Origin: Roseiflexus sp. RS-1
Lineage (GTDB): Bacteria; Chloroflexota; Chloroflexia; Chloroflexales; Roseiflexaceae
Length of the DNA stretch: 64,000 bases
Assembly: GCF_000016665.1 (NCBI RefSeq)
Contig: NC_009523.1
Span: 2,294,001 to 2,358,000, forward strand
Direction: 5' to 3'
Part shown: piece after piece, positions 1 to 64,000 of the stretch
Layout: each line of letters starts with the position of its first letter
How positions within the stretch are numbered: the first letter of the stretch is position 1
Notes under the pieces: generated by a model
What the model was told of the DNA's origin: nothing
Seen by the model: only the letters and a program-made list of their open reading frames with translations
Database searches by the model: none
Position numbers and translations under genes: made by a program

Positions 1-138
1 CTGTTTGGACACTGCCTCCTGGCGTTGATGTTCTCTGGTGTGTCCGGATTTCGCCACCTCTGGAAGTCTGAATTTCTGAGCCGCTTCTTTCTGGCGCTGA
101 CGATTCTGGTTGTTGGGTTTGCCTTTGTGCTTCGCCAT
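1..138 (-). CDS. Partial unknown gene, last visible gene of the type III operon
   Basis: An ATG lies 4 nt after the stop of the upstream cas7-type gene and is preceded by GTGGAG, which overlaps that gene's last codons. The frame stays open to the left edge (46 codons). The visible N-terminus starts MAKHKGKPNNQN and is very rich in Lys, Arg and Gln, so it is probably disordered or nucleic-acid binding. The tight spacing says it is co-transcribed with the type III-D genes. I do not recognise the family; it could be another small CRISPR accessory or the lysine-rich start of a larger protein. Confidence 0.55.
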   Translation of the reverse strand, partial: MAKHKGKPNNQNRQRQKEAAQKFRLPEVAKSGHTREHQRQEAVSKQ

Positions 139-142
139 TGCT

Positions 143-2278
143 TTACTCCACGACGTTGCCATCTTTGTCAATCAACGGTAGACCTGTCTGATCGTCGTCG
201 GCAAGAGACAGGGCAAGCCTTGGTGCTGGACTCTGACCGCCGCGCTTGTTGCCGACGAACCACTCGTACTGCTTTCCTTGTGCCTGTGGTTGTCGTGTTG
301 GACGTGGGTAGTGGACAGGCAGGGGCGGCGTATCAGCCAGCAGCGCTTTCAGGTCGCGGATGTTTGCCAGTTGATCAAACGCGGCGCCGTAGCGCGCTGC
401 CATTGCCCGTTTGAAATTATCGATCCAGACATCTATCTGGTCGGTTCGATCAATCCAGCCATCGGCTGTATCAGACAACGAGGCGTAGCGCACCTCAGGG
501 TTGAGGATGCTGACCGACAGAACTTCGATCCGGGCAGAGCCGAAGCCCAGGGGTTTGGCATAGCCGATACGATGATGCCATCCCTCCAGGCGCAGACTCC
601 ACAGCAGCGCACCTAACTCCACCGGCGCCAGGTTCTCAAATTCTACGGTAAATTCAAAGCGGCTGCCTGCCTTTTGGACGCCGTGCACAGTTCGGTTCTG
701 GTCACTCTTGTTCCCGTTTACACTCTGGTATTCCTGCGGATCGAGACGGCTGCCGTGATGCCGATAGACTTTGCGACCACGCAAGATTTGTGCGGGGTTG
801 TCGTAGCCTACCTGCTGATCGCACAATCCATCCTGAGGTTTGCCACTACGAGGCCGCAGGTAAAAGCGATAGGTCGTTGGCTTGGGTGTAGACAGGATCG
901 CCAGTGTGGCGTCGAACGTGCCTGCATCGTGTGTCAATCGGGCATGACTGAACCTCACGCGGCCGGCGCAGGCAGTGGGTTTGGATAGCTCAGGGCGCTG
1001 TTGCTCTAGATCATCGCCCCATACCCAACCGAAGGTGCGGCAGGCGGGGCAGAGCCTGTCGTAGTCTTCGCATTTTGCCAGATCAGACGGATGCAGCAGA
1101 TCACCGATCTTGCGCTCAAAGCCTACACGCGGAACAGAGACCGGCACGATAAATTTGACGCGGTAGCCTCCAGAAGCGCTTTCCAACATCGCATACACCA
1201 GATCGCCATCCCGCAGTTTTGCCTCGTTGCGGCCAGTGCGCTCCAGGATAAAGCGACTGAAGGCAGGTTCTCCACCCTGGGGTTGATCAGGATGCTGGCG
1301 CTTGCGCACCGCGTCGCTGTGGCGCTCCTGGTAGTCGGCGATCAGTTCTTCGTAATGCTTACGAACATCCGCTGGTAACTGAATTGACGTTACCTGATGC
1401 TCAGCAAAGAAAAAGCGCTCGTCGTGCTTGTTTTCGATGTTTTGATTAGTCAAGCATAGATAGCCCTCTACTATCTTTTGTCCCTTTTTAGGAGATGGCA
1501 GGTCATCTTTCTGTGAGGCGAGTTGAATCACATTCCAAAAGAGGAAATACCCTTGTTCACGTCCTCGAACCCTGCGAGGAGGATGTTCCATCTCCTCGAT
1601 AAGAGCCCAGCATTTATCTCCATGCCCTTTCGACTGGGGCAAAGAAACCTTCGTTCGTCGGGCGTATGGAGAGCCAGGATTTGCTTGTTCGGTAGGGCTT
1701 GAACGCAATGGGGCATATCGCTTGATCCAGGCTGCATACATTCGATCATCAGGTTCCAGACCGTCTAAAGGGTTCTTCTTGGTGCCTGGAAGCAAGTCAA
1801 GCACCCACTCCTGTTGTTCAGTTATGCGAACGCGGGCGGGGATTAACTTGCTGGCGTCTCCTGCTGGCAGGTGATAACTCAATCGTTTCTCACCTGCGAA
1901 ATGGGCAAAACACGAGTTGGTCACCGCCTCGAAGATTGAGCGCACTGCTCCGCGCAGGCTTGTACCAGGAATGGCGACATTGCCGTTGGGGTCGCGGAAG
2001 AAGCGATAGTGGCGATGAACCTTGCTGTTGACTGTATCCTCTTTAATCCCTTCGCTATCCGAAACGAAGATCGGTGTCGTCGCTGTGAGACAACAGCGAA
2101 TGCGTCCCGTCAATCCCACATAACGGTCGTGCGGCGGCGGTGCACAACGGCCCAGCAACGGTGCGGCGTGGAGGTGACGGACTTCCAGCGTGCGCACAAA
2201 GTTATAGGGGTTGAGGAAGCGATACCCTCTCTGTGATGAGTGTGACGCCATCTTGCGTTTGGGTTTTGCTTTGCCCAT
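143..2278 (-). CDS. Type III-D RAMP protein, Cas7 with large insertion (TIGR03986-like)
   Basis: A 711-aa RAMP subunit predicted to form part of the crRNA-bound backbone of the type III effector. The N-terminus has the YRFLNPYNFVR signature that I associate with the TIGR03986 CRISPR family. A glycine-rich RAMP loop, IPGTSLRGAVRS, follows near residues 103-114, and a zinc-knuckle-like CPACRTFGW near 409. The roughly 280 residues between them exceed a normal Cas7 domain, matching the 'Cas7-insertion' subunit known from the Synechocystis III-Dv complex. It starts 1 nt after csx19. The assignment to III-Dv rests on gene order and domain content, not on an alignment. Confidence 0.8.
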   Translation of the reverse strand: MGKAKPKRKMASHSSQRGYRFLNPYNFVRTLEVRHLHAAPLLGRCAPPPHDRYVGLTGRIRCCLTATTPIFVSDSEGIKEDTVNSKVHRHYRFFRDPNGNVAIPGTSLRGAVRSIFEAVTNSCFAHFAGEKRLSYHLPAGDASKLIPARVRITEQQEWVLDLLPGTKKNPLDGLEPDDRMYAAWIKRYAPLRSSPTEQANPGSPYARRTKVSLPQSKGHGDKCWALIEEMEHPPRRVRGREQGYFLFWNVIQLASQKDDLPSPKKGQKIVEGYLCLTNQNIENKHDERFFFAEHQVTSIQLPADVRKHYEELIADYQERHSDAVRKRQHPDQPQGGEPAFSRFILERTGRNEAKLRDGDLVYAMLESASGGYRVKFIVPVSVPRVGFERKIGDLLHPSDLAKCEDYDRLCPACRTFGWVWGDDLEQQRPELSKPTACAGRVRFSHARLTHDAGTFDATLAILSTPKPTTYRFYLRPRSGKPQDGLCDQQVGYDNPAQILRGRKVYRHHGSRLDPQEYQSVNGNKSDQNRTVHGVQKAGSRFEFTVEFENLAPVELGALLWSLRLEGWHHRIGYAKPLGFGSARIEVLSVSILNPEVRYASLSDTADGWIDRTDQIDVWIDNFKRAMAARYGAAFDQLANIRDLKALLADTPPLPVHYPRPTRQPQAQGKQYEWFVGNKRGGQSPAPRLALSLADDDQTGLPLIDKDGNVVE

Positions 2279-2279
2279 C

Positions 2280-2867
2280 TTAATGCTCCTGCAACGGTTG
2301 ATTGCTCAACTCGCGATACCAGACAAACGCCGTCTGCCCGTTTTCGGTGTAGCGCCAGAAATGGAGGTAGACGCGACCATGAGCATTGACGGGATAGTCC
2401 AGTCGGGCGGCTGCGACGCGGTCATCAAACCAGAGTTTGTGACCCTCCTTGCGTTCACCCCACAGAATCACCGATTCCTCATAGCGCCGCAGTGTGCAGC
2501 CAGGATGAGCCGCCCAGAAGTCCTTTGCGCCAAAATCATCCACCGACACATTAATCTTCTCACCCACGTAATGCCACAACCAGCGTCCAGCGTCACGGCG
2601 CAGCGAGAGATGCCCGCCCTTGCCAAAGATCTCGGCGCGTTGGAGAAACTCTGGCTCACCAGGCGCATCGGCGAACTCAATGTGGCTGACGTGTTCCCAC
2701 AGGCGAAATGGCATCTGGCTCCATTGGTTCTGCCAGGTCTTCAGGAAGTCCGTCAAACGGTCGGCAGCGAATTGACCACCCAGAATTGTAGGTCGGTCAG
2801 CGTCGGTCACCTGTGCCTTCTGCATTTTCTCAATCAGTTGGTCGAAGTTTATGCTGTTGTCGCTCAT
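2280..2867 (-). CDS. csx19: Csx19-like type III-D accessory subunit (TIGR03984 family)
   Basis: A 195-aa soluble protein rich in Trp and aromatic residues, including the stretch GRWLWHYVGEKINV and a C-terminal HFWRYTENGQTAFVWYRE. Size, composition and position between the double Cas7 and the Cas7-insertion gene fit Csx19, a subunit typical of III-D loci that has no known catalytic role. Its ATG overlaps the stop of the upstream gene by 4 nt (ATGA), so translation is probably coupled. No catalytic motif is visible. The family call depends mainly on context and general resemblance. Confidence 0.65.
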   Translation of the reverse strand: MSDNSINFDQLIEKMQKAQVTDADRPTILGGQFAADRLTDFLKTWQNQWSQMPFRLWEHVSHIEFADAPGEPEFLQRAEIFGKGGHLSLRRDAGRWLWHYVGEKINVSVDDFGAKDFWAAHPGCTLRRYEESVILWGERKEGHKLWFDDRVAAARLDYPVNAHGRVYLHFWRYTENGQTAFVWYRELSNQPLQEH

Positions 2868-4648
2868 GAGACCCTCGCAGGATACAGATCAGATAGCCAG
2901 GAACCGTTGACCTGCTCGAAGTAACTGTCGCGTTGCAACGTAAAGCGATGCCGGTGCTCGTCAACGAGATTGTTGAACGCTCTCACCCAACCCTCAGCCA
3001 GGGTTTTCAATTCATTGGTAGCCTGTTCGTAAACTAACGTATGGTAGATGCCGCTGAAACCGTTTTTGGATTGTAACAATCGTCGTCCGGCGACGACAGC
3101 CTGGTTGTGAGTATTGCTATCGGGCAGAGGAAAGTCGTCGTCGTGCAGGATACCGAAGGTTAATCTGGGACTCTCGATAACGCACCGCCCGAAACCTTTC
3201 GCGGCGCCGAATCCCACGGTCGTCAGTCCATCGTGCAGGTCGCGCAGCACCAGCGCCAGCCAGCCCAACTCCCAGGGTTCGGGGTTTTCCAGAAACAGTC
3301 GCACACGGAATTTCGGCTTCCATAGCACCACAGCGTCAAACTTGGCGGTATCGCGGCCACCGCCGGTGAAGCGGTCAATAGCAAGGAAGTCGAGTGCTTT
3401 GAGTTCGACCTTCTCACCGACAAAGGGTGCATCTTCAACCCGCAATCGGCTTCCGTTCCAGGGGCTGCCGAAAAGCTGGCAGGCAAGACACAGTTTGTCG
3501 TCGGCGCCTTCATGCTCGAGTGTCGTGCGCTCAGCGCGGGGAAGTGTCTTGATAAAGCTATTGCAACTTGCCACTGGATCATCGGTTCTGGTTGTCAATG
3601 GATTGCAGGCAGGGCATGTAGTAAGAAACTTCTCCTTCCTGGTCTGGCTATCATGACCGTCATCCCACGCCTTGAGCGTCGCCAGTGTGCGAGCAATGCG
3701 CTCAGCCTGACTGCGCAGCACGCCGCGCAAGCCGGAGCCGGGCAGCACCGGTTTTGCCCCCCTGTCATAGGTTGCCAGCAGCGGCGCATGGTCGAAGCCG
3801 CTGCGTCCCGCCTGCATCAGGTCATGGGTGAGAAAGGGTCCGGTCGCAGCCAGAGTGAACTCAGCCAGCGCCCAGGAGCGTGCAACTGCTGACAGGTCTC
3901 GATGGTTTGTGGTCACACGCTGTCGTGCATCCTCGACCTGTTTACGAAGCCAGTTGCGGTCGCCGTCCGTTGTGTCCCAGGGTGGTCCATTGCGCAGGAA
4001 ATCGATCAGCACGTTGGGCTGATTGAGATCGCGTTCGATCCATTGCACGTCGGTCAAATCAAACGCGCCCAATCCTCTACCGACACGTCCGCCAACCACG
4101 CCACGCCCCTGTTCCCACTCGGCAAGAACAGATGCAAGGAGCGGCAATGTCTTCTCTTCATCAGGCAGTCGAGGGTCAATCTCCAGACGCAGTTTGAAGA
4201 TCGTTCCCGCCGGCAACACCTCATAATCAAACTTAATACGCTCTCGTCGCGCTGCCGCGCCGGTAACGCGGTCTATCCCAACGCCGTCGCGGATCTGCAG
4301 TCCGGGGACATCCGCCAGAACTGCGTCGTACACAAGAACGCGGGCAGCGCTGGCTTCTTCGTTCTCCTCGCTGGGGTTCACATCACCAAACAGTCGGCAG
4401 ACAAGGCACTGACATGCTTGGTTTGTCATTGGGCCTTTCAGCGCCTGGCAAAGCTGCTCGCCCCTAAAACGTGGCGCCAGACGGGTAGCGAGGCTACGCA
4501 GTGCACCGGCAATAGCCGTGCCAGGGATGAGAAGGCGACCACGTGCATCGCGGCGCAGCAGGTCATCAGTGGTTTCGCTGTCCTGACCCGTGCCAATGTG
4601 CAGCGCCGTGCGCAGCCTCAGAGTGGCCGTAACTGCTCGAAATGTCAT
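2864..4648 (-). CDS. Double Cas7 (Csm3-like tandem fusion, 'Cas7-2x')
   Basis: A 594-aa protein with two consecutive Cas7/Csm3-like RAMP domains, predicted to supply two adjacent backbone subunits. Domain 1 has IGTGQDSETTDDLL, then IPGTAIAGALRS, and CLVCRLFGD near residues 81-89. Domain 2 has GRSGFDHAPLL, LPGSGLRGVLRS near 300 and CLACQLFGS near 384. The acidic residues before each glycine loop (D28/D29 and the Asp in GFDHAP) sit where Csm3 carries its target-RNA-cleaving aspartate, so both domains may be active nucleases; that is inference. It lies 2 nt downstream of the Cas7-Cas5 fusion and overlaps csx19 by 4 nt. Confidence 0.82.
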   Translation of the reverse strand: MTFRAVTATLRLRTALHIGTGQDSETTDDLLRRDARGRLLIPGTAIAGALRSLATRLAPRFRGEQLCQALKGPMTNQACQCLVCRLFGDVNPSEENEEASAARVLVYDAVLADVPGLQIRDGVGIDRVTGAAARRERIKFDYEVLPAGTIFKLRLEIDPRLPDEEKTLPLLASVLAEWEQGRGVVGGRVGRGLGAFDLTDVQWIERDLNQPNVLIDFLRNGPPWDTTDGDRNWLRKQVEDARQRVTTNHRDLSAVARSWALAEFTLAATGPFLTHDLMQAGRSGFDHAPLLATYDRGAKPVLPGSGLRGVLRSQAERIARTLATLKAWDDGHDSQTRKEKFLTTCPACNPLTTRTDDPVASCNSFIKTLPRAERTTLEHEGADDKLCLACQLFGSPWNGSRLRVEDAPFVGEKVELKALDFLAIDRFTGGGRDTAKFDAVVLWKPKFRVRLFLENPEPWELGWLALVLRDLHDGLTTVGFGAAKGFGRCVIESPRLTFGILHDDDFPLPDSNTHNQAVVAGRRLLQSKNGFSGIYHTLVYEQATNELKTLAEGWVRAFNNLVDEHRHRFTLQRDSYFEQVNGSWLSDLYPARVS

Positions 4649-4650
4649 GA

Positions 4651-7116
4651 CTACCTCCGTTCCATGGCTTTCTGACGGGCGGGACCGGCGATGCGATCAG
4701 CCAGCAATCGCAGCCCGACACACCACGCTTGTGCTTCCTGCTCTAGCTCGTTCTCCTTGAGCAACGTTGCCAGGGCATCGAGCATGCGCTGAATCATCTC
4801 CAGGCCCTGCTTTCCATCGGTTTCGAAGAAGTTTGGCTTATCGCGGCCCGACAATGGCGCGCTAAGCAATGTATCTTGCCGTCCCATCCGTTGCAGATCG
4901 CTCTTGATGGCTTCCAGCGAGGTCTGCTGCGATGTGAAGAGCAGGCGAGCAACTGCCTCGAAGCGTCCGTCTCTTATCAGTTCTGTCTGGAACTCTTCGT
5001 CAAGTTTCCTGGCCCATTCTAACCAGAATTGCAACACGCGGGCAGAGAAGTGTGCGGTATGCGCGTTACTCAAGGCAAGCGGCGCCAGTTCGGCAGCGGT
5101 GGTTTGCACATCAAGCAGTTGTCGGTCAAGCTGTTGATAGATCGGATGGTTGAATGCCACGCGACCGAACCCTTCATCACGACGCAGACCAATACCCTGC
5201 GCTTCTGCGGCCTCCAGCAGCGACAACAGGTCTCGCAACGCAATGCCGGTGAAGGTCAGGCGCACACTGGAGCCGGCCACAATGGCGATGTCGCGCGCTC
5301 GTGGCAACCCCAGCTTTGCATTGAAGGCATCCACCGCCCGCGTTGTCGAGAAAGCCAAAAGCTCGCCATGCTGGTTGCGATCAATGGCTACATTGGCGCC
5401 TTTCGGCAACTTCAGTTCCTGCTTCAGCCAGTCGGCATCGAACCCACGCCAGAAACGGCCCCACGGATCCGGCACAATGGCATCGCTCAGCAGCAGCAGC
5501 GTGATTCGTTCTGTTGTTGAAACCCGCTTCTGCACACTGCTGAAATGCAGGTGCGGCGTTGACTGTGGTCGAAAGACAGCACTGACCTCACCGTAGCCAC
5601 GTTGACCCGCCTTACCGAGCGTCAGCTCGTTTACATCGCCGTTTGGACGAAGATTGGCCATTGTCTGTAACGTCTTCCAGGTTTGCTCATTGCTGCACGT
5701 GATCTCACCCAGGAAATATTGACCTGGTTCCAGCGCCACATAACCGAACAGGTCGCCAGTGCGCACGCGGCCGCTCTTCGGATCGATGCGGATGTGCATT
5801 TCTACAGTCTGCTTCGGCTTGTGCTTCGACCGTGGTGCGTCCTTCACTAACGAGATAAACCCACTCAACGTCTCCAGCTTCACCGACGCGGCCTGTCTTC
5901 CGCTGACGGCATCAGGCTGGGCACAGATTGGACATTCCTGCGGCGCGTTGTCCTGGAGGAGACTCCATACGCCATGCCCTTCTTTGCTCTGTGCCCGCCC
6001 TTGATCTTGGCTCTGCGTCCCATAACCGCGATACAATTCGCAGGTGAAAAGGTCGCGTGGGGCAACAATGGTTGGATAGCCAGACTTCTCTCGCTGTATT
6101 TCTACAGACAAGAGCATCGAAAAGCGCACAGTATCGTGAAAGAACAGGTTGACAAAGTTCCGATACGCTGTGCTGCTGTGATCTTCGAGTTGGGCGCCCA
6201 GATGCTGGGCAATGCGCCAGGCCAGCGCACCGCGCAGAACAGCGCCAGGGATGGTTTCAAGCGTCTCGAACTGGTTGCCCGCCTCGGCGCGACGGGCGAC
6301 GAGCAGCGGTTCGTCGAGGCGTACAAGCACCTGAAGGCGATAGGTGTGCTGGCCTGGATCTGCCGGAAGCGTCAGTGGCTGAATGTTTGCTCTCTGAGCG
6401 GCGCCTGCAGACGCGACTGGCTCATTCTTCAATCGCTGTTCCAGCCGCTGAAGCAGTCTGTTCTCTTGTGAGAGGTCCGCCAGGTGAATCTCACATTCAC
6501 CATAGCCCCGACGTTTGCCTGCGCCCAGGTTGCGCAGCAGCCGTGCCGCCGCCACCAGCCACTCGGCCTCACGCCAGGCATCCTCACTCTCATCCATACA
6601 TTCGGCGATGAAGCGAAAATGGAGGCTACCGTCCCCTTCTTCACGGGTGAAGAGTTTGTTCTCTTCGGCACGGCGTGTGCGAGGATTAACGCGCACGCGT
6701 GTTGTGATCTGTGCAGCTGTTTCGCCTGCCCGCCACTCACGAGATGATGTCTGAGGTGTTGTCAGTCCCGCTGGTCGAGCCGATGCAATGCGCCAGCGTT
6801 TTCGTCGCCCGGTAGACCCAAAGATAGTGCAGACCGGGCATTCGGAACCATGGTTTGTTGCAAACTGGCCACAGTACACGGGCTTTGATGCGTCGCCGCC
6901 GGAAGCCTGACAGCGCTGTTCGCCAGCGAAGGGATCGAGTGATAACAGGTTCGCCAGACTTTCACGCAGGAGACCAGCCAGCACCGTGCCACGGATCACC
7001 GGCACGTTGTCGGGGTCACGCAATAGTGCCGAGTCCACCTGCAATCCGAGACCATGCCCGGCACTGACGTGGTAGTCGCTCTTGAATGCAATGTCGAATT
7101 CGAGGCGGATGCTCAT
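4651..7116 (-). CDS. Cas7-Cas5(Csx10)-Cas11-like fusion, type III-D
   Basis: An 821-aa fusion. Residues 1 to about 225 form a Csm3-like Cas7 domain: HVSAGHGLGLQVDSALL with D28 at the usual catalytic position, VIRGTVLAGLLRES, and a Cys cluster ending CPVCTIFGS. From about 250, a Csx10/Cas5-like RAMP carries LDEPLLVARRAEAGNQ then IPGAVLRGALAWRI. The last 150 residues, starting near LSNAHTAHFSAR, are helical and glycine-poor, as expected of a fused small subunit (Cas11). This order equals the Cas7-Cas5-Cas11 subunit of III-Dv. No free small-subunit gene exists nearby, which supports the reading. It overlaps cas10 by 4 nt. Confidence 0.78.
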   Translation of the reverse strand: MSIRLEFDIAFKSDYHVSAGHGLGLQVDSALLRDPDNVPVIRGTVLAGLLRESLANLLSLDPFAGEQRCQASGGDASKPVYCGQFATNHGSECPVCTIFGSTGRRKRWRIASARPAGLTTPQTSSREWRAGETAAQITTRVRVNPRTRRAEENKLFTREEGDGSLHFRFIAECMDESEDAWREAEWLVAAARLLRNLGAGKRRGYGECEIHLADLSQENRLLQRLEQRLKNEPVASAGAAQRANIQPLTLPADPGQHTYRLQVLVRLDEPLLVARRAEAGNQFETLETIPGAVLRGALAWRIAQHLGAQLEDHSSTAYRNFVNLFFHDTVRFSMLLSVEIQREKSGYPTIVAPRDLFTCELYRGYGTQSQDQGRAQSKEGHGVWSLLQDNAPQECPICAQPDAVSGRQAASVKLETLSGFISLVKDAPRSKHKPKQTVEMHIRIDPKSGRVRTGDLFGYVALEPGQYFLGEITCSNEQTWKTLQTMANLRPNGDVNELTLGKAGQRGYGEVSAVFRPQSTPHLHFSSVQKRVSTTERITLLLLSDAIVPDPWGRFWRGFDADWLKQELKLPKGANVAIDRNQHGELLAFSTTRAVDAFNAKLGLPRARDIAIVAGSSVRLTFTGIALRDLLSLLEAAEAQGIGLRRDEGFGRVAFNHPIYQQLDRQLLDVQTTAAELAPLALSNAHTAHFSARVLQFWLEWARKLDEEFQTELIRDGRFEAVARLLFTSQQTSLEAIKSDLQRMGRQDTLLSAPLSGRDKPNFFETDGKQGLEMIQRMLDALATLLKENELEQEAQAWCVGLRLLADRIAGPARQKAMERR

Positions 7117-8750
7117 GCTTCTTCCTCCTGCGGCTCGTAATCATCCGGACGATACTCCAGGTCCTGAGCAAAATCCCAGGACTCCAGGAGATCCAGCATG
7201 CCATGCGCAAACGGTGTGGCGTCGCCCCGACGGATTTCTCGCCAGTGATGGTCACTGTTGCTGTCGTTTCTGGACTTGCCCAGCGTTGTCAGGGCTGTCT
7301 CCAGTTTTGCTCTTGATGTTGTGCTGAGCCGCTGCAGCACGTTATCCAGCTGGCGGTTCGTCCAGGTTTGCATTGTCTGATTGCGATCTCGAATGGTTAT
7401 CGACGTCGGCACATCCTCAAAGCAGCGCCGCAGTTCCGCCAGACGCTTGCTCGGAATATCCTTAAGAGTCAGACGTTGATCGAGAAGGGTTTTGATTTCC
7501 AACCCTCGTTCTTTTGCGTTTTGAGAAAGGTCGCCATCACACACCCAGTACGGTCGCAGCGTGAGACGGACGATCCTAGAGTGTTCAGCGTCGTCATCTT
7601 CCTGACCAGCCAGGCGATTCCCCAGGATGACTTCAAAGTTGACAGCGGAAAGATGCTCACCCGTCTCTGCAGCCAGCAGCTTGCTCTGGCGCTTCGCCTC
7701 CTTAAGCAACGCTTCAGCCCGACGATGCGCCAGCGCATATGGGTATGTTCCCTTGCAGATGACGACAGCGGCAGCCACAGTGGGGCGCGGAAGGTCAGTC
7801 AGTCCAATCTCATCCGCCAGTTTCTTCATACGCCGCTCCCACTCCAGACAGAATCGTCGGGTGAAGTCGAGAGCATACGGCGCCGGGATAAGAGCAAACA
7901 AGTCATCACCGCCAAGGATGAGCGGGATCATGGGGATCATGTGCGCCTGTTCTGAAACAACGTTCCGAAAACTGGCTGCTGCCGCTGCCAGGCTGTCCTG
8001 CAGAATGGGCGATAACCCTTCGGAAAGCTTTGTAAGCTGCTCCTGACCACACATGCCGAACGTGCGACCCATGCCATTGCCGTCGGCGACGAGATAGGCG
8101 ACATAATTGCGCTGGCGTAAATCTAACCTGGCAATATCATCGGCATCTTCGGGCCAATCGAGATTTATTGTCGGTTGAGTTCCGAGCGACGTGCAATATG
8201 CTTCATACAACTCATCGAGGATTGCGCGTGGTTTCCGATCACGCTCCGCAGCCTTCGCCCGGCATGCTTCACATATGTAGGAAGACCGGTTTGTAGCGCG
8301 CCTTCCTGTTAGTCGTTCACGCTTCCTGGCAAGCGCCACTCCACACGATGCACAGAACGCCACATACGGCATATGCACTTCGGCGATTGCGCCCTGTCGG
8401 CGGCTTTTTGCCCAGCGCAGCCTTTCCCCTGCCTGCTCGTTGGCTTTGCGAAAGTCGCCGTCTAGCCTAACCGGCTCGGCTACAGTCAGGCTTCCACCCA
8501 ACGCCAGGCGATAGAGCTCAGCCAGATCGGCGCCAAAGGCGCGCGCCTTTGCCAGGTCGTCGAAGATCACGCGAAAACTGCCGCCGTCGTTGACCACAAC
8601 TTGACCACCGTGTTTCTTTGCCAGTGTATCGTCAATACTGCGACAAAAGCGCGTTAACAACTGGCTGGCGCCCACCACTTCGCGCAGACGAGAGGAGCGG
8701 AAGATGAAATCCTGGATTTTGTCGGCTTCAGCAGCCAGCAAATAGGGCAT
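7113..8750 (-). CDS. cas10: Cas10, HD-less, with intact GGDD cyclase motif
   Basis: A 545-aa large subunit. It opens directly with a palm-like segment (YLLAAEADKIQDFIF), has a zinc-ribbon pair (CASCG near residue 131 and CEACR near 160), and carries the second palm with ILGGDDLFALIPA at about residues 280-283, the cyclic-oligoadenylate synthase motif. No N-terminal HD nuclease domain is present, so single-strand DNase activity is not expected. Output would be signalling plus Cas7-mediated RNA cleavage. CARF proteins encoded on both sides fit that. The ATG at 8750 directly begins the conserved palm sequence. Confidence 0.88.
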   Translation of the reverse strand: MPYLLAAEADKIQDFIFRSSRLREVVGASQLLTRFCRSIDDTLAKKHGGQVVVNDGGSFRVIFDDLAKARAFGADLAELYRLALGGSLTVAEPVRLDGDFRKANEQAGERLRWAKSRRQGAIAEVHMPYVAFCASCGVALARKRERLTGRRATNRSSYICEACRAKAAERDRKPRAILDELYEAYCTSLGTQPTINLDWPEDADDIARLDLRQRNYVAYLVADGNGMGRTFGMCGQEQLTKLSEGLSPILQDSLAAAAASFRNVVSEQAHMIPMIPLILGGDDLFALIPAPYALDFTRRFCLEWERRMKKLADEIGLTDLPRPTVAAAVVICKGTYPYALAHRRAEALLKEAKRQSKLLAAETGEHLSAVNFEVILGNRLAGQEDDDAEHSRIVRLTLRPYWVCDGDLSQNAKERGLEIKTLLDQRLTLKDIPSKRLAELRRCFEDVPTSITIRDRNQTMQTWTNRQLDNVLQRLSTTSRAKLETALTTLGKSRNDSNSDHHWREIRRGDATPFAHGMLDLLESWDFAQDLEYRPDDYEPQEEEA

Positions 8751-8771
8751 GGTCAGACCTCCTGAGTTGTA

Positions 8772-10529
8772 TCACTCGCGCAACCTGGGCGGCAGAAAAT
8801 CGAGCTCACAGATTTCGCACAGACGAGACCAGGATGGCGATTCCACCCGCTTGCCCTCAGCCTGAGCGCAGATGCCTGGATGGAAATGTTCCAGCCAGTT
8901 GGTCTCGAACTCTTTGACGGCAGCCTGCACCAATTCCAACGCCGCCTCTGCTACATTTCTGGGGATGTACAGATGGGTGTGGATGGCTTCACCTCGGAGT
9001 TTCACAAAGAGCGGTGTCGTGTTGCCGCTGGCATCGGTATAGACCGCTCCTGCCAGATCTAGTGATAAGTTGTCGTAATAGGGCTGCAATGAGGGTGCTG
9101 TACTGGAGCGACGGACGTTACCTCCCCTGACATTCATCTCTTCCTGGTTCTGCAATGCCCTTCTGAACTTCCCTTCGCTCGACTCGTCCATCAGAGAGGC
9201 GAAGGCATCCCTTTCCGTATTACCAAACGCAGTAGCCACCGACTGCCACGTCGATCCGCCTTTGGGCTTTGCCTCAAGGGCATTATGTAGCCAGCATAGC
9301 GCAAGGCGTGCTTTGAGCAGAAACTCGTGAAGTCCGGCTGCCCGCAAATAAGCCGAACGATAGTCCTCGTTCTTGTCGATGAGGCGTTCGATTTTCGCCA
9401 GTTCATCACGCACATATGCCAGCAGCTTCGTGGGATGTGTGAATAGCGAGTCGGACGGATGCGAGGTTCCCTGCTTGAGCGCCATATGCGCCTTCAGCAA
9501 GCTATCAGCGGCAGATCGAGCATTAGAGATATGTGCCGCGCTTGGCCAGACATCGCCCAATTCGACGACACTCCAGGGGATAGCATCGTCAGGCAGTGGC
9601 GGGGTAAGTCCATCGGCAATCGCTCTGGCGTGGGTATAATCGCCATTCTCCCATGCCTCGTACATCTCGAAGAGGGTTGCCAGACGTTGTACTTTATTAA
9701 TATCCCGCTGATCGTACAGCGTTTCTCCATCGTCGGCATTGTCGATAGTTTGCGACATTGCGCCGAGAATGCCAGAACCTGACGTTCCACTATTGCCAGC
9801 CTGACCCAACAACGCACGTGCACTGCGAAAGTTGTAACTCTCATACAATCGCCGTACCTGTTCCCAGTCACGCAGGCGGAACGCTTCATATGGGTTGGCA
9901 ATCTCGCCGATCCGACAGGTATAGCCGTAAGGTTTGCCCCAATCTTTGTCGTACTCATCAAAGTCCACATACGTAATGGGCAACCCCGAATGGGCTGCAT
10001 ACAGGAACGCACCCACCACCATGCTCTTCTTGGCGCCGGTAATGTCCACCACATTGACGTGACCGTCCGGCGGCTGAGCCTCAGGCTTCCGCATTGTATC
10101 AAGTAGCGCACGGAACACTTGGGTGGGAGAGTCATTCTTGAGCTCGATAAGCTCAACGTCCTGCACTTCAGGGCGCACATCCTGAGGCAGATCGGGAACA
10201 TGAGGGAGTTTCTCGATCAAATCTTGCAACTCACGACCATGATCGTAGCCAGGAGTTCCACTGTAGAACTGGTTCAGGATCAACACGACACGCCTGGGGC
10301 GTAGCACACAGATAACCTGAAGTAGCGGTTCAAACGACTCGCCGACAGTGAGCGCAAGCGTATGCACCGGCTTGCCTGCTCCTCGCACACGTGTCGAGCC
10401 ATTTGGTTGTGAGATAGCTTGGAGTTCTCTCCCCAACAACTCGTTTATATAGACTTCAAATCCTGGTTTCTCCTTCCAGTACTCTTGTGTACGTTCTTTC
10501 AAGCCTTGTTTCGTCAGTCGTGTGGTCAT
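8772..10529 (-). CDS. CARF-domain protein of the TIGR02710 (Cas02710/Csm6-like) family
   Basis: A 585-aa protein. Residues about 50-260 look like a CARF Rossmann fold: an early VHTLALTVGESFEPLLQVI strand-helix and the ligand-loop motif DITGAKKSM near residue 160. The C-terminal half is helical. I find no canonical RNxxxH HEPN motif; RAAGLH is the only R-x4-H in the helical part and is unconvincing. ATG at 10529 is chosen because AGGGGAG precedes it by 7 nt, and the 40 codons upstream read as non-coding. It is the first gene of the III-D operon. Role: sensing of cyclic oligoadenylate made by the neighbouring Cas10, output unknown. Confidence 0.75.
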   Translation of the reverse strand: MTTRLTKQGLKERTQEYWKEKPGFEVYINELLGRELQAISQPNGSTRVRGAGKPVHTLALTVGESFEPLLQVICVLRPRRVVLILNQFYSGTPGYDHGRELQDLIEKLPHVPDLPQDVRPEVQDVELIELKNDSPTQVFRALLDTMRKPEAQPPDGHVNVVDITGAKKSMVVGAFLYAAHSGLPITYVDFDEYDKDWGKPYGYTCRIGEIANPYEAFRLRDWEQVRRLYESYNFRSARALLGQAGNSGTSGSGILGAMSQTIDNADDGETLYDQRDINKVQRLATLFEMYEAWENGDYTHARAIADGLTPPLPDDAIPWSVVELGDVWPSAAHISNARSAADSLLKAHMALKQGTSHPSDSLFTHPTKLLAYVRDELAKIERLIDKNEDYRSAYLRAAGLHEFLLKARLALCWLHNALEAKPKGGSTWQSVATAFGNTERDAFASLMDESSEGKFRRALQNQEEMNVRGGNVRRSSTAPSLQPYYDNLSLDLAGAVYTDASGNTTPLFVKLRGEAIHTHLYIPRNVAEAALELVQAAVKEFETNWLEHFHPGICAQAEGKRVESPSWSRLCEICELDFLPPRLRE

Positions 10530-10702
10530 CTCCCCACTCCCCTCTTTCTCAGCAAGGTTTCGCAATACACCTTTGTTACGCACCAATACAACTGGTGTAC
10601 CACGAGTTTTCCCCATCCTACCCCATCCCCTCACCATACACCTCACCACCGCTGCTGAAGAACAATCACCTCTTCCTGTGATTGTGCGTCTCGTGCGCTC
10701 TG

Positions 10703-11596
10703 CTATACTCGCTCAAGGAAACCGGCAAAACGCTCGCGCAGGAAACGGTAGTCGAGCGGTGCGTTGTCGGGGAGGTTCCAGGCAACGCGGCATTCGGACA
10801 GGATTGCAGTTTTGTGGGTGTTGACGGTGTTGAGCGTAATGTTGAGATGAGTCGCCGCTTCATCGGGGCGCATGCCCTTTGCAAGGGCGCGCAGCACGTC
10901 GCGCTGGCGCGGGCTGAGCCGCTCCCACACCTGGCGACACTGCGGTTCGTCGATGGCGGCAAAACGCTGCAACTGCTCCTGCACCGCCTGCATCGATGTC
11001 AGAGCCAGTGCGCGCAGCGCCGGAAAGCAGGCGCCCCACGGCACGATCGGCGTCTGGATCAACTGCACGCCGTCGGACGGGTCGACGTGCATCAGCGCGC
11101 CGTCCTTGACACGCTGCAACGTCTCTTCCGGCGTGTGCATGTGCCAGATACGGTCCTGATGGTCGCAGAGCAACGCCGCAGCCGACATTGCCAGCAGCGC
11201 CAGCATGCGCCGACCGCCGCTCAGACAGAGGTGGAGCCGTCGTCCCTCATTCTTCAGGTCGGCGATCAGGGTGCGGATGCTCTGCCATGCGACTTCGGCA
11301 TCGGCGGCGGTGCGAATGTCGGTCAACTCAACGCCGTTGACGCCGACCGGCGCCCGACGCAGACGGCAGCGCCGGTTGGTGTGGGCGTAATAGTCGTTGG
11401 GGAACTCCTGTTGCAGGCGGCTCAGCGCCTGGCGCGTGCGTGGGTTGGTGAGCGACAGGTGAATGAGATACACGTCGGTAATCGGTTCGCCCCGCGCCAG
11501 CAGCGCATCGAGGGCAAAGGTCACGATCTGCGGCTGACCGCCCAGGGTGGCGACCAGCGTGGTGGTATGTGCGAGTTCCGAGTTGGTATCTGTCAT
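10703..11596 (-). CDS. CARF (NE0113/Csm6-type) fused to LuxR-type HTH: putative cOA-responsive regulator
   Basis: About 297 aa. The N-terminal 170 residues resemble the NE0113 CRISPR family (TIGR02584): ATLGGQPQIVTFALDALLA at the start, then LHLCLSGGRRMLALLAMS near residue 127 and a following DRIWHMH. The C-terminus is a classic LuxR/GerE DNA-binding domain: LSPRQRDVLRALAKGM followed by LNTVNTHKTAIL, residues about 226-275. The second Met (11596) is preferred; an extension to 11611 is possible. It is divergent from the Csx3-fusion gene with almost no spacer, which suggests it controls that promoter and its own. It may also cleave or simply bind cyclic oligoadenylate. Confidence 0.72.
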   Translation of the reverse strand: MTDTNSELAHTTTLVATLGGQPQIVTFALDALLARGEPITDVYLIHLSLTNPRTRQALSRLQQEFPNDYYAHTNRRCRLRRAPVGVNGVELTDIRTAADAEVAWQSIRTLIADLKNEGRRLHLCLSGGRRMLALLAMSAAALLCDHQDRIWHMHTPEETLQRVKDGALMHVDPSDGVQLIQTPIVPWGACFPALRALALTSMQAVQEQLQRFAAIDEPQCRQVWERLSPRQRDVLRALAKGMRPDEAATHLNITLNTVNTHKTAILSECRVAWNLPDNAPLDYRFLRERFAGFLERV

Positions 11597-11620
11597 GACA
11601 CGATGTAACACAATGTCACA
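11591..11620. promoter_or_regulatory. Operator-like palindrome and repeats between CARF-HTH and Csx3-fusion genes
   Basis: The 10-bp perfect palindrome TGTCATGACA (11591-11600) covers the start codon of the CARF-HTH gene. Beyond it, on the minus strand, come the related 7-mers GTTACAT and GTGACAT. This packs repeated half-sites into the only region between two divergent genes, one of which encodes a DNA-binding protein. A role as the autoregulatory operator is inference. Confidence 0.4.
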
Positions 11621-11634
11621 AGGAGGAAATGCCG

Positions 11635-12828
11635 ATGAATCCCTTTCCTGCCGTCGTGATCGGCGGTCCGCCGCACAGCGGCAAATCGGTGTTGACCTAT
11701 CTGCTGACGCGGCAGTTGCGCGCGTTGCGGGTTGAGCACTACGTGCTGCGCGCCTGCCCCGATGGCGAAGGCGACTGGAGCCAGGAAGCGCCGCCTGAAC
11801 GGGTGCGCCTGCTGCGCCAGAAGGGACAGTTCAGCCAGGATTTTGTCGACCGCGTCTGCCGCGACCTGGCGCAGCGCCACCTGCCGCTCATCGTCGATGT
11901 CGGCGGCAAACCGACGCCTGACCAGGAACGGATCCTCGATCAGTGCACCCACGCGGTGCTCATTTCCGCGAACGAGGCGGGGTTGAAAGAGTGGCGCGAC
12001 CGCTTCGAGCGCCATGGCTTGCCGATCATCGCCGAACTGCACTCCGTGCTCATCGGCGAGGATTGCATCGAAGCCGAAATACCGGTGCTGCGCGGGCAGA
12101 TTGCCAACCTGGAACGCTTCACCGGAGTCGGCGGTTTGATGGTCGAGGCGCTGGCGCAACAGTTACAGTGTCTCATGACCTATACCGACGCCGACCTGAA
12201 AACGTATCATTGTTCCCACGCCCCCACCGAACTGGTCGTCGATGTGGATCACCTTGCCTGGTGGGTCGAATTGCCGGAGCAGCAACACTGGCTGCCGGCG
12301 TATCTCGCGCGCGCGCTCACGTATGCGCCTAAAGGAACGCCGCTCTCGATCTACGGTCGCGGTCCCAACTGGCTCTACGCAGCGCTGGCGCTGCACGCCG
12401 CACCGCACCAGGTCTATCTCTTCGACCCGCGCATGGGATGGGTTGCGCCGGTGACGCTCCACTGCACGCCAGCGGCGACGGCGGATGCGGTTGCGTGGAA
12501 GATCGAACCATTTCCGACGCACACCTGGATCGAACTGACGCCGACTCAGCCCTACCTCGACTACGACGACGTCAATGGCACAGCGCTGCCCGCGCTCGAC
12601 CCGTCGCATGGCGTTGTGCTCAGTGGAAAACTTCCGTTCTGGTTGCTGCTCGGTGCGGCGCTTGCCTATTGCCATCACCCGTGGCTTGGCATCGTTCAGG
12701 CGCAGCAGTATGACGAGTGCATTGTGGTGATGAGCAGGGATGCAGCGTACCAGCCGGGCGCCTGCTTCCGCTTTAGAACCGATCCTCATCACGGAACAAC
12801 CATCGGGAGCATGACACAGGAACGCTAG
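11635..12828 (+). CDS. P-loop NTPase fused to two Csx3-like modules (putative ring nuclease, Crn3-type)
   Basis: A 397-aa fusion. Residues 9-18 hold a Walker A loop (GGPPHSGKS) at the start of a small kinase-like P-loop domain of about 170 residues. Two similar modules follow: one with VVDVDHLAWWVEL, GRGPNWLYAALA and FDPRMG (about 200-270), and one with GVVLSGKLPFWLLLGAALA and CIVVMS (about 315-365). Both match the SGxxPxWL pattern I know from Csx3, a cyclic tetra-adenylate-degrading ring nuclease; ATPase-Csx3 fusions are known. The ATG at 11635 is chosen because AGGAGG (11621-11626) lies 8 nt upstream, against only 2 nt for the ATG at 11629. Confidence 0.68.
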   Translation: MNPFPAVVIGGPPHSGKSVLTYLLTRQLRALRVEHYVLRACPDGEGDWSQEAPPERVRLLRQKGQFSQDFVDRVCRDLAQRHLPLIVDVGGKPTPDQERILDQCTHAVLISANEAGLKEWRDRFERHGLPIIAELHSVLIGEDCIEAEIPVLRGQIANLERFTGVGGLMVEALAQQLQCLMTYTDADLKTYHCSHAPTELVVDVDHLAWWVELPEQQHWLPAYLARALTYAPKGTPLSIYGRGPNWLYAALALHAAPHQVYLFDPRMGWVAPVTLHCTPAATADAVAWKIEPFPTHTWIELTPTQPYLDYDDVNGTALPALDPSHGVVLSGKLPFWLLLGAALAYCHHPWLGIVQAQQYDECIVVMSRDAAYQPGACFRFRTDPHHGTTIGSMTQER

Positions 12829-12972
12829 CGCCAATTATATATGAGGTCTCGAAATGGAACAACCTGCCAGGCGCGTTCTCACGGGCATATCTCTCGGCGG
12901 AGCAGGTGACGCATTTGTGACGGCTGTTCATGGTACACTTGATGCGTTGCTGTCCCGGTCTTCCGGCGCGCG

Positions 12973-13084
12973 GTGAAATTGCGACGGCGGGGGTGTCTTA
13001 TCTGAGAAAGCTACCACTGACACATTCACCCCTAGCGGCGATGTGCGTGAAATTGCGACGGCGGGGGTGTCTTATCTGAGAAAG
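12973..13084 (+). CRISPR. Two-repeat CRISPR-like mini-array upstream of cas8
   Basis: A 38-nt sequence beginning GTGAAATTGCGACGG and ending TTATCTGAGAAAG occurs twice without mismatch (12973-13010 and 13047-13084), separated by 36 nt of unique sequence. The 74-nt period equals that of real arrays, and the repeat differs from the main array's. The end TATCTGAGAAA also resembles the terminus of the dispersed element at 15.8, 32.7 and 57.7 kb, so a repeat-element origin is an alternative. The remaining bases of the 12829-13163 gap show nothing else I can support. Confidence 0.45.
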
Positions 13085-13163
13085 AGAGGGAAACAGGTTC
13101 GCAACGCTGTGGGTGTGGAAAGGAACGCACCTGTCAACCCAGGAATCAGCAGAGGAGTCGGGC

Positions 13164-14657
13164 ATGATCACCTATACCGGACATCCATTCGTCGATACGG
13201 GGTTTGCCGTGATCACCGCTTTTGTGCGTAAACGGCGCTTTGCCGATCTCGCCGACGACGATTTTCAGCAGATCGCCGACTATATCGAAGCGAACTATGT
13301 GCGACAGCCCCTGCGCAGCTTTTTGACCGTGGCGTTTACCAGTAATGCATGGTTCGCGCAATCGGCGTTCAATCCCGACCGGCCCGACCTGTCGCCGGAA
13401 AAACAGACTGAAGCGCGTGAGAAGCGCCAGTACTGGGCGGATCGGCATTTGCGCCAGTGGCAGCAGAGCGCTGCTGCGCTCGAAACCTGCCTTTTCACCG
13501 GATTACCGGCGGCAGGTCTTGAATTGTCGCAGAAGTTGCAACCGGGACGGGTAGGGCGGGCGCAAATGCCATTGCTTCAGGGTGATGATGCGATCAACTT
13601 CTTTATCAATGGCGACCCTGGTTTGCCGATGGCGGCGGAAGCGATTCTGGCACTCCAGGCGATGCCTCTGGGATGCGCTAAAGTCGGTGGGGGCTTGCTC
13701 GCCGTGCACTGCGATGATGAGGCGTTGACGATCGCCTTCGCAACACGCTTCTTGCAGCGCAATCTCAACGATGTGGCGAAAGCGCAGGCTGCCGGCGAAA
13801 AGAAACTGCCCGGTTCGCCGCGCAGTCTGAAGACGCTGCTGGTTGAGACATTGACCGAGATTCTGATTCGGCAGATTCAGGAAGAGGAGCGACGCGCACG
13901 GCGTCCGGCGATCACGGCCTACTATTTCAACAATGGTCAGTCGCCGTTTCTTGAAATCTACCATCTGCCGCTCCAGATTACCGGTTTTCTCCTGGCAGTG
14001 CATACCCCTGCCTACCGCGCGATCTGGAATGAACTGGTGCAACGTGGCTGGCAGCGCGCAGGAATATCAGGCAAGCAGGGGAAGGCAGTCGATCCGGTTG
14101 AACCACATTTCAACTATCTGTACGAAGACCTTTTTACCCTGCCGGCGCAGGCGGCGCGGTTCGTGCGCACCTATTTTCTGCGCATTCCCGATCTTCGTCG
14201 CTCAGCGGACGATCCGCGGCGCGAGTATTCGCCGCGCCGCGAAGCCGATCTGGTTTCATGGCCGCTCGTTGAACTCTTTGCACAGGAGGTATTGCTCATG
14301 ACCGATGACCGGGTAACGAAATTGAAGGAGTTGGGCGATAAACTGGCTGATTACACCCGTTATCAGGGAGGTAAGCGTTTTTTTCGCCAGTTCTTTGTCG
14401 AGCAGCGAAGTGATAACTTTCTCAGCCTGCTGAACAAAGCCAATATCGACTACACGCGCTACAAGCGTGGTCAGGAGACATTGTTCGATCTCGATAGTTT
14501 TCTGACCATTTTTATGGAGGGCGATGAGGTCTTGCGCAAGGACTGGCGCCTGATGCGAGATCTGGTGCTCATTCGTATGGTCGAACAGTTGCGCGACTGG
14601 ATCGCCGGCAACCCTGATGCCATTCCAGCCGAAGAAGAAGTTGCAGCAAACGAATAG
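13164..14657 (+). CDS. cas8: Cas8 (Cst1/Cas8a1-like), type I-B Cascade large subunit
   Basis: A 497-aa protein beginning MITYTGHPFVDTGFAVITA, a start I associate with the Cst1 family of Cas8 proteins, expected to recognise PAM and organise the I-B Cascade. The ATG at 13164 is preferred because AGAGGAG (13151-13157) precedes it and the conserved motif begins there; an open extension to 13113 is probably not translated. It is the first gene of the cas8-cas7-cas5-cas3-cas6-cas1-cas2-cas4 run and is 18 nt from cas7. No catalytic motif is expected. Confidence 0.8.
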   Translation: MITYTGHPFVDTGFAVITAFVRKRRFADLADDDFQQIADYIEANYVRQPLRSFLTVAFTSNAWFAQSAFNPDRPDLSPEKQTEAREKRQYWADRHLRQWQQSAAALETCLFTGLPAAGLELSQKLQPGRVGRAQMPLLQGDDAINFFINGDPGLPMAAEAILALQAMPLGCAKVGGGLLAVHCDDEALTIAFATRFLQRNLNDVAKAQAAGEKKLPGSPRSLKTLLVETLTEILIRQIQEEERRARRPAITAYYFNNGQSPFLEIYHLPLQITGFLLAVHTPAYRAIWNELVQRGWQRAGISGKQGKAVDPVEPHFNYLYEDLFTLPAQAARFVRTYFLRIPDLRRSADDPRREYSPRREADLVSWPLVELFAQEVLLMTDDRVTKLKELGDKLADYTRYQGGKRFFRQFFVEQRSDNFLSLLNKANIDYTRYKRGQETLFDLDSFLTIFMEGDEVLRKDWRLMRDLVLIRMVEQLRDWIAGNPDAIPAEEEVAANE

Positions 14658-14675
14658 AGAGGAGCGACATCAACC

Positions 14676-15767
14676 ATGGCATTCGTAACCGGTTTACTGC
14701 TGATCGATGCGCCAGCGTCGGCGCTCAACAACCTCGGCTCGATCCCCGGCGAGCGGGAAGAGAACACGGTCGGGGTCAAGATGATTACCACCAAGACCGG
14801 CAATTTTCCCTACGTTTCGGCGCAGGCATTTCGCTACTGGTTGCGCACGACGCTCGAACAACGGGTGCCGGAATGGCGGGCGTCGCCGATCTTCCGTGAA
14901 GAGAAAATCGCCTATACCGACGCCAACCCGATCCGCTACTGGGACGACGATCTCTTCGGTTATATGCGCGCTCCTGGTAAGGCGGACACCGCCAGAAAGA
15001 GCCGTGAGCAGATCAGTTTGCTCGAAGATGCAACACCGGTGAAAGAGACGGTGACACGCGCCTCGCCGTTCCGCGTCAGCACCCTGGTCTCGATTGCGCC
15101 GGTGAATCCGACCAGTGATTTCGGCGTGATGTCGCGCCACGAGGGGAATCCGGTGCCGCATGAGCATCAGTTCTACCGCGCGACCCTGAAGGGCCTCTTC
15201 TCGCTCGATCTGTGGGCGTGCGGCACGTTCTCGTACCGTAATCGCACCGGGTTCCGCAATCTCGACGACGAGCGGGTGCGTCTGGTCGCCGATGTTTCGG
15301 GGGTTGAGCATCTCAAGGATGAGCAATCATACCGGCTGCCGAAAGATCAGCGGATCGCCCGGGTGAAGGCGCTGTTCAGCGGACTGGCGCAGCTGGAAGG
15401 CGGCGCCAAACAGACGCTCCACTATACCGATGTCAGCCCGGCGCTGGTGATCTTTGCCGTCACCGACGGCGGCAATCATATCTTCCATCACACCGTGGGG
15501 GCGAATCGCAGCGGGTTGCCGGAGATCAAAATCGATGCGCTGCGGGAGGCGTTGCGTGTGTTTGCCGATAGCATCCGCTCGCCGGTGTATGTCGGCTGGG
15601 TCAGGGGTTATCTGGACGAGGCGCGGGCCGGGTTTGAGCAGTTCGTTGCCGAACATAATGCGGTTGCCGCTAAGGAAGGCTTGCCAGTGATCACAGTGAG
15701 CCATCCGCGTGAGGCCTTTATGGCGTTTGTGGCAGCCTGCGACGAGCATCCTGAGTGGCTGGATTAG
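14676..15767 (+). CDS. cas7: Cas7 (Cst2/DevR family), type I-B Cascade backbone
   Basis: A 363-aa protein beginning MAFVTGLLLIDAPASALNN with the Cst2/DevR features TGNFPYVSAQAFRYWLRTTL and PFRVSTLVSI. It should polymerise along the crRNA in the type I-B Cascade. It follows cas8 after 18 nt with a GAGAGGAG ribosome site. The downstream spacing to cas5 is unusually wide (428 nt) because repetitive elements sit between the two genes, so cas5 onward may need readthrough or a second promoter. Confidence 0.88.
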   Translation: MAFVTGLLLIDAPASALNNLGSIPGEREENTVGVKMITTKTGNFPYVSAQAFRYWLRTTLEQRVPEWRASPIFREEKIAYTDANPIRYWDDDLFGYMRAPGKADTARKSREQISLLEDATPVKETVTRASPFRVSTLVSIAPVNPTSDFGVMSRHEGNPVPHEHQFYRATLKGLFSLDLWACGTFSYRNRTGFRNLDDERVRLVADVSGVEHLKDEQSYRLPKDQRIARVKALFSGLAQLEGGAKQTLHYTDVSPALVIFAVTDGGNHIFHHTVGANRSGLPEIKIDALREALRVFADSIRSPVYVGWVRGYLDEARAGFEQFVAEHNAVAAKEGLPVITVSHPREAFMAFVAACDEHPEWLD

Positions 15768-15807
15768 CGACGCCTCGATGGCTGATGGTCAGTGCGAGTC
15801 ACAATTA

Positions 15808-16070
15808 TTGCAGTTCTCTAAGAGGTTGAACACTCCCAGAATCGCGCTCCCCACACGGCGACCGAAATGATGGAGATTGAGAAATAAATCCGGTATACGC
15901 CCTTGCCGTGGGGCTAAAGCCCTCGGCTATGGAATGCAAAGCCCGCCTGCGCGGGCTATGGCGGATTATTTACTCAAAGACCATAATTTCGGTCTACGCT
16001 CTGCCGGAAACGGGCGCCTTACGCGACGCAGCAGGCTCAGACAGGGGTCAGCGTATCTGAGAAATACTGT
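15808..16070. repeat. Dispersed MITE-like element (copy 1) inside the cas operon, with a second element nested in it
   Basis: The stretch between cas7 and cas5 matches a second copy at 32.7 kb: both share GTTGAACACT near the start, CGCGCTCCCCAC, TTTCGGTCTAC, then ACAGGGGTCA and CGTATCTGAGAAAT at the end. The ends are imperfect inverted repeats related to TTCTCAGATACGTTGA. In this copy a 118-bp second element interrupts the sequence between CCGAAAT and TTTCGG. From 16071 to 16195 I see only an 8-bp inverted repeat (GAGGGCAG and CTGCCCTC). Confidence 0.65.
15869..15986. mobile_element. 118-bp palindromic MITE-like element, nested copy
   Basis: An imperfect palindrome. It begins GATGGAGATTGAGAAATAA and ends in the inverse-complementary ATTATTTACTCAAAGACCATA, with an inner stem built on CCGTGGGGCTAAAGCCC and GCCCGCCTGCGCGGGC. 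Further copies lie at 33010 and 57737. It encodes no protein; the size and terminal inverted repeats fit a non-autonomous transposable element. The element lacks an obvious transposase donor in this window. Confidence 0.6.
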
Positions 16071-16195
16071 GATGATACACGTGGTGTCGGAGGCACGTGT
16101 GAGGGCAGGACTGCGTTCCTGTGCTCAGGTGGCGCTCTGCCCTCTCGCACTGACCATGGTCGCACGGAGGTTTTTTATTGTGAAGGAGCAGTCCC

Positions 16196-16933
16196 ATGCA
16201 GGCGCTGAAGATTGTGCTTGAAGGTGTAACTACTTCGTTTCGCTATCCGCACTTTATGCTTGGTGTGCAGCCGGGCTTTCCGTTGCCGCCGCCAGCGACG
16301 ATTTACGGGCATGTGTGCAGTGCGTTGGGTGAGTGGTTTGATCCAGAGGGGGTGGCATTCGCGTACCATTTCACTGTTGCCGGTGAAGGGTATGACCTTG
16401 AACATATTCACGTGCTTTCGGCATCGTCGGGTAAATTGCCCGGCGGCGAACGCAAGGCGCTCGAAGGAAATATCAATCCTTTCAAGCGCCAGATCTTGCT
16501 GTTCCCGCGGTTGACGCTCTACCTCAACCGGCCCGAATGGATCGATGCCTTCCGTCGCCCGCGCTACCCGGTTGTGCTCGGTCGCTCGCAGGACCTGGCT
16601 TCCTACACTCGGATCGAGATTGTTGAGTTGCAGCCGGCGGAACAGGTCTATTTCGAGCATACTCTGCTGCCGTACTCGATGGCGGCGCAGGCGCCGGCTG
16701 GCGTCGTGACCCTTATGCCGCGCTGGATCGATTACCGTCAGCGACGGCGGCCCGGTTTTGCGCGGTACCTGATGCTGACTGAGCGCATCACGACAAAACA
16801 TATGCTGCGTTTCGGTCAGCAGACGCCGGTCTACTGGAGCGATCCCACGGTGCCGATGGTTGACGGATTGCCGCTCGGATTGTGGTTTCACACTTTTGTA
16901 GGGGCAGACAATGAAACCCTTACCGTGGCCTGA
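16196..16933 (+). CDS. cas5: Cas5 (Cas5t family), type I-B
   Basis: A 245-aa Cas5 that should cap the 5' handle of the crRNA in Cascade. The N-terminus KIVLEGVTTSFRYPHFMLG followed by FPLPPPATIYGHVCSALG is the standard Cas5 beta-strand plus glycine-loop opening. AAGGAG lies 10 nt upstream of the ATG. Its 3' end overlaps the start of cas3 by 23 nt, indicating translational coupling. Confidence 0.85.
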   Translation: MQALKIVLEGVTTSFRYPHFMLGVQPGFPLPPPATIYGHVCSALGEWFDPEGVAFAYHFTVAGEGYDLEHIHVLSASSGKLPGGERKALEGNINPFKRQILLFPRLTLYLNRPEWIDAFRRPRYPVVLGRSQDLASYTRIEIVELQPAEQVYFEHTLLPYSMAAQAPAGVVTLMPRWIDYRQRRRPGFARYLMLTERITTKHMLRFGQQTPVYWSDPTVPMVDGLPLGLWFHTFVGADNETLTVA

Positions 16934-19262
16934 TTGGATGGATCATCTGCTGGCAAAGAGTAAGCGGTATGGCGGTGAGACGTTAGCCGGGCATACCTGG
17001 GATGTGCTCTGTCGGCTCGCCGACCTCTACCGCCTGCGCCCGCACCTCACAGACGATACGCGGCTCTGGCACTGTCTGTATTGGTCCGCATTTCTGCACG
17101 ATTTCGGCAAGGCGGCGCAGGGCTTTCAACGTCGGTTGCGTGGCGGTCCGAAATGGGCGCACCGCCACGAAGTGCTCTCGCTGGCGTTTGTTGATGCGAT
17201 TGCCCACGACCTGAATGAAGCAGAACAGCGCTGGGTGGTGGCGGCAATTGTCTCACACCACCGCGATGCAACCGAGATCGCCGAACTCTACCCCTCCGGT
17301 CTGCGCAGGGATCCGCTGATCGATCTCTGCAATGAACTTGATGCCGAAACAGTTGCCCATTTGCTGCGCTGGATCGCCGAATGCGCCAATCGGTGGCGCG
17401 ACCTGCTGGGGCTGACCGCAGACGTCGGTGCTATCGATCCGCAGCCGTGTTCGGTGGGCGCGCAACGGGTGCGGTACTGGTTACGGATGTACCACGACTG
17501 GGTTGACACCCTGGACGGCGAGGGGTCTGATGCCCGTCGCCCCGGCATTCTGCTACGCGGACTGATCACCAGCGCCGATCATATGGCCTCGGCGCATCTG
17601 CGTCGTCTGCCGCCGCCTATCCGCCTGTCGTGGCAGGATGTGGCCATGAGGTGCAATCTGTCGCCGGATCAGGTCTACCCGCATCAGCGCCAGAGCGCCG
17701 GGCAGAGCGCACAATCGGCGCTCCTGATGGTGCCGACGGGTAGCGGCAAGACCGAAGCGGCGCTCTCATGGGCGCTCGGCGACGGGCGCAACCCGCCGGC
17801 GCGCATTTTCTATACCTTGCCGTATCAGGCCAGCATGAATGCGATGTACGACCGGTTACGGCAGACCTTTGGCGATGATGTGGTCGGCCTGCAGCACGGT
17901 CGAGCGACACAGGCGCTCTACGCCAGGTTTCGCGAAGGCGATGAGTGGTCGGCGACTGCGGCACGGCGCGCGCAATGGGAAAAGAATCTCAATCTGTTGC
18001 ACGCCCGTCCGCTGAAGGTGCTCAGCCCCTACCAGTTGCTCAAAGCGCTCTTTCAGCTGCGCGGCTTTGAGGCGATGCTGACCGACTACGCGCATGCGGC
18101 GTTTATTTTCGACGAGATTCATGCCTACGAACCGGAGCGCCTGGCGCTCATAACCGGGCTGATGCGCTATCTGCGGGAACACTTTGCCGCCCGTTTCTTC
18201 GTCATGTCAGCAACGTTCCCTGAACTGATTCGCAGTCACCTGCGCACCGCCCTGGGCGATACGCCCCTGATCCGCGCAACTCCAGACATTTTTGACCGCT
18301 TCCGTCGTCATCAGTTGTGCCTGCGTGATGGGGAACTGACCGATCCGGCAACTATCACCGAGATCGTCGAAGCGGTGCGCAACGGCAAGCAGGTGCTGGT
18401 CTGCGCCAACACGGTGGCACGGGCGCAAATGGTGCGCGATCTTCTGACGCACGCCGGTCTGACCGATGAACACCTGATCCTGATCCATAGCCGCTTCACC
18501 TACGGCGACCGTAGCCGGCTTGAGCAGGCGATAGGCGCGCGCTGCCGCAGCAATAGCGCGAATCGATCACCGCTGGCGCTGGTTGCCACTCAGGTGGTTG
18601 AAGTCAGCCTCGACATTGATCTCGATGTGCTCTACAGCGATCCGGCGCCGCTCGAAGCGCTCCTGCAACGCTTCGGTCGGGTCAATCGCAAAGCGGCGAA
18701 AGGAATCTGCCCGGTCTACGTCTTCCGCCAGCCTGACGATGGACAGGGCGTGTACGGGCGCGACCGCGACCCGGAACGATCCGGTCGTATTGTGCGGGTA
18801 ACGCTCGCCGAACTCGAACAGCACGATGGCGCGATCATCGACGAAGCGACCATCAATGAATGGCTTGACCGGATCTACGCTGATCCCTTGTTGAATCAGC
18901 AATGGCGCGACGCCTATCAGCGGATGGCGCACCAGGTCGACCTGATCATTCAGGGGATCCGCCCGTTCCAGAGCGACGAACAGCGTGAAGACGAATTCGA
19001 GCGCATGTTCGATGGGGTCGATGTGGTGCCGCAATGCTTTGAACGCGACTACGTTCATCTGCTCGTCGAAGAGCGCTTTATCGAAGCGAATGACTATCTG
19101 GTGAGCATCAGCAAACAACGTTTTGCGATTCTGCGCAACCAGGGCAAACTGCGACCGGCGGAAGAGACCGATCAGCGACGTGTCTGGGTTGCGCAAACGC
19201 CCTATGATGCGCGGAATGGACTCTCGTTCGGTGACCGTGTGGTCGATATGGACTGGATTTGA
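16911..19262 (+). CDS. cas3: Cas3 helicase-nuclease (HD + DEIH helicase)
   Basis: A 783-aa single-chain Cas3. The N-terminal HD nuclease has GHTWDV near residue 27 and the catalytic HDFGKA near 63. The SF2 helicase follows, with Walker A VPTGSGKTEA near 275, DEIHAYEP near 400, motif III SATFPE, and the C-terminal motif LLQRFGRVNR. It degrades DNA recruited by I-B Cascade. Length and motif set are complete, so it should be active. It starts inside the end of cas5 and is followed by cas6 after 34 nt. Confidence 0.93.
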   Translation: MKPLPWPDWMDHLLAKSKRYGGETLAGHTWDVLCRLADLYRLRPHLTDDTRLWHCLYWSAFLHDFGKAAQGFQRRLRGGPKWAHRHEVLSLAFVDAIAHDLNEAEQRWVVAAIVSHHRDATEIAELYPSGLRRDPLIDLCNELDAETVAHLLRWIAECANRWRDLLGLTADVGAIDPQPCSVGAQRVRYWLRMYHDWVDTLDGEGSDARRPGILLRGLITSADHMASAHLRRLPPPIRLSWQDVAMRCNLSPDQVYPHQRQSAGQSAQSALLMVPTGSGKTEAALSWALGDGRNPPARIFYTLPYQASMNAMYDRLRQTFGDDVVGLQHGRATQALYARFREGDEWSATAARRAQWEKNLNLLHARPLKVLSPYQLLKALFQLRGFEAMLTDYAHAAFIFDEIHAYEPERLALITGLMRYLREHFAARFFVMSATFPELIRSHLRTALGDTPLIRATPDIFDRFRRHQLCLRDGELTDPATITEIVEAVRNGKQVLVCANTVARAQMVRDLLTHAGLTDEHLILIHSRFTYGDRSRLEQAIGARCRSNSANRSPLALVATQVVEVSLDIDLDVLYSDPAPLEALLQRFGRVNRKAAKGICPVYVFRQPDDGQGVYGRDRDPERSGRIVRVTLAELEQHDGAIIDEATINEWLDRIYADPLLNQQWRDAYQRMAHQVDLIIQGIRPFQSDEQREDEFERMFDGVDVVPQCFERDYVHLLVEERFIEANDYLVSISKQRFAILRNQGKLRPAEETDQRRVWVAQTPYDARNGLSFGDRVVDMDWI

Positions 19263-19296
19263 GATTGTATCAGTGTACATAACCCGGAGCCTGTCC

Positions 19297-20256
19297 ATGA
19301 GTCTGCTGACCCATCATTTACAGTTCACGATGGTTGCTGCAACGCCGCTGGAACTGGGCGACAACGCTGGTTCGGCGGTGCGCGGCGCGCTGGTGAATGC
19401 GCTGCTGGATCGCTTCTGTGCCAACAAAGACGCACCCACCTGCGTCGATTGTCCACTCTTCAACGTCTGCCCGGTGGCAGCGCTGGTAGCGCCTATGCGT
19501 GAAACCGGCGAAACCGGCGGGGATCAGCGCCCGCGTCCCTACGTCACCCGCCCGCCGCAGCCGCGCCGCTACGCCCCCGACGAGACACTGACATTCGGGT
19601 TGGGACTGTTCGGGCATGCCGCCGAACTCTTCCCCTACGTCGTCATAGCAGCCCAGGGGATCGAACGCCAGGGGCTGGGGCGACGGTTGCAGGAACAGAA
19701 CGGGCGGCGCGGCAGGGTGCGTCTCCTGGCGATCCATGCTGTCAACCCGCTGACCGGCGACAGACAACCGCTGTTCCAGGCTGATCAGCGACAGGTTCAG
19801 GTTCCCGGCATTCCCATCGGACCGGCGGAGGTTGCCGCGTTTGCCGCCACCCTGCCCGAAAACCGTCTCACCCTGCGCTTCCTGACACCGATGCGCCTGA
19901 TCGATAAGGGGGGCCTGGTGAAACGCCCGGCGCTGCGTCCGCTCATCCAGCGGCTCGGCATCCGCCTCACCGACCTGGCGGCAGCCTATGGCGACGGTCC
20001 GCTTCCCGCCGCCGACGCGCGCGCGCTCCTGCCGCTCGCCGAAAGCGCCACCCTGGAATACGACAATACCCGCTGGATCGATATTACCAGCTACTCGCGA
20101 CGATCCGGCGAACGCACCCCAATCGGCGGCATGGTTGGCGAAGCCGTGTTCACCGGCAACCTGGGACCCCTGCGCGAAATCCTGGTCTGGGGCAGCCTGG
20201 TGCACGTCGGCAAAAACGCCGTCAAAGGCGATGGCTGGTATGTGGTTGAAGGTTGA
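19297..20256 (+). CDS. cas6: Cas6 crRNA-processing endoribonuclease
   Basis: A 319-aa protein beginning MSLLTHHLQFTMVAATPLEL, with a four-Cys segment (CVDCPLFNVC) and a C-terminal Cas6-like RAMP region that includes GMVGEAVFTGNLGPLREIL and WGSLVHVGKNAVKGDGWYV. It would cut each repeat just 3' of the hairpin, leaving an 8-nt ACTGAAAC handle. The start at 19297 fits the spacing after cas3. The last codons (GTT GAA GGT TGA) are the first units of the GGTTGAA heptamer tract, so the present stop codon is created by repeat DNA. It is the only cas6 in the window and probably serves the type III system too. Confidence 0.82.
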   Translation: MSLLTHHLQFTMVAATPLELGDNAGSAVRGALVNALLDRFCANKDAPTCVDCPLFNVCPVAALVAPMRETGETGGDQRPRPYVTRPPQPRRYAPDETLTFGLGLFGHAAELFPYVVIAAQGIERQGLGRRLQEQNGRRGRVRLLAIHAVNPLTGDRQPLFQADQRQVQVPGIPIGPAEVAAFAATLPENRLTLRFLTPMRLIDKGGLVKRPALRPLIQRLGIRLTDLAAAYGDGPLPAADARALLPLAESATLEYDNTRWIDITSYSRRSGERTPIGGMVGEAVFTGNLGPLREILVWGSLVHVGKNAVKGDGWYVVEG

Positions 20257-20518
20257 AGGTTGAAGGTTGAAGGTTGAAGGTTGAAGGTTGAACGTGGGAA
20301 GGTTGAAGGTTGAAGGTTGAACGTGGGAAGGTTGAACGTTTTCGATTCCCGGTTCTTGGTTCCTGGTTCTCGGTTCTTGGTTCCTGGTTCCTGGTTCTTG
20401 GTTCTCGGTTCCTGGTTCCTGGTTCCTGGTTCCTGGTTCCTGGTTCTCGGTTCTCGGTTCCTGGTTCTCGGTTCTCGGTTCTTGGTTCTTGGTTCTCGGT
20501 TCTCGGTTCTTGGTTCTT
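20244..20518. repeat. Heptanucleotide tandem repeats between cas6 and cas1
   Basis: Seven GGTTGAA units start at 20244, followed by CGTGGGAA interruptions with more GGTTGAA units. From 20351 to 20518 there are 24 uninterrupted GGTTCNN units (CTT, CCT or CTC endings). The tract fills nearly all of the gap between cas6 and cas1 and stays open in the cas1 frame. Strict 7-bp periodicity with drifting last bases resembles the short tandem heptamers known from cyanobacteria. Its function is unknown. Confidence 0.9.
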
Positions 20519-20535
20519 ATCAGGGAGCAACGTTC

Positions 20536-21549
20536 ATGCATCTCATCGTTGACCAGTACGGCGTGTTCGTTTCCAAGCACCAGGGGCGCATTCGCGTTGT
20601 GAAGGACAAAGAACGCCTGGCAGAGGTTCCGATCCTCCACCTGGAGCAAATCATGATCTGTGGCGACGGCATCGGTCTCAGCAGCGATGTCGTGCGCGTA
20701 TGCGCAGAGGAAGGCATCCCCATCCATTTTGTTGACAGCATCGGCAACGACTACGGCGCCCTGATGCACGGCGGCATTACCGGCATGGCGCTCACCCGAC
20801 GCGCACAGTTGCGCGCCGGCGACGATGAGCGTGGTCTGATGCTGGCGCAGGCATTCGCAAGCGGCAAAATCCAGAGTCAGGCCAACCTGCTGCGCTACGC
20901 CGCCAAAAACCGCAAGGAGAGCGACCCGGACCTGCACCACGACCTGATGCGCACCGCAACTGAAATTCTCGACACGCTGCCGTCGGTGCGCGCTATGCGC
21001 GGCGTGCTCACCGAAGAAACCCGCGCAGCGCTGATGGGGTTCGAGGGGATGTCCAGCGCGCGCTACTGGGCAGCCGTGGCGCGCATCATCCCCGACGACC
21101 TCGCCTGGCCCGGACGCGAGACGCGCGGTGCGCGCGACCGGTTCAACCAGGCGCTCAATTATGGGTATGGCATCCTGCAAACGCAGGTGCGCACCGCTCT
21201 GATCCTGGCCGGGCTTGATCCACACGCCGGGTTTCTCCACGCCGACCGCCCTGGCAAGCCGAGTCTCACGCTCGACCTGATCGAAGAGTTTCGCCAGGCT
21301 GTCGTTGACCGCACCCTGATCGGGCTGGTCAACCGTCAGGTCGAGATCGGTCAGGGTGACGACGGTTTGCTCGATGCAGCGACACGCAAACGCATCGCCG
21401 AGAAGATTCTTGAGCGACTGGACAGCACCGAGCCGTATGAAGGCAAACGGCAGCCGCTGCGCCACATTCTTCAGTGCCAGGCGCGGCATATTGCCACATT
21501 CGTGCGTGGAGAACGCCCAACCTACGAACCGTTCGTGATGGGATGGTGA
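20536..21549 (+). CDS. cas1: Cas1 integrase
   Basis: A 337-aa Cas1 that inserts new spacers at the leader end of the array. The metal-binding residues are visible: E170 in GFEGMSSARYW, H235 in GFLHADRPG, and D247-x-x-E250 in DLIEEFR. ATG at 20536 is chosen because AGGGAG (20522-20527) lies 8 nt upstream and the protein starts with the normal MHLIVDQYGVFV; the frame is also open through the heptamer repeats upstream, but that is low-complexity read-through. cas2 follows after 4 nt. Confidence 0.95.
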   Translation: MHLIVDQYGVFVSKHQGRIRVVKDKERLAEVPILHLEQIMICGDGIGLSSDVVRVCAEEGIPIHFVDSIGNDYGALMHGGITGMALTRRAQLRAGDDERGLMLAQAFASGKIQSQANLLRYAAKNRKESDPDLHHDLMRTATEILDTLPSVRAMRGVLTEETRAALMGFEGMSSARYWAAVARIIPDDLAWPGRETRGARDRFNQALNYGYGILQTQVRTALILAGLDPHAGFLHADRPGKPSLTLDLIEEFRQAVVDRTLIGLVNRQVEIGQGDDGLLDAATRKRIAEKILERLDSTEPYEGKRQPLRHILQCQARHIATFVRGERPTYEPFVMGW

Positions 21550-21553
21550 GACC

Positions 21554-21808
21554 ATGCGTTGCCTGCTGATCTACGACATTCCCGACGACCGTGTGCGGCA
21601 AAAGATCGCCGACGCCTGTCTCGACTACGGGCTGCAACGGATTCAATACAGCGCATTTGCAGGCAACCTGAGCCGCACCCACCAGCGCGAACTGATGACC
21701 GAAGTCAGGCGGCGGTTGGGCAAACACGCTGGCAACATCCAGCTCTTCACCTTTCCGGACGACATCTGGAACGCGCGACGTACTATCGAACAGGGGGAAG
21801 AATCATGA
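21554..21808 (+). CDS. cas2: Cas2, spacer-acquisition complex subunit
   Basis: An 84-aa ferredoxin-fold protein, MRCLLIYDIPDDRVRQKIA, with the typical LLIYDIPDD first strand and a later NIQLFTFPDDIWNAR. It bridges two Cas1 dimers in the integration complex. It is encoded 4 nt after cas1, and its stop overlaps the cas4 start (ATGA), so the three adaptation genes are coupled. Confidence 0.95.
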   Translation: MRCLLIYDIPDDRVRQKIADACLDYGLQRIQYSAFAGNLSRTHQRELMTEVRRRLGKHAGNIQLFTFPDDIWNARRTIEQGEES

Positions 21809-22401
21809 GTGACTCAACCTTCGAGGTGACCGACCTCCGTCAATGGGCGTACTGTCCACGAGTGGTCTACTACCAATACTGCCTGCCTGACATTCGTCCG
21901 GTCACAAAACTGATGGAAGCCGGGCAGGAAGAGCACCGGGCGGAAAGCGGGCGTGAAGAGCGGCGTTCACTCCGCACCTACGGCTTGAAAACCGGCGAAC
22001 GCTTTTTCGATGTGCCCCTGCGGTCGGAGACGCTCGGACTGCGCGGGCGCGTCGATCTGGTCATCGCCATTCCCGACCGCCGTCAGGCGACCGAGATCGT
22101 CGTGGTGGAGTACAAAAGCACCGAAGGCAAGGCGGGTCCGCATGTCAAACTGCAACTGACCGCCTATGCGCTCATGATCGAAGAAGCGTGGGGTATTCCG
22201 GTCAAACGCGGCTTCATCTACCACATGCCGGAGCGCAAAGCCGAAGCAGTGACCATCAGCGCAGCATTGCGCACGCGCGTCAAAGAGACCGTTGCCGCCA
22301 TCCGCGCCACCGTCGACCATGAGCGCATGCCGCCGCCGCCGGCATCGCGGCGGCAGTGCGCCGTCTGTGAATTTCGCCGGTTCTGCAACGACGTGGTGTG
22401 A
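21805..22401 (+). CDS. cas4: Cas4 RecB-like nuclease
   Basis: A 198-aa Cas4 expected to trim prespacers and enforce PAM selection. It has the N-terminal iron-sulfur Cys (WAYCPRVVYYQYC), the RecB nuclease residues in LRGRVDLVI and VVEYKS, and the C-terminal CAVCEFRRFC cluster. The start overlaps the cas2 stop by 4 nt. It is the last cas gene before the leader. Confidence 0.94.
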   Translation: MSDSTFEVTDLRQWAYCPRVVYYQYCLPDIRPVTKLMEAGQEEHRAESGREERRSLRTYGLKTGERFFDVPLRSETLGLRGRVDLVIAIPDRRQATEIVVVEYKSTEGKAGPHVKLQLTAYALMIEEAWGIPVKRGFIYHMPERKAEAVTISAALRTRVKETVAAIRATVDHERMPPPPASRRQCAVCEFRRFCNDVV

Positions 22402-22715
22402 TGGCACATGCGTTCGACGCCCGATCCCCGATTCTGGGGCATTATCGGCGTCGTTTTCGCAACCCGTCCATCGTGGGGTCAAAACAGCAGATCTTCTGAT
22501 CAAGGTGTCAACCGTTTTTTCAACGTTTTGCTCATTGGAAAGGGAAGCAGCGTGTTTCGCAACTTGACGCGGTTCTGGCGCAAAAATCGAGTTGCGAAAC
22601 GCGCCCGTCCATGCTAAGATACGAGTGTTGAGATGAAACACCAGGAAGGCTCAGGAGCGACGAAGTGCAGTTATTGGGGTCTGGAACACAGGTGCGGAAG
22701 AGAGTGGAAGTCGGG
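22402..22715 (+). promoter_or_regulatory. CRISPR leader with promoter and 11-bp inverted repeat
   Basis: The 314-nt region between cas4 and repeat 1. A good promoter reads TTGCGA (22592-22597), 17 nt, TAAGAT (22615-22620), pointing into the array. A perfect inverted repeat GTTTCGCAACT (22554-22564) and AGTTGCGAAAC (22590-22600) overlaps the -35 box, so a bound protein could control array transcription or bend the leader. No ORF is convincing here. Confidence 0.7.
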
Positions 22716-25700
22716 ATTTCGGCAATTTCGACTCGTTGAAGAGTACTGAAACACGACATATTACGGGAGACGTGCATTCCCGCGGAATAATTTCGGCAAT
22801 TTCGACTCGTTGAAGAGTACTGAAACAGACGTTGACGCCATCAAACCATCGGATTTCAACGTATTTCGGCAATTTCGACTCGTTGAAGAGTACTGAAACT
22901 CGGAAAAATCCCGACGTTGTGCAGCACAAACTGCAATTTCGGCAATTTCGACTCGTTGAAGAGTACTGAAACCCGACCGGAGCCAGTCCGGTTCGGGGAG
23001 ATGTGTGGCAAATTTCGGCAATTTCGACTCGTTGAAGAGTACTGAAACTTCGCGCGGGAAACGCGGAAGTCGTTCTCCAGTTCGATTTCGGCAATTTCGA
23101 CTCGTTGAAGAGTACTGAAACCACGTTGAAGCAGTAGGCGTCGCCGGACGGCGTTGCGATTTCGGCAATTTCGACTCGTTGAAGAGTACTGAAACAGCGC
23201 GGCGTGGATCAACAGGCGGTTCCGGTCAACGATTTCGGCAATTTCGACTCGTTGAAGAGTACTGAAACCAGACGACACGGCCACCACACCGCGCTTGGAC
23301 AAAATTTCGGCAATTTCGACTCGTTGAAGAGTACTGAAACACAATGTGTTACCCTCACCTTTGTGGGGTACAACATATTTCGGCAATTTCGACTCGTTGA
23401 AGAGTACTGAAACATCACACGCAGCAGATCGAGCCACTGGCCGCCGCCACGATTTCGGCAATTTCGACTCGTTGAAGAGTACTGAAACAAAGTTCGTATC
23501 TTGGCAGTTTGCGTCGCATTGTAATTTCGGCAATTTCGACTCGTTGAAGAGTACTGAAACACCGGCAAGCGGCTGGAGTGGCGGATGAACTTGTCAACAT
23601 TTCGGCAATTTCGACTCGTTGAAGAGTACTGAAACATACTCGAAGATGCGTTCGTCTTCGAGTTCGAGGTAATTTCGGCAATTTCGACTCGTTGAAGAGT
23701 ACTGAAACCTCTTACCCGGGTGGTCAAGCCGCGCCGGTTTCCGCATTTCGGCAATTTCGACTCGTTGAAGAGTACTGAAACTCGCTGCGCCGCCTCATCG
23801 AGGTCGGCGTACTCGAAATTTCGGCAATTTCGACTCGTTGAAGAGTACTGAAACGATCCAGGCGGGCGTCGAGGCGCAACTGCGCATCAATTTCGGCAAT
23901 TTCGACTCGTTGAAGAGTACTGAAACCGCAGAATTGTTCTACCGCCGGTTTCTGCCGGACGATTTCGGCAATTTCGACTCGTTGAAGAGTACTGAAACTC
24001 TGTGCGATCAGGCGCTCGTAGGGCAGACCGAACGATTTCGGCAATTTCGACTCGTTGAAGAGTACTGAAACTTCGACCGGCTGATGCTGAAACGTCAGCG
24101 TTGTCGGATTTCGGCAATTTCGACTCGTTGAAGAGTACTGAAACGCGCGTGTTGTCGGTGGGGCATCGCGTCTCGCTGGTATTTCGGCAATTTCGACTCG
24201 TTGAAGAGTACTGAAACGCGCGTTGGTGGACGGCAGCCAGGACGCGCCGGCGATTTCGGCAATTTCGACTCGTTGAAGAGTACTGAAACCTGTGCGCGGC
24301 GGGATGAGACCCGCTTGTTCTAGTATTTCGGCAATTTCGACTCGTTGAAGAGTACTGAAACGAATGCCCAACGCCCGCGCTTTGCTGACGAGTGCGATTT
24401 CGGCAATTTCGACTCGTTGAAGAGTACTGAAACATGGACGGATCGGCGCGGTACTCGTGGACGAGCTGCAATTTCGGCAATTTCGACTCGTTGAAGAGTA
24501 CTGAAACGTATTTCGGCTTTACTGGTCTCTTACCGGCGGCGTCCATTTCGGCAATTTCGACTCGTTGAAGAGTACTGAAACGTCGTGCGCACGTTTGTGT
24601 GTCAGGGAGACTCGTATATTTCGGCAATTTCGACTCGTTGAAGAGTACTGAAACTCTCGATAAGTTTGTGGTTGCTCACCACATTCATTATTTCGGCAAT
24701 TTCGACTCGTTGAAGAGTACTGAAACCTCAGTACGTTCAATCGCCGCATTGCGATAGAGATAGATTTCGGCAATTTCGACTCGTTGAAGAGTACTGAAAC
24801 GTGTGTAGTAGCGCTTGCGCGCGGTTATCTCAATGATTTCGGCAATTTCGACTCGTTGAAGAGTACTGAAACCGCTTCCGCCTTCTTGATTACCGCGCCC
24901 GCAATCGATTTCGGCAATTTCGACTCGTTGAAGAGTACTGAAACTCGCGGCAGAGGCAGCATCTCGCCGAAGGCGGCGAAGATTTCGGCAATTTCGACTC
25001 GTTGAAGAGTACTGAAACGCAAACTCGCGCAGCGCCCAGGCGAGGATGACGACGATTTCGGCAATTTCGACTCGTTGAAGAGTACTGAAACAGGAGCAGG
25101 CGGCGTCTCCCTCCTCTTCGAGGCGGAATTTCGGCAATTTCGACTCGTTGAAGAGTACTGAAACATCGGATATGGGAAGGCGTTAGGAACTGGGACGGTA
25201 AATTTCGGCAATTTCGACTCGTTGAAGAGTACTGAAACGTCGGTGCGCTCCGATGCGTACCCGACGACGATTATCATTTCGGCAATTTCGACTCGTTGAA
25301 GAGTACTGAAACCGTAGCGGAGAATGCGATACTGAATATCGCTGTCTGATTTCGGCAATTTCGACTCGTTGAAGAGTACTGAAACTCCTCATACTGACTC
25401 AACCACTCGTCAAGTTCCAGCAATTTCGGCAATTTCGACTCGTTGAAGAGTACTGAAACGCACGCGGACGAAGGCGTGCGCAGCACATCGAATAATTTCG
25501 GCAATTTCGACTCGTTGAAGAGTACTGAAACTCACGCCGTCGGCGACGTGGATGCCGGGGAATGGAGATTTCGGCAATTTCGACTCGTTGAAGAGTACTG
25601 AAACTACGTCGGGATTGTCAAGCGACGCGCCGCGTCAACGAATTTCGGCAATTTCGACTCGTTGAAGAGTACTGAAACGTCGAAGGTGACGACCTCGTAG

Positions 25701-26561
25701 TTGGTGTCACCGGTGAATTTCGGCAATTTCGACTCGTTGAAGAGTACTGAAACGTCACTTCCGCGCCGATTTTCTCATCAAACCACGTGCATTTCGGCAA
25801 TTTCGACTCGTTGAAGAGTACTGAAACTCCGTCGTACAGCCGGTAGAATACCCGTTCGTCCGTATTTCGGCAATTTCGACTCGTTGAAGAGTACTGAAAC
25901 TTCTTATTATACCGGAAACGCCCCGCTTTTTCGTACAATTTCGGCAATTTCGACTCGTTGAAGAGTACTGAAACCGAGTACGACATCTCAGAAAGGACGG
26001 TACGAATTGAATTTCGGCAATTTCGACTCGTTGAAGAGTACTGAAACTTCAGCCTCGTCCGCCAGTTCGTTCCAGCGGGTTGCGATTTCGGCAATTTCGA
26101 CTCGTTGAAGAGTACTGAAACGCTGCGTGTGGGCGCTGGCGAGGTAGAAAGGATTTGATTTCGGCAATTTCGACTCGTTGAAGAGTACTGAAACAGGGGA
26201 GGAAGGTAGTCTATGAACACCATCTCTTGATTTCGGCAATTTCGACTCGTTGAAGAGTACTGAAACGGCGACGACAGTGATTATACGGTTATCGAGATTG
26301 TCGCATTTCGGCAATTTCGACTCGTTGAAGAGTACTGAAACGCCAGAAACCCGCAGCGACTCGCTTGCGCGCCAAAATTTCGGCAATTTCGACTCGTTGA
26401 AGAGTACTGAAACGATCTATAGCCGCGATAGCCGTACAGCGCATACGGTATTTCGGCAATTTCGACTCGTTGAAGAGTACTGAAACTGCAGCGACGTCGC
26501 ATCACCTGAACCACCTGCAACATTTCGGCAATTTCGACTCGTTGAAGAGTACTAGACTTCA

Positions 26562-27026
26562 TCAAGATTCGTTTTGATTTTTGGACTGCTTTTTGCGTTT
26601 CAGCCAAATTCGGAAGTTATGCAGCCCGCAACATGTTTCCATGACCATATCCCGAAATTCGGAACAACTGAAGCGGATAATGTCGTGAATGATTCGATAC
26701 CGCTTGATATCGCCGATAACATGTTCAATACGAACGCGAACGGATGAGATACGCCGGTTTTCCTCCTTTTCCTGCGGCGTGAGGGTTCCATTGCGCGGCT
26801 TCTTCTTTGGCTGCATAATCTGGACGCCAGGCAGGGTAAATCCTTGAAATCCGGCGTCTTGATAGAGAATGCTCGCGTTTGGAAGGGTGTATCCCGCTTC
26901 ATCCGCAATACATTTATCGTGGACCCTTCCTTCGTAGGTGTCACTCAAAAAGTGAATAGAGCCAAACTCATCAATGATGAGAACGTTCTTAAGCGTATGT
27001 CGTTTCTTCTTACCGCTGTAATACAA
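26562..27026 (-). CDS. IS5-like transposase, downstream catalytic frame (orfB)
   Basis: The catalytic frame reads upstream of 27026 into the frameshift site, giving HDGVERPIRRPSDKVDREL before YYSGKKKRHTLKN, so no separate start is needed. The DDE residues are visible: D in HDGVERP, D in YQDAGFQGF, and E in RVRIEHVIGDIKR. The stop lies 8 bp inside the left IS end. All active-site residues are present, so the transposase may be functional if frameshifting occurs. Confidence 0.8.
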   Translation of the reverse strand: MYYSGKKKRHTLKNVLIIDEFGSIHFLSDTYEGRVHDKCIADEAGYTLPNASILYQDAGFQGFTLPGVQIMQPKKKPRNGTLTPQEKEENRRISSVRVRIEHVIGDIKRYRIIHDIIRFSCSEFRDMVMETCCGLHNFRIWLKRKKQSKNQNES

Positions 27027-27067
27027 CTCCCGGTCGACTTTGTCGCTTGGACGGCGAATGGGACGTT

Positions 27068-27619
27068 CTACGCCGTCATGGATAAAAAGGGGGGCGCTTT
27101 TGTCGCATGCGACGGTTCTTCACACGACGGTTCTTCACACGACGGTTCTTCACACGACGGTTCTTCACACGACGGTTCTTCACACGACGGTTCTTCACAC
27201 GACGGTTCTTCACACGACGGTTCTTCCTGCAATCGCCTCGCCAGGTCGTCGGCAGTGCGCGCAGGCAGGAGATTTTGCTGTGAAAGCGCATAGTTCAGCG
27301 CTCCGTGCAAAAGATGCACCCATTTGCTTACGTTTGATTGGCTCATTTGAAAGAGGTGTCCGTGCATCACTTGCGTTGGGTTTTGTTTTAAGTAGGTCAA
27401 AATAAAGAGCAATTTATCTTCTGTTGTCGGAAGCGGCGAGTTTGCATACGAGACGTAGCGACGACAATATCGGACGCGGCCATCAATCGTGCGACGTTTC
27501 ATATACGCTTCAAATGCGGCGTGGAAGATCGGAACCAGCGCGTGGAACTCTTCAACGGTCAGTCCGGTCATAGAGCGTAATTTCTCCGGATTTTCGATAA
27601 TGGATCGATACTTACACAT
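27068..27619 (-). CDS. IS5-like transposase, upstream frame (orfA) with EEPSC repeat
   Basis: A 183-aa first frame with an N-terminal helix-turn-helix typical of DDE_4 transposases: TGLTVEEFHALVPIF and MSQSNVSKWVHLLHGAL. It ends with seven EEPSC repeats and EEPSH, encoded by a 15-bp tandem repeat, then stops shortly after a CCCCCCTTTTT run (27084-27094). The catalytic part lies in the -1 frame. Programmed frameshifting at this run would join them, as in many IS5-family members; a simple mutation is the alternative. Confidence 0.8.
   Translation of the reverse strand: MCKYRSIIENPEKLRSMTGLTVEEFHALVPIFHAAFEAYMKRRTIDGRVRYCRRYVSYANSPLPTTEDKLLFILTYLKQNPTQVMHGHLFQMSQSNVSKWVHLLHGALNYALSQQNLLPARTADDLARRLQEEPSCEEPSCEEPSCEEPSCEEPSCEEPSCEEPSCEEPSHATKAPPFLSMTA
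27111..27229. repeat. 15-bp minisatellite within the transposase gene
   Basis: Eight units of GACGGTTCTTCACAC (the last ending CTGC) run without interruption. Because 15 is divisible by three, they add EEPSC units to the transposase without breaking the frame. Identity among units implies recent expansion. Confidence 0.95.
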
Positions 27620-30600
27620 CGTTTTTCTCCATTTTCAGATTGTACAAAAATAGTATATCACTAAATCTTGATGATGTCTACTGAAACCGGTCGCTATTTC
27701 GGATGATGGTGACGGGCTTCTTCGCATTTCGGCAATTTCGACTCGTTGAAGAGTACTGAAACGGTCGAAGTCAAAAGGCGGGCAAGCGACGGATCGCATT
27801 TCGGCAATTTCGACTCGTTGAAGAGTACTGAAACTCCCGACTAACTCATCAAGCACGCGCCGGGGCATCATATTTCGGCAATTTCGACTCGTTGAAGAGT
27901 ACTGAAACCGCAGCATCACGCGCGCCTTCAACACCGCGTAGGCGATTTCGGCAATTTCGACTCGTTGAAGAGTACTGAAACGTTGGCGACGTACAGCAGC
28001 GTTTCGCCCAGCCGCGATTTCGGCAATTTCGACTCGTTGAAGAGTACTGAAACTGACAAGGATGGTTCATCGCCTGGCGCTGGATCGCATTTCGGCAATT
28101 TCGACTCGTTGAAGAGTACTGAAACGCGACGATCGGCGTCAACCGCGCCTCCGGCAGCACGATTTCGGCAATTTCGACTCGTTGAAGAGTACTGAAACTC
28201 AACACCGAAGCGCGTCAAGTGCCCGACGCGCCCGATTTCGGCAATTTCGACTCGTTGAAGAGTACTGAAACTCAGCATCAACTCCGCGACCGCTTGCGCA
28301 TCGTTGATTTCGGCAATTTCGACTCGTTGAAGAGTACTGAAACGGCGGCGACCAACTGGTCGAACAACATCGGCGCGCCGATTTCGGCAATTTCGACTCG
28401 TTGAAGAGTACTGAAACGCGAAGGCGTCGATGCGCGTGTCGATCACGCCGAACCATTTCGGCAATTTCGACTCGTTGAAGAGTACTGAAACAGTTGGAAC
28501 CACCACTCCGCCGCCCGTCGGTCGCGATTTCGGCAATTTCGACTCGTTGAAGAGTACTGAAACTCACGAGGTCGAAGAAGATGAAGAAGTACACCATCAT
28601 TTCGGCAATTTCGACTCGTTGAAGAGTACTGAAACGCGATTGCAGCCGCAGCGCTTTGTACAGCAGCGCTTATTTCGGCAATTTCGACTCGTTGAAGAGT
28701 ACTGAAACCTCTTCCAGTTCCGCTTTGCGCTCTGCGTCGCGCTTCTCATTTCGGCAATTTCGACTCGTTGAAGAGTACTGAAACTCGCCAAAACGTCGTT
28801 GGCGATCGGTTGAATAAATATTTCGGCAATTTCGACTCGTTGAAGAGTACTGAAACGTCGGTCTGGCGAAGAAACTGCACTGCGAACTGAGCATTTCGGC
28901 AATTTCGACTCGTTGAAGAGTACTGAAACCGATGCGCTGTTCCATTGCGGCGTAGTCGGCGTTCATTTCGGCAATTTCGACTCGTTGAAGAGTACTGAAA
29001 CGCGATACGCGCTCGAAGATCGGAATGAAAACGTCCAATTTCGGCAATTTCGACTCGTTGAAGAGTACTGAAACCGCGTGGCGGTCGAGCGGCGCGTCCG
29101 GCGGCAGATGCGCATTTCGGCAATTTCGACTCGTTGAAGAGTACTGAAACTCTGTCCAGCGCGCGTAGACCGCAAACGGGTGCGGCGATTTCGGCAATTT
29201 CGGCTCGTTGAAGAGCACTGAAACACCAGTAGTGATAGACGACCATCACACGCCTACAGATTTCAGCAATTTCGGCTCGTTGAAGAGCACTGAAACGCCC
29301 GAAGATGGCTTGCAACGCCTTGAGTGCTTCGCATTTCAGCAATTTCGGCTCGTTGAAGAGCACTGAAACAGCCCTTCGGTTTCCGTTGCCGACAGAGCAT
29401 GATCTGTATTTCAGCAATTTCGGCTCGTTGAAGAGCACTGAAACCTGAAGCCGTACAAGGCAAACGGTTGCGGGTCAGGATTTCAGCAATTTCGGCTCGT
29501 TGAAGAGCACTGAAACCTGAAGAGATCACGTATGTCCAGACGCACCCGCCGCGATTTCAGCAATTTCGGCTCGTTGAAGAGCACTGAAACCTCGATGATG
29601 CTGTTGTGGACGGCAGCGGAGATCTGATTTCAGCAATTTCGGCTCGTTGAAGAGCACTGAAACGGTCCGCTAATCCTCGAGATCATCACTGGCTGGTACT
29701 ATTTCAGCAATTTCGGCTCGTTGAAGAGCACTGAAACCCACAGACTCCCGGACTGCACCTCCAACCAATACGATTTCAGCAATTTCGGCTCGTTGAAGAG
29801 CACTGAAACCTGAGTTGGCGCTGCCGGTGCTGGAGCAAGATCAAGATTTCAGCAATTTCGGCTCGTTGAAGAGCACTGAAACGTCCGTCGCCGCCAGCTC
29901 CCGCGCCACGCTGCGAATGAATTTCAGCAATTTCGGCTCGTTGAAGAGCACTGAAACGGATCACCAGTTCGATCGCCACATCCCTGAGTTCAGATTTCAG
30001 CAATTTCGGCTCGTTGAAGAGCACTGAAACAAAGTAAGTTCTGCCCCTGTTAGAGCGCCCCACCAGACATTTCAGCAATTTCGACTCGTTGAAGAGCACT
30101 GAAACGGCAGGGCTGTACCGTCGCCCGGCACGCCGTACCGATTTCAGCAATTTCGGCTCGTTGAAGAGCACTGAAACCTGGCGAGGGGAGTACGAACTCA
30201 AACGACACATCGATTTCAGCAATTTCGGCTCGTTGAAGAGCACTGAAACCCTGAAACACTGATAGCGCCCCCAGTCGGGGCGCTATATTTCAGCAATTTC
30301 GGCTCGTTGAAGAGCACTGAAACTAGTTTTGAGAGAGTTGGGCTTTGCGCTGGCGTAGGCGATTTCAGCAATTTCGGCTCGTTGAAGAGCACTGAAACTC
30401 CTTCCGCGACACAAACTCACGGTAGGAGGCGACCAATTTCAGCAATTTCGGCTCGTTGAAGAGCACTGAAACCTGGGCGACAGTTGCGCGGGAAGTGGGC
30501 TTGACGGAATTTCAGCAATTTCGGCTCGTTGAAGAGCACTGAAACGGCTGCGGGCAGACCGGTACGGACAAAACCAGCACGAATTTCAGCAATTTCGGCT

Positions 30601-31134
30601 CGTTGAAGAGCACTGAAACCTCGACCGGAACGCGCTGGCAGTAGAATTCGGGCAGATTTCAGCAATTTCGGCTCGTTGAAGAGCACTGAAACCTGGGCGT
30701 TGCGCCCGCTCAACTCAACTCCGCCGATATTTCAGCAATTTCGGCTCGTTGAAGAGCACTGAAACCTGTTGGTCGATACGCTGGCGCTTGCGCTGGAGCA
30801 GCATTTCAGCAATTTCGGCTCGTTGAAGAGCACTGAAACAGAGAGACGTAGGAGGAGATCACGTGAACCTTCCAATTTCAGCAATTTCGGCTCGTTGAAG
30901 AGCACTGAAACTGGGCATCGTTGATTCCTCTCGTGTAGCACTTGAGATTTCAGCAATTTCGGCTCGTTGAAGAGCACTGAAACTCGCTGACTACGAGTTT
31001 TCAACGTCTGATGACGGAGATTTCAGCAATTTCGGCTCGTTGAAGAGCACTGAAACTCTGCGCGTTGTTGCACCAGCGCGCCCCGCGTCGGATCATTTCA
31101 GCAATTTCGGCTCGTTGAAGAGCACTGAAACTTT

Positions 31135-31162
31135 GTGGGGGCGAATAATCATTCGTCCCCAC
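31135..31162. terminator. Stem-loop just after the last full CRISPR repeat
   Basis: GTGGGGGCGAA, loop TAATCA, TTCGTCCCCAC: 11 pairs including one G-U, starting 4 nt after the array. There is no following T-run, so termination is uncertain, but the position suggests it limits transcripts leaving the array. Confidence 0.4.
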
Positions 31163-31203
31163 ATCGATTTCACCTCCACATCGATTTCGTGAGGAGAGAG
31201 ATA

Positions 31204-31240
31204 ATTTCATCGACCCTGGCGCATTGAAGCGCACTGCAAT
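31204..31240 (+). repeat. Degenerate terminal CRISPR repeat
   Basis: A 37-nt sequence starting ATTTCATCGACC and ending GCACTGCAAT aligns without gaps to version B, but with many substitutions. The stem is kept as GCGC (16-19) with GCGC (26-29) around ATTGAA. It lies 72 nt after the last full repeat. Trailer-end repeats commonly decay, so this is probably the true array end. From 31241 to 31707 I see nothing I can support as a gene or element. Confidence 0.7.
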
Positions 31241-31707
31241 ACTCTCTCTTTCCTCTCTCCTGCGCTCTCTTTTCTCATATCAAAGGAACAGCGCGCAGGC
31301 AGTGCGAAAGACTGAGGCGCAGCATCTGGAGTGTTTTGTGGCGGATGAAACTATACTTCCTGGCTGCTACCCATGCGGCTGGAGTGCAGTCCGTTGGGCG
31401 CAGATGGATGGGATGAACCTTGAAAATGAACCAAAATCTTTCGCCTGTACAGGTTTGCTGGCCATCTTTGCCCGCTCCTGCTCCCTGGCGGAGTGCCGAC
31501 CTGAGTATGGTTTTGCCTGGCATGGCGCGGGAAAGGCAAGGGGTTGGGCTGGCAGGGGTAGCTGGTCGGTGTGGGTTGGGATGAATCGGCGATTCGTCCT
31601 TACAGGAGGGGCATGCTTCAGGCGAAGGGGCGTGGTCTGGATGTGTGGACTTGCCTGCTGAGGGGCGCGGAGGTCGGAGGGTGTTCAGGCAATGGTGTCT
31701 TGACTGG

Positions 31708-31819
31708 ATGCGTGCTGTAATAAATTCACGAGATGTGCAGTATCGCGCGCTCATCGACCGACGCGGGCGCGCGGTTCTGGCATGCGTGCTGTAATAAATT
31801 CACGAGATGTGCAGTATCG
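31708..31819. CRISPR. CRISPR-like repeat pair (38-nt repeat, 36-nt spacer)
   Basis: A 38-nt sequence starting ATGCGTGCTGTAATAAATTC and ending TGTGCAGTATCG occurs identically at 31708-31745 and 31782-31819, with 36 unique nt between. The geometry equals a minimal CRISPR unit and the pair at 12973, but the repeat is unrelated to either and has no strong stem. It could also be a duplicated genomic segment. Confidence 0.4.
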
Positions 31820-31862
31820 TCCGCACTTTGCCAGAAGAGAAAAAGGCGTTCTTCGGGCAAAG

Positions 31863-31972
31863 GTGTCCTGCTCCAGCGTGTCATTGCGCCCAATCGGCGG
31901 CTGGTCACAGCTGTCCGCGAACGCGCCAGCGTGCAGTGTCTCGCTCCAGCGTGCCATTGCGCTCAATCGGCG
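31863..31972. CRISPR. CRISPR-like degenerate repeat pair (37-nt repeat, 36-nt spacer)
   Basis: GTGTCCTGCTCCAGCG... (31863-31899) and GTGTCTCGCTCCAGCG... (31936-31972) match at 33 of 37 positions, with 36 nt between. Both keep the inverted ATTG/CAAT arms; one mismatch falls in the CGCY loop and none in the arms. The downstream stretch to 32206 shows no further feature. Confidence 0.4.
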
Positions 31973-32206
31973 CGTGCAGACCGACCGCCTTCGGCGGTTT
32001 TCCCTCCATGCAGGCCTGGCATAAGCTTTGTCGCTTAAGGCTTTGGGAAGTGGCGTATCACGGCGGCGGCTGAAGCGTGGTCCGTTGGGCAGCGCTCAGG
32101 AGAACGTCCTGAGATGTTTTCCCCCAACTCAAGTACTCCGTCATGGACGAAAAGCGCTGCAATTGCGTCCGGGTATTCATCAATATTCTGTAGTGGGTGG
32201 TACGAA

Positions 32207-32440
32207 ATGACGATCTATAGCTTTACCGTTGTGATTGAACCTGATGAGCAAGGCTTCCACGCCTACGTCCCTGCTCTGCCCGGTTGCCACACGTTTGCCG
32301 ATACCGTAGATGAAGCTCGTACGAACATCCTGGAAGCACTTGAACTCCATCTGCATAGTATGCTTGAGGATGGTGAACCTGTCCCGGTGGAACGCGAGCC
32401 GGTGTTCATTACCCGTCTCTCCGTGCCGGTAGCCGTATGA
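32207..32440 (+). CDS. hicB: HicB-type antitoxin
   Basis: A 77-aa partial RNase-H-fold HicB: MTIYSFTVVIEPDEQGFHAYVPALPGCHTFADT, with the typical AYVPALPGC strand and EARTNILEALELHL helix. It lacks a C-terminal DNA-binding extension, like many short HicB proteins. It precedes and overlaps hicA by 4 nt (ATGA), the reverse of the commonest gene order. Confidence 0.85.
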   Translation: MTIYSFTVVIEPDEQGFHAYVPALPGCHTFADTVDEARTNILEALELHLHSMLEDGEPVPVEREPVFITRLSVPVAV

Positions 32441-32690
32441 GTGAGAAGCTTCCTCGCATAGATTGCCAGGAGTTGATTCGGGCACTGGAGCGCGCTGGTT
32501 TCGTGAAGAAACGGCAAAAGGGCAGTCACCTGCATATGTGGCGAGAGGCGGATAAGAAACGCATGATTTCCCGTTCACCAGGGGAAGATCGTACCGCCGG
32601 GGTCGCTGCGCGCTATTCTTCGTGATGTTGCCATCAGCATTGAAGAGTTCCGTAAGTCGCTCTGGCAGGCGCTGCCTGATCCGCCGATAG
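32437..32690 (+). pseudogene. hicA: HicA-type toxin, frameshifted
   Basis: The N-terminus is a normal HicA: LPRIDCQELIRALERAGFVKKRQKGSHLHM, with the catalytic His region GSHLHM. At ATGATTTCCCG (32563 on) one extra T throws the frame into an early stop at 32625. Removing it restores PVHQGKIVPPGSLRAIL and RDVAISIEEFRKSL, the usual HicA end. The restored frame has no stop before the repetitive element starting near 32698. The toxin is probably dead, unless this is a sequencing error. Confidence 0.75.
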
Positions 32691-32697
32691 TGTCTGT

Positions 32698-32880
32698 TAA
32701 GCAGTTCTCACAAAGGTTGAACCTGTTGGACAGGGTTGAACACTGCTGGAGCGACCGCAATCACCAGCGCGCTCCCCACGCAGTGGCCGAAAAAATTTCG
32801 GTCTACACTCCGCTGGACGCGGGCATCTTGTGCGACATGGCAGACCCGGACAGGGGTCAACGTATCTGAGAAATGCTATA
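32698..32880. repeat. Dispersed MITE-like element, copy 2 (uninterrupted)
   Basis: A copy of the outer element seen at 15.8 kb but without the nested insertion: it reads continuously CCGAAAAAATTTCGGTCTAC. The right end, read inward, gives TATAGCATTTCTCAGATACG, matching the ends of the 57.7-kb copy. It abuts the 3' end of the hicA remnant. Confidence 0.6.
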
Positions 32881-32907
32881 ATCTGGTGTATGCGCCTCGT
32901 GCCGTCG

Positions 32908-33128
32908 GGCTAATGAAAATTCAAGGAATATAAACCGTTACGCGCCCCTTGCCGTGGGGCTGATGGAGATTGAGCATATAATCCGGTATGCCGCACGAGC
33001 CATCGGGCTGATGGAGATTGAAAATTAAATCCGCTATACTGCGCTAGCCGTGGGGCTGAAGCCCTCGGCTAACCAGGGCAAAGCCCGCCTGCGCGGGCTA
33101 TACCGGATTATTTATTCAAAGACCATAA
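32908..33128. repeat. Palindromic MITE-like element with extra left half-copies
   Basis: A full 119-bp copy lies at 33010-33128 (GATGGAGATTGAAAATTAAA to CAAAGACCATAA). Directly before it, the left half is repeated twice more in units of about 48 bp (near 32912 and 32961), each starting GGGCTRATG. A second partial right half follows to about 33160. This looks like slippage or nested insertion. Confidence 0.6.
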
Positions 33129-33187
33129 GCCCTCGGCTATGGAATGCGAAGCCCGCCTGCGTAACACGAACTCTATCGGAGACCCCC

Positions 33188-33225
33188 ATCGGCTATCGGC
33201 TATCAGCTATCGGCTATCGGCTATC
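33188..33225. repeat. Short heptamer tandem repeat ATCGGCT
   Basis: Five 7-bp units (four ATCGGCT, one ATCAGCT) plus a partial sixth. It is the same repeat length as the tract between cas6 and cas1. Confidence 0.85.
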
Positions 33226-33403
33226 ATTCCCCAACAATTATCATTTCGTTCTCCATCTCTACCACAGATTCGGCATCGCCCCAGGAGTCCGGTACCTCAC
33301 CGGGAAGAGGTAGAGCGTCGGATGCTGACGAGACCAACGGGTGATGGCGTTGTCCGGCGCGGGGGTGTATCGTTCTGGCGATATGCTCTGCGCAGGGAAC
33401 GCT

Positions 33404-34051
33404 ATGATGCTGTTCAGATGGATCGATCACCTTCTTAGCCTGCTTCTGCCGGATCGCTGCGTCGGATGTGGTCAATTGGGGGCGCTGCTGTGCGATGCGT
33501 GCCGTCGTCGCCTGGTGGCGTATGATGGCGATCTGCCGCGGGTTGCCGATCAGTTGACCGGGGTGCAGGTGGCGTATGTGTTCGATGGTGCGCTTCGTCA
33601 GGCGGTGCACCAGCTCAAATACCGCAGCCGGCAACGTATGGCGCGTCCGCTCGGCGCACTGCTGGCAGACCATCTGCGCGCGCATCCGCTCCCCTGTGAT
33701 GCACTCATCCCTGTGCCGCTCCACCCGCACCGTCTGGCGGAACGTGGGTTCAATCAGGCGGAACTGCTGGCGCGTGAAGTCGCCGGGGTGACAGGTCTGC
33801 CGGTCATTGTGGGACCGCTGGTGCGGATCAGAGCGACCAGGCAGCAGGCGCTGCTCGACACGCCCGGTCGTATCGAGAATGTCGCCGGTGCATTCGTGTG
33901 GCAAGGTCCGCCGCCGCCAGCGCGCGTCGTGCTGGTTGACGACGTGCTCACCACCGGAGCGACGGTCAATGCCTGTGCGCAGGCGCTGCGTGCAGGCGGC
34001 GCGCGCGACGTGTATGCGCTGGCGCTGGCGCGGAGCCGCCGCAGCACATAG
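33404..34051 (+). CDS. comF: ComF-family phosphoribosyltransferase
   Basis: A 215-aa protein with an N-terminal zinc-finger (LPDRCVGCGQLGALLCDACR) and a type I phosphoribosyltransferase domain ending in the PRPP loop VVLVDDVLTTGAT. The LIPVPLHPHRLAERGFNQA motif is typical of ComF proteins, which are linked to uptake of DNA and Tad/type IV pilus genes in many bacteria. The neighbouring CpaF-type ATPase, convergent with an 8-nt gap, fits a pilus-related locality. The ATG at 33404 follows AGGGAA. Confidence 0.85.
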   Translation: MMLFRWIDHLLSLLLPDRCVGCGQLGALLCDACRRRLVAYDGDLPRVADQLTGVQVAYVFDGALRQAVHQLKYRSRQRMARPLGALLADHLRAHPLPCDALIPVPLHPHRLAERGFNQAELLAREVAGVTGLPVIVGPLVRIRATRQQALLDTPGRIENVAGAFVWQGPPPPARVVLVDDVLTTGATVNACAQALRAGGARDVYALALARSRRST

Positions 34052-34059
34052 CGCCGTCG

Positions 34060-35493
34060 TTACCACGGACGCTTCTGGCCAGGAACAGTAGCGCCGAAGA
34101 TCGAAGGCGGCAGTTTGAAACCATGCGCTTCGAGTCGCGGCGTAAAGCGCGGGCGTGTGCCGGTGGGACGCAGTTCGCTGATGATCTTGCCTTCAGGCGT
34201 CTTGCCGAGAATCTGGAGGACGAAAATATCCTGCAACACCACCACATCGCCTTCCATGCCCTGCACCTCGGTGATGTAGGCGATTTTACGGCTTCCATCT
34301 TCCAGGCGAGTCTGCTGCACGATCAGGTCGATTGCGGAAGCGATCTGCTCACGGATGACCCGCAGCGGTATGTCCATCCCCGCCATCATCGCCATCGTCT
34401 CCATACGGGCGATTGCGTCGCGCGGCGAGTTGGCGTGCAGGGTCGAGAGCGAACCGTCGTGACCGGTGTTCATTGCCTGGAGCATCGCCATGGTTTCGCC
34501 GCCGCGGCACTCGCCGATAACGATCCGTTCCGGGCGCATACGCAACGAGTTGATCACCAGGTCATTGATCGTCACGCGCCCGGTGCCATCGATCTCCGGC
34601 GGTTTCGACTCGAGCCGCACCACATGTTCCTGCGCCAGTTTCAATTCTGCGCTGTCTTCGATCGTGACAATGCGCTCGTCGGGTGGGATGAAGTTCGACA
34701 GAACATTGAGCAACGTCGTTTTACCGGAGCCGGTGCCTCCGGCGACGATAATGTTCAGGCGGCTGACGACGCACGCGCGCAGGAACTCCGCCATTTCGGG
34801 CGTCATCGAGCCGAAGCGGATCAGGTCCTCGACCGTCAGTTTCTTCTTGGCGAACTTGCGGATGGTGATCGACGGACCATCGATGGCGCACGGCGGAATG
34901 ATCGCATTGACGCGCGAACCATCGGGGAGGCGCGCGTCCACCATCGGCCACTTGCGGTCGATGCGTCGCCCCAACGGGCGAATAATGCGGTCGATGACTT
35001 TCAACACATGCTCATCGTTGGCGAATCGCACCGACGTCAGGGTCAGTTTGCCCTTCTGTTCGACATACACCGAACGCGGTCCGTTCACCATCACCTCAGA
35101 GATGCTGTCGTCGCGGAGCAGCGGCTCGATAGGTCCGAACCCGAACAACTCGTCCATCACCATATCGTAGAGTTGCCTGGTTTGCTCATCGGTCAGGTTC
35201 ACGCCGCTCTGCCGGTACGCCAGAGTGAATTTTTCCTGGAGTTGCCGCTCCATTTCGGGGGAGCGCTTGAGTTCCTGCTGATTGCCGAGCGAACTCAGAA
35301 TGCGATCAACAATCCAGAGCGACAGTTCCAGCATCCGCTGCTGCGACACGTCACCGCCGGACGAGGTCACTGTCGCACGCGGCGTCGCTGCGTTGTCCGG
35401 CGCGCTCGCTGGCGCACCTGTCGGCGCGCTTACGGCGGTGGAAGGCTCGGTTGATTGCGGTTGGGAACCGCCAATTCGTTTCAGTAACGACAT
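34060..35493 (-). CDS. cpaF: CpaF/TadA-type secretion ATPase
   Basis: A 477-aa hexameric ATPase of the type II/IV secretion superfamily. After a disordered Ser/Pro/Ala-rich start come the N-terminal domain (FGPIEPLLRDDSISEVMVNG), Walker A AGGTGSGKTT near residue 255, Asp box TIEDSAEL, Walker B ERIVIGECRGGE, and the His box. All catalytic parts are present. It would power a Tad-like pilus or related export, but no pilin or membrane platform gene lies in this window. Confidence 0.92.
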   Translation of the reverse strand: MSLLKRIGGSQPQSTEPSTAVSAPTGAPASAPDNAATPRATVTSSGGDVSQQRMLELSLWIVDRILSSLGNQQELKRSPEMERQLQEKFTLAYRQSGVNLTDEQTRQLYDMVMDELFGFGPIEPLLRDDSISEVMVNGPRSVYVEQKGKLTLTSVRFANDEHVLKVIDRIIRPLGRRIDRKWPMVDARLPDGSRVNAIIPPCAIDGPSITIRKFAKKKLTVEDLIRFGSMTPEMAEFLRACVVSRLNIIVAGGTGSGKTTLLNVLSNFIPPDERIVTIEDSAELKLAQEHVVRLESKPPEIDGTGRVTINDLVINSLRMRPERIVIGECRGGETMAMLQAMNTGHDGSLSTLHANSPRDAIARMETMAMMAGMDIPLRVIREQIASAIDLIVQQTRLEDGSRKIAYITEVQGMEGDVVVLQDIFVLQILGKTPEGKIISELRPTGTRPRFTPRLEAHGFKLPPSIFGATVPGQKRPW

Positions 35494-35509
35494 GGTTGAT
35501 GCTCCGACG

Positions 35510-36886
35510 CTATGAGAGTTTCACAAAGTACGCATCATAGGCGCGATCAAGCAATTCGCGCGACATCGACGGCGGTATGCCGCGGTATTTCGCTTCGTCC
35601 AGGATCTGGTCGCACAGGTCGCGCGGGTGGCACGATCGCAGGTCGCGCCCGTCGCGCTTGTAGCGTTCCAGGATGAGATAGCGCAAGCCTTCGTCGCTGT
35701 AGGGAATATTCTTCGCTTTCGCCACGCGCTGAAAGATGGCGCGAAACTCTTCCGGCGACGGGTTCGGCACTTCGATCTTGTGGCGGATGCGCCGCAGGAA
35801 AGCGTCATCGACCAGGTCCTGCGGCGAAAGGTTGGTCGAGAAGACGATCAGCACATCGAACGGCACCTGGATTTTCTTGCCGGTCTGAAGGGCGAGAAAA
35901 TCGACTTTCTTTTCCAGCGGCACGATCCAGCGGTTGAGCAGGTCTTGCGGGCGGCATTTCTGGCGACCAAAGTCGTCGATCAGGAACAACCCGCCGTTGG
36001 CTTTCATCTGGTACGGCGCTTCATACACTTTTGCGATAGGATCGAAGATCAGTTCGAGCTGTTCCAGGATCAACTCGCCGCCGACCATTACCCGCGGTCG
36101 TTTACAGACCAGCCAGCGCCGGTCGGGGAGGGGCGAATCGACCACCGGACGCCCCTCGAAGTTGACAGCCGGTTCGCGGGCGGCGGCGGTTGCCGGTTGC
36201 TCGATCAGTTGATGATTGAGCGGATCGAACACCTTGATGATCTGCCCATCGACCTCGACCGCATATGGGATCAGGACGTGACCGCCAAGCATGTTGGCGA
36301 TCCCTTCGGCTATCGTCGTTTTGCCGTTGCCGGGAGGACCGTAGAGGAACAGCGAACGGGCTGAGTTTGCCGCCGGACCGATGCGGTCGAGCATGCGGTC
36401 GCTGACGACGAGATGGGCAAACGCCTGGCGCACGGTTTTGGCGTCCACCACCATATCGCCGACCGACTGGCGATGCACCATGGCGATATACTGATCAAGC
36501 GGCACGGGGGCAGGTCCGGCGTACTGGGATCGATCCAGCACTTCGTGGACTTTCAGGCGCCCTTTGGTGGCGATGACATACTGGAAGGAGCGTTCGTTGA
36601 ACCCGCCCTGCGCACCGACAATATCGACATACTCTTCGAGTTTGAGGAACTCCAGCACCTTGTCGAGCACGCCGAAGAACGGCAGTTTGGTCACCTCGGC
36701 AATCTGCTGCCCGGTGATATTGCCGTGGAAGTAGACCACCTTCAGCACCAGGTCGTTCAGAAACCCCATGCTGAGACCGGTTTCCTCGATTGACGCAGGT
36801 TCAGGCGGGACAGAGACGCTGCCGGATGCGCCGGAAGGTGAGGCAGCCTGCTGCTTGCCGGCGAATTGCTGCGAAAAGAAACTCAT
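35510..36886 (-). CDS. AAA ATPase with N-terminal winged-helix-like region
   Basis: A 458-aa protein. Residues about 40-115 resemble a winged helix (GNITGQQIAEVTKLPFFGVL). The AAA module has Walker A LYGPPGNGKTT, Walker B GLFLIDDFGR, sensor FSTN and the arginine-finger-like FLRRIRHKI. ATG at 36886 has GGAGGGAG directly upstream, and it overlaps the stop of the preceding gene by 4 nt. It is 16 nt from cpaF, so the genes form one operon. The specific role is unknown; regulation or remodelling of the secretion apparatus is only a guess. Confidence 0.8.
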   Translation of the reverse strand: MSFFSQQFAGKQQAASPSGASGSVSVPPEPASIEETGLSMGFLNDLVLKVVYFHGNITGQQIAEVTKLPFFGVLDKVLEFLKLEEYVDIVGAQGGFNERSFQYVIATKGRLKVHEVLDRSQYAGPAPVPLDQYIAMVHRQSVGDMVVDAKTVRQAFAHLVVSDRMLDRIGPAANSARSLFLYGPPGNGKTTIAEGIANMLGGHVLIPYAVEVDGQIIKVFDPLNHQLIEQPATAAAREPAVNFEGRPVVDSPLPDRRWLVCKRPRVMVGGELILEQLELIFDPIAKVYEAPYQMKANGGLFLIDDFGRQKCRPQDLLNRWIVPLEKKVDFLALQTGKKIQVPFDVLIVFSTNLSPQDLVDDAFLRRIRHKIEVPNPSPEEFRAIFQRVAKAKNIPYSDEGLRYLILERYKRDGRDLRSCHPRDLCDQILDEAKYRGIPPSMSRELLDRAYDAYFVKLS

Positions 36887-37575
36887 CCCTCTCCCTCCGT
36901 CGAGCGAATGGGCAGCCACGGAACATTGCTGGCGCCGGTGACGGCATCGATCGGCGCGACAATGTCGATCGCGTGGCGACCAATGAGCAGGAAACTGGCA
37001 TGGTACAGCAGCATATTGTCGCTGACGCGGAAGACACGCACATCGGTCATTGGCAGATAGCGCGCCTGCTCGTCGTTCAATTCGTCTTTCAGGCGCCGGT
37101 CTGGACGGACGTACAGGTACCCCAGCACTGCCAGGTCGCCGCCGCGCACTGCGCAAAGCACGGCATCCTTCGGGGTGCGCACAGTGAAATACTTCCCGCG
37201 TTCGTTGATGTGGACGCCGAGATCGTCATCTTCACGGATCAACGGCGTGGGTTCGGCGGACGGTGCATTCCACGGAACGTCGCGGATGGTTGCCAGGGCG
37301 TCGAGTTCGCTGATCAGCAGAATCTCGCGGTACGCTGCCAGAATGAACGATGACTGAAACTGAAAACGTTCATCGTCGGCGTCGTACACGCGCACGTCGG
37401 TGATGGGGAGGAAGGACGATGGATCGTTGTTCAGTTCATCGGTGAGACGATTGCCAGGACGCACATAGACCGAGCCGACGATAATTTTGCCGGCAGTGCG
37501 CACGAAAGCGGTAACGGCGTCCTTCGTGATTCGCGGCGTAAAGAATTTGCCTTTTTCGTCGATTCGCGCTTCCAT
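36883..37575 (-). CDS. Duplicated-domain protein, unknown function (DUF6812-like)
   Basis: 230 aa made of two homologous halves: GKFFTPRITKDAVTAFVRT with a later SFLPITDVRVYD, and GKYFTVRTPKDAVLCAVR with a later YLPMTDVRVFR. Each half has a YVRPxxRLxDELN motif. The pattern reminds me of the DUF6812 family, but that is not certain. No signal peptide or membrane segment. It is translationally coupled to the AAA ATPase gene. Confidence 0.75.
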   Translation of the reverse strand: MEARIDEKGKFFTPRITKDAVTAFVRTAGKIIVGSVYVRPGNRLTDELNNDPSSFLPITDVRVYDADDERFQFQSSFILAAYREILLISELDALATIRDVPWNAPSAEPTPLIREDDDLGVHINERGKYFTVRTPKDAVLCAVRGGDLAVLGYLYVRPDRRLKDELNDEQARYLPMTDVRVFRVSDNMLLYHASFLLIGRHAIDIVAPIDAVTGASNVPWLPIRSTEGEG

Positions 37576-37721
37576 AACGCTTCCTCTCCATCAGGCGACA
37601 GGCGAGAGGCATGGCAACAAAGAAAGAACTGGATGGCGCGACGCACATCCAGTTCCAGTATAGATGAGGAGCAACGCAGAAGCAATAGTACGGCAGCGCT
37701 ACATGGGCATAGGCATATGGT

Positions 37722-38579
37722 TCATTCTTCGATCAGATCGTCCTCGTCGCCGATGTCTGGCTCGATCTCTTCCAGACCGAGCTCCTCCTCTTCGCCGCCA
37801 AAGACCTCTTCTTCCACCTCTTCGCGCACCTCGACGCCCTCTTCTTCCTCAAGCAACTCCTCACCAAATTCGTCGAACTGTGCACCGCTGATGAACCCGC
37901 CACGCAGGGCGCTTTCGCTCAGTTTGCCGGGGAAGGAGACCCGACCGCGCTGTGATGGCGACTGATAGATCTCACGGATGATAATCCGTACCTGCCGCCC
38001 GTCGATGTGGGCGACAGCAGCGATGTAGCGGTTGCCGCCCGCCATCAGTTCATTCAGGCGTTGCGCCAGTTTTGGCTCGATGCGTCCGATCAGCGCGCCC
38101 GACATATCGTAGACCGCCACACCCCGCCCTTCAGGACGCAGTTCGACTTTCTCGCCCGTGACAACCGCCGCGAGCGCCGGTCCGCGCTGGACGTCGATCA
38201 GCGATGTGAGCGCGGTTTTGCCGACTTCGGTGATGAACAACCGCAGATCAACGAGTTGTCGCCCGGCTTTCAGCCCGCCGGAAAGGGATGCCGAACGCGC
38301 CAGCAGTTCTTCGATGCGCTCGAGATTTCTGCGCGCAATGCGGTTGTTCGGAGTGAGCCGCAGCGCATTGCGGTAGGCGTCGCGCGCTTCCGCCAGACGC
38401 CCCAACTCGAAGTATGCCTTGCCGAGCCGATTGTACGTTTCGGTCGTTTCGGCGAGGCTGATCAACTTCTGGTTGACCTGTACCGCTTCTTCCCAGCGGT
38501 TGTTGACCGCCAGTTCAACTGCCTGGTTCTGCAACCGGCGTTGCAAGCGAAATTTTTCGTCCTGCTTTGTCAATGTCAT
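37722..38579 (-). CDS. TPR-repeat protein with acidic tail
   Basis: 285 aa with TPR repeats near residues 15-95 (AYFELGRLAEARDAYRNALRL), a middle region similar to roadblock/adaptor-like domains (ITEVGKTALTSLIDVQRG, GRQVRIIIREIY) and a strongly acidic Glu-rich C-terminus of about 60 residues. It probably mediates protein-protein contacts. It lies 7 nt upstream of nothing conserved on its strand except the distant operon (146-nt gap). Function unknown. Confidence 0.75.
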   Translation of the reverse strand: MTLTKQDEKFRLQRRLQNQAVELAVNNRWEEAVQVNQKLISLAETTETYNRLGKAYFELGRLAEARDAYRNALRLTPNNRIARRNLERIEELLARSASLSGGLKAGRQLVDLRLFITEVGKTALTSLIDVQRGPALAAVVTGEKVELRPEGRGVAVYDMSGALIGRIEPKLAQRLNELMAGGNRYIAAVAHIDGRQVRIIIREIYQSPSQRGRVSFPGKLSESALRGGFISGAQFDEFGEELLEEEEGVEVREEVEEEVFGGEEEELGLEEIEPDIGDEDDLIEE

Positions 38580-38586
38580 CTCCTTG

Positions 38587-39426
38587 TCACACCTGCGGGC
38601 ATACGCCCGGATTGTTGATGCATGTCAGTAATGCCGCAAATGCGATACTGTTATTCAGCGCGTGCGCGACGATGCCGGGAAGCAAACTGCCGCTGCGATC
38701 AAATCCCCAGGCGAACACCAGACCGATCAGGAACGACGGAACGAGCAGCGCAATCACCCCTTCGCTGGCTGCCAGCGAGTGCGCCAGGGCGAATACCAGT
38801 GCGCTGACGCCGTAGGCGATGACGATGCCTGCACGTGAGTCACCTGCAAGCCGGCGGAGGGAGCCGAAGAGGTAGCCGCGGAACAACACTTCTTCACCGA
38901 TCGGCGCCAGGATTGCCGCCCCGACAAAAAACAATGCCTGCCCCAGATAATCGCCGGGAAACAACGGATAGAGCGCCGCCTGGTTCTGACGAATGCCAGC
39001 ACTGACGAAGATCATGCCGACAATGCCATTCACGAAGAGCGCCAGCACTCCCAACCCGACGCCGAACAGCGCCAGACGCAGCGGTTGCGGCGCGCTGAAC
39101 CCCAGCACCGCGAGCGGTTCGCGCCGCAGCGCCCGCACTCGTATGACCGCGACGCCAATGAAGACGAGATTTTGCAGCAGGAGCAGCGTCAGCATCCCAT
39201 CGACGCCGATCAGCCGCGTGATCTCCTGCGGATTCAGTTGACCGAGGGCATTGACATCAAGACCGGTCTGCGCGGCGCGCAATCCGATCATCACGCCGAC
39301 CACTGCAACGCTGAGGATCAGCGCCATGCCGATTGCGATCAGCAGGTCTGCAACCAGGGCGCCAATCGCGGCGCGTGGTGCACCAGGAAGCGGAAGACGC
39401 GGCGCCGGCGGATGCAGGGTTTCCAT
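38587..39426 (-). CDS. CPBP-family intramembrane metalloprotease
   Basis: A 279-aa membrane protein with about eight hydrophobic segments and the CAAX/Abi motifs: EEVLFRGYLFG, FALAHS and AHALNNS. These supply the metal-binding Glu and His residues. It is translationally coupled to miaB (TGATG overlap) and precedes the TPR gene by 7 nt. Substrates unknown. Confidence 0.9.
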   Translation of the reverse strand: METLHPPAPRLPLPGAPRAAIGALVADLLIAIGMALILSVAVVGVMIGLRAAQTGLDVNALGQLNPQEITRLIGVDGMLTLLLLQNLVFIGVAVIRVRALRREPLAVLGFSAPQPLRLALFGVGLGVLALFVNGIVGMIFVSAGIRQNQAALYPLFPGDYLGQALFFVGAAILAPIGEEVLFRGYLFGSLRRLAGDSRAGIVIAYGVSALVFALAHSLAASEGVIALLVPSFLIGLVFAWGFDRSGSLLPGIVAHALNNSIAFAALLTCINNPGVCPQV

Positions 39427-40856
39427 CAGACTGCCGCTCCATTCGCCGCAGCAACGGCATGCAGCGCGCCGTTGACGCGCGCAAACGTCTCATCTGACCG
39501 CGCCAGCACACCCTGGAGCGACCAGGGACCGGTGTGGGTGATGATCACCCGTGCCAGGCGTCCTGTCCAGTCGTCCGGGTCGCTGAAGAACACCAGTTTG
39601 TTGCCGGGTGTGCGCCCGCGCCACTTGCCCTTGTGTTCGCCTTCGACCAGCACCTCGACGGTCTGATGCAGGAAGCGCGCATTGCGTTCGGCAGCGATCT
39701 GTTCCTGGAGACGCTCAAGTTCGATGCGCCGCAGTTGTTTCTCACCTTCGGGAACCGCCAGCGTCGGGTCGAGTTCCATGTCGGCAGCGCGTGTGCCGGG
39801 GCGCGACGAGAATGCCGCAATGTGCACCTTGTCGAAGCGGATGTCTTCCAGCAGGCGCTTCGTCCCCTCGAAACGTTCGCGCGTCTCACCGGGATGCCCG
39901 ACGATCACATCGGTGGTCAGCGACACATCGGGGATGGCATCGCGGATTTTTGCAATCAGGTCGCGGTAGCGTTGCACCGTGTACCCGCGGCGCATGATCT
40001 TGAGCAGCGCATCATCGCCTGCCTGCACCGGCAGGTTGATGTCCGGCATGCAGCGCGGCAGTTCCGCCACTGCCGCAATCAGGCGGTCGGTCATCCACGC
40101 CGGGTGCGAGGTCAGAAAGCGCAGTCGCAGCAAACCGGGGATGTCGTGAACGGCGCGCAACAGATCCGCCAGATCGGGGCGCCCCGGAAGATCGTGCCCC
40201 CACGAGTCGACGATCTGCCCCAGCAATGTGATCTCTTTTGCGCCACGCGCCACAATCCGGCGGCACTCCTCGACGATCTCGTCGAGCGGACGGCTGCGCT
40301 CGCGCCCACGGCGCAGCGGGATGACGCAGAATGAGCACGACATGTTGCAGCCGTACTGGATCGGCACATGCACCGATACCGGCGGATGATCCCAGCGCGC
40401 CACCGGCAGCGCCGGCTCTTCAAGCTGGTAGATCGGGTTCGGCGCCAGCGCCAGCACTTCGTCGACAGCCGATGGCGACACAAAATGGTCGACCATGGGC
40501 AGGCGGCTCTGGAAGATCGATTGATTGCCAGGACCGACCATGCACCCCCAGAGCACCACTTTTGTGTCCGGGTGCTTGCGTTTGAGGCGTTGCACCTCGC
40601 TCAGTTTGCCCAGGATGCGCTCTTCCGCCGAGGCGCGCACGCTGCATGAGTTGAGCACAATGAAACTCGCGTCTTCAGGACGTTCGGCAGGCGCGTAGCC
40701 GACACCCTGCAGCGCGGCTTCGAGCCGTTCCGAGTCCGAAACGTTCATCTGGCAGCCGACCGTCCAGACATAATAGCGGCGTTCGCGCGGCGTGGCGTCG
40801 CGTGATTGCGTCGCGCGCGCTTCTTCTGGCATATGCAGGTGAACGACTTCCGTCAT
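39426..40856 (-). CDS. miaB: MiaB, tRNA-2-methylthio-N6-dimethylallyladenosine synthase
   Basis: A 476-aa radical-SAM methylthiotransferase acting on A37 of tRNAs. It has the three N-terminal cluster cysteines (VGCQMNVSD, NSCSVRA, LWGCMVG), the radical-SAM CNMSCSFC, and a C-terminal TRAM domain (VEVLVEGEHKGKWRGRTPGN). The start at 40856 gives a normal MiaB length; a longer open frame to 41027 runs past the promoter and is not used. LGQIVDSWGHD replaces the usual LGQNVNSYG. Confidence 0.93.
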   Translation of the reverse strand: MTEVVHLHMPEEARATQSRDATPRERRYYVWTVGCQMNVSDSERLEAALQGVGYAPAERPEDASFIVLNSCSVRASAEERILGKLSEVQRLKRKHPDTKVVLWGCMVGPGNQSIFQSRLPMVDHFVSPSAVDEVLALAPNPIYQLEEPALPVARWDHPPVSVHVPIQYGCNMSCSFCVIPLRRGRERSRPLDEIVEECRRIVARGAKEITLLGQIVDSWGHDLPGRPDLADLLRAVHDIPGLLRLRFLTSHPAWMTDRLIAAVAELPRCMPDINLPVQAGDDALLKIMRRGYTVQRYRDLIAKIRDAIPDVSLTTDVIVGHPGETRERFEGTKRLLEDIRFDKVHIAAFSSRPGTRAADMELDPTLAVPEGEKQLRRIELERLQEQIAAERNARFLHQTVEVLVEGEHKGKWRGRTPGNKLVFFSDPDDWTGRLARVIITHTGPWSLQGVLARSDETFARVNGALHAVAAANGAAV

Positions 40857-40931
40857 TGGCGCCTCTGACCTGTGTTCTCTCCGGTTCGTCGCGTCCAGTG
40901 CATTTCGACGGTTTCTCCAGTACGGAGTGTC

Positions 40932-40960
40932 ATTATAGCGAAGATTCGGATCAGGGGCAA
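40932..40960 (-). promoter_or_regulatory. Promoter of miaB
   Basis: On the minus strand: TTGCCC, 17 nt, TATAAT. The spacing and the -10 box are consensus-like, and it lies about 75 nt upstream of the miaB ATG. Confidence 0.7.
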
Positions 40961-40981
40961 GAAACGTTTGATAAGCGTCCG

Positions 40982-41011
40982 TTGACAAAACGGATCGGCG
41001 TGCTTTAGGAT
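40982..41011 (+). promoter_or_regulatory. Promoter of the methyltransferase gene
   Basis: TTGACA (40982-40987), 18 nt, TAGGAT (41006-41011), divergent from the miaB promoter. The predicted start of transcription is near 41018. Confidence 0.6.
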
Positions 41012-41148
41012 GATGGGCGCGCAACATGTGGACGCAAATCTGTGCGTCCGGGCAGGACGGTTCGGCAGGCGGATCCGCCGCTCCCCGACCGGCGATCAGC
41101 GGTTGCGCCGTTTCTGACGATGCCGGATGGACGTTTCGTACACCGACT

Positions 41149-45417
<4,269 letters not shown>

Positions 45418-45425
45418 GTACGGGG

Positions 45426-45438
45426 GTGTATAATACAC
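45426..45438. promoter_or_regulatory. Palindromic operator over the vapBC -10 box
   Basis: GTGTATAATACAC is a perfect palindrome around a central A and contains TATAAT (45429-45434). A second half-site TATACAC lies at 45454-45460, near the antitoxin ribosome site. This is the normal layout of an autoregulated toxin-antitoxin operator. Confidence 0.6.
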
Positions 45439-45474
45439 ATAAAATCGAGTTTCTATACACAAGAGGAGTGTCCT

Positions 45475-45678
45475 ATGCGTACCAATATTGTGCTGGATGA
45501 TGAATTGATTCAGCGCGCGCTTCAGGTGACCGGTCTCAAGACCAAACGTGAAGTGATTCATGAAGCCTTGCGAACACTGATTCGCCTGCATGAGCAGGCT
45601 GAAATCCGTGCTTTGCGCGGTCAGCTCGAGTGGGAAGGGGATGTGCACCAGCAACGTTTATCGCGTCTGGAGAAGTGA
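45475..45678 (+). CDS. vapB: VapB-type antitoxin
   Basis: A 67-aa ribbon-helix-helix-like protein: MRTNIVLDDELIQRALQVTG followed by KREVIHEALRTLIRL, typical of VapB antitoxins of the MRTNI class. AGAGGAG precedes the ATG. The toxin gene follows after 2 nt. It would bind the palindrome upstream and neutralise VapC. Confidence 0.9.
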   Translation: MRTNIVLDDELIQRALQVTGLKTKREVIHEALRTLIRLHEQAEIRALRGQLEWEGDVHQQRLSRLEK

Positions 45679-45680
45679 GC

Positions 45681-46076
45681 ATGTTGCTGGTGGACAGCAC
45701 GATCTGGATTGATTACTTCAACGGCGTTGCCTCTTCCCAAACCGATTACCTGGATCGCATCCTGGATTTGAAGCTTATCCTGGTCGGTGACCTGATTCTG
45801 GCCGAAGTCTTGCAGGGTTTTCGCAATGATACCGACTTTGAGCGCGCCCGCCGTGCATTGGAGAAATTCCGCCAGGTGTCTATGGTCAATCCGTCACTGG
45901 CATTGAAGAGCGCCCGAAATTTTCGCCTGTTGCGACGCAAGGGCATCACTGTGCGCAAAACGATAGATAGTTTGATTGCAACCTGGTGCATTGAGAGTCG
46001 TGTACCTTTGCTGCACCACGACAGTGACTTTGACGGGTATGAAGCGCATCTGGGGTTGCGAGTAATTCGCCCCTGA
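45681..46076 (+). CDS. vapC: VapC PIN-domain toxin
   Basis: A 131-aa PIN ribonuclease: MLLVDSTIWIDYFNG (first Asp), GDLILAEVLQGF (Glu), KTIDSLIATWC (Asp), and HHDSDFDGY (Asp). All four acidic active-site residues are present, so the toxin should be active. It is encoded 2 nt after vapB. Confidence 0.92.
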   Translation: MLLVDSTIWIDYFNGVASSQTDYLDRILDLKLILVGDLILAEVLQGFRNDTDFERARRALEKFRQVSMVNPSLALKSARNFRLLRRKGITVRKTIDSLIATWCIESRVPLLHHDSDFDGYEAHLGLRVIRP

Positions 46077-46229
46077 GGCTGATCTTGTCTGGTAACGGAT
46101 GGAAAATAGTACACGGATTGACACCGATGTGACGCGCAGATCATCGGTGTTCTATTTCAACAGGCAGCAGTACGTCGATCCGTCCGGCTGAAATGCAAAG
46201 GCGCTGAAGGGTAAGGGGATACAGGAAGG

Positions 46230-46305
46230 TGGTGGGCCTCCAGGGACTCGAACCCTGAACCAATTGATTAAGAGTCAACTGCTCTGCCAATTGAGCTAGA
46301 GGCCC
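46230..46305 (-). tRNA. trnK: tRNA-Lys (CTT)
   Basis: A 76-nt cloverleaf on the minus strand. The acceptor stem is GGGCCTC with GAGGCCC, the anticodon loop CTCTTAA gives CUU, the T-loop is GTTCGAGTC, and CCA is encoded at 46230-46232. It is adjacent to the VapBC pair, a common place for accessory DNA to end. Confidence 0.96.
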
Positions 46306-46453
46306 ACGCGAAATAATACCACAACACGGCGCATTCCGCAAGTGAATGCGATCCCCGCGCGCACGACCCTTTCATCCGATTATCACGGCAGCGCGCTGCG
46401 AAGTGTGCTATACTGCTTACGGCATCGATAAGCGGAACGAGGAGCATGATCGA

Positions 46454-46882
46454 ATGGTGGAGCGCATTTGTCCGCAATGTGGTCACGGCAATCCGCTTGA
46501 TCATCACTTCTGCGGGAAATGCGGCGCAGCGCTGGAGCGTCTGCTTCCGGCGCCGCTGTCGCCGCAGCCGCTGGCGCGCCTGAGCGCAGCGCTTCCGGCA
46601 CGCTGGCGCGACGTCGGGCGGGCGGTGGCGATCAGTGCGGTGGCGCTGGCGGCAGAAGCTGGCATTGCCTGGCTGGCACGGCGGATCGAACAGCGCCAGG
46701 TGCCGGTGGTTTCCTCCACGCCGCTAGCGCGGATCGTCACTCCGGCTGCGCCGCTGTCAACGCCGCGTGAAGCGACGAATATCGTCACGATCATCAGTGA
46801 ACGGGTGATCGAGTTCATCGACGACGGCAACGGAACGCGCCGCATCAGCGAGCGCACATTCTGGCGTCGTATCGAAGAGTAG
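46454..46882 (+). CDS. Zinc-ribbon membrane-anchored small protein
   Basis: A 142-aa protein with an N-terminal zinc ribbon (ICPQCGHGNPLDHHFCGKCG), one likely membrane segment (AVAISAVALAAEAGIAWLA) and a charged tail. GAGGAG lies 9 nt upstream of the ATG. It is 11 nt from the next gene and probably begins the MoxR/VWA operon. Function unknown. Confidence 0.75.
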   Translation: MVERICPQCGHGNPLDHHFCGKCGAALERLLPAPLSPQPLARLSAALPARWRDVGRAVAISAVALAAEAGIAWLARRIEQRQVPVVSSTPLARIVTPAAPLSTPREATNIVTIISERVIEFIDDGNGTRRISERTFWRRIEE

Positions 46883-46893
46883 GCGACCTCCTG

Positions 46894-48627
46894 ATGTCAG
46901 CGCCTTCTGTGACAGTTGAACAACTCCAGCAACGGTTGCGCCCGATGGCGCTGCGGCTGCGGCTGCGGGATACGCTCTGGTTCGCCAGCAGCACGCTGTG
47001 GATCGCTGCGCTTCTGTCGCTGCTGATGCAGATCGCGGGGCGTCTGTGGCCCATCGCCGGGCTGATCTGGATCTCGCTGGCGCCGCTGACGCTGTGGGCG
47101 CTGGCGGTCGTCGGGCATCTGATCCTGCGTCCGCTGCCGCCGCTGCGGGTCGCGCAGCGAGTCGATGCGTTGCTCGATGCGCGCGAACGCCTGGCGACGG
47201 CGCTCGAACTCGGTCGGCGCGCCGAGCGCACGCCGCTGGTCGAGTTGCAGCAGCGCGATGCGTATGCCTTCGCCGCAACCCTCAATCCGCGCCTGGTGCC
47301 GATCCAGATCAATCGCCGACCGCTGATGGTTGCGCTTGTGCTGATTGTTGCCGCGTTTGCGCTCATCATGACGCCCAACCCGCAAAGCCGGGCGCTGGAG
47401 GAGCGCGCTGCCATTCGCGAGGCGACGCAACAGGCGGCGGCGCAGATCGCAGAGTTGCGCCAGGAACTGGCGCAGAACCAGATGCTTTCCCCCGAAGAGC
47501 GCGCTGCGCTGGATGCCGAACTGGCGGAGTTGCAGCGACGCCTGGAACAGAATCCCGGCAATCGTGAAGAAGCGCTCGCCGATCTCTCGACGGCGGAAGC
47601 GCGCCTCCAGCAGCGCCTCTCGTCCGACACCGAAGCGCAACGCGCAGCCCTGGAGCAACTTGCTCGCAATCTTCAGGCGCTGGAAAATCAACAGCAGAGC
47701 GGACGCCCGACGCTGGATCAGGCGGAGAATGCGCTGCAACAACTGGCGCAGCAGATCGAGAACATGACTGCTGAAGAACGCGCGCAACTGGCGCAACAAC
47801 TGCGCCAGGAAGCGCAGCAGTTGCAGCAGAGCGCGCCGCAAACCGCTCAGGCGTTGCAACAGGCGGCGGATGCCTTGCAGCAGAATGATGTCCAGCAGGC
47901 GCAACAGGCGCTCAACCAGGCGGCGCAAAGTGTGCAACAGGCGCAGCAGCAACAGGCGACACAACAGGCTGCGCAACAGGCGATTGCGCAGATCCAGGAA
48001 GAACGCCAGTCAATCGCCCAATCCGGGCAGCAGCAGGCGCAACAGGGACAGCAGCAGCAAGGGCAGCAGCAGGGGCAGCAGCAGCAAGGGCAGCAGCAGC
48101 AAGGGCAGCAGCAGGGGCAGCAGCAGCAGGGGCAGCAGCAGCAAGGGCAACAGGGGCAGCAGCAGGGGCAGCAGGGTCAACAGGGGCAGCAGGGCCAACA
48201 AGGGCAACAGCAGGGGCAGCAGGGCCAACAAGGGCAACAGCAGGGGCAGCAGGGGCAGCAGGGCCAACAAGGGCAACAGCAGGGGCAGCAGGGGCAGCAA
48301 GGACAACAGCAGTCAGAAAACGCGCAGAATCCGGCGACAGGCAGAGAGGCGGGCAGCGGCAGCAGCGACCTTGTCTATCAACCCTTCACGCCTGATGGGC
48401 AACCGCGCGATATTGAGCGCATTCAGGGACAGCAGGGCGAAGGGGGGCAGACGCAGATCCAGCAGGGGCAGATGGATGTGCCGGGTGGGGTCAGCCCGCT
48501 TCAGACGCCGTATCAGCAGGTGCTGCGCGATTATCAGCGGGCGGCTGGCGAAGCGCTCGATCAGAGCGCCATTCCGCCGCACTTGAAGGATTACGTGCGC
48601 GACTATTTCTCACGGCTTGAGCCGTGA
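46894..48627 (+). CDS. Membrane protein with coiled coil and long GQQ-repeat tail
   Basis: 577 aa. It has three hydrophobic segments in the first 160 residues, a long Ala/Glu/Gln coiled coil (about 170-380), a low-complexity tract of GQQ and GQQQ units (about 385-470, DNA 48040-48310), and a folded-looking C-terminus (VSPLQTPYQQVLRDYQRAA). The layout resembles proteins of MoxR-VWA clusters that carry a long tail, but I do not recognise a named family. The tract is likely variable between strains because the DNA is a tandem CAGCAGGGG-type repeat. Confidence 0.72.
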   Translation: MSAPSVTVEQLQQRLRPMALRLRLRDTLWFASSTLWIAALLSLLMQIAGRLWPIAGLIWISLAPLTLWALAVVGHLILRPLPPLRVAQRVDALLDARERLATALELGRRAERTPLVELQQRDAYAFAATLNPRLVPIQINRRPLMVALVLIVAAFALIMTPNPQSRALEERAAIREATQQAAAQIAELRQELAQNQMLSPEERAALDAELAELQRRLEQNPGNREEALADLSTAEARLQQRLSSDTEAQRAALEQLARNLQALENQQQSGRPTLDQAENALQQLAQQIENMTAEERAQLAQQLRQEAQQLQQSAPQTAQALQQAADALQQNDVQQAQQALNQAAQSVQQAQQQQATQQAAQQAIAQIQEERQSIAQSGQQQAQQGQQQQGQQQGQQQQGQQQQGQQQGQQQQGQQQQGQQGQQQGQQGQQGQQGQQGQQQGQQGQQGQQQGQQGQQGQQGQQQGQQGQQGQQQSENAQNPATGREAGSGSSDLVYQPFTPDGQPRDIERIQGQQGEGGQTQIQQGQMDVPGGVSPLQTPYQQVLRDYQRAAGEALDQSAIPPHLKDYVRDYFSRLEP

Positions 48628-48673
48628 TCCGGTTTCCCTGGCTCCACGTTCGAGTTAGGAGGTTCAGATTCCT

Positions 48674-48874
48674 ATGATGTGGTTCTTGCTCGCCGTGCTT
48701 GCGTTGATTGTCATCCTTGGAAGCGCGGCAATCATCGTCGGTGGACGATTTATGAAACCCTCTGCCAGCATCGTGGCGTTTGTCTTTGCAATCACGGCAG
48801 TATCGTGGGTGACACTGATTGTCGTTTCGATCAGTCTGGTGGTGCGGAGTTTCGCAACCACCGTAAGTCTCTGA
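48674..48874 (+). CDS. Small two-helix membrane protein
   Basis: 66 aa with two membrane helices (FLLAVLALIVILGSAAIIVG and IVAFVFAITAVSWVTLIV). AGGAGG lies about 10 nt upstream. It sits between the GQQ-repeat protein and moxR in one operon. No family recognised. Confidence 0.7.
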   Translation: MMWFLLAVLALIVILGSAAIIVGGRFMKPSASIVAFVFAITAVSWVTLIVVSISLVVRSFATTVSL

Positions 48875-48887
48875 GAAAGATGGACGT

Positions 48888-49892
48888 ATGACAGCAGCCG
48901 AAGAGAAGATGCAGGATGTGTTGTCGCCTGAAGAGTTCCGCCAGCGCGCGCTGGCGATTGAAACCGAAATTGCGCAGGTGATTGTCGGTCAGCGCGAACT
49001 GATCCGGCAGACGGTCATCACCCTGCTGGCGGGGGGCAACGCGCTCCTCGAAGGGGTGCCGGGGCTGGCAAAAACCACCCTGGTGCGCACGCTCGCCGAT
49101 GTGATCGACTGCTCCTTCAGTCGTATCCAGTTTACTCCCGACCTCATGCCGGCGGATATTGTCGGTACGACACTCATCAGTGAAGATGGATCGGGGCATA
49201 AGACATTTCGGTTCGAGCCGGGTCCGATCTTTGCCAATCTCATCCTGGCGGATGAGATCAATCGCGCAACGCCGAAAACCCAGAGCGCTTTGCTGGAAGC
49301 GATGCAGGAACATACGGTGACGGTCGCCAAAACCATCCATCGTCTCGAAAGTCCGTTCTTCGTTCTGGCGACGCAGAACCCGCTCGAAATGGAAGGCACC
49401 TATCCGTTGCCTGAAGCGCAACTTGATCGCTTTTTCTTCAAGATTCTGATCCCATTCCCCACTGCGGCGGACCTGGTTGAAATCGCCAACCGCACAACCA
49501 GCGCGCGTATGCCGCAGGTGCGCAAGGTGGCCAATGCGGCGACAATCCTGGCGATGCAGCGTTTGGCGCGCTCGGTTCCTATCGCCAGTCATGTGCTGGC
49601 GTATGCGGCGCGCCTGATCACGGCCACGCATCCCGAAGATAAGGACGCGCCCGCCGTCACCAGACAGTATGTGCGGTACGGCGCCAGCCCGCGCGGTATG
49701 CAGGCGCTCATTCTGGCAGGCAAAATCATGGCGCTCCTCGATGGACGCTACAATGTCGCCTTCGCCGATCTGCGTCAGGCGGCGCTTCCCGCTCTCCGTC
49801 ACCGCGTTATCCTGAATTTCGAGGCGCAGGCGGAAGGAGTCTCGCCTGATGATATCGTCAGGCAGGTGGTCGAATCCGTGCGCGCAGAGTGA
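48888..49892 (+). CDS. MoxR-family AAA ATPase
   Basis: 334 aa with Walker A GVPGLAKTT near residue 57, Walker B ILADEINRATP, and the MoxR segment TQNPLEMEGTYPLPEAQLDRF. It acts as a chaperone-like ATPase together with the DUF58 and VWA proteins encoded next. Complete length. Confidence 0.93.
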   Translation: MTAAEEKMQDVLSPEEFRQRALAIETEIAQVIVGQRELIRQTVITLLAGGNALLEGVPGLAKTTLVRTLADVIDCSFSRIQFTPDLMPADIVGTTLISEDGSGHKTFRFEPGPIFANLILADEINRATPKTQSALLEAMQEHTVTVAKTIHRLESPFFVLATQNPLEMEGTYPLPEAQLDRFFFKILIPFPTAADLVEIANRTTSARMPQVRKVANAATILAMQRLARSVPIASHVLAYAARLITATHPEDKDAPAVTRQYVRYGASPRGMQALILAGKIMALLDGRYNVAFADLRQAALPALRHRVILNFEAQAEGVSPDDIVRQVVESVRAE

Positions 49893-49941
49893 GTTCAGAC
49901 CATTCTGCTGGCGTCGGTCTTGTGTGTGTCATGGTGCATCG

Positions 49942-50832
49942 GTGACAACCTCCTCTGCACAACCGTTGTTCGATTCGGCGTTTCTGCGCAAACTGGATCG
50001 CCTGGCGCTGCTGACGCGTCGCGCAATGGTCGGCGACATCCAGGGGGAGCGGCGCAGTCCGCGACGCGGGTCGTCGGTCGAGTTCGCCGATTTTCGCCCC
50101 TATGTCCACGGCGATGATATTCGCCAGATCGACTGGAACCTGTATGCGCGGATGGAACGCTTCTTCCTCAAACTCTTCGTGGCGGAGGAAGAGTTGACGA
50201 TCCATCTGCTGGTCGATAACAGTGCGTCGATGGATTGGGGCGACCCGCATAAATTGACCTATGCCCGCCGTCTGGCGGCGGCGTTTGGGTATGTTGCGCT
50301 TTCGACGCTTGATCGAGTGACGGTTACGGCGTTTGCAGCGGGCGCTGGCGCGCAACTCCGCGGTGTGCGCGGCAAAGCCGGGGCGCTGCCGTTGTTCGCG
50401 TTTCTTCAGCGCCTCCAACCTGGCGGCTCGGGAGACCTCGCCGCTGCCTGCAAACGCTATGTGCGCACCGCCATCAATCCGGGACCGCTGATCCTCTGTT
50501 CCGACCTGCTCGATCCGCACTGGGAGGAAGCGCTGCGCGCGCTGGGGTCGCGCCCGTTCGAGATAACCCTGATCCATATTCTGGCGCCGCAGGAATTGCG
50601 CCCGCAACTCGATGGCGATTTTCGTCTGCTGGACGCCGAGACCGGCGAGGCGGTCGAAATCACCGCCGATCTGGAAACGTTGCAGCGCTACCTTGAGCAT
50701 CTCCGCGACTGGCAGGAGTCGATTGAGCGCTTCTGCCACGGACGTGGTATCACATATGTGCAAGTCGATACGGCGCAACCGGTCGAGGAGTTCATTCTGA
50801 CGATGTTACGTCAGCGCGGCGTGTTTCGTTGA
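49942..50832 (+). CDS. DUF58-family protein with degenerate VWA fold
   Basis: About 296 aa with the DUF58 signature VEFADFRPYVHGDDIRQIDW and a VWA-like DNSASMDWG. The GTG at 49942 is a tentative start; the in-frame codons upstream overlap moxR and look non-coding, and no strong ribosome site is seen. It is the partner of MoxR in metal-centre or membrane-protein assembly systems. Confidence 0.85.
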   Translation: MTTSSAQPLFDSAFLRKLDRLALLTRRAMVGDIQGERRSPRRGSSVEFADFRPYVHGDDIRQIDWNLYARMERFFLKLFVAEEELTIHLLVDNSASMDWGDPHKLTYARRLAAAFGYVALSTLDRVTVTAFAAGAGAQLRGVRGKAGALPLFAFLQRLQPGGSGDLAAACKRYVRTAINPGPLILCSDLLDPHWEEALRALGSRPFEITLIHILAPQELRPQLDGDFRLLDAETGEAVEITADLETLQRYLEHLRDWQESIERFCHGRGITYVQVDTAQPVEEFILTMLRQRGVFR

Positions 50833-50847
50833 TCGCGCAGGTGTCGT

Positions 50848-52782
50848 ATGTCGCTGCTCGCACCGCTCGCCCTCCTCAGCGCCCTTATCGTGGGTCCACT
50901 GATTGTGGCGATGTATCTGTTGAAACTGCGTCGTGAGGAACGTCGCGTCTCTTCGACGTTCCTGTGGCGACGCATGGTGCGCGATGTCGAGGCGAATGCG
51001 CCCTGGCAGCGTCTGCGGCGCAACTGGTTGCTGCTCCTTCAGTTGCTGATCCTGATTCTGCTGGCGATTGCGCTGGCGCGCCCCTTCTTCCTGACGACCG
51101 GCATCAGCGGGCGGAACCTGATTATCATTCTTGATCGCTCGGCGAGCATGGCGGCGACCGATGTCGCTCCATCACGTCTGGAGGCGGCGCGTCGCCAGGC
51201 GCAGACGCTGGTTGAACAACTGCCCGAAGGCGGGCGCGCAACCATTATTGCGATTGGCGGGCAGATGGAGGTGGTCGCTGCATCCACCACCGATCGCCGC
51301 CAGATGAACGATGCGATTCGTTCGATCACCCCCAGTGTCGGCAGTCGCAGCGATCTCTCGCAGGCGCTGGCGCTTGCTGCTGCGTTGTCGGCGCGTGAAC
51401 CCGATAGCGAGGTCGCCATCATTTCCGATGGGAATGTGCAGGTTCCAACCGATATCCTGGTTCCGGCGACCGTGCGCTACTTCCCCATCGGTCAACGCGG
51501 CGAAAATATGGCGATCAGCGCGATGACCCTGCAACCCGGACCTGCCGGTCAAACGCTGTTCGTCCAGGTGACCAGGTATGGTTCGGCGTCGGTCACGCGA
51601 CGGCTTGATCTGTACCTCGATGGTTCGCTCTTCAATGCGTATGAACTGAACTTCACCGCTGACGATGCGCCGGGAGCCTCGCAGACCGTTATCGTCGATA
51701 TTCCGGCTCAGGTGCGCGTCGCCGAAGCGCGTCTCAACGCTGCGCCGAATGAGGACTACCTTCCGACTGATGATCGCGCGTGGGCGGTGAGTCAGGCGGG
51801 CGCTGGCATGAATGTGCAAATCGTCGGTCCCGGCAACCGGTTTCTCACAACGGCGCTCGCGCTGCTGCCCGGCGTTACGGCGACCAGCGCAACAACAGCG
51901 TCAGGTGCGGTCGATCCGGCGCCACAGGTGACGATCTTCGATCGGGTCGTGCCGGAAACATTGCCGACCGGGAATCTGTTCTTTATTGCGCCGCCGCGTT
52001 CAACCGATCTCTTTTCGGTGACCGGCGTCGTCGAGTTTCCGCTGTTGCGTCCGGCGCCATCCGCAATTGAAGGACAGACGCCGCCGCTGTTGCGCAATAT
52101 CAGTGTGAGTGACGTGAATGTCCTGCGTGCGATGCGGGTCGAGCCGGGGATATGGGCGCGTGTGCTGGTCGAGGGGGATGGCAGCCCGATGCTGCTGGCT
52201 GGAGAACGTGAAGGACGTCGGATCGTGGTGCTGGCATTTGCGCTCCAGGACTCCGATCTGCCGCTCCAGGTCGCATTTCCGCTGCTGGTCTCGAACATTA
52301 TTGGCTATCTTGCGCCGGGCAGCGGTCTTGAAGCGTCGCAGATCACGCCGGGACAACCGCTGATCGTGGCGGTTGATCCCTCGGCGACTGCGGTGCGTGT
52401 GGTGCGACCGGACGGGCGCGTTGAGGCGGCGCAGGTTCAAGACGGGCAGGCGATCTATGCCAGCACCGGGATGATCGGACCCTACCTGGTTGAGCAGGTG
52501 CGCGGCGATCAGGTGATCGAACAGCGTCGCTTCGCCGTTAATCTGTTCGATCCAGACGAATCGAACATTGCACCGGCGAGCGAGTTGCGCGTGTCGCAGG
52601 TGAGCGGTTTGCAGCAGGCAGTCACCCGTGAACAGGTCGGGCGCCAGGAGATCTGGCGCTGGCTGGCTGCCGCAGCGTTGCTGGTCGTCGTGGTCGAATG
52701 GCTTGTGTACCAGCGGAACAGCCTGGCGTACCTGCGGCAGCGTTTCCGCCACATGCTTGCTGCGCGTCGCCAATCGGCGTAG
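50848..52782 (+). CDS. BatA-like VWA membrane protein
   Basis: 644 aa. The BatA-type N-terminus carries two membrane helices (LALLSALIVGPLIVAMYLL and LLLLQLLILILLAIALA), then a VWA domain with intact MIDAS (LDRSASMAATD) and a C-terminal helix near residue 605-625. It is probably a surface or periplasmic-side adhesion/assembly factor working with MoxR. Confidence 0.87.
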   Translation: MSLLAPLALLSALIVGPLIVAMYLLKLRREERRVSSTFLWRRMVRDVEANAPWQRLRRNWLLLLQLLILILLAIALARPFFLTTGISGRNLIIILDRSASMAATDVAPSRLEAARRQAQTLVEQLPEGGRATIIAIGGQMEVVAASTTDRRQMNDAIRSITPSVGSRSDLSQALALAAALSAREPDSEVAIISDGNVQVPTDILVPATVRYFPIGQRGENMAISAMTLQPGPAGQTLFVQVTRYGSASVTRRLDLYLDGSLFNAYELNFTADDAPGASQTVIVDIPAQVRVAEARLNAAPNEDYLPTDDRAWAVSQAGAGMNVQIVGPGNRFLTTALALLPGVTATSATTASGAVDPAPQVTIFDRVVPETLPTGNLFFIAPPRSTDLFSVTGVVEFPLLRPAPSAIEGQTPPLLRNISVSDVNVLRAMRVEPGIWARVLVEGDGSPMLLAGEREGRRIVVLAFALQDSDLPLQVAFPLLVSNIIGYLAPGSGLEASQITPGQPLIVAVDPSATAVRVVRPDGRVEAAQVQDGQAIYASTGMIGPYLVEQVRGDQVIEQRRFAVNLFDPDESNIAPASELRVSQVSGLQQAVTREQVGRQEIWRWLAAAALLVVVVEWLVYQRNSLAYLRQRFRHMLAARRQSA

Positions 52783-52783
52783 T

Positions 52784-55582
52784 ATGAACGTTTCGTTCAT
52801 TCATCCCGATGCCCTCTGGCTCTTGATCGTGTTGCCGCTGCTGTGGGGCGTTGCGTTGATCGCGCCGTCGACCGGCACCGCCTGGCAGCGGCGGATCGCG
52901 CTGATCCTCCGCACCCTGATGGTTCTGGCGCTCATCGGTGCGCTTGCAGGCGCGCAGGTTGTGCAACCTCCCGCTTTCACCACCACTATTTTTCTCCTCG
53001 ATGGCTCGGATTCGGTTGCAGTGTCGCAGCGTGTCCGCGCCGAGGCGTTCATCGCACAGGCGCTGGCGTCGATGCCGCCGGATGATCAGGCTGGCGTGGT
53101 GGTCTTCGGGCGGGAAGCGCTGGTTGAGCGTATGCCGTCGCCGGAACGCACCTTTGGCGCACCGGCGGTGCGTCCGTCTGGCAGTGCAACCAGTATTGCC
53201 GATGCGTTGCAACTCGGTATGGCGCTGCTTCCCGCCGAAGGGCATCGACGGCTGGTGCTCCTTTCTGATGGCGGCGAAAATCGGGGGTCTGCCCGCGAGA
53301 TTGCGCAACGCGCGGCGGTTGCGGGGATCCCTATCGATGTTGTGCCGCTCAGTGGCGTCGCTGATGGTCTCGATGCGCAGATTGTCAGTGTGACGCTGCC
53401 ATCGACCGCGCGTGAAGGTCAGCGCCTGCCGTTGCGTGTCGATCTCGAAAGCAATGCGCCTGCCACAGGACGCCTGATCGTGACAGGACCTGATGGAGGA
53501 ACGGTCGCAACCATACCGGTCGATATCGGCGCTGACCGGCAAACGATCTCCATCCTGCTTCCCGAAGCGCCGGCTGCATTCAATCGCTACACCGTGCGTC
53601 TCGATGTCCCCGGCGATACCCGCGCACAGAACAACGCGGTCGAAACCTTCAGCGTCGTCAGAGGCAGACCGCGCGCGTTGCTGGTTGCGCAGTCGCCCGA
53701 AGATGCAGCCGGTCTGGAACGTGCGCTGCGCGCCGCCCAGATAGATGTCGCCGTCGTCGCGCCAGCGGCAATGCCCGATACGCTGCTGGCGATGAGCCAG
53801 TACGATGCCATTGCTCTGGTGAATGTCCCCCGTCGTGCGTTCTCCGAATCGACGCTGCAACACCTGGCTACATACGTCCATGATCGCGGCGGCGGTCTGA
53901 TCATGGTCGGCGGACCACGGTCGTTCGGTCCAGGCGGCTGGCGTGGTACGCCAGTCGAAGCGGCGCTGCCGGTGACCATGGACATTCCCATCTACCGCAC
54001 AATGCCGCCGGTCAGTGTGGTGATCGTCATCGATATTTCAGGCAGCATGGCGATGACCGAGGATGGCATTCCCAAACTGTCGCTGGCGCTCGATGGTGCG
54101 CGACGGATTGCATCACTGCTGCGCGACGAGGATGAACTGACCATTCTTCCATTCGATGACCGTCCGGGGGTCGTCGTCGGTCCGCTTCCGGGATCGCAGC
54201 GCGACAAAGCCATCGAACAGATGAGTCAGGTGCGCCTCGGCGGAAGCGGTATCAACATCCATGATGCGCTCGTGGCGGCGGCGAGGTACGTTCGCGCCAG
54301 TGACCGCCCCATTCGCCATATCATCACGATCACCGATGGCAATGATACCGTGCAGCAGGAAGGCGCGCTCGACATTGTGCGCGCGCTGCGCGATGAGCGC
54401 GTCACCCTGACCTCGATTGCCGTCGGGCAGGGCAGCCATGTGCCGTTCATCCGCGATATGGCGGCGGTCGGCGGCGGGCGCACCTTCCTGACCGAACGCG
54501 CCGCCGATCTTCCCGACCTGTTGTTGGATGAGGCGGAAATGATCATTCAACCTTCGATCATTGAAGGGGTTGTCACACCGTTGCGCGGCGCGCCGCATCC
54601 TGCGATCCGCAGCATTGACGCAGCGCCCGTTCTGTATGGCTATGTTTTGACGACGCCGCGTGACACCGCGCAGGTGGCGCTCGTCACCCCGGAGGGGGAT
54701 ACGTTGATGGCAGCGTGGCAGTATGGTCTGGGACGCTCAATCGCCTGGACGAGCGATTTCAGCGGGCGATGGGCGAAGGAGTGGGTGGCGTGGGATCGGT
54801 TCCCGCAGTTCGGCGCGCACCTCTTCAACTGGCTCCTGCCGCCGCAAACCGATGATGTTCTGAGCATTGCAACGCACCCATCGGGCGACACGCTGACGAT
54901 CGAGACCATTGCGCGGAGGCCCGATGGGTCCCCATGGAGCGGCTTACTCGTCTCTGTGCGTCTCATCGCGGCTTCTGGCGAGGTTATCGAAACCGTGCTG
55001 CGTGAAGTCAGCCCTGGTCAATACCGCGCTGCTCCGGATGGCGTGCCGCCTGGAGCGTATCTGGTTCAGGCGACCGCGCAGGACAGCCAGGGCGCGCTGG
55101 TCGCGGCAGTGACGGGCGGGGCGGTCATGCCGCTCAGTAGGGAGTATCGCAGCCAGGCGGGGAACCGCCATCTTCTCGAAGAACTGGCGCAGATCACCGG
55201 CGGGCGGCTTGATCCGCAACCACGCCAGGTGTTCGAGCGGGGTGGCGAAACGCGCGGCGCTGTGCGCGAGGTGGGCCTGCTATTGATCGTGCTGGCGCTG
55301 ATCCTGCTGCCGCTTGACATTGCCGTGCGACGCCTGCCGCTCCAGCGCGGAATGATAGTCGCCGCGCTGCGGAAGGTCGGTCTGAGTGCACATACAGGGC
55401 AGTTCGAGACGCAGGCGGCGCCGGTTGCTGTTCCGTTCTCGCCGTCTCGCTCTGAATCGGCATCGCGTCCAGATCCAGCAGGGGAAGCACAGGTGCCCCC
55501 TGCTGAACTGGAACGTCTCCGCGCAGCGCAGGAAGCGGCGCGGCGGCGGCTACGCGGCGAAGATGCCGACGTGCGCCGCTGA
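52784..55582 (+). CDS. Large double-VWA membrane protein with a GATase1-like segment
   Basis: 932 aa starting MNVSFIHPDALWLLIVLPLL, right after the previous stop. Two N-terminal helices are followed by a first VWA with a weak MIDAS (LDGSDSVAV, near 71), a glutamine-amidotransferase-like segment (GGGLIMVGGPRSFGPGGW), a second VWA with canonical DISGSM (near 416), and a last membrane helix near 830-850. Only the second VWA should bind metal. It ends the MoxR operon. Confidence 0.87.
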   Translation: MNVSFIHPDALWLLIVLPLLWGVALIAPSTGTAWQRRIALILRTLMVLALIGALAGAQVVQPPAFTTTIFLLDGSDSVAVSQRVRAEAFIAQALASMPPDDQAGVVVFGREALVERMPSPERTFGAPAVRPSGSATSIADALQLGMALLPAEGHRRLVLLSDGGENRGSAREIAQRAAVAGIPIDVVPLSGVADGLDAQIVSVTLPSTAREGQRLPLRVDLESNAPATGRLIVTGPDGGTVATIPVDIGADRQTISILLPEAPAAFNRYTVRLDVPGDTRAQNNAVETFSVVRGRPRALLVAQSPEDAAGLERALRAAQIDVAVVAPAAMPDTLLAMSQYDAIALVNVPRRAFSESTLQHLATYVHDRGGGLIMVGGPRSFGPGGWRGTPVEAALPVTMDIPIYRTMPPVSVVIVIDISGSMAMTEDGIPKLSLALDGARRIASLLRDEDELTILPFDDRPGVVVGPLPGSQRDKAIEQMSQVRLGGSGINIHDALVAAARYVRASDRPIRHIITITDGNDTVQQEGALDIVRALRDERVTLTSIAVGQGSHVPFIRDMAAVGGGRTFLTERAADLPDLLLDEAEMIIQPSIIEGVVTPLRGAPHPAIRSIDAAPVLYGYVLTTPRDTAQVALVTPEGDTLMAAWQYGLGRSIAWTSDFSGRWAKEWVAWDRFPQFGAHLFNWLLPPQTDDVLSIATHPSGDTLTIETIARRPDGSPWSGLLVSVRLIAASGEVIETVLREVSPGQYRAAPDGVPPGAYLVQATAQDSQGALVAAVTGGAVMPLSREYRSQAGNRHLLEELAQITGGRLDPQPRQVFERGGETRGAVREVGLLLIVLALILLPLDIAVRRLPLQRGMIVAALRKVGLSAHTGQFETQAAPVAVPFSPSRSESASRPDPAGEAQVPPAELERLRAAQEAARRRLRGEDADVRR

Positions 55583-55587
55583 CCGAT

Positions 55588-56622
55588 TCAGGCTGCCAGC
55601 GCCCCCGTGCGACCGATAGTTGCGTTGCTCCAGTGGTCGATCAGCGTGCTGGCGTGCTGCTGCATCCACGCCGAAAGACGCTTCCCCTGCGCCAGCACTG
55701 CCGCGTGGTAATCGGGCGCTCCTTCCGGCGTCGAGATGACACGTCCGAGTTCGCTGCGCAACCAGAGAACCTCGATCAGCACCGGCAACGCAGCGACTTC
55801 GCCAGGGAGCAGCGGCGCAATCTGCCCATAACTGCACACCAGGGTGATCGTCTGCGCAATATCCAGCGGACCGCGGAAGACGCCCCACGACGTCGCTTCA
55901 GATGGCAGCGGTCTGGTCGTAAACCCGACCAGCGCATCCGCAAGATCAACGATTCGCGCATCGTGTTCGACCTGGTCGAAATCGAGCAGCGCCACGACCC
56001 GATCACCGGCGAAGCGCACATTATCAGGGTGCATATCGCCGTGAATCAAGACCCGCGGCAACGCCGCGTAGACCTGATCGGGCATTGCACTGCGGAGTGC
56101 AGCCGCGCGGGCGTCGTACCAGGCGAGATCGGCGTGCAGTTCGCCCATCACGTCTCGTTCATACAGCGTCTCAGTCAACGCGGTAATACGCGCCGGTGCA
56201 TAGCGGGGTAGCGTCTCGTTCCCGGGAGGGGGAAATTCAGCAACCGCCTGGTGATAACAGGCGAGCGTTGCGCCAACCTCCGCGATCTGGCCGGGACGGT
56301 GCGGATCGAAATCCGTTCCGTGAACATACTCCTGAACTTCATAGATCCGCCCGTCAATAATAGTGACCGTTGATCCGCCAGCGTTCGGAACGAGACGCGC
56401 CGTGGGAAATGATCGCTGACAGAGATGATCGATCAGGCGATGCCGGTAGCAAATTGCAGCCAGTGAAAACCGGTGATGATTGCGGCGTACCACGAAGCGC
56501 CCGCATTTGGTGACGACGATGGCGGTCTCATTAACAAATCCGTGCCCTGCGGCTGCGATTCTTTCGACTGGTCCCAGGTTGTACCGGGACAAAACGTGTG
56601 TGATATCAGATGATGTCAGCAT
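55588..56622 (-). CDS. Aminoglycoside phosphotransferase-family kinase
   Basis: 344 aa. Catalytic loop LIHGDMHPDNV and the metal-binding LLDFDQVEHD mark the APH/choline-kinase fold. The N-lobe is FVVRRNHHRFS. The substrate is unknown; homoserine or a sugar amine are as likely as a drug. It converges on the VWA gene with a 5-nt gap. Confidence 0.88.
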   Translation of the reverse strand: MLTSSDITHVLSRYNLGPVERIAAAGHGFVNETAIVVTKCGRFVVRRNHHRFSLAAICYRHRLIDHLCQRSFPTARLVPNAGGSTVTIIDGRIYEVQEYVHGTDFDPHRPGQIAEVGATLACYHQAVAEFPPPGNETLPRYAPARITALTETLYERDVMGELHADLAWYDARAAALRSAMPDQVYAALPRVLIHGDMHPDNVRFAGDRVVALLDFDQVEHDARIVDLADALVGFTTRPLPSEATSWGVFRGPLDIAQTITLVCSYGQIAPLLPGEVAALPVLIEVLWLRSELGRVISTPEGAPDYHAAVLAQGKRLSAWMQQHASTLIDHWSNATIGRTGALAA

Positions 56623-56774
56623 TGTTTTATGATGTGCCGGGGCGCTTCATTGCACTCAGATGCCCGTTCGCCTGCCGCAAGCGATGTCGGACGGGGAGCG
56701 GGGGCGTTATACCGGGTATTGTGCGGCGGCGGCTGAAGCGTTCGCCTCACAATGCCCGACGCTCTTCTGAGCGA

Positions 56775-56802
56775 GCGGTAAAGCCTGCGCTGCCTTTACC
56801 GC
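56775..56802. terminator. Perfect 9-bp hairpin at the end of the flavodoxin gene
   Basis: GCGGTAAAG and CTTTACCGC with a 10-nt loop, directly after the stop of the minus-strand flavodoxin gene. There is no T-run, so its strength as a terminator is uncertain. Confidence 0.5.
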
Positions 56803-57299
56803 TATGACCACGGCAATATCTCCTGTTGCGCGCTAGTTTCAGGTTTTAATCGATCCATCAGCGCCTGTACGAACGCATTAATTTTGGCGCGTTCCACAGG
56901 CGTTATCCTTGACCATGGTACGAAATCCGGCACTGGCAGGATGACCCTCAACGGGGGAACAATCAGTCGCACACCGCGCTTCGTCAGCATGTTGACCAGT
57001 TCATCGACGCCGGATGGTCGTTCGTCCATGGTTTGCGTGCCAAAAACTGCTACTGCCATACGCTTGAGACGGCGTTCTGGAATGGTCTCGACCAGATGCC
57101 GCATGCGCCGGCTGGCGTGATGAGCGTGGGTGAAACTCCCCAGCACCAGCAGGTCACATCCAATGGTATCGCTGGCAGTTACAGCAACTACCGGCGCGCA
57201 GATCACGTGTGAAGCGCAGGACGAGATCTGGTCGGCGATGAGTCTGGCGATTTCGCGATTGTGCCCGAACCAGGATGCGTAGACGATCAGGGTTCGCAT
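56802..57299 (-). CDS. Flavodoxin-like protein
   Basis: 165 aa. The N-terminus MRTLIVYASWFGHNREIA is the FMN phosphate-binding strand-loop-helix of flavodoxins, and LLVLGSFTHAHHASRRM occupies the second loop. ATG at 57299 is chosen because GAGGTG lies 7 nt upstream. It could be a flavodoxin-domain protein like those acting in protoporphyrinogen oxidation, but that is a guess. Confidence 0.82.
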   Translation of the reverse strand: MRTLIVYASWFGHNREIARLIADQISSCASHVICAPVVAVTASDTIGCDLLVLGSFTHAHHASRRMRHLVETIPERRLKRMAVAVFGTQTMDERPSGVDELVNMLTKRGVRLIVPPLRVILPVPDFVPWSRITPVERAKINAFVQALMDRLKPETSAQQEILPWS

Positions 57300-57402
57300 G
57301 GCATGCACCTCGGTTGCATTCGCACCTCATTGTGCTCCCTTTGAGCATACCATAGCGCCATTACGGTGCAGGCATGGTCTGGCAACTGCCTGTGAAGGTC
57401 TC

Positions 57403-57461
57403 ATTACGCAGTGCGTTATCACCAGCGTGGAAGGTGAATATTTCTTTACGCAGTGCGTTAT
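57403..57461. promoter_or_regulatory. Two identical operator-like boxes, 42 bp apart
   Basis: ATTACGCAGTGCGTTAT (57403-57419) and TTTACGCAGTGCGTTAT (57445-57461). Each is an imperfect palindrome (ACGCA/TGCGT arms). The 42-bp offset is four helical turns, so a protein could bind both on one face. They lie between the flavodoxin start and the candidate RNA. Confidence 0.5.
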
Positions 57462-57527
57462 ATTGCTTAACTCAGAATTGTCGTTTCTCAATGCCGCACT
57501 GCGGCATGGGAGTGCTATACTTATACT

Positions 57528-57685
57528 CGGTTGATGGACCTGTCGGGTTGGGCAAAGGCGGTTGGCGGAGAGCCGCGTTTGCCGTATCGCTCGGAGCGAC
57601 GCCCGACTGAGCCGCAACCCACGGTGGCCGCCCCCCAAAGCCACGTGTACTGGCGTCGGCACCCCCGCCGGCGCCAGTTGTTTTT
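57528..57685 (+). ncRNA. Candidate structured non-coding RNA
   Basis: About 155 nt following tandem TATACT boxes (57516-57527) and ending in a strong terminator, with no ORF I can support. Predicted helices: GGTTG (57529) with CAACC (57615); GTCGGG (57542) with CCCGAC (57602); GCAAAGGCGG (57552) with CCGCGTTTGC (57573); TCGCT (57587) with AGCGA (57595); GTGGC with GCCAC before the terminator. This nested, multi-branched fold plus promoter and terminator is what a stable RNA would show. I do not recognise the family; 6S-like or a lineage-specific RNA are options. No good -35 box is visible. Confidence 0.5.
57650..57685 (+). terminator. Rho-independent terminator
   Basis: CTGGCGTCGGC, loop ACCCCC, GCCGGCGCCAG (11 pairs with one U-G), followed by TTGTTTTT. 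It ends the candidate RNA. Confidence 0.85.
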
Positions 57686-58029
57686 ATAGCGGTTCTCAGA
57701 TACGTTGAACCTTACTTCGTGCGCCTCCGGCGGGCTGATGGAGATTGAGAATGTATTCCGCTATCCCCCGCTAGCCGTGGGGCTGAAGCCCTCGGCTAGT
57801 CAAGGCGAAGCCCGCCTGCGCGGGCTATACCGGATTATTTCTTCAAAGACCATAAGCCCTGGCTGAGGTCGGGCAAGCCCTGCGGGCTGGATCAACCCAG
57901 GTTCCCCCGGCATATGGCAAAGGTAACTGAGACGCCAGCCCAGCAGGGCTTCCACGCGCTCAGGGAGGGCTTTAGCCCGCACGTGCTGCGATCGTCCGAG
58001 CAGGTTCAACCTCTATGAGAACCACTATA
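57685..58029. repeat. Dispersed element copy 3 with nested palindromic MITE
   Basis: The ends are inverted repeats: TATAGCGGTTCTCAGATACG at the left, TATAGTGGTTCTCATAGAGG reading in from the right. Inside lies a third copy of the palindromic MITE (57737-57855, GATGGAGATTGAGAATG to CAAAGACCATA). Two of the three outer copies therefore carry the same inner element. Confidence 0.6.
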
Positions 58030-58560
58030 AGGGGCGCAGTCGGGGCGCAGCGGCGCAGTCGGGGCGCAGCGGCGCAGTCGGGGCGCAGCGGCGCGGCGGG
58101 GGGCGGATGGTAGGGGCGCAGCCACGCTGCGCCCGTACTGGCGGAGGGGGGCGCAGCGGCGCAGTCGGGGCGCAGCCACGCTGCGCCCGTACTGGCGGAG
58201 GGGGGCGCAGCGGCGCAGTCGGGGCGCAGCGCCGCTGCGCCCGTACTGGCGGCGGGGTGGCGCAGGGGCGCAGTCGGGGCGCAGCGGCGCAGTCGGGGCG
58301 CAGCGGCGCAGTCGGGGCGCAGCGGCGCGGCGGGGGGCGGATGGTAGGGGCGCAGCCACGCTGCGCCCGTACTGGCGGAGGGGGGCGCAGCGGCGCAGTC
58401 GGGGCGCAGGGGCGCGGCGGGGGGCGGATGGTAGGGGCGCAGCCACGCTGCGCCCGTACTGGCGGAGGGGGGCGCAGCGGCGCAGTCGGGGCGCAGCGGC
58501 GCAGTCGGGGCGCAGGGGCGCGGCGCCCGTACAGGAGGCGCAGCCGTGCTGTGCCTGGCG
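58021..58560. repeat. GC-rich minisatellite
   Basis: About 530 bp of mosaic tandem units: GGGGCGCAGTC, GGGGCGCAGCGGC, GCCACGCTGCGCCC and GTACTGGCGGAGGGGG recur many times in changing order. Three frames on one strand stay open only because the unit has no stops, so I do not call a gene. The higher-order unit of about 55-110 bp repeats at least four times. Confidence 0.85.
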
Positions 58561-58582
58561 GGTATTCCCGCCCCGCATTCAT

Positions 58583-59017
58583 TCATTCGGCGGCGACTTC
58601 GCGTTCGACCATGCGGCGGAACAGATCGCTCTCGGTGATGACCCCGACCACGCGATCCCCTTCGACGACCGGGACGCCGCTGATGCGATGGAGAAGCAGG
58701 AGTTGTGCAACCGCAATAATTGGCTCGTCGGGTCCGACGGTGATGACAGGGCGGGTCATGAAATCGCGCAAGGGAAGATCGGCAGCGCGGTGATAAAGAT
58801 TGTATTCCCGCACATCGTGGGCATGCGAGGCGGAGATACGATTGATGTCGCCCTCGGTGACGATCCCGGTCAGGCGACCGGCGCTGTCCAGAACCGGCAG
58901 GCGACGGATACGGGATTTGTGCATGAGCCGTCGCGCTTCAGGCAGAGTCATCGTTTCGGGAGCACAGATCGGCGGCTGGCTCATCCAGTCACGTACTTTA
59001 TCCATACTCTTCCACAT
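58583..59017 (-). CDS. CBS-domain pair protein
   Basis: 144 aa made of two CBS motifs: MSQPPICAPETMTLPEARRL with LPVLDSAGRLTGIVTEGDI, and MTRPVITVGPDEPIIAVAQL with VPVVEGDRVVGVITESDL. It probably senses adenosine nucleotides. It follows the Cys-rich small gene by 24 nt, so the two are likely co-transcribed. The start may be internal at 59005 (GGAAGAG just upstream). Confidence 0.9.
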   Translation of the reverse strand: MWKSMDKVRDWMSQPPICAPETMTLPEARRLMHKSRIRRLPVLDSAGRLTGIVTEGDINRISASHAHDVREYNLYHRAADLPLRDFMTRPVITVGPDEPIIAVAQLLLLHRISGVPVVEGDRVVGVITESDLFRRMVEREVAAE

Positions 59018-59041
59018 ATGAGCAATGTCGATCTGGCTGCC

Positions 59042-59350
59042 CTAGCCCCAGTGAATGCCGCTTTCGGAGGCATTGACCAGCTTTCCGTTGCGATCAAAGA
59101 GCAGGCGAATCGAATGCCGCACCGGACAGTCAATGATCGGGCATCGTCCACTGGCGGCATCCTCGGGGGGAACTTCGTATGGACACCCGTTCGCCCGGCA
59201 TTGCTCGATTGAGACTGCATATCGCGGCGATCCAGGCGGTCCGTCGAGCAGATGGATGCGCAGCGGCGCCTCTTTCAGCGCTGGCTGATGTTCACTCAAA
59301 TAAGCGCGGGCAACTTTGATCAGCGGATGTTGACGTTTTCTTCGCGGCAT
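59042..59350 (-). CDS. Small protein with two CxxxxC motifs, unknown
   Basis: 102 aa: a basic N-terminus (MPRRKRQHPLIKVARAYL), a middle LRIHLLDGPPGSPRYAV, and two Cys pairs (CRANGC and CPIIDC) that could bind a metal. It is encoded immediately before the CBS gene. I do not recognise a family. Codon use is like that of its neighbours. Confidence 0.65.
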   Translation of the reverse strand: MPRRKRQHPLIKVARAYLSEHQPALKEAPLRIHLLDGPPGSPRYAVSIEQCRANGCPYEVPPEDAASGRCPIIDCPVRHSIRLLFDRNGKLVNASESGIHWG

Positions 59351-59463
59351 AGTCGTGCTCTCACAGATCGATCAATACACAGGGTAGCGATAGTGTACTT
59401 TTTTTGTACCGCACTACACGAGAAATCTTCTTGACTGCCCGTTGCTGTCTCACAACATTCCGT

Positions 59464-59492
59464 TTGCGACAGAGGCAAAGGTGTGATACGAT
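59464..59492 (+). promoter_or_regulatory. Promoter of the GAF histidine kinase
   Basis: TTGCGA (59464-59469), 17 nt, TACGAT (59487-59492), 33 nt before the ATG. Confidence 0.6.
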
Positions 59493-59525
59493 GATGTTCA
59501 GTAAAAAGTTGCGCATATCAGGACA

Positions 59526-60992
59526 ATGAAACAGCAATCTGTCTCTCCACGACGGGGGCGAACCTCGTCCGCCAATGGACAACAGGAAGAAGTTGCTCAT
59601 TTGCGGGCTGAGCTGGCGGCGGCGCATGCGCGTATTGCGGAGCTGGACGCACAACTGGCTGCGTCTGTGCGACAGACACGCCTGGTCAATGAGCGCCTGA
59701 ATACGATTCTCACGGTGAGCGCAGCATTGCTGATCACCCACGAGATAGATACGGTCATGCAGGTGGTGGTGCGCGAAGCAGTGCACCTGTTTCCCGATAC
59801 CAGCGGTGCGTTACTGTTTCTGGTCGATCAGGCGGGAATGCGGTTGCGTCTCGCTGCGAGCAGCAGCGGGCAGACAGGCGTGCCTGTGCTGCGACCGGGT
59901 CAGGGTCCGGCGGGACGTGCGTTTCTTTCGCCTCGCGCCATGCTGATCGCTGGTCCGGCGCTCGAGGAGGCGCTGAGTGAACTGAGCGAGACGCAGCGTG
60001 CACAGGAACGCGGCGCTCTGACGTACTGGCCCCCAAGCAGCGCTTTGCTGACGCCGTTGCGGATCGAAGACACCCGGCTTGGTGCGCTGGTCGTGTATGG
60101 CAACCAGAATCCGCACCTGATCCATCCGCGTGATATTCCCTTCGCGCAGGCGCTGGCAGACCTGACGGCGGTGGCGATTGCAGAACATCGTCAGCGGACG
60201 CGGGCGGCGGCATTGCAGCGCGATCTCGATCAGACGCAGTCGCTGCACGCCGAGGCGCAGGCGCGCCTCAGTGCAGCGCAGGCGCAGTTGCTGCAAAGCG
60301 CAAAACTTGCCGCTGTCGGCGAACTGGCGGCTTCAGTGGCGCACGAAATCAATAACCCGCTCTACGCGGCGCGGAATAGCCTCTACCTGGTCGAACAGGA
60401 TATGCCGCCCGATGCGCCGCAACGCCATTTCCTTACGATTGCCCAGAATGAGCTCGGTCGTATTGCGCGCATCATCACCCGCATGCGCGATTTTTATCGC
60501 CCGGCGCGGGATGAACTGGAGCTCACTGAGGTCAACGATCTGCTGGCGGAAACGATTGAACTGGTGCAGACCCATCTGCGTCATGGGCATGTGACGGTCA
60601 CTGCCAGTTTCTGTCCGAATCTTCCGCTTCTGGTCGCCCACCCGGATCAGTTGCGTCAGGTCTTTCTCAATTTGATGCTGAATGCATGTGATGCCATGCC
60701 CAACGGCGGTCAGTTGCATATTTCAACCGAACTTTCCTGCCGTAACGAGCGGGATGAGCAGTGGGTCGTTGTTGCCGTGCGCGATACTGGCGTCGGTATC
60801 AATCCGGAACATATGCCGCATCTGTTCGAGCCGTTCTACACCACGAAACCGCAGGGCACGGGGCTTGGTCTGGCTATCAGCGCCCATATCGTGACGCAGC
60901 ACGGCGGGCATATTCAGGTCGAAAGCACGCCGGGTGTCGGAAGTACGTTTACTGTTTTGCTCCCTGTTGATCGGGGAGTTGAGGAGGCCTGA
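59526..60992 (+). CDS. GAF-domain sensor histidine kinase
   Basis: 488 aa, cytoplasmic: an N-terminal coiled coil (about 20-65), a GAF domain (about 70-225), a second coiled coil, then H-box VAHEINNPLYAARNSL, N-box FLNLMLNACDAMPNGG, G1 DTGVGI and G2 GTGLGLAI. No transmembrane helix, so it senses an internal signal. No response regulator is adjacent. AAAG-type ribosome site only is seen. Confidence 0.92.
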   Translation: MKQQSVSPRRGRTSSANGQQEEVAHLRAELAAAHARIAELDAQLAASVRQTRLVNERLNTILTVSAALLITHEIDTVMQVVVREAVHLFPDTSGALLFLVDQAGMRLRLAASSSGQTGVPVLRPGQGPAGRAFLSPRAMLIAGPALEEALSELSETQRAQERGALTYWPPSSALLTPLRIEDTRLGALVVYGNQNPHLIHPRDIPFAQALADLTAVAIAEHRQRTRAAALQRDLDQTQSLHAEAQARLSAAQAQLLQSAKLAAVGELAASVAHEINNPLYAARNSLYLVEQDMPPDAPQRHFLTIAQNELGRIARIITRMRDFYRPARDELELTEVNDLLAETIELVQTHLRHGHVTVTASFCPNLPLLVAHPDQLRQVFLNLMLNACDAMPNGGQLHISTELSCRNERDEQWVVVAVRDTGVGINPEHMPHLFEPFYTTKPQGTGLGLAISAHIVTQHGGHIQVESTPGVGSTFTVLLPVDRGVEEA

Positions 60993-61492
60993 CACCAGGT
61001 TTGCACGCTGCCTGCGCAGCAACCCGCAGGTGGTTCTGCGGTTCGATCTGTTCTTCCGCGAGTTTGACGTGCTGCTCCTTCCTCTGCAATGACAGCGGCG
61101 TCGATTGAGAACCTGGAATCGGCGACCTGTGCGCCGACGATGACGCGATTCACTGCCTTCTTCAATCTGACCAGTCTGCCCGCCAATTCGCTTCCCTGTG
61201 ACTGTGTTGCGCATGGAATGCCGATTGAGATGCAGCGTTGCCGGTCACCGGCGGAAAGCAAGGCGCCTGCGCGCAGCTCATGCCTGGGAACAGACCACCG
61301 CTCATCTGGCGCTCAGCGATGAAAAAAAGATGGGAACCTTTCTGGTAGAACATGATGCACGGTCTATCGGTGTTCGTTCACTCTCTGCGCTGTTTGCCAC
61401 GGAGCGGGGGCGTCCCGCTCTCGGCTGCACAGGCGGGCTTCGCCTGGCATCGCCGAGGGCTTCTCGTAGCCGACAGGTGCAATGTTACAATA
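60993..61492. other. 500-nt gap without a supported gene
   Basis: Several short open frames exist, but none has a plausible start or family. Near 61400-61470 an inverted GCGGGC/GCCTGGC-type segment (CGGCTGCACAGGCGGGC, CGAGGGCTTCTCG) resembles decayed copies of the palindromic MITE core. Confidence 0.5.
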
Positions 61493-62466
61493 TGTTAGCG
61501 CACCTCTGGAGGGTGCTTCGAGCGAACGGTGCAGGTGATCGACGCATGATCACCCGAAGGCGGCCTTGACCAGCGGGCAACGTGCCCGTGTCCAACACCT
61601 GCATCGTGCCGGGATGAGTCAATCCGCGTTGGCCCGTCAAGTTGGCGTGCATCGCCGCACGATCCAGCGCTGGATCGCCCGTCCGGACACCGCTGATCGC
61701 ACCGGCGGGCTGCGCACCCATGGGCGGCGAGTCGTGACCGACGTCTATCGTGACGCCGTGATCGCGGAATGGCAGGCGCATCCCCGGCACGGCCCCAAAC
61801 GCAGTGCGCAGGATTGGCGGCTGCGGGTTCCCACCGCCAACACCGCGACGGTCTGGCGCATCCTGCATGCCGCCGGGTTGACCCGATGCCCGCCCCAAAA
61901 AAAACGGCAGCGCCGCCCGATTCCGGTCGGACGCCATCGGGTCCAACTGGATATTCAGGAGTTGCCAGCGATTCGCGGGAGCCGCGGACGGGAGGACACG
62001 ATCCGTCTGATTCCTCTGCGAACCCGGATGAAGTCCACGGAAATCCACCCCCCAGGCGCCAGTCGCCGGAGTGCCGGGGTGCTGCGCCGGGCGATTGGAC
62101 GCTTGCCCCCGTTTCATCTGGCGGGAACGGATACTGCCATGGGCGTTACGATGGCGCACGCCCCGCATCCAGAGCGACGCACGGCCTTCGAACGAACGGT
62201 CGCCGACATGGGGGTGCGGCATTGGCGGATCACACCCCGATCGCCGTGGCAAAATGGCATCATTGAACGGAGCAATCGGACGGATACTGCGGAATGGTTC
62301 CATCAGCAGGAGTGCTCCTGTTCCGACCATCGTCGGTATGGGCATCGGTGATGGGAGATGTAGTCCAACGATCACCGGCCACAGCAAGGGCGCGATGGCG
62401 CCACACCGTTGGCGATCTTCCGTCGGTACTATCCGACTCCATGCCGCTGCCATGGGTGCGCTACCA
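61493..62466 (+). mobile_element. Decayed IS481-like element
   Basis: 974 bp between inverted ends TGTTAGCGCACC (61493) and, reading in from the right, TGGTAGCGCACC (62466). The inside encodes a broken integrase-type transposase. A clear target duplication is not visible (perhaps TA). The family call rests on the ends and the protein. Confidence 0.65.
61566..62466 (+). pseudogene. IS481-like transposase, degenerate
   Basis: The reading frame keeps a helix-turn-helix (GMSQSALARQVGVHRRTIQRW) and pieces of the DDE core: QLDIQELPAI, TDTAMGVTMA in place of TDNGxEF, and PWQNGIIERSNRTD. It stops near 62351 after a frame change, and a later frame continues with TPLAIFRRYYP. The missing second-Asp context and the stop show it is inactive. 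Confidence 0.75.
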
Positions 62467-62554
62467 TAATGAAGCAGTACAGCTATCGACTACCACGGGC
62501 GCGCCCTTACCTTCTCACCTTCCACCTCTCCACCTGCAACGCTCAACGCCGTGC

Positions 62555-62560
62555 TATAAT
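62555..62560 (+). promoter_or_regulatory. Extended -10 box of the exonuclease/helicase gene
   Basis: TGCTATAAT: consensus TATAAT with an extended TG, 39 nt upstream of the ATG. No clear -35. Confidence 0.5.
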
Positions 62561-62598
62561 GTCTCCCCAGTTGGCGCATCGGCAGGCAGGGGCGCGTT

Positions 62599-64000
62599 AT
62601 GAACCAGATCTACATCGCAATCGATGTCGAAACGACCGGGCTTGAGGCGGGGGTTGATGAGATTATCGAGATCGCTGCGGTCAAGTTCAACGCAGATGAG
62701 GTGCTCGAAACGTTCAGCACCCTGGTGCAACCGGTCCATTCACTCCCCCTTAATTCCAGCCGGTTGACAGGCATCACTGCAGATATGCTCGCCAGCGCCC
62801 CGCGCTTTGCCGAAGTTGCGCCACGTTTTGCCGCGTTCCTCAAGAATTACCCGCTCGTCGGGCACAATGTCGAGTTCGACCTGCGTATGCTGCGCGCTCA
62901 GGGGATGCGACTGCCCCAACCAGCATTCGATACGTTTGAACTGGCAACGTTGCTGATGCCGCGCACGCCAGCGTACCGCCTTAGCGCGCTCGCGGCAACC
63001 CTGGGTATTCATCACGATGAAGCTCACCGCGCGCTGAGCGACGCAGATGTAACCCGTCAGATCTTCCTCTACCTGCTGCGCCGGATTGAGGCGCTCCCCC
63101 TGGACGATCTCAATGAGATCATGCGCCTGACCAGCCAGATTGAGTGGGGTCTGCGGAGCCTGTTCGAGGAAGCGCAACGCGCAAAAGCGCGACGCGTCTT
63201 TGTGGACGCAATACCCATCCAGGCAGACCGTTACGACGATCGTGATGAGAAGATCGTGCCGCTGAAACCGACCGGTGATGAGCGCCCGATCGATCTGGCG
63301 GACATCCGTCGGTTCTTCAGTCCTGATGGCGCGCTCGGTCGCGCGTTTGCGGGGTATGAACAGCGCGATCAGCAGGTGCGTATGTCCGAAGCGGTCGCCG
63401 ATACGTTCAACCAGGGAGGGGCGCTGATCGCCGAAGCCGGCACCGGCACCGGCAAAGGGCTGGCGTACCTGGTTCCTGCGGCGCTGCACGCTGCGCGCCG
63501 TGGCGAACGGGTGGTGATTTCGACCAATACGATCAATCTGCAAGATCAACTCTTCTTCAAAGACATCCCGGCGTTGCAACAGGTGATGTCCAACGGCGCC
63601 GACGAAGCGCCGTTCACTGCGGCGCTGCTCAAAGGGCGCAGCAACTATCTCTGTCTCAAGCGCTATAAAGACCTGCGCCGCGATCAGCGGTTGATGTCGG
63701 ACGATGTGCGCGCGCTGCTCAAGGTGCAGTTGTGGCTGCCGACGACCGAAAGCGGGGATCGGGCGGAACTGCCGCTTCACGAGGGCGAGAATGCGTCCTG
63801 GAACAGGATGAGCGCCGCCTGGGAACAGTGCACCGGTCCACGGTGCAGCGAGTTTCAGCGCTGCTTCTTCTTCAAGGCGCGCAAACAGGCGGAAGCGGCG
63901 CACCTGGTGATCGTCAACCACGCGCTGCTCATGGCGGATCTGGCGGTCGAAAACGATGTCATCCCACCCTACGACTACCTCATCATCGATGAGGCGCACA
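62599..64000 (+). CDS. dinG: DnaQ-DinG type exonuclease/helicase (partial, runs off the right edge)
   Basis: 467 codons visible. The N-terminal DnaQ-like 3'-5' exonuclease has AIDVETTGLEAG (first D and E), VGHNVEFDLRML and HRALSDADVT. A DinG/XPD-type helicase follows: IAEAGTGTGKGLAYLVP (Walker A) near residue 283, a Cys-rich segment (CTGPRCSEFQRCFFFKA) that could hold an Fe-S cluster, VIVNHALLMAD, and DEAH exactly at the edge. CAGGGG lies 6 nt upstream of the ATG. Confidence 0.9.
   Translation, partial: MNQIYIAIDVETTGLEAGVDEIIEIAAVKFNADEVLETFSTLVQPVHSLPLNSSRLTGITADMLASAPRFAEVAPRFAAFLKNYPLVGHNVEFDLRMLRAQGMRLPQPAFDTFELATLLMPRTPAYRLSALAATLGIHHDEAHRALSDADVTRQIFLYLLRRIEALPLDDLNEIMRLTSQIEWGLRSLFEEAQRAKARRVFVDAIPIQADRYDDRDEKIVPLKPTGDERPIDLADIRRFFSPDGALGRAFAGYEQRDQQVRMSEAVADTFNQGGALIAEAGTGTGKGLAYLVPAALHAARRGERVVISTNTINLQDQLFFKDIPALQQVMSNGADEAPFTAALLKGRSNYLCLKRYKDLRRDQRLMSDDVRALLKVQLWLPTTESGDRAELPLHEGENASWNRMSAAWEQCTGPRCSEFQRCFFFKARKQAEAAHLVIVNHALLMADLAVENDVIPPYDYLIIDEAH

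Follow-up and report, generated by a model that had tools for sequence, protein, structure and literature searches.

A divergent CARF-LuxR and P-loop-Csx3 gene pair at type III CRISPR loci of Chloroflexota: a candidate cyclic oligoadenylate-responsive transcription switch

The type III-D locus within the 64,000-nucleotide stretch of the Roseiflexus sp. RS-1 genome analyzed here (hereafter, the window) begins with two divergent genes. One of these encodes a CARF domain joined to a LuxR-type helix-turn-helix (HTH) domain (CARF-LuxR) and the other encodes a P-loop NTPase domain followed by two Csx3 modules (P-loop-Csx3). The pair appears, with somewhat better than even probability, to be a cyclic oligoadenylate (cOA)-responsive, CARF-based transcription switch of the type III locus that is coupled to a cOA-binding but non-cleaving NTPase. 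The domains, the residues, the gene arrangement and its conservation, and the position in the operon are all directly observed. The features of the window are as follows (window positions):

143-2278, minus strand: TIGR03986 Cas7 (NCBIfam/PADLOC)
2280-2867, minus strand: csx19 (NCBIfam/PADLOC)
2864-4648, minus strand: csx7-type Cas7 (NCBIfam/PADLOC)
4651-7116, minus strand: csx10 fusion (NCBIfam/PADLOC)
7113-8750, minus strand: Cas10 with the GGDD cyclase motif (contains LILGGDD)
8772-10649, minus strand: CARF-HEPN effector of the Csx1/Csm6 type (PADLOC PDLC01809, 1.1e-221)
10703-11596, minus strand: CARF-LuxR gene (stop at 10703, first in-frame ATG at 11596)
11597-11634: region between the start codons, 38 bp, candidate shared regulatory region
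11620-11626, plus strand: Shine-Dalgarno sequence AAGGAGG serving the P-loop-Csx3 gene
11635-12828, plus strand: P-loop-Csx3 gene (start at ATG 11635)
11635-12183, plus strand: P-loop NTPase domain with a SIMIBI/MinD-ParA-like fold (Walker A GGPPHSGKS; VDVGG)
12235-12465 (limits approximate), plus strand: Csx3 module 1, cA4-binding face retained, H57/H60 missing
12490-12780, plus strand: Csx3 module 2, G45, R/K46 and P48 retained; H57, H60, D69, R71 and H80 missing
13113-15767, plus strand: start of a type I-B operon (cas8b, from 13113, and cas7b), downstream of P-loop-Csx3
about 22936-31131: CRISPR array with the 37-bp repeat ATTTCGGCAATTTCGACTCGTTGAAGAGTACTGAAAC

The same-strand type III-D operon starts with the CARF-LuxR gene, which is separated by 53 bp from the CARF-HEPN gene downstream. 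The two hallmarks of a cOA-signaling type III locus, a Cas10 with the GGDD motif and a CARF effector, are both present; the adjoining GGDD-containing Cas10 had already been noticed in the preliminary description of this DNA, which was made from the letters alone. An association of the pair with the type I-B system was considered and rejected: cas8b follows P-loop-Csx3 in only a minority of the homologous loci, and the pair is therefore assigned to the type III system. A second TIGR03986-like Cas7 (38% identical) is encoded just upstream of the first gene of the window, outside its limits (L088:8012-9934), and the same genome encodes a second CARF protein of the Csx14/NE0113 type, 335 aa long and with no recognized HTH (G000:C1:1759980-1760435; L200). 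The later part of the CRISPR array has a variant repeat (CAGCAATTTCGGCTCG...GAGCACTG), and the array region is interrupted by a perfect 15-bp tandem repeat (CGACGGTTCTTCACA, 7.8 copies) at 27110-27226. At 20244-20518, where opposite open reading frames overlap, 7-bp tandem repeats form two blocks (GGTTGAA and GGTTCTT).

For the P-loop-Csx3 gene, ATG 11635 is preferred over ATG 11629 because it is better placed, 8 nt after the Shine-Dalgarno sequence; for CARF-LuxR, GTG at 11611 is an alternative start. Neither a sigma-70-like promoter nor an inverted repeat was detected at 11450-11800 of the window. A search for a conserved operator among 31 intergenic stretches, with k-mer and gapped-palindrome tests, returned only words from the coding starts. 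These negative results count against the proposed switch. In Chloroflexus-type loci, a candidate TGnTATAAT-like extended -10 element is seen upstream of CARF-LuxR, by eye only.

The CARF-LuxR protein consists of a CARF domain of the NE0113/Csx14 type (approximately residues 13-213), a long linker helix and a GerE/LuxR HTH domain (approximately 220-275). Both assignments of the preliminary description, an N-terminal NE0113/Csm6-type CARF and a LuxR DNA-binding domain, are borne out by Pfam: Cas_NE0113 (PF09623) matches residues 22-213 (E 6.1e-51; 173.6 bits against a curated cut-off of 23) and GerE (PF00196) matches residues 227-268 (E 7.5e-9; 35.5 bits against a cut-off of 23.5). There are also weak matches to the NCBIfam family 'CRISPR-associated ring nuclease Csm6'. 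The AF2 model (pLDDT 92) shows the CARF fold, the long helix and the C-terminal HTH. Its best structural match is Cad1-CARF (VIA-align; Z 18.5, rmsd 2.6 over 164), and the ring nuclease Sso2081 (Z 17.0, rmsd 2.4 over 153) and Csa3 (Z 14) are among the other matches. The sequence matches of the HTH domain include the DNA-binding domains of NarL and VraR, and the region of the recognition helix is conserved (T258 in 48, V259 in 43 and H262 in 44 of 48 homologs). When the ligand-binding and catalytic residues described for Sso2081 (PMC10018336) are mapped on the CARF domains, D75 is retained in 42/48, and G104, R105 and K106 in 48, 42 and 47 of 48, respectively, with Arg counted as Lys; in the ligand motif GGRR, the two glycines are invariant (48/48) and the last R/K is found in 47/48. 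The T10-S11 dipeptide of Sso2081 corresponds to G-Q in CARF-LuxR, and Gln occupies the position of the catalytic Ser11 of Crn1 in 43/48 proteins; the Ser11Ala substitution impairs Sso2081 (PMC10018336). That this CARF domain binds cOA without cleaving it would be the natural reading of these residues, as distinct from an established fact. The novelty that the preliminary description attached to this regulator is reduced, given that NE0113-type CARF proteins were predicted to be transcription regulators in 2014 (PMC4012209).

In P-loop-Csx3, the P-loop and the tandem Csx3-like modules are present as previously described, with the Walker A motif and two Cas_csx3 stretches identified by Pfam (whole-protein E 6.2e-18; PF09620, 64.9 bits against a cut-off of 21). 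The full-length protein is matched by the PADLOC model C3a67, 'AAA-Csx3' (732.9 bits; residues 3-384 aligned to positions 1-381 of the 382-position profile). The Walker A residues are retained in more than 90% of the 47 homologs. In the predicted structure (pLDDT 88), the fold matches listed for the P-loop domain include MinD (Z 13.9), FlhG (13.4), ParF (13.0) and dethiobiotin synthetase; AAA+ folds are not among the matches listed, although this absence is no proof. The earlier label 'ATPase' accordingly holds in the wide sense only, for a SIMIBI P-loop NTPase of the MinD/ParA-like kind. The C-terminal Csx3 module superposes on AfCsx3 with an rmsd of 1.4 across 92 residues (Z 14.5). Residues of both modules were mapped on the AfCsx3 numbering in the 47 homologs, with the reference residues taken from the AfCsx3 study (PMC7371418). 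Module 1 retains G45 in 39, R46 in 44, P48 in 44, D69 in 39 and R71 in 38 of the 47, and the HxxH motif (the H57/H60 pair) is absent from all of them. In module 2, G45 and P48 are invariant (47/47), and H57 is found in none, H60 in five and D69 in one of the homologs, with HxxH present in only four. Thus, neither module has the complete catalytic and metal-binding set of Crn3 (H57, H60, D69 and H80): the His residues are missing from both, and the Asp from module 2 as well. In AfCsx3, H60A and D69A each abolish the ring-cleaving activity (PMC7371418), and since both residues are needed there, P-loop-Csx3 is probably a cOA binder rather than a ring nuclease. Built-in degradation of the second messenger, as suggested in the preliminary description, is therefore rejected as the likely reading; the catalytic residues are missing in both Csx3 modules across the homologs and the Crn1 Ser is replaced in most of the CARF domains. 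Judging by their sequences, the two proteins resemble cOA binders rather than ring nucleases. No relative of P-loop-Csx3 was found in viral contigs.

The pairing of the two genes is not due to chance. When the genomes collected in GTDB were scanned with a CARF-LuxR alignment, 55 loci were recovered, nearly all titled Chloroflexota, along with one short contig titled Gammaproteobacteria and one titled 'Bacterium HR24'. P-loop-Csx3 is adjacent and divergent in 50 of these loci; of the remaining five, L094 begins at the edge of a contig, and distant homologs (25-31% identity) account for three. An independent search for P-loop-Csx3 in a draw of 400 Chloroflexota genomes produced 53 matches, of which 49 have the divergent CARF partner. 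Of the four unpaired matches, three are located where a contig begins. The other one (G331; L207:4375-5322) is a distant P-loop protein with a single, weak Csx3 stretch; its gene lies beside that of Csx15 in a III-B operon that has no CARF-LuxR. The co-occurrence on which the preliminary description depended is thus conserved in related genomes, in addition to the CARF match itself. Pairwise distances of the two proteins are correlated (r 0.78, compared to a maximum of 0.24 in 2000 permutations), for which shared ancestry could suffice. Cas10 is encoded downstream, on the same strand as CARF-LuxR, in 32 of the 33 loci for which 2.5 kb or more of sequence is available beyond the CARF gene, and the operons headed by CARF-LuxR belong to subtypes III-A, III-B and III-D; the genes on the P-loop-Csx3 side vary among the loci. 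Stand-alone forms of the regulator exist as well. In some Chloroflexota (L202 and L205), CARF-LuxR alone precedes csm1, and a similar arrangement is read, from ORF sizes only, in L208. A plasmid of Rhodothermus marinus (L175:9974-10879) encodes a 301-aa CARF-HTH protein, 32% identical, directly before csm1 of a III-A system and without P-loop-Csx3; the partner is therefore not required in every case. The Rhodothermus protein is annotated only as a ring nuclease. In four Thermoflexus-type loci (L113, L115, L116 and L126), a Csx15-like protein of a ring nuclease family is encoded right after CARF-LuxR and could supply ring cleavage there.

A parallel arrangement is found on cyanobacterial plasmids, where Csx3 fusions contain a P-loop domain approximately 30-36% identical to that of the Chloroflexota protein. 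In all nine plasmid loci examined (L176-L184), the divergent upstream gene is annotated as TIGR03985, with a WYL domain identified by Pfam in the two proteins tested, and three of these loci have a stand-alone csx3 between this gene and the fusion. The fused Csx3 of Nostoc edaphicum has H57, H60, D69 and R71 intact, and those of three Synechocystis, Allocoleopsis and Nostoc ATCC 53789 lack H60. The apparent loss of catalytic residues is thus general in the tandem form of Chloroflexota and only partial in the wider P-loop-Csx3 class. On the Allocoleopsis plasmid (L177:3812-6558), a stand-alone Crn3 in which every catalytic residue is present adjoins a Csx3-P-loop fusion that lacks them, and this gene pair is close to Tn7-like transposition genes. 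In Pseudanabaena galeata, two Csx3 modules precede the P-loop domain. Deletion of the related Synechocystis gene slr7080 reportedly left interference unchanged (PMC9676260), suggesting that the P-loop-Csx3 partner may be dispensable or have a fine-tuning role. The presence of unrelated regulators in the same place suggests that the regulator controls the promoter of P-loop-Csx3, rather than that one protein contact is conserved.

Within the proposed switch, we infer the ligand, the DNA target, the direction of control and the role of the NTPase. Upon encountering target RNA, Cas10 would make cOA, as its GGDD motif implies. CARF-LuxR, as a dimer, would then bind cOA, probably cA4, through its CARF domain and without cleavage, and binding would alter the interaction of the C-terminal LuxR HTH with DNA in or close to the start region that the two genes share, thereby placing the type III operon and the divergent P-loop-Csx3 gene under joint control. 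The P-loop-Csx3 protein, itself a presumed target of the regulator, could be a second cOA binder that combines a MinD/ParA-fold NTPase with two Csx3 modules, one ligand-binding face being retained, and might hold or gate the messenger, either setting a threshold or serving as an NTP-dependent sensor. The effector kinds and their activating cOAs have been tabulated (PMC9704534); CARF-HEPN proteins of the Csx1 type and CARF-PDDEXK proteins are usually activated by cA4. This ligand is favored because the nearby effectors, CARF-HEPN in the window and CARF-PDDEXK in other homologous loci, are of these kinds. The recurrence of the couple across the whole phylum suggests that it is probably a switch for the CRISPR immune response. 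More tentatively, and as a possibility that we consider doubtful at present, P-loop-Csx3 proteins might, as a class, be cOA sensors that carry a MinD-type NTPase, for the most part do not cleave the messenger and are encoded divergently to the transcription regulator of their type III locus, CARF-LuxR in Chloroflexota and the WYL protein in cyanobacteria. The two would make up a two-sensor gate, in which the NTPase tunes or stores the messenger and, where it is CARF-based, the transcription factor reads it.

Other explanations were weighed as well. The P-loop-Csx3 protein might act directly on CARF-LuxR as an NTP- and cOA-dependent anti-activator or co-regulator, similarly to the action of the MinD-like FleN/FlhG on FleQ. 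The FlhG-like fold and the correlated distances of the two proteins are compatible with such a role, as is the fact that, where the context is visible, the tandem P-loop-Csx3 of Chloroflexota occurs only with CARF-LuxR. However, the MinD-like fold is common and uninformative with respect to function, and the unrelated WYL regulator next to the same class in cyanobacteria speaks against a single conserved protein-protein contact, so that direct action appears rather unlikely. Still less probable is that P-loop-Csx3 works as an active Crn3-type ring nuclease and thereby resets the signal, with cleavage possibly carried out by other residues. The Csx3 fold and motifs are there, D69 and R71 of module 1 persist in most homologs, and a few copies of module 2 have a His near H60; yet H60 and D69 are each indispensable in AfCsx3, HxxH is absent from module 1, HxxH and D69 are nearly absent from module 2, and the four Thermoflexus-type loci already have a Csx15-like protein of a ring nuclease family beside the pair.

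The least probable explanation, which we consider highly improbable, is that CARF-LuxR chiefly sequesters or cleaves cOA and that its HTH is structural, as in Csx1, instead of reading DNA. Relatives are called 'ring nuclease' by NCBI, in line with the weak NCBIfam matches, and the CARF domain is structurally closest to Crn1 and Cad1. Against a structural role stand the above-threshold GerE match, the similarity to the DNA-binding domains of NarL and VraR, and the conservation of T258, V259 and H262 in the recognition-helix region; the prevalence of Gln at the Ser11 position argues against ring cleavage. A DNA-binding, cOA-responsive CARF-LuxR remains the preferred reading.

Most of the described outputs of type III cOA signaling are nucleases, proteases, membrane proteins and ring nucleases, and few, namely Csa3 and Calp, are transcriptional. 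If the proposed switch operates, CARF-LuxR, as a widely conserved regulator that heads operons of subtypes III-A, III-B and III-D, would represent a general route from cOA to transcription in Chloroflexota. The CalpL/CalpT/CalpS system resembles it in turning a cOA signal into a transcription response (PMC11229360) but does so through a SAVED protease and the release of a sigma factor, and has no parts homologous to the pair. With Crn3/Csx3 of A. fulgidus (AF1864), the window protein shares the Csx3 fold of both modules and the cA4-binding face of module 1, and differs in the tandem modules, the P-loop fusion and the loss of catalytic residues. Also close are the Csx3'/AAA-Csx3 fusions (cyanobacterial Slr7080; PADLOC C3a67 and PDLC01059), which have a homologous P-loop, one or more Csx3 modules and a divergent regulator gene; in the cyanobacterial proteins, Csx3 comes first and the P-loop last, next to a WYL regulator, whereas in Chloroflexota the P-loop comes first and two Csx3 modules last, next to CARF-LuxR. 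Such 'AAA-Csx3' fusions have been described as being of unknown function (PMC12409355, PMC7371418); the loss of catalytic residues from the Chloroflexota proteins suggests that such fusions, encoded beside a regulator, may bind the messenger without degrading it.

Both proteins are already cataloged in PADLOC-DB. CARF-LuxR is a full-length match of CARF3--CARF (PDLC01855; 495 bits, residues 11-297), alongside Cas_NE0113 (PF09623), under a PADLOC name that omits the LuxR HTH. The preliminary claim that a LuxR-CARF fusion in such a divergent pair is unrecognized consequently stands for the papers searched but not for the databases: the literature search found no CARF-LuxR link in this sense, a prior mention in the 2020 CARF classification or the 2019 accessory-gene survey being possible. 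The strict pairing and the catalytically stripped Csx3 are more noteworthy than the domain fusion itself. The cA4-binding Csa3 of Saccharolobus solfataricus is a close counterpart of CARF-LuxR, with an N-terminal CARF, a C-terminal DNA-binding HTH, a CRISPR-associated location and a similar structure. CARF-LuxR, a predicted regulator, most likely works like Csa3 but lies outside the Csa3 family: it scores 17.6 bits with TIGR01884, below the cut-off of 60.2, and lacks the winged HTH of that family. The HTH of Csa3 is winged and MarR-like, and the protein is associated with type I-A systems; CARF-LuxR, by contrast, combines a LuxR/GerE HTH with an NE0113/Csx14-type CARF, is encoded at the start of type III operons and is accompanied by P-loop-Csx3 as a near-constant divergent neighbor.
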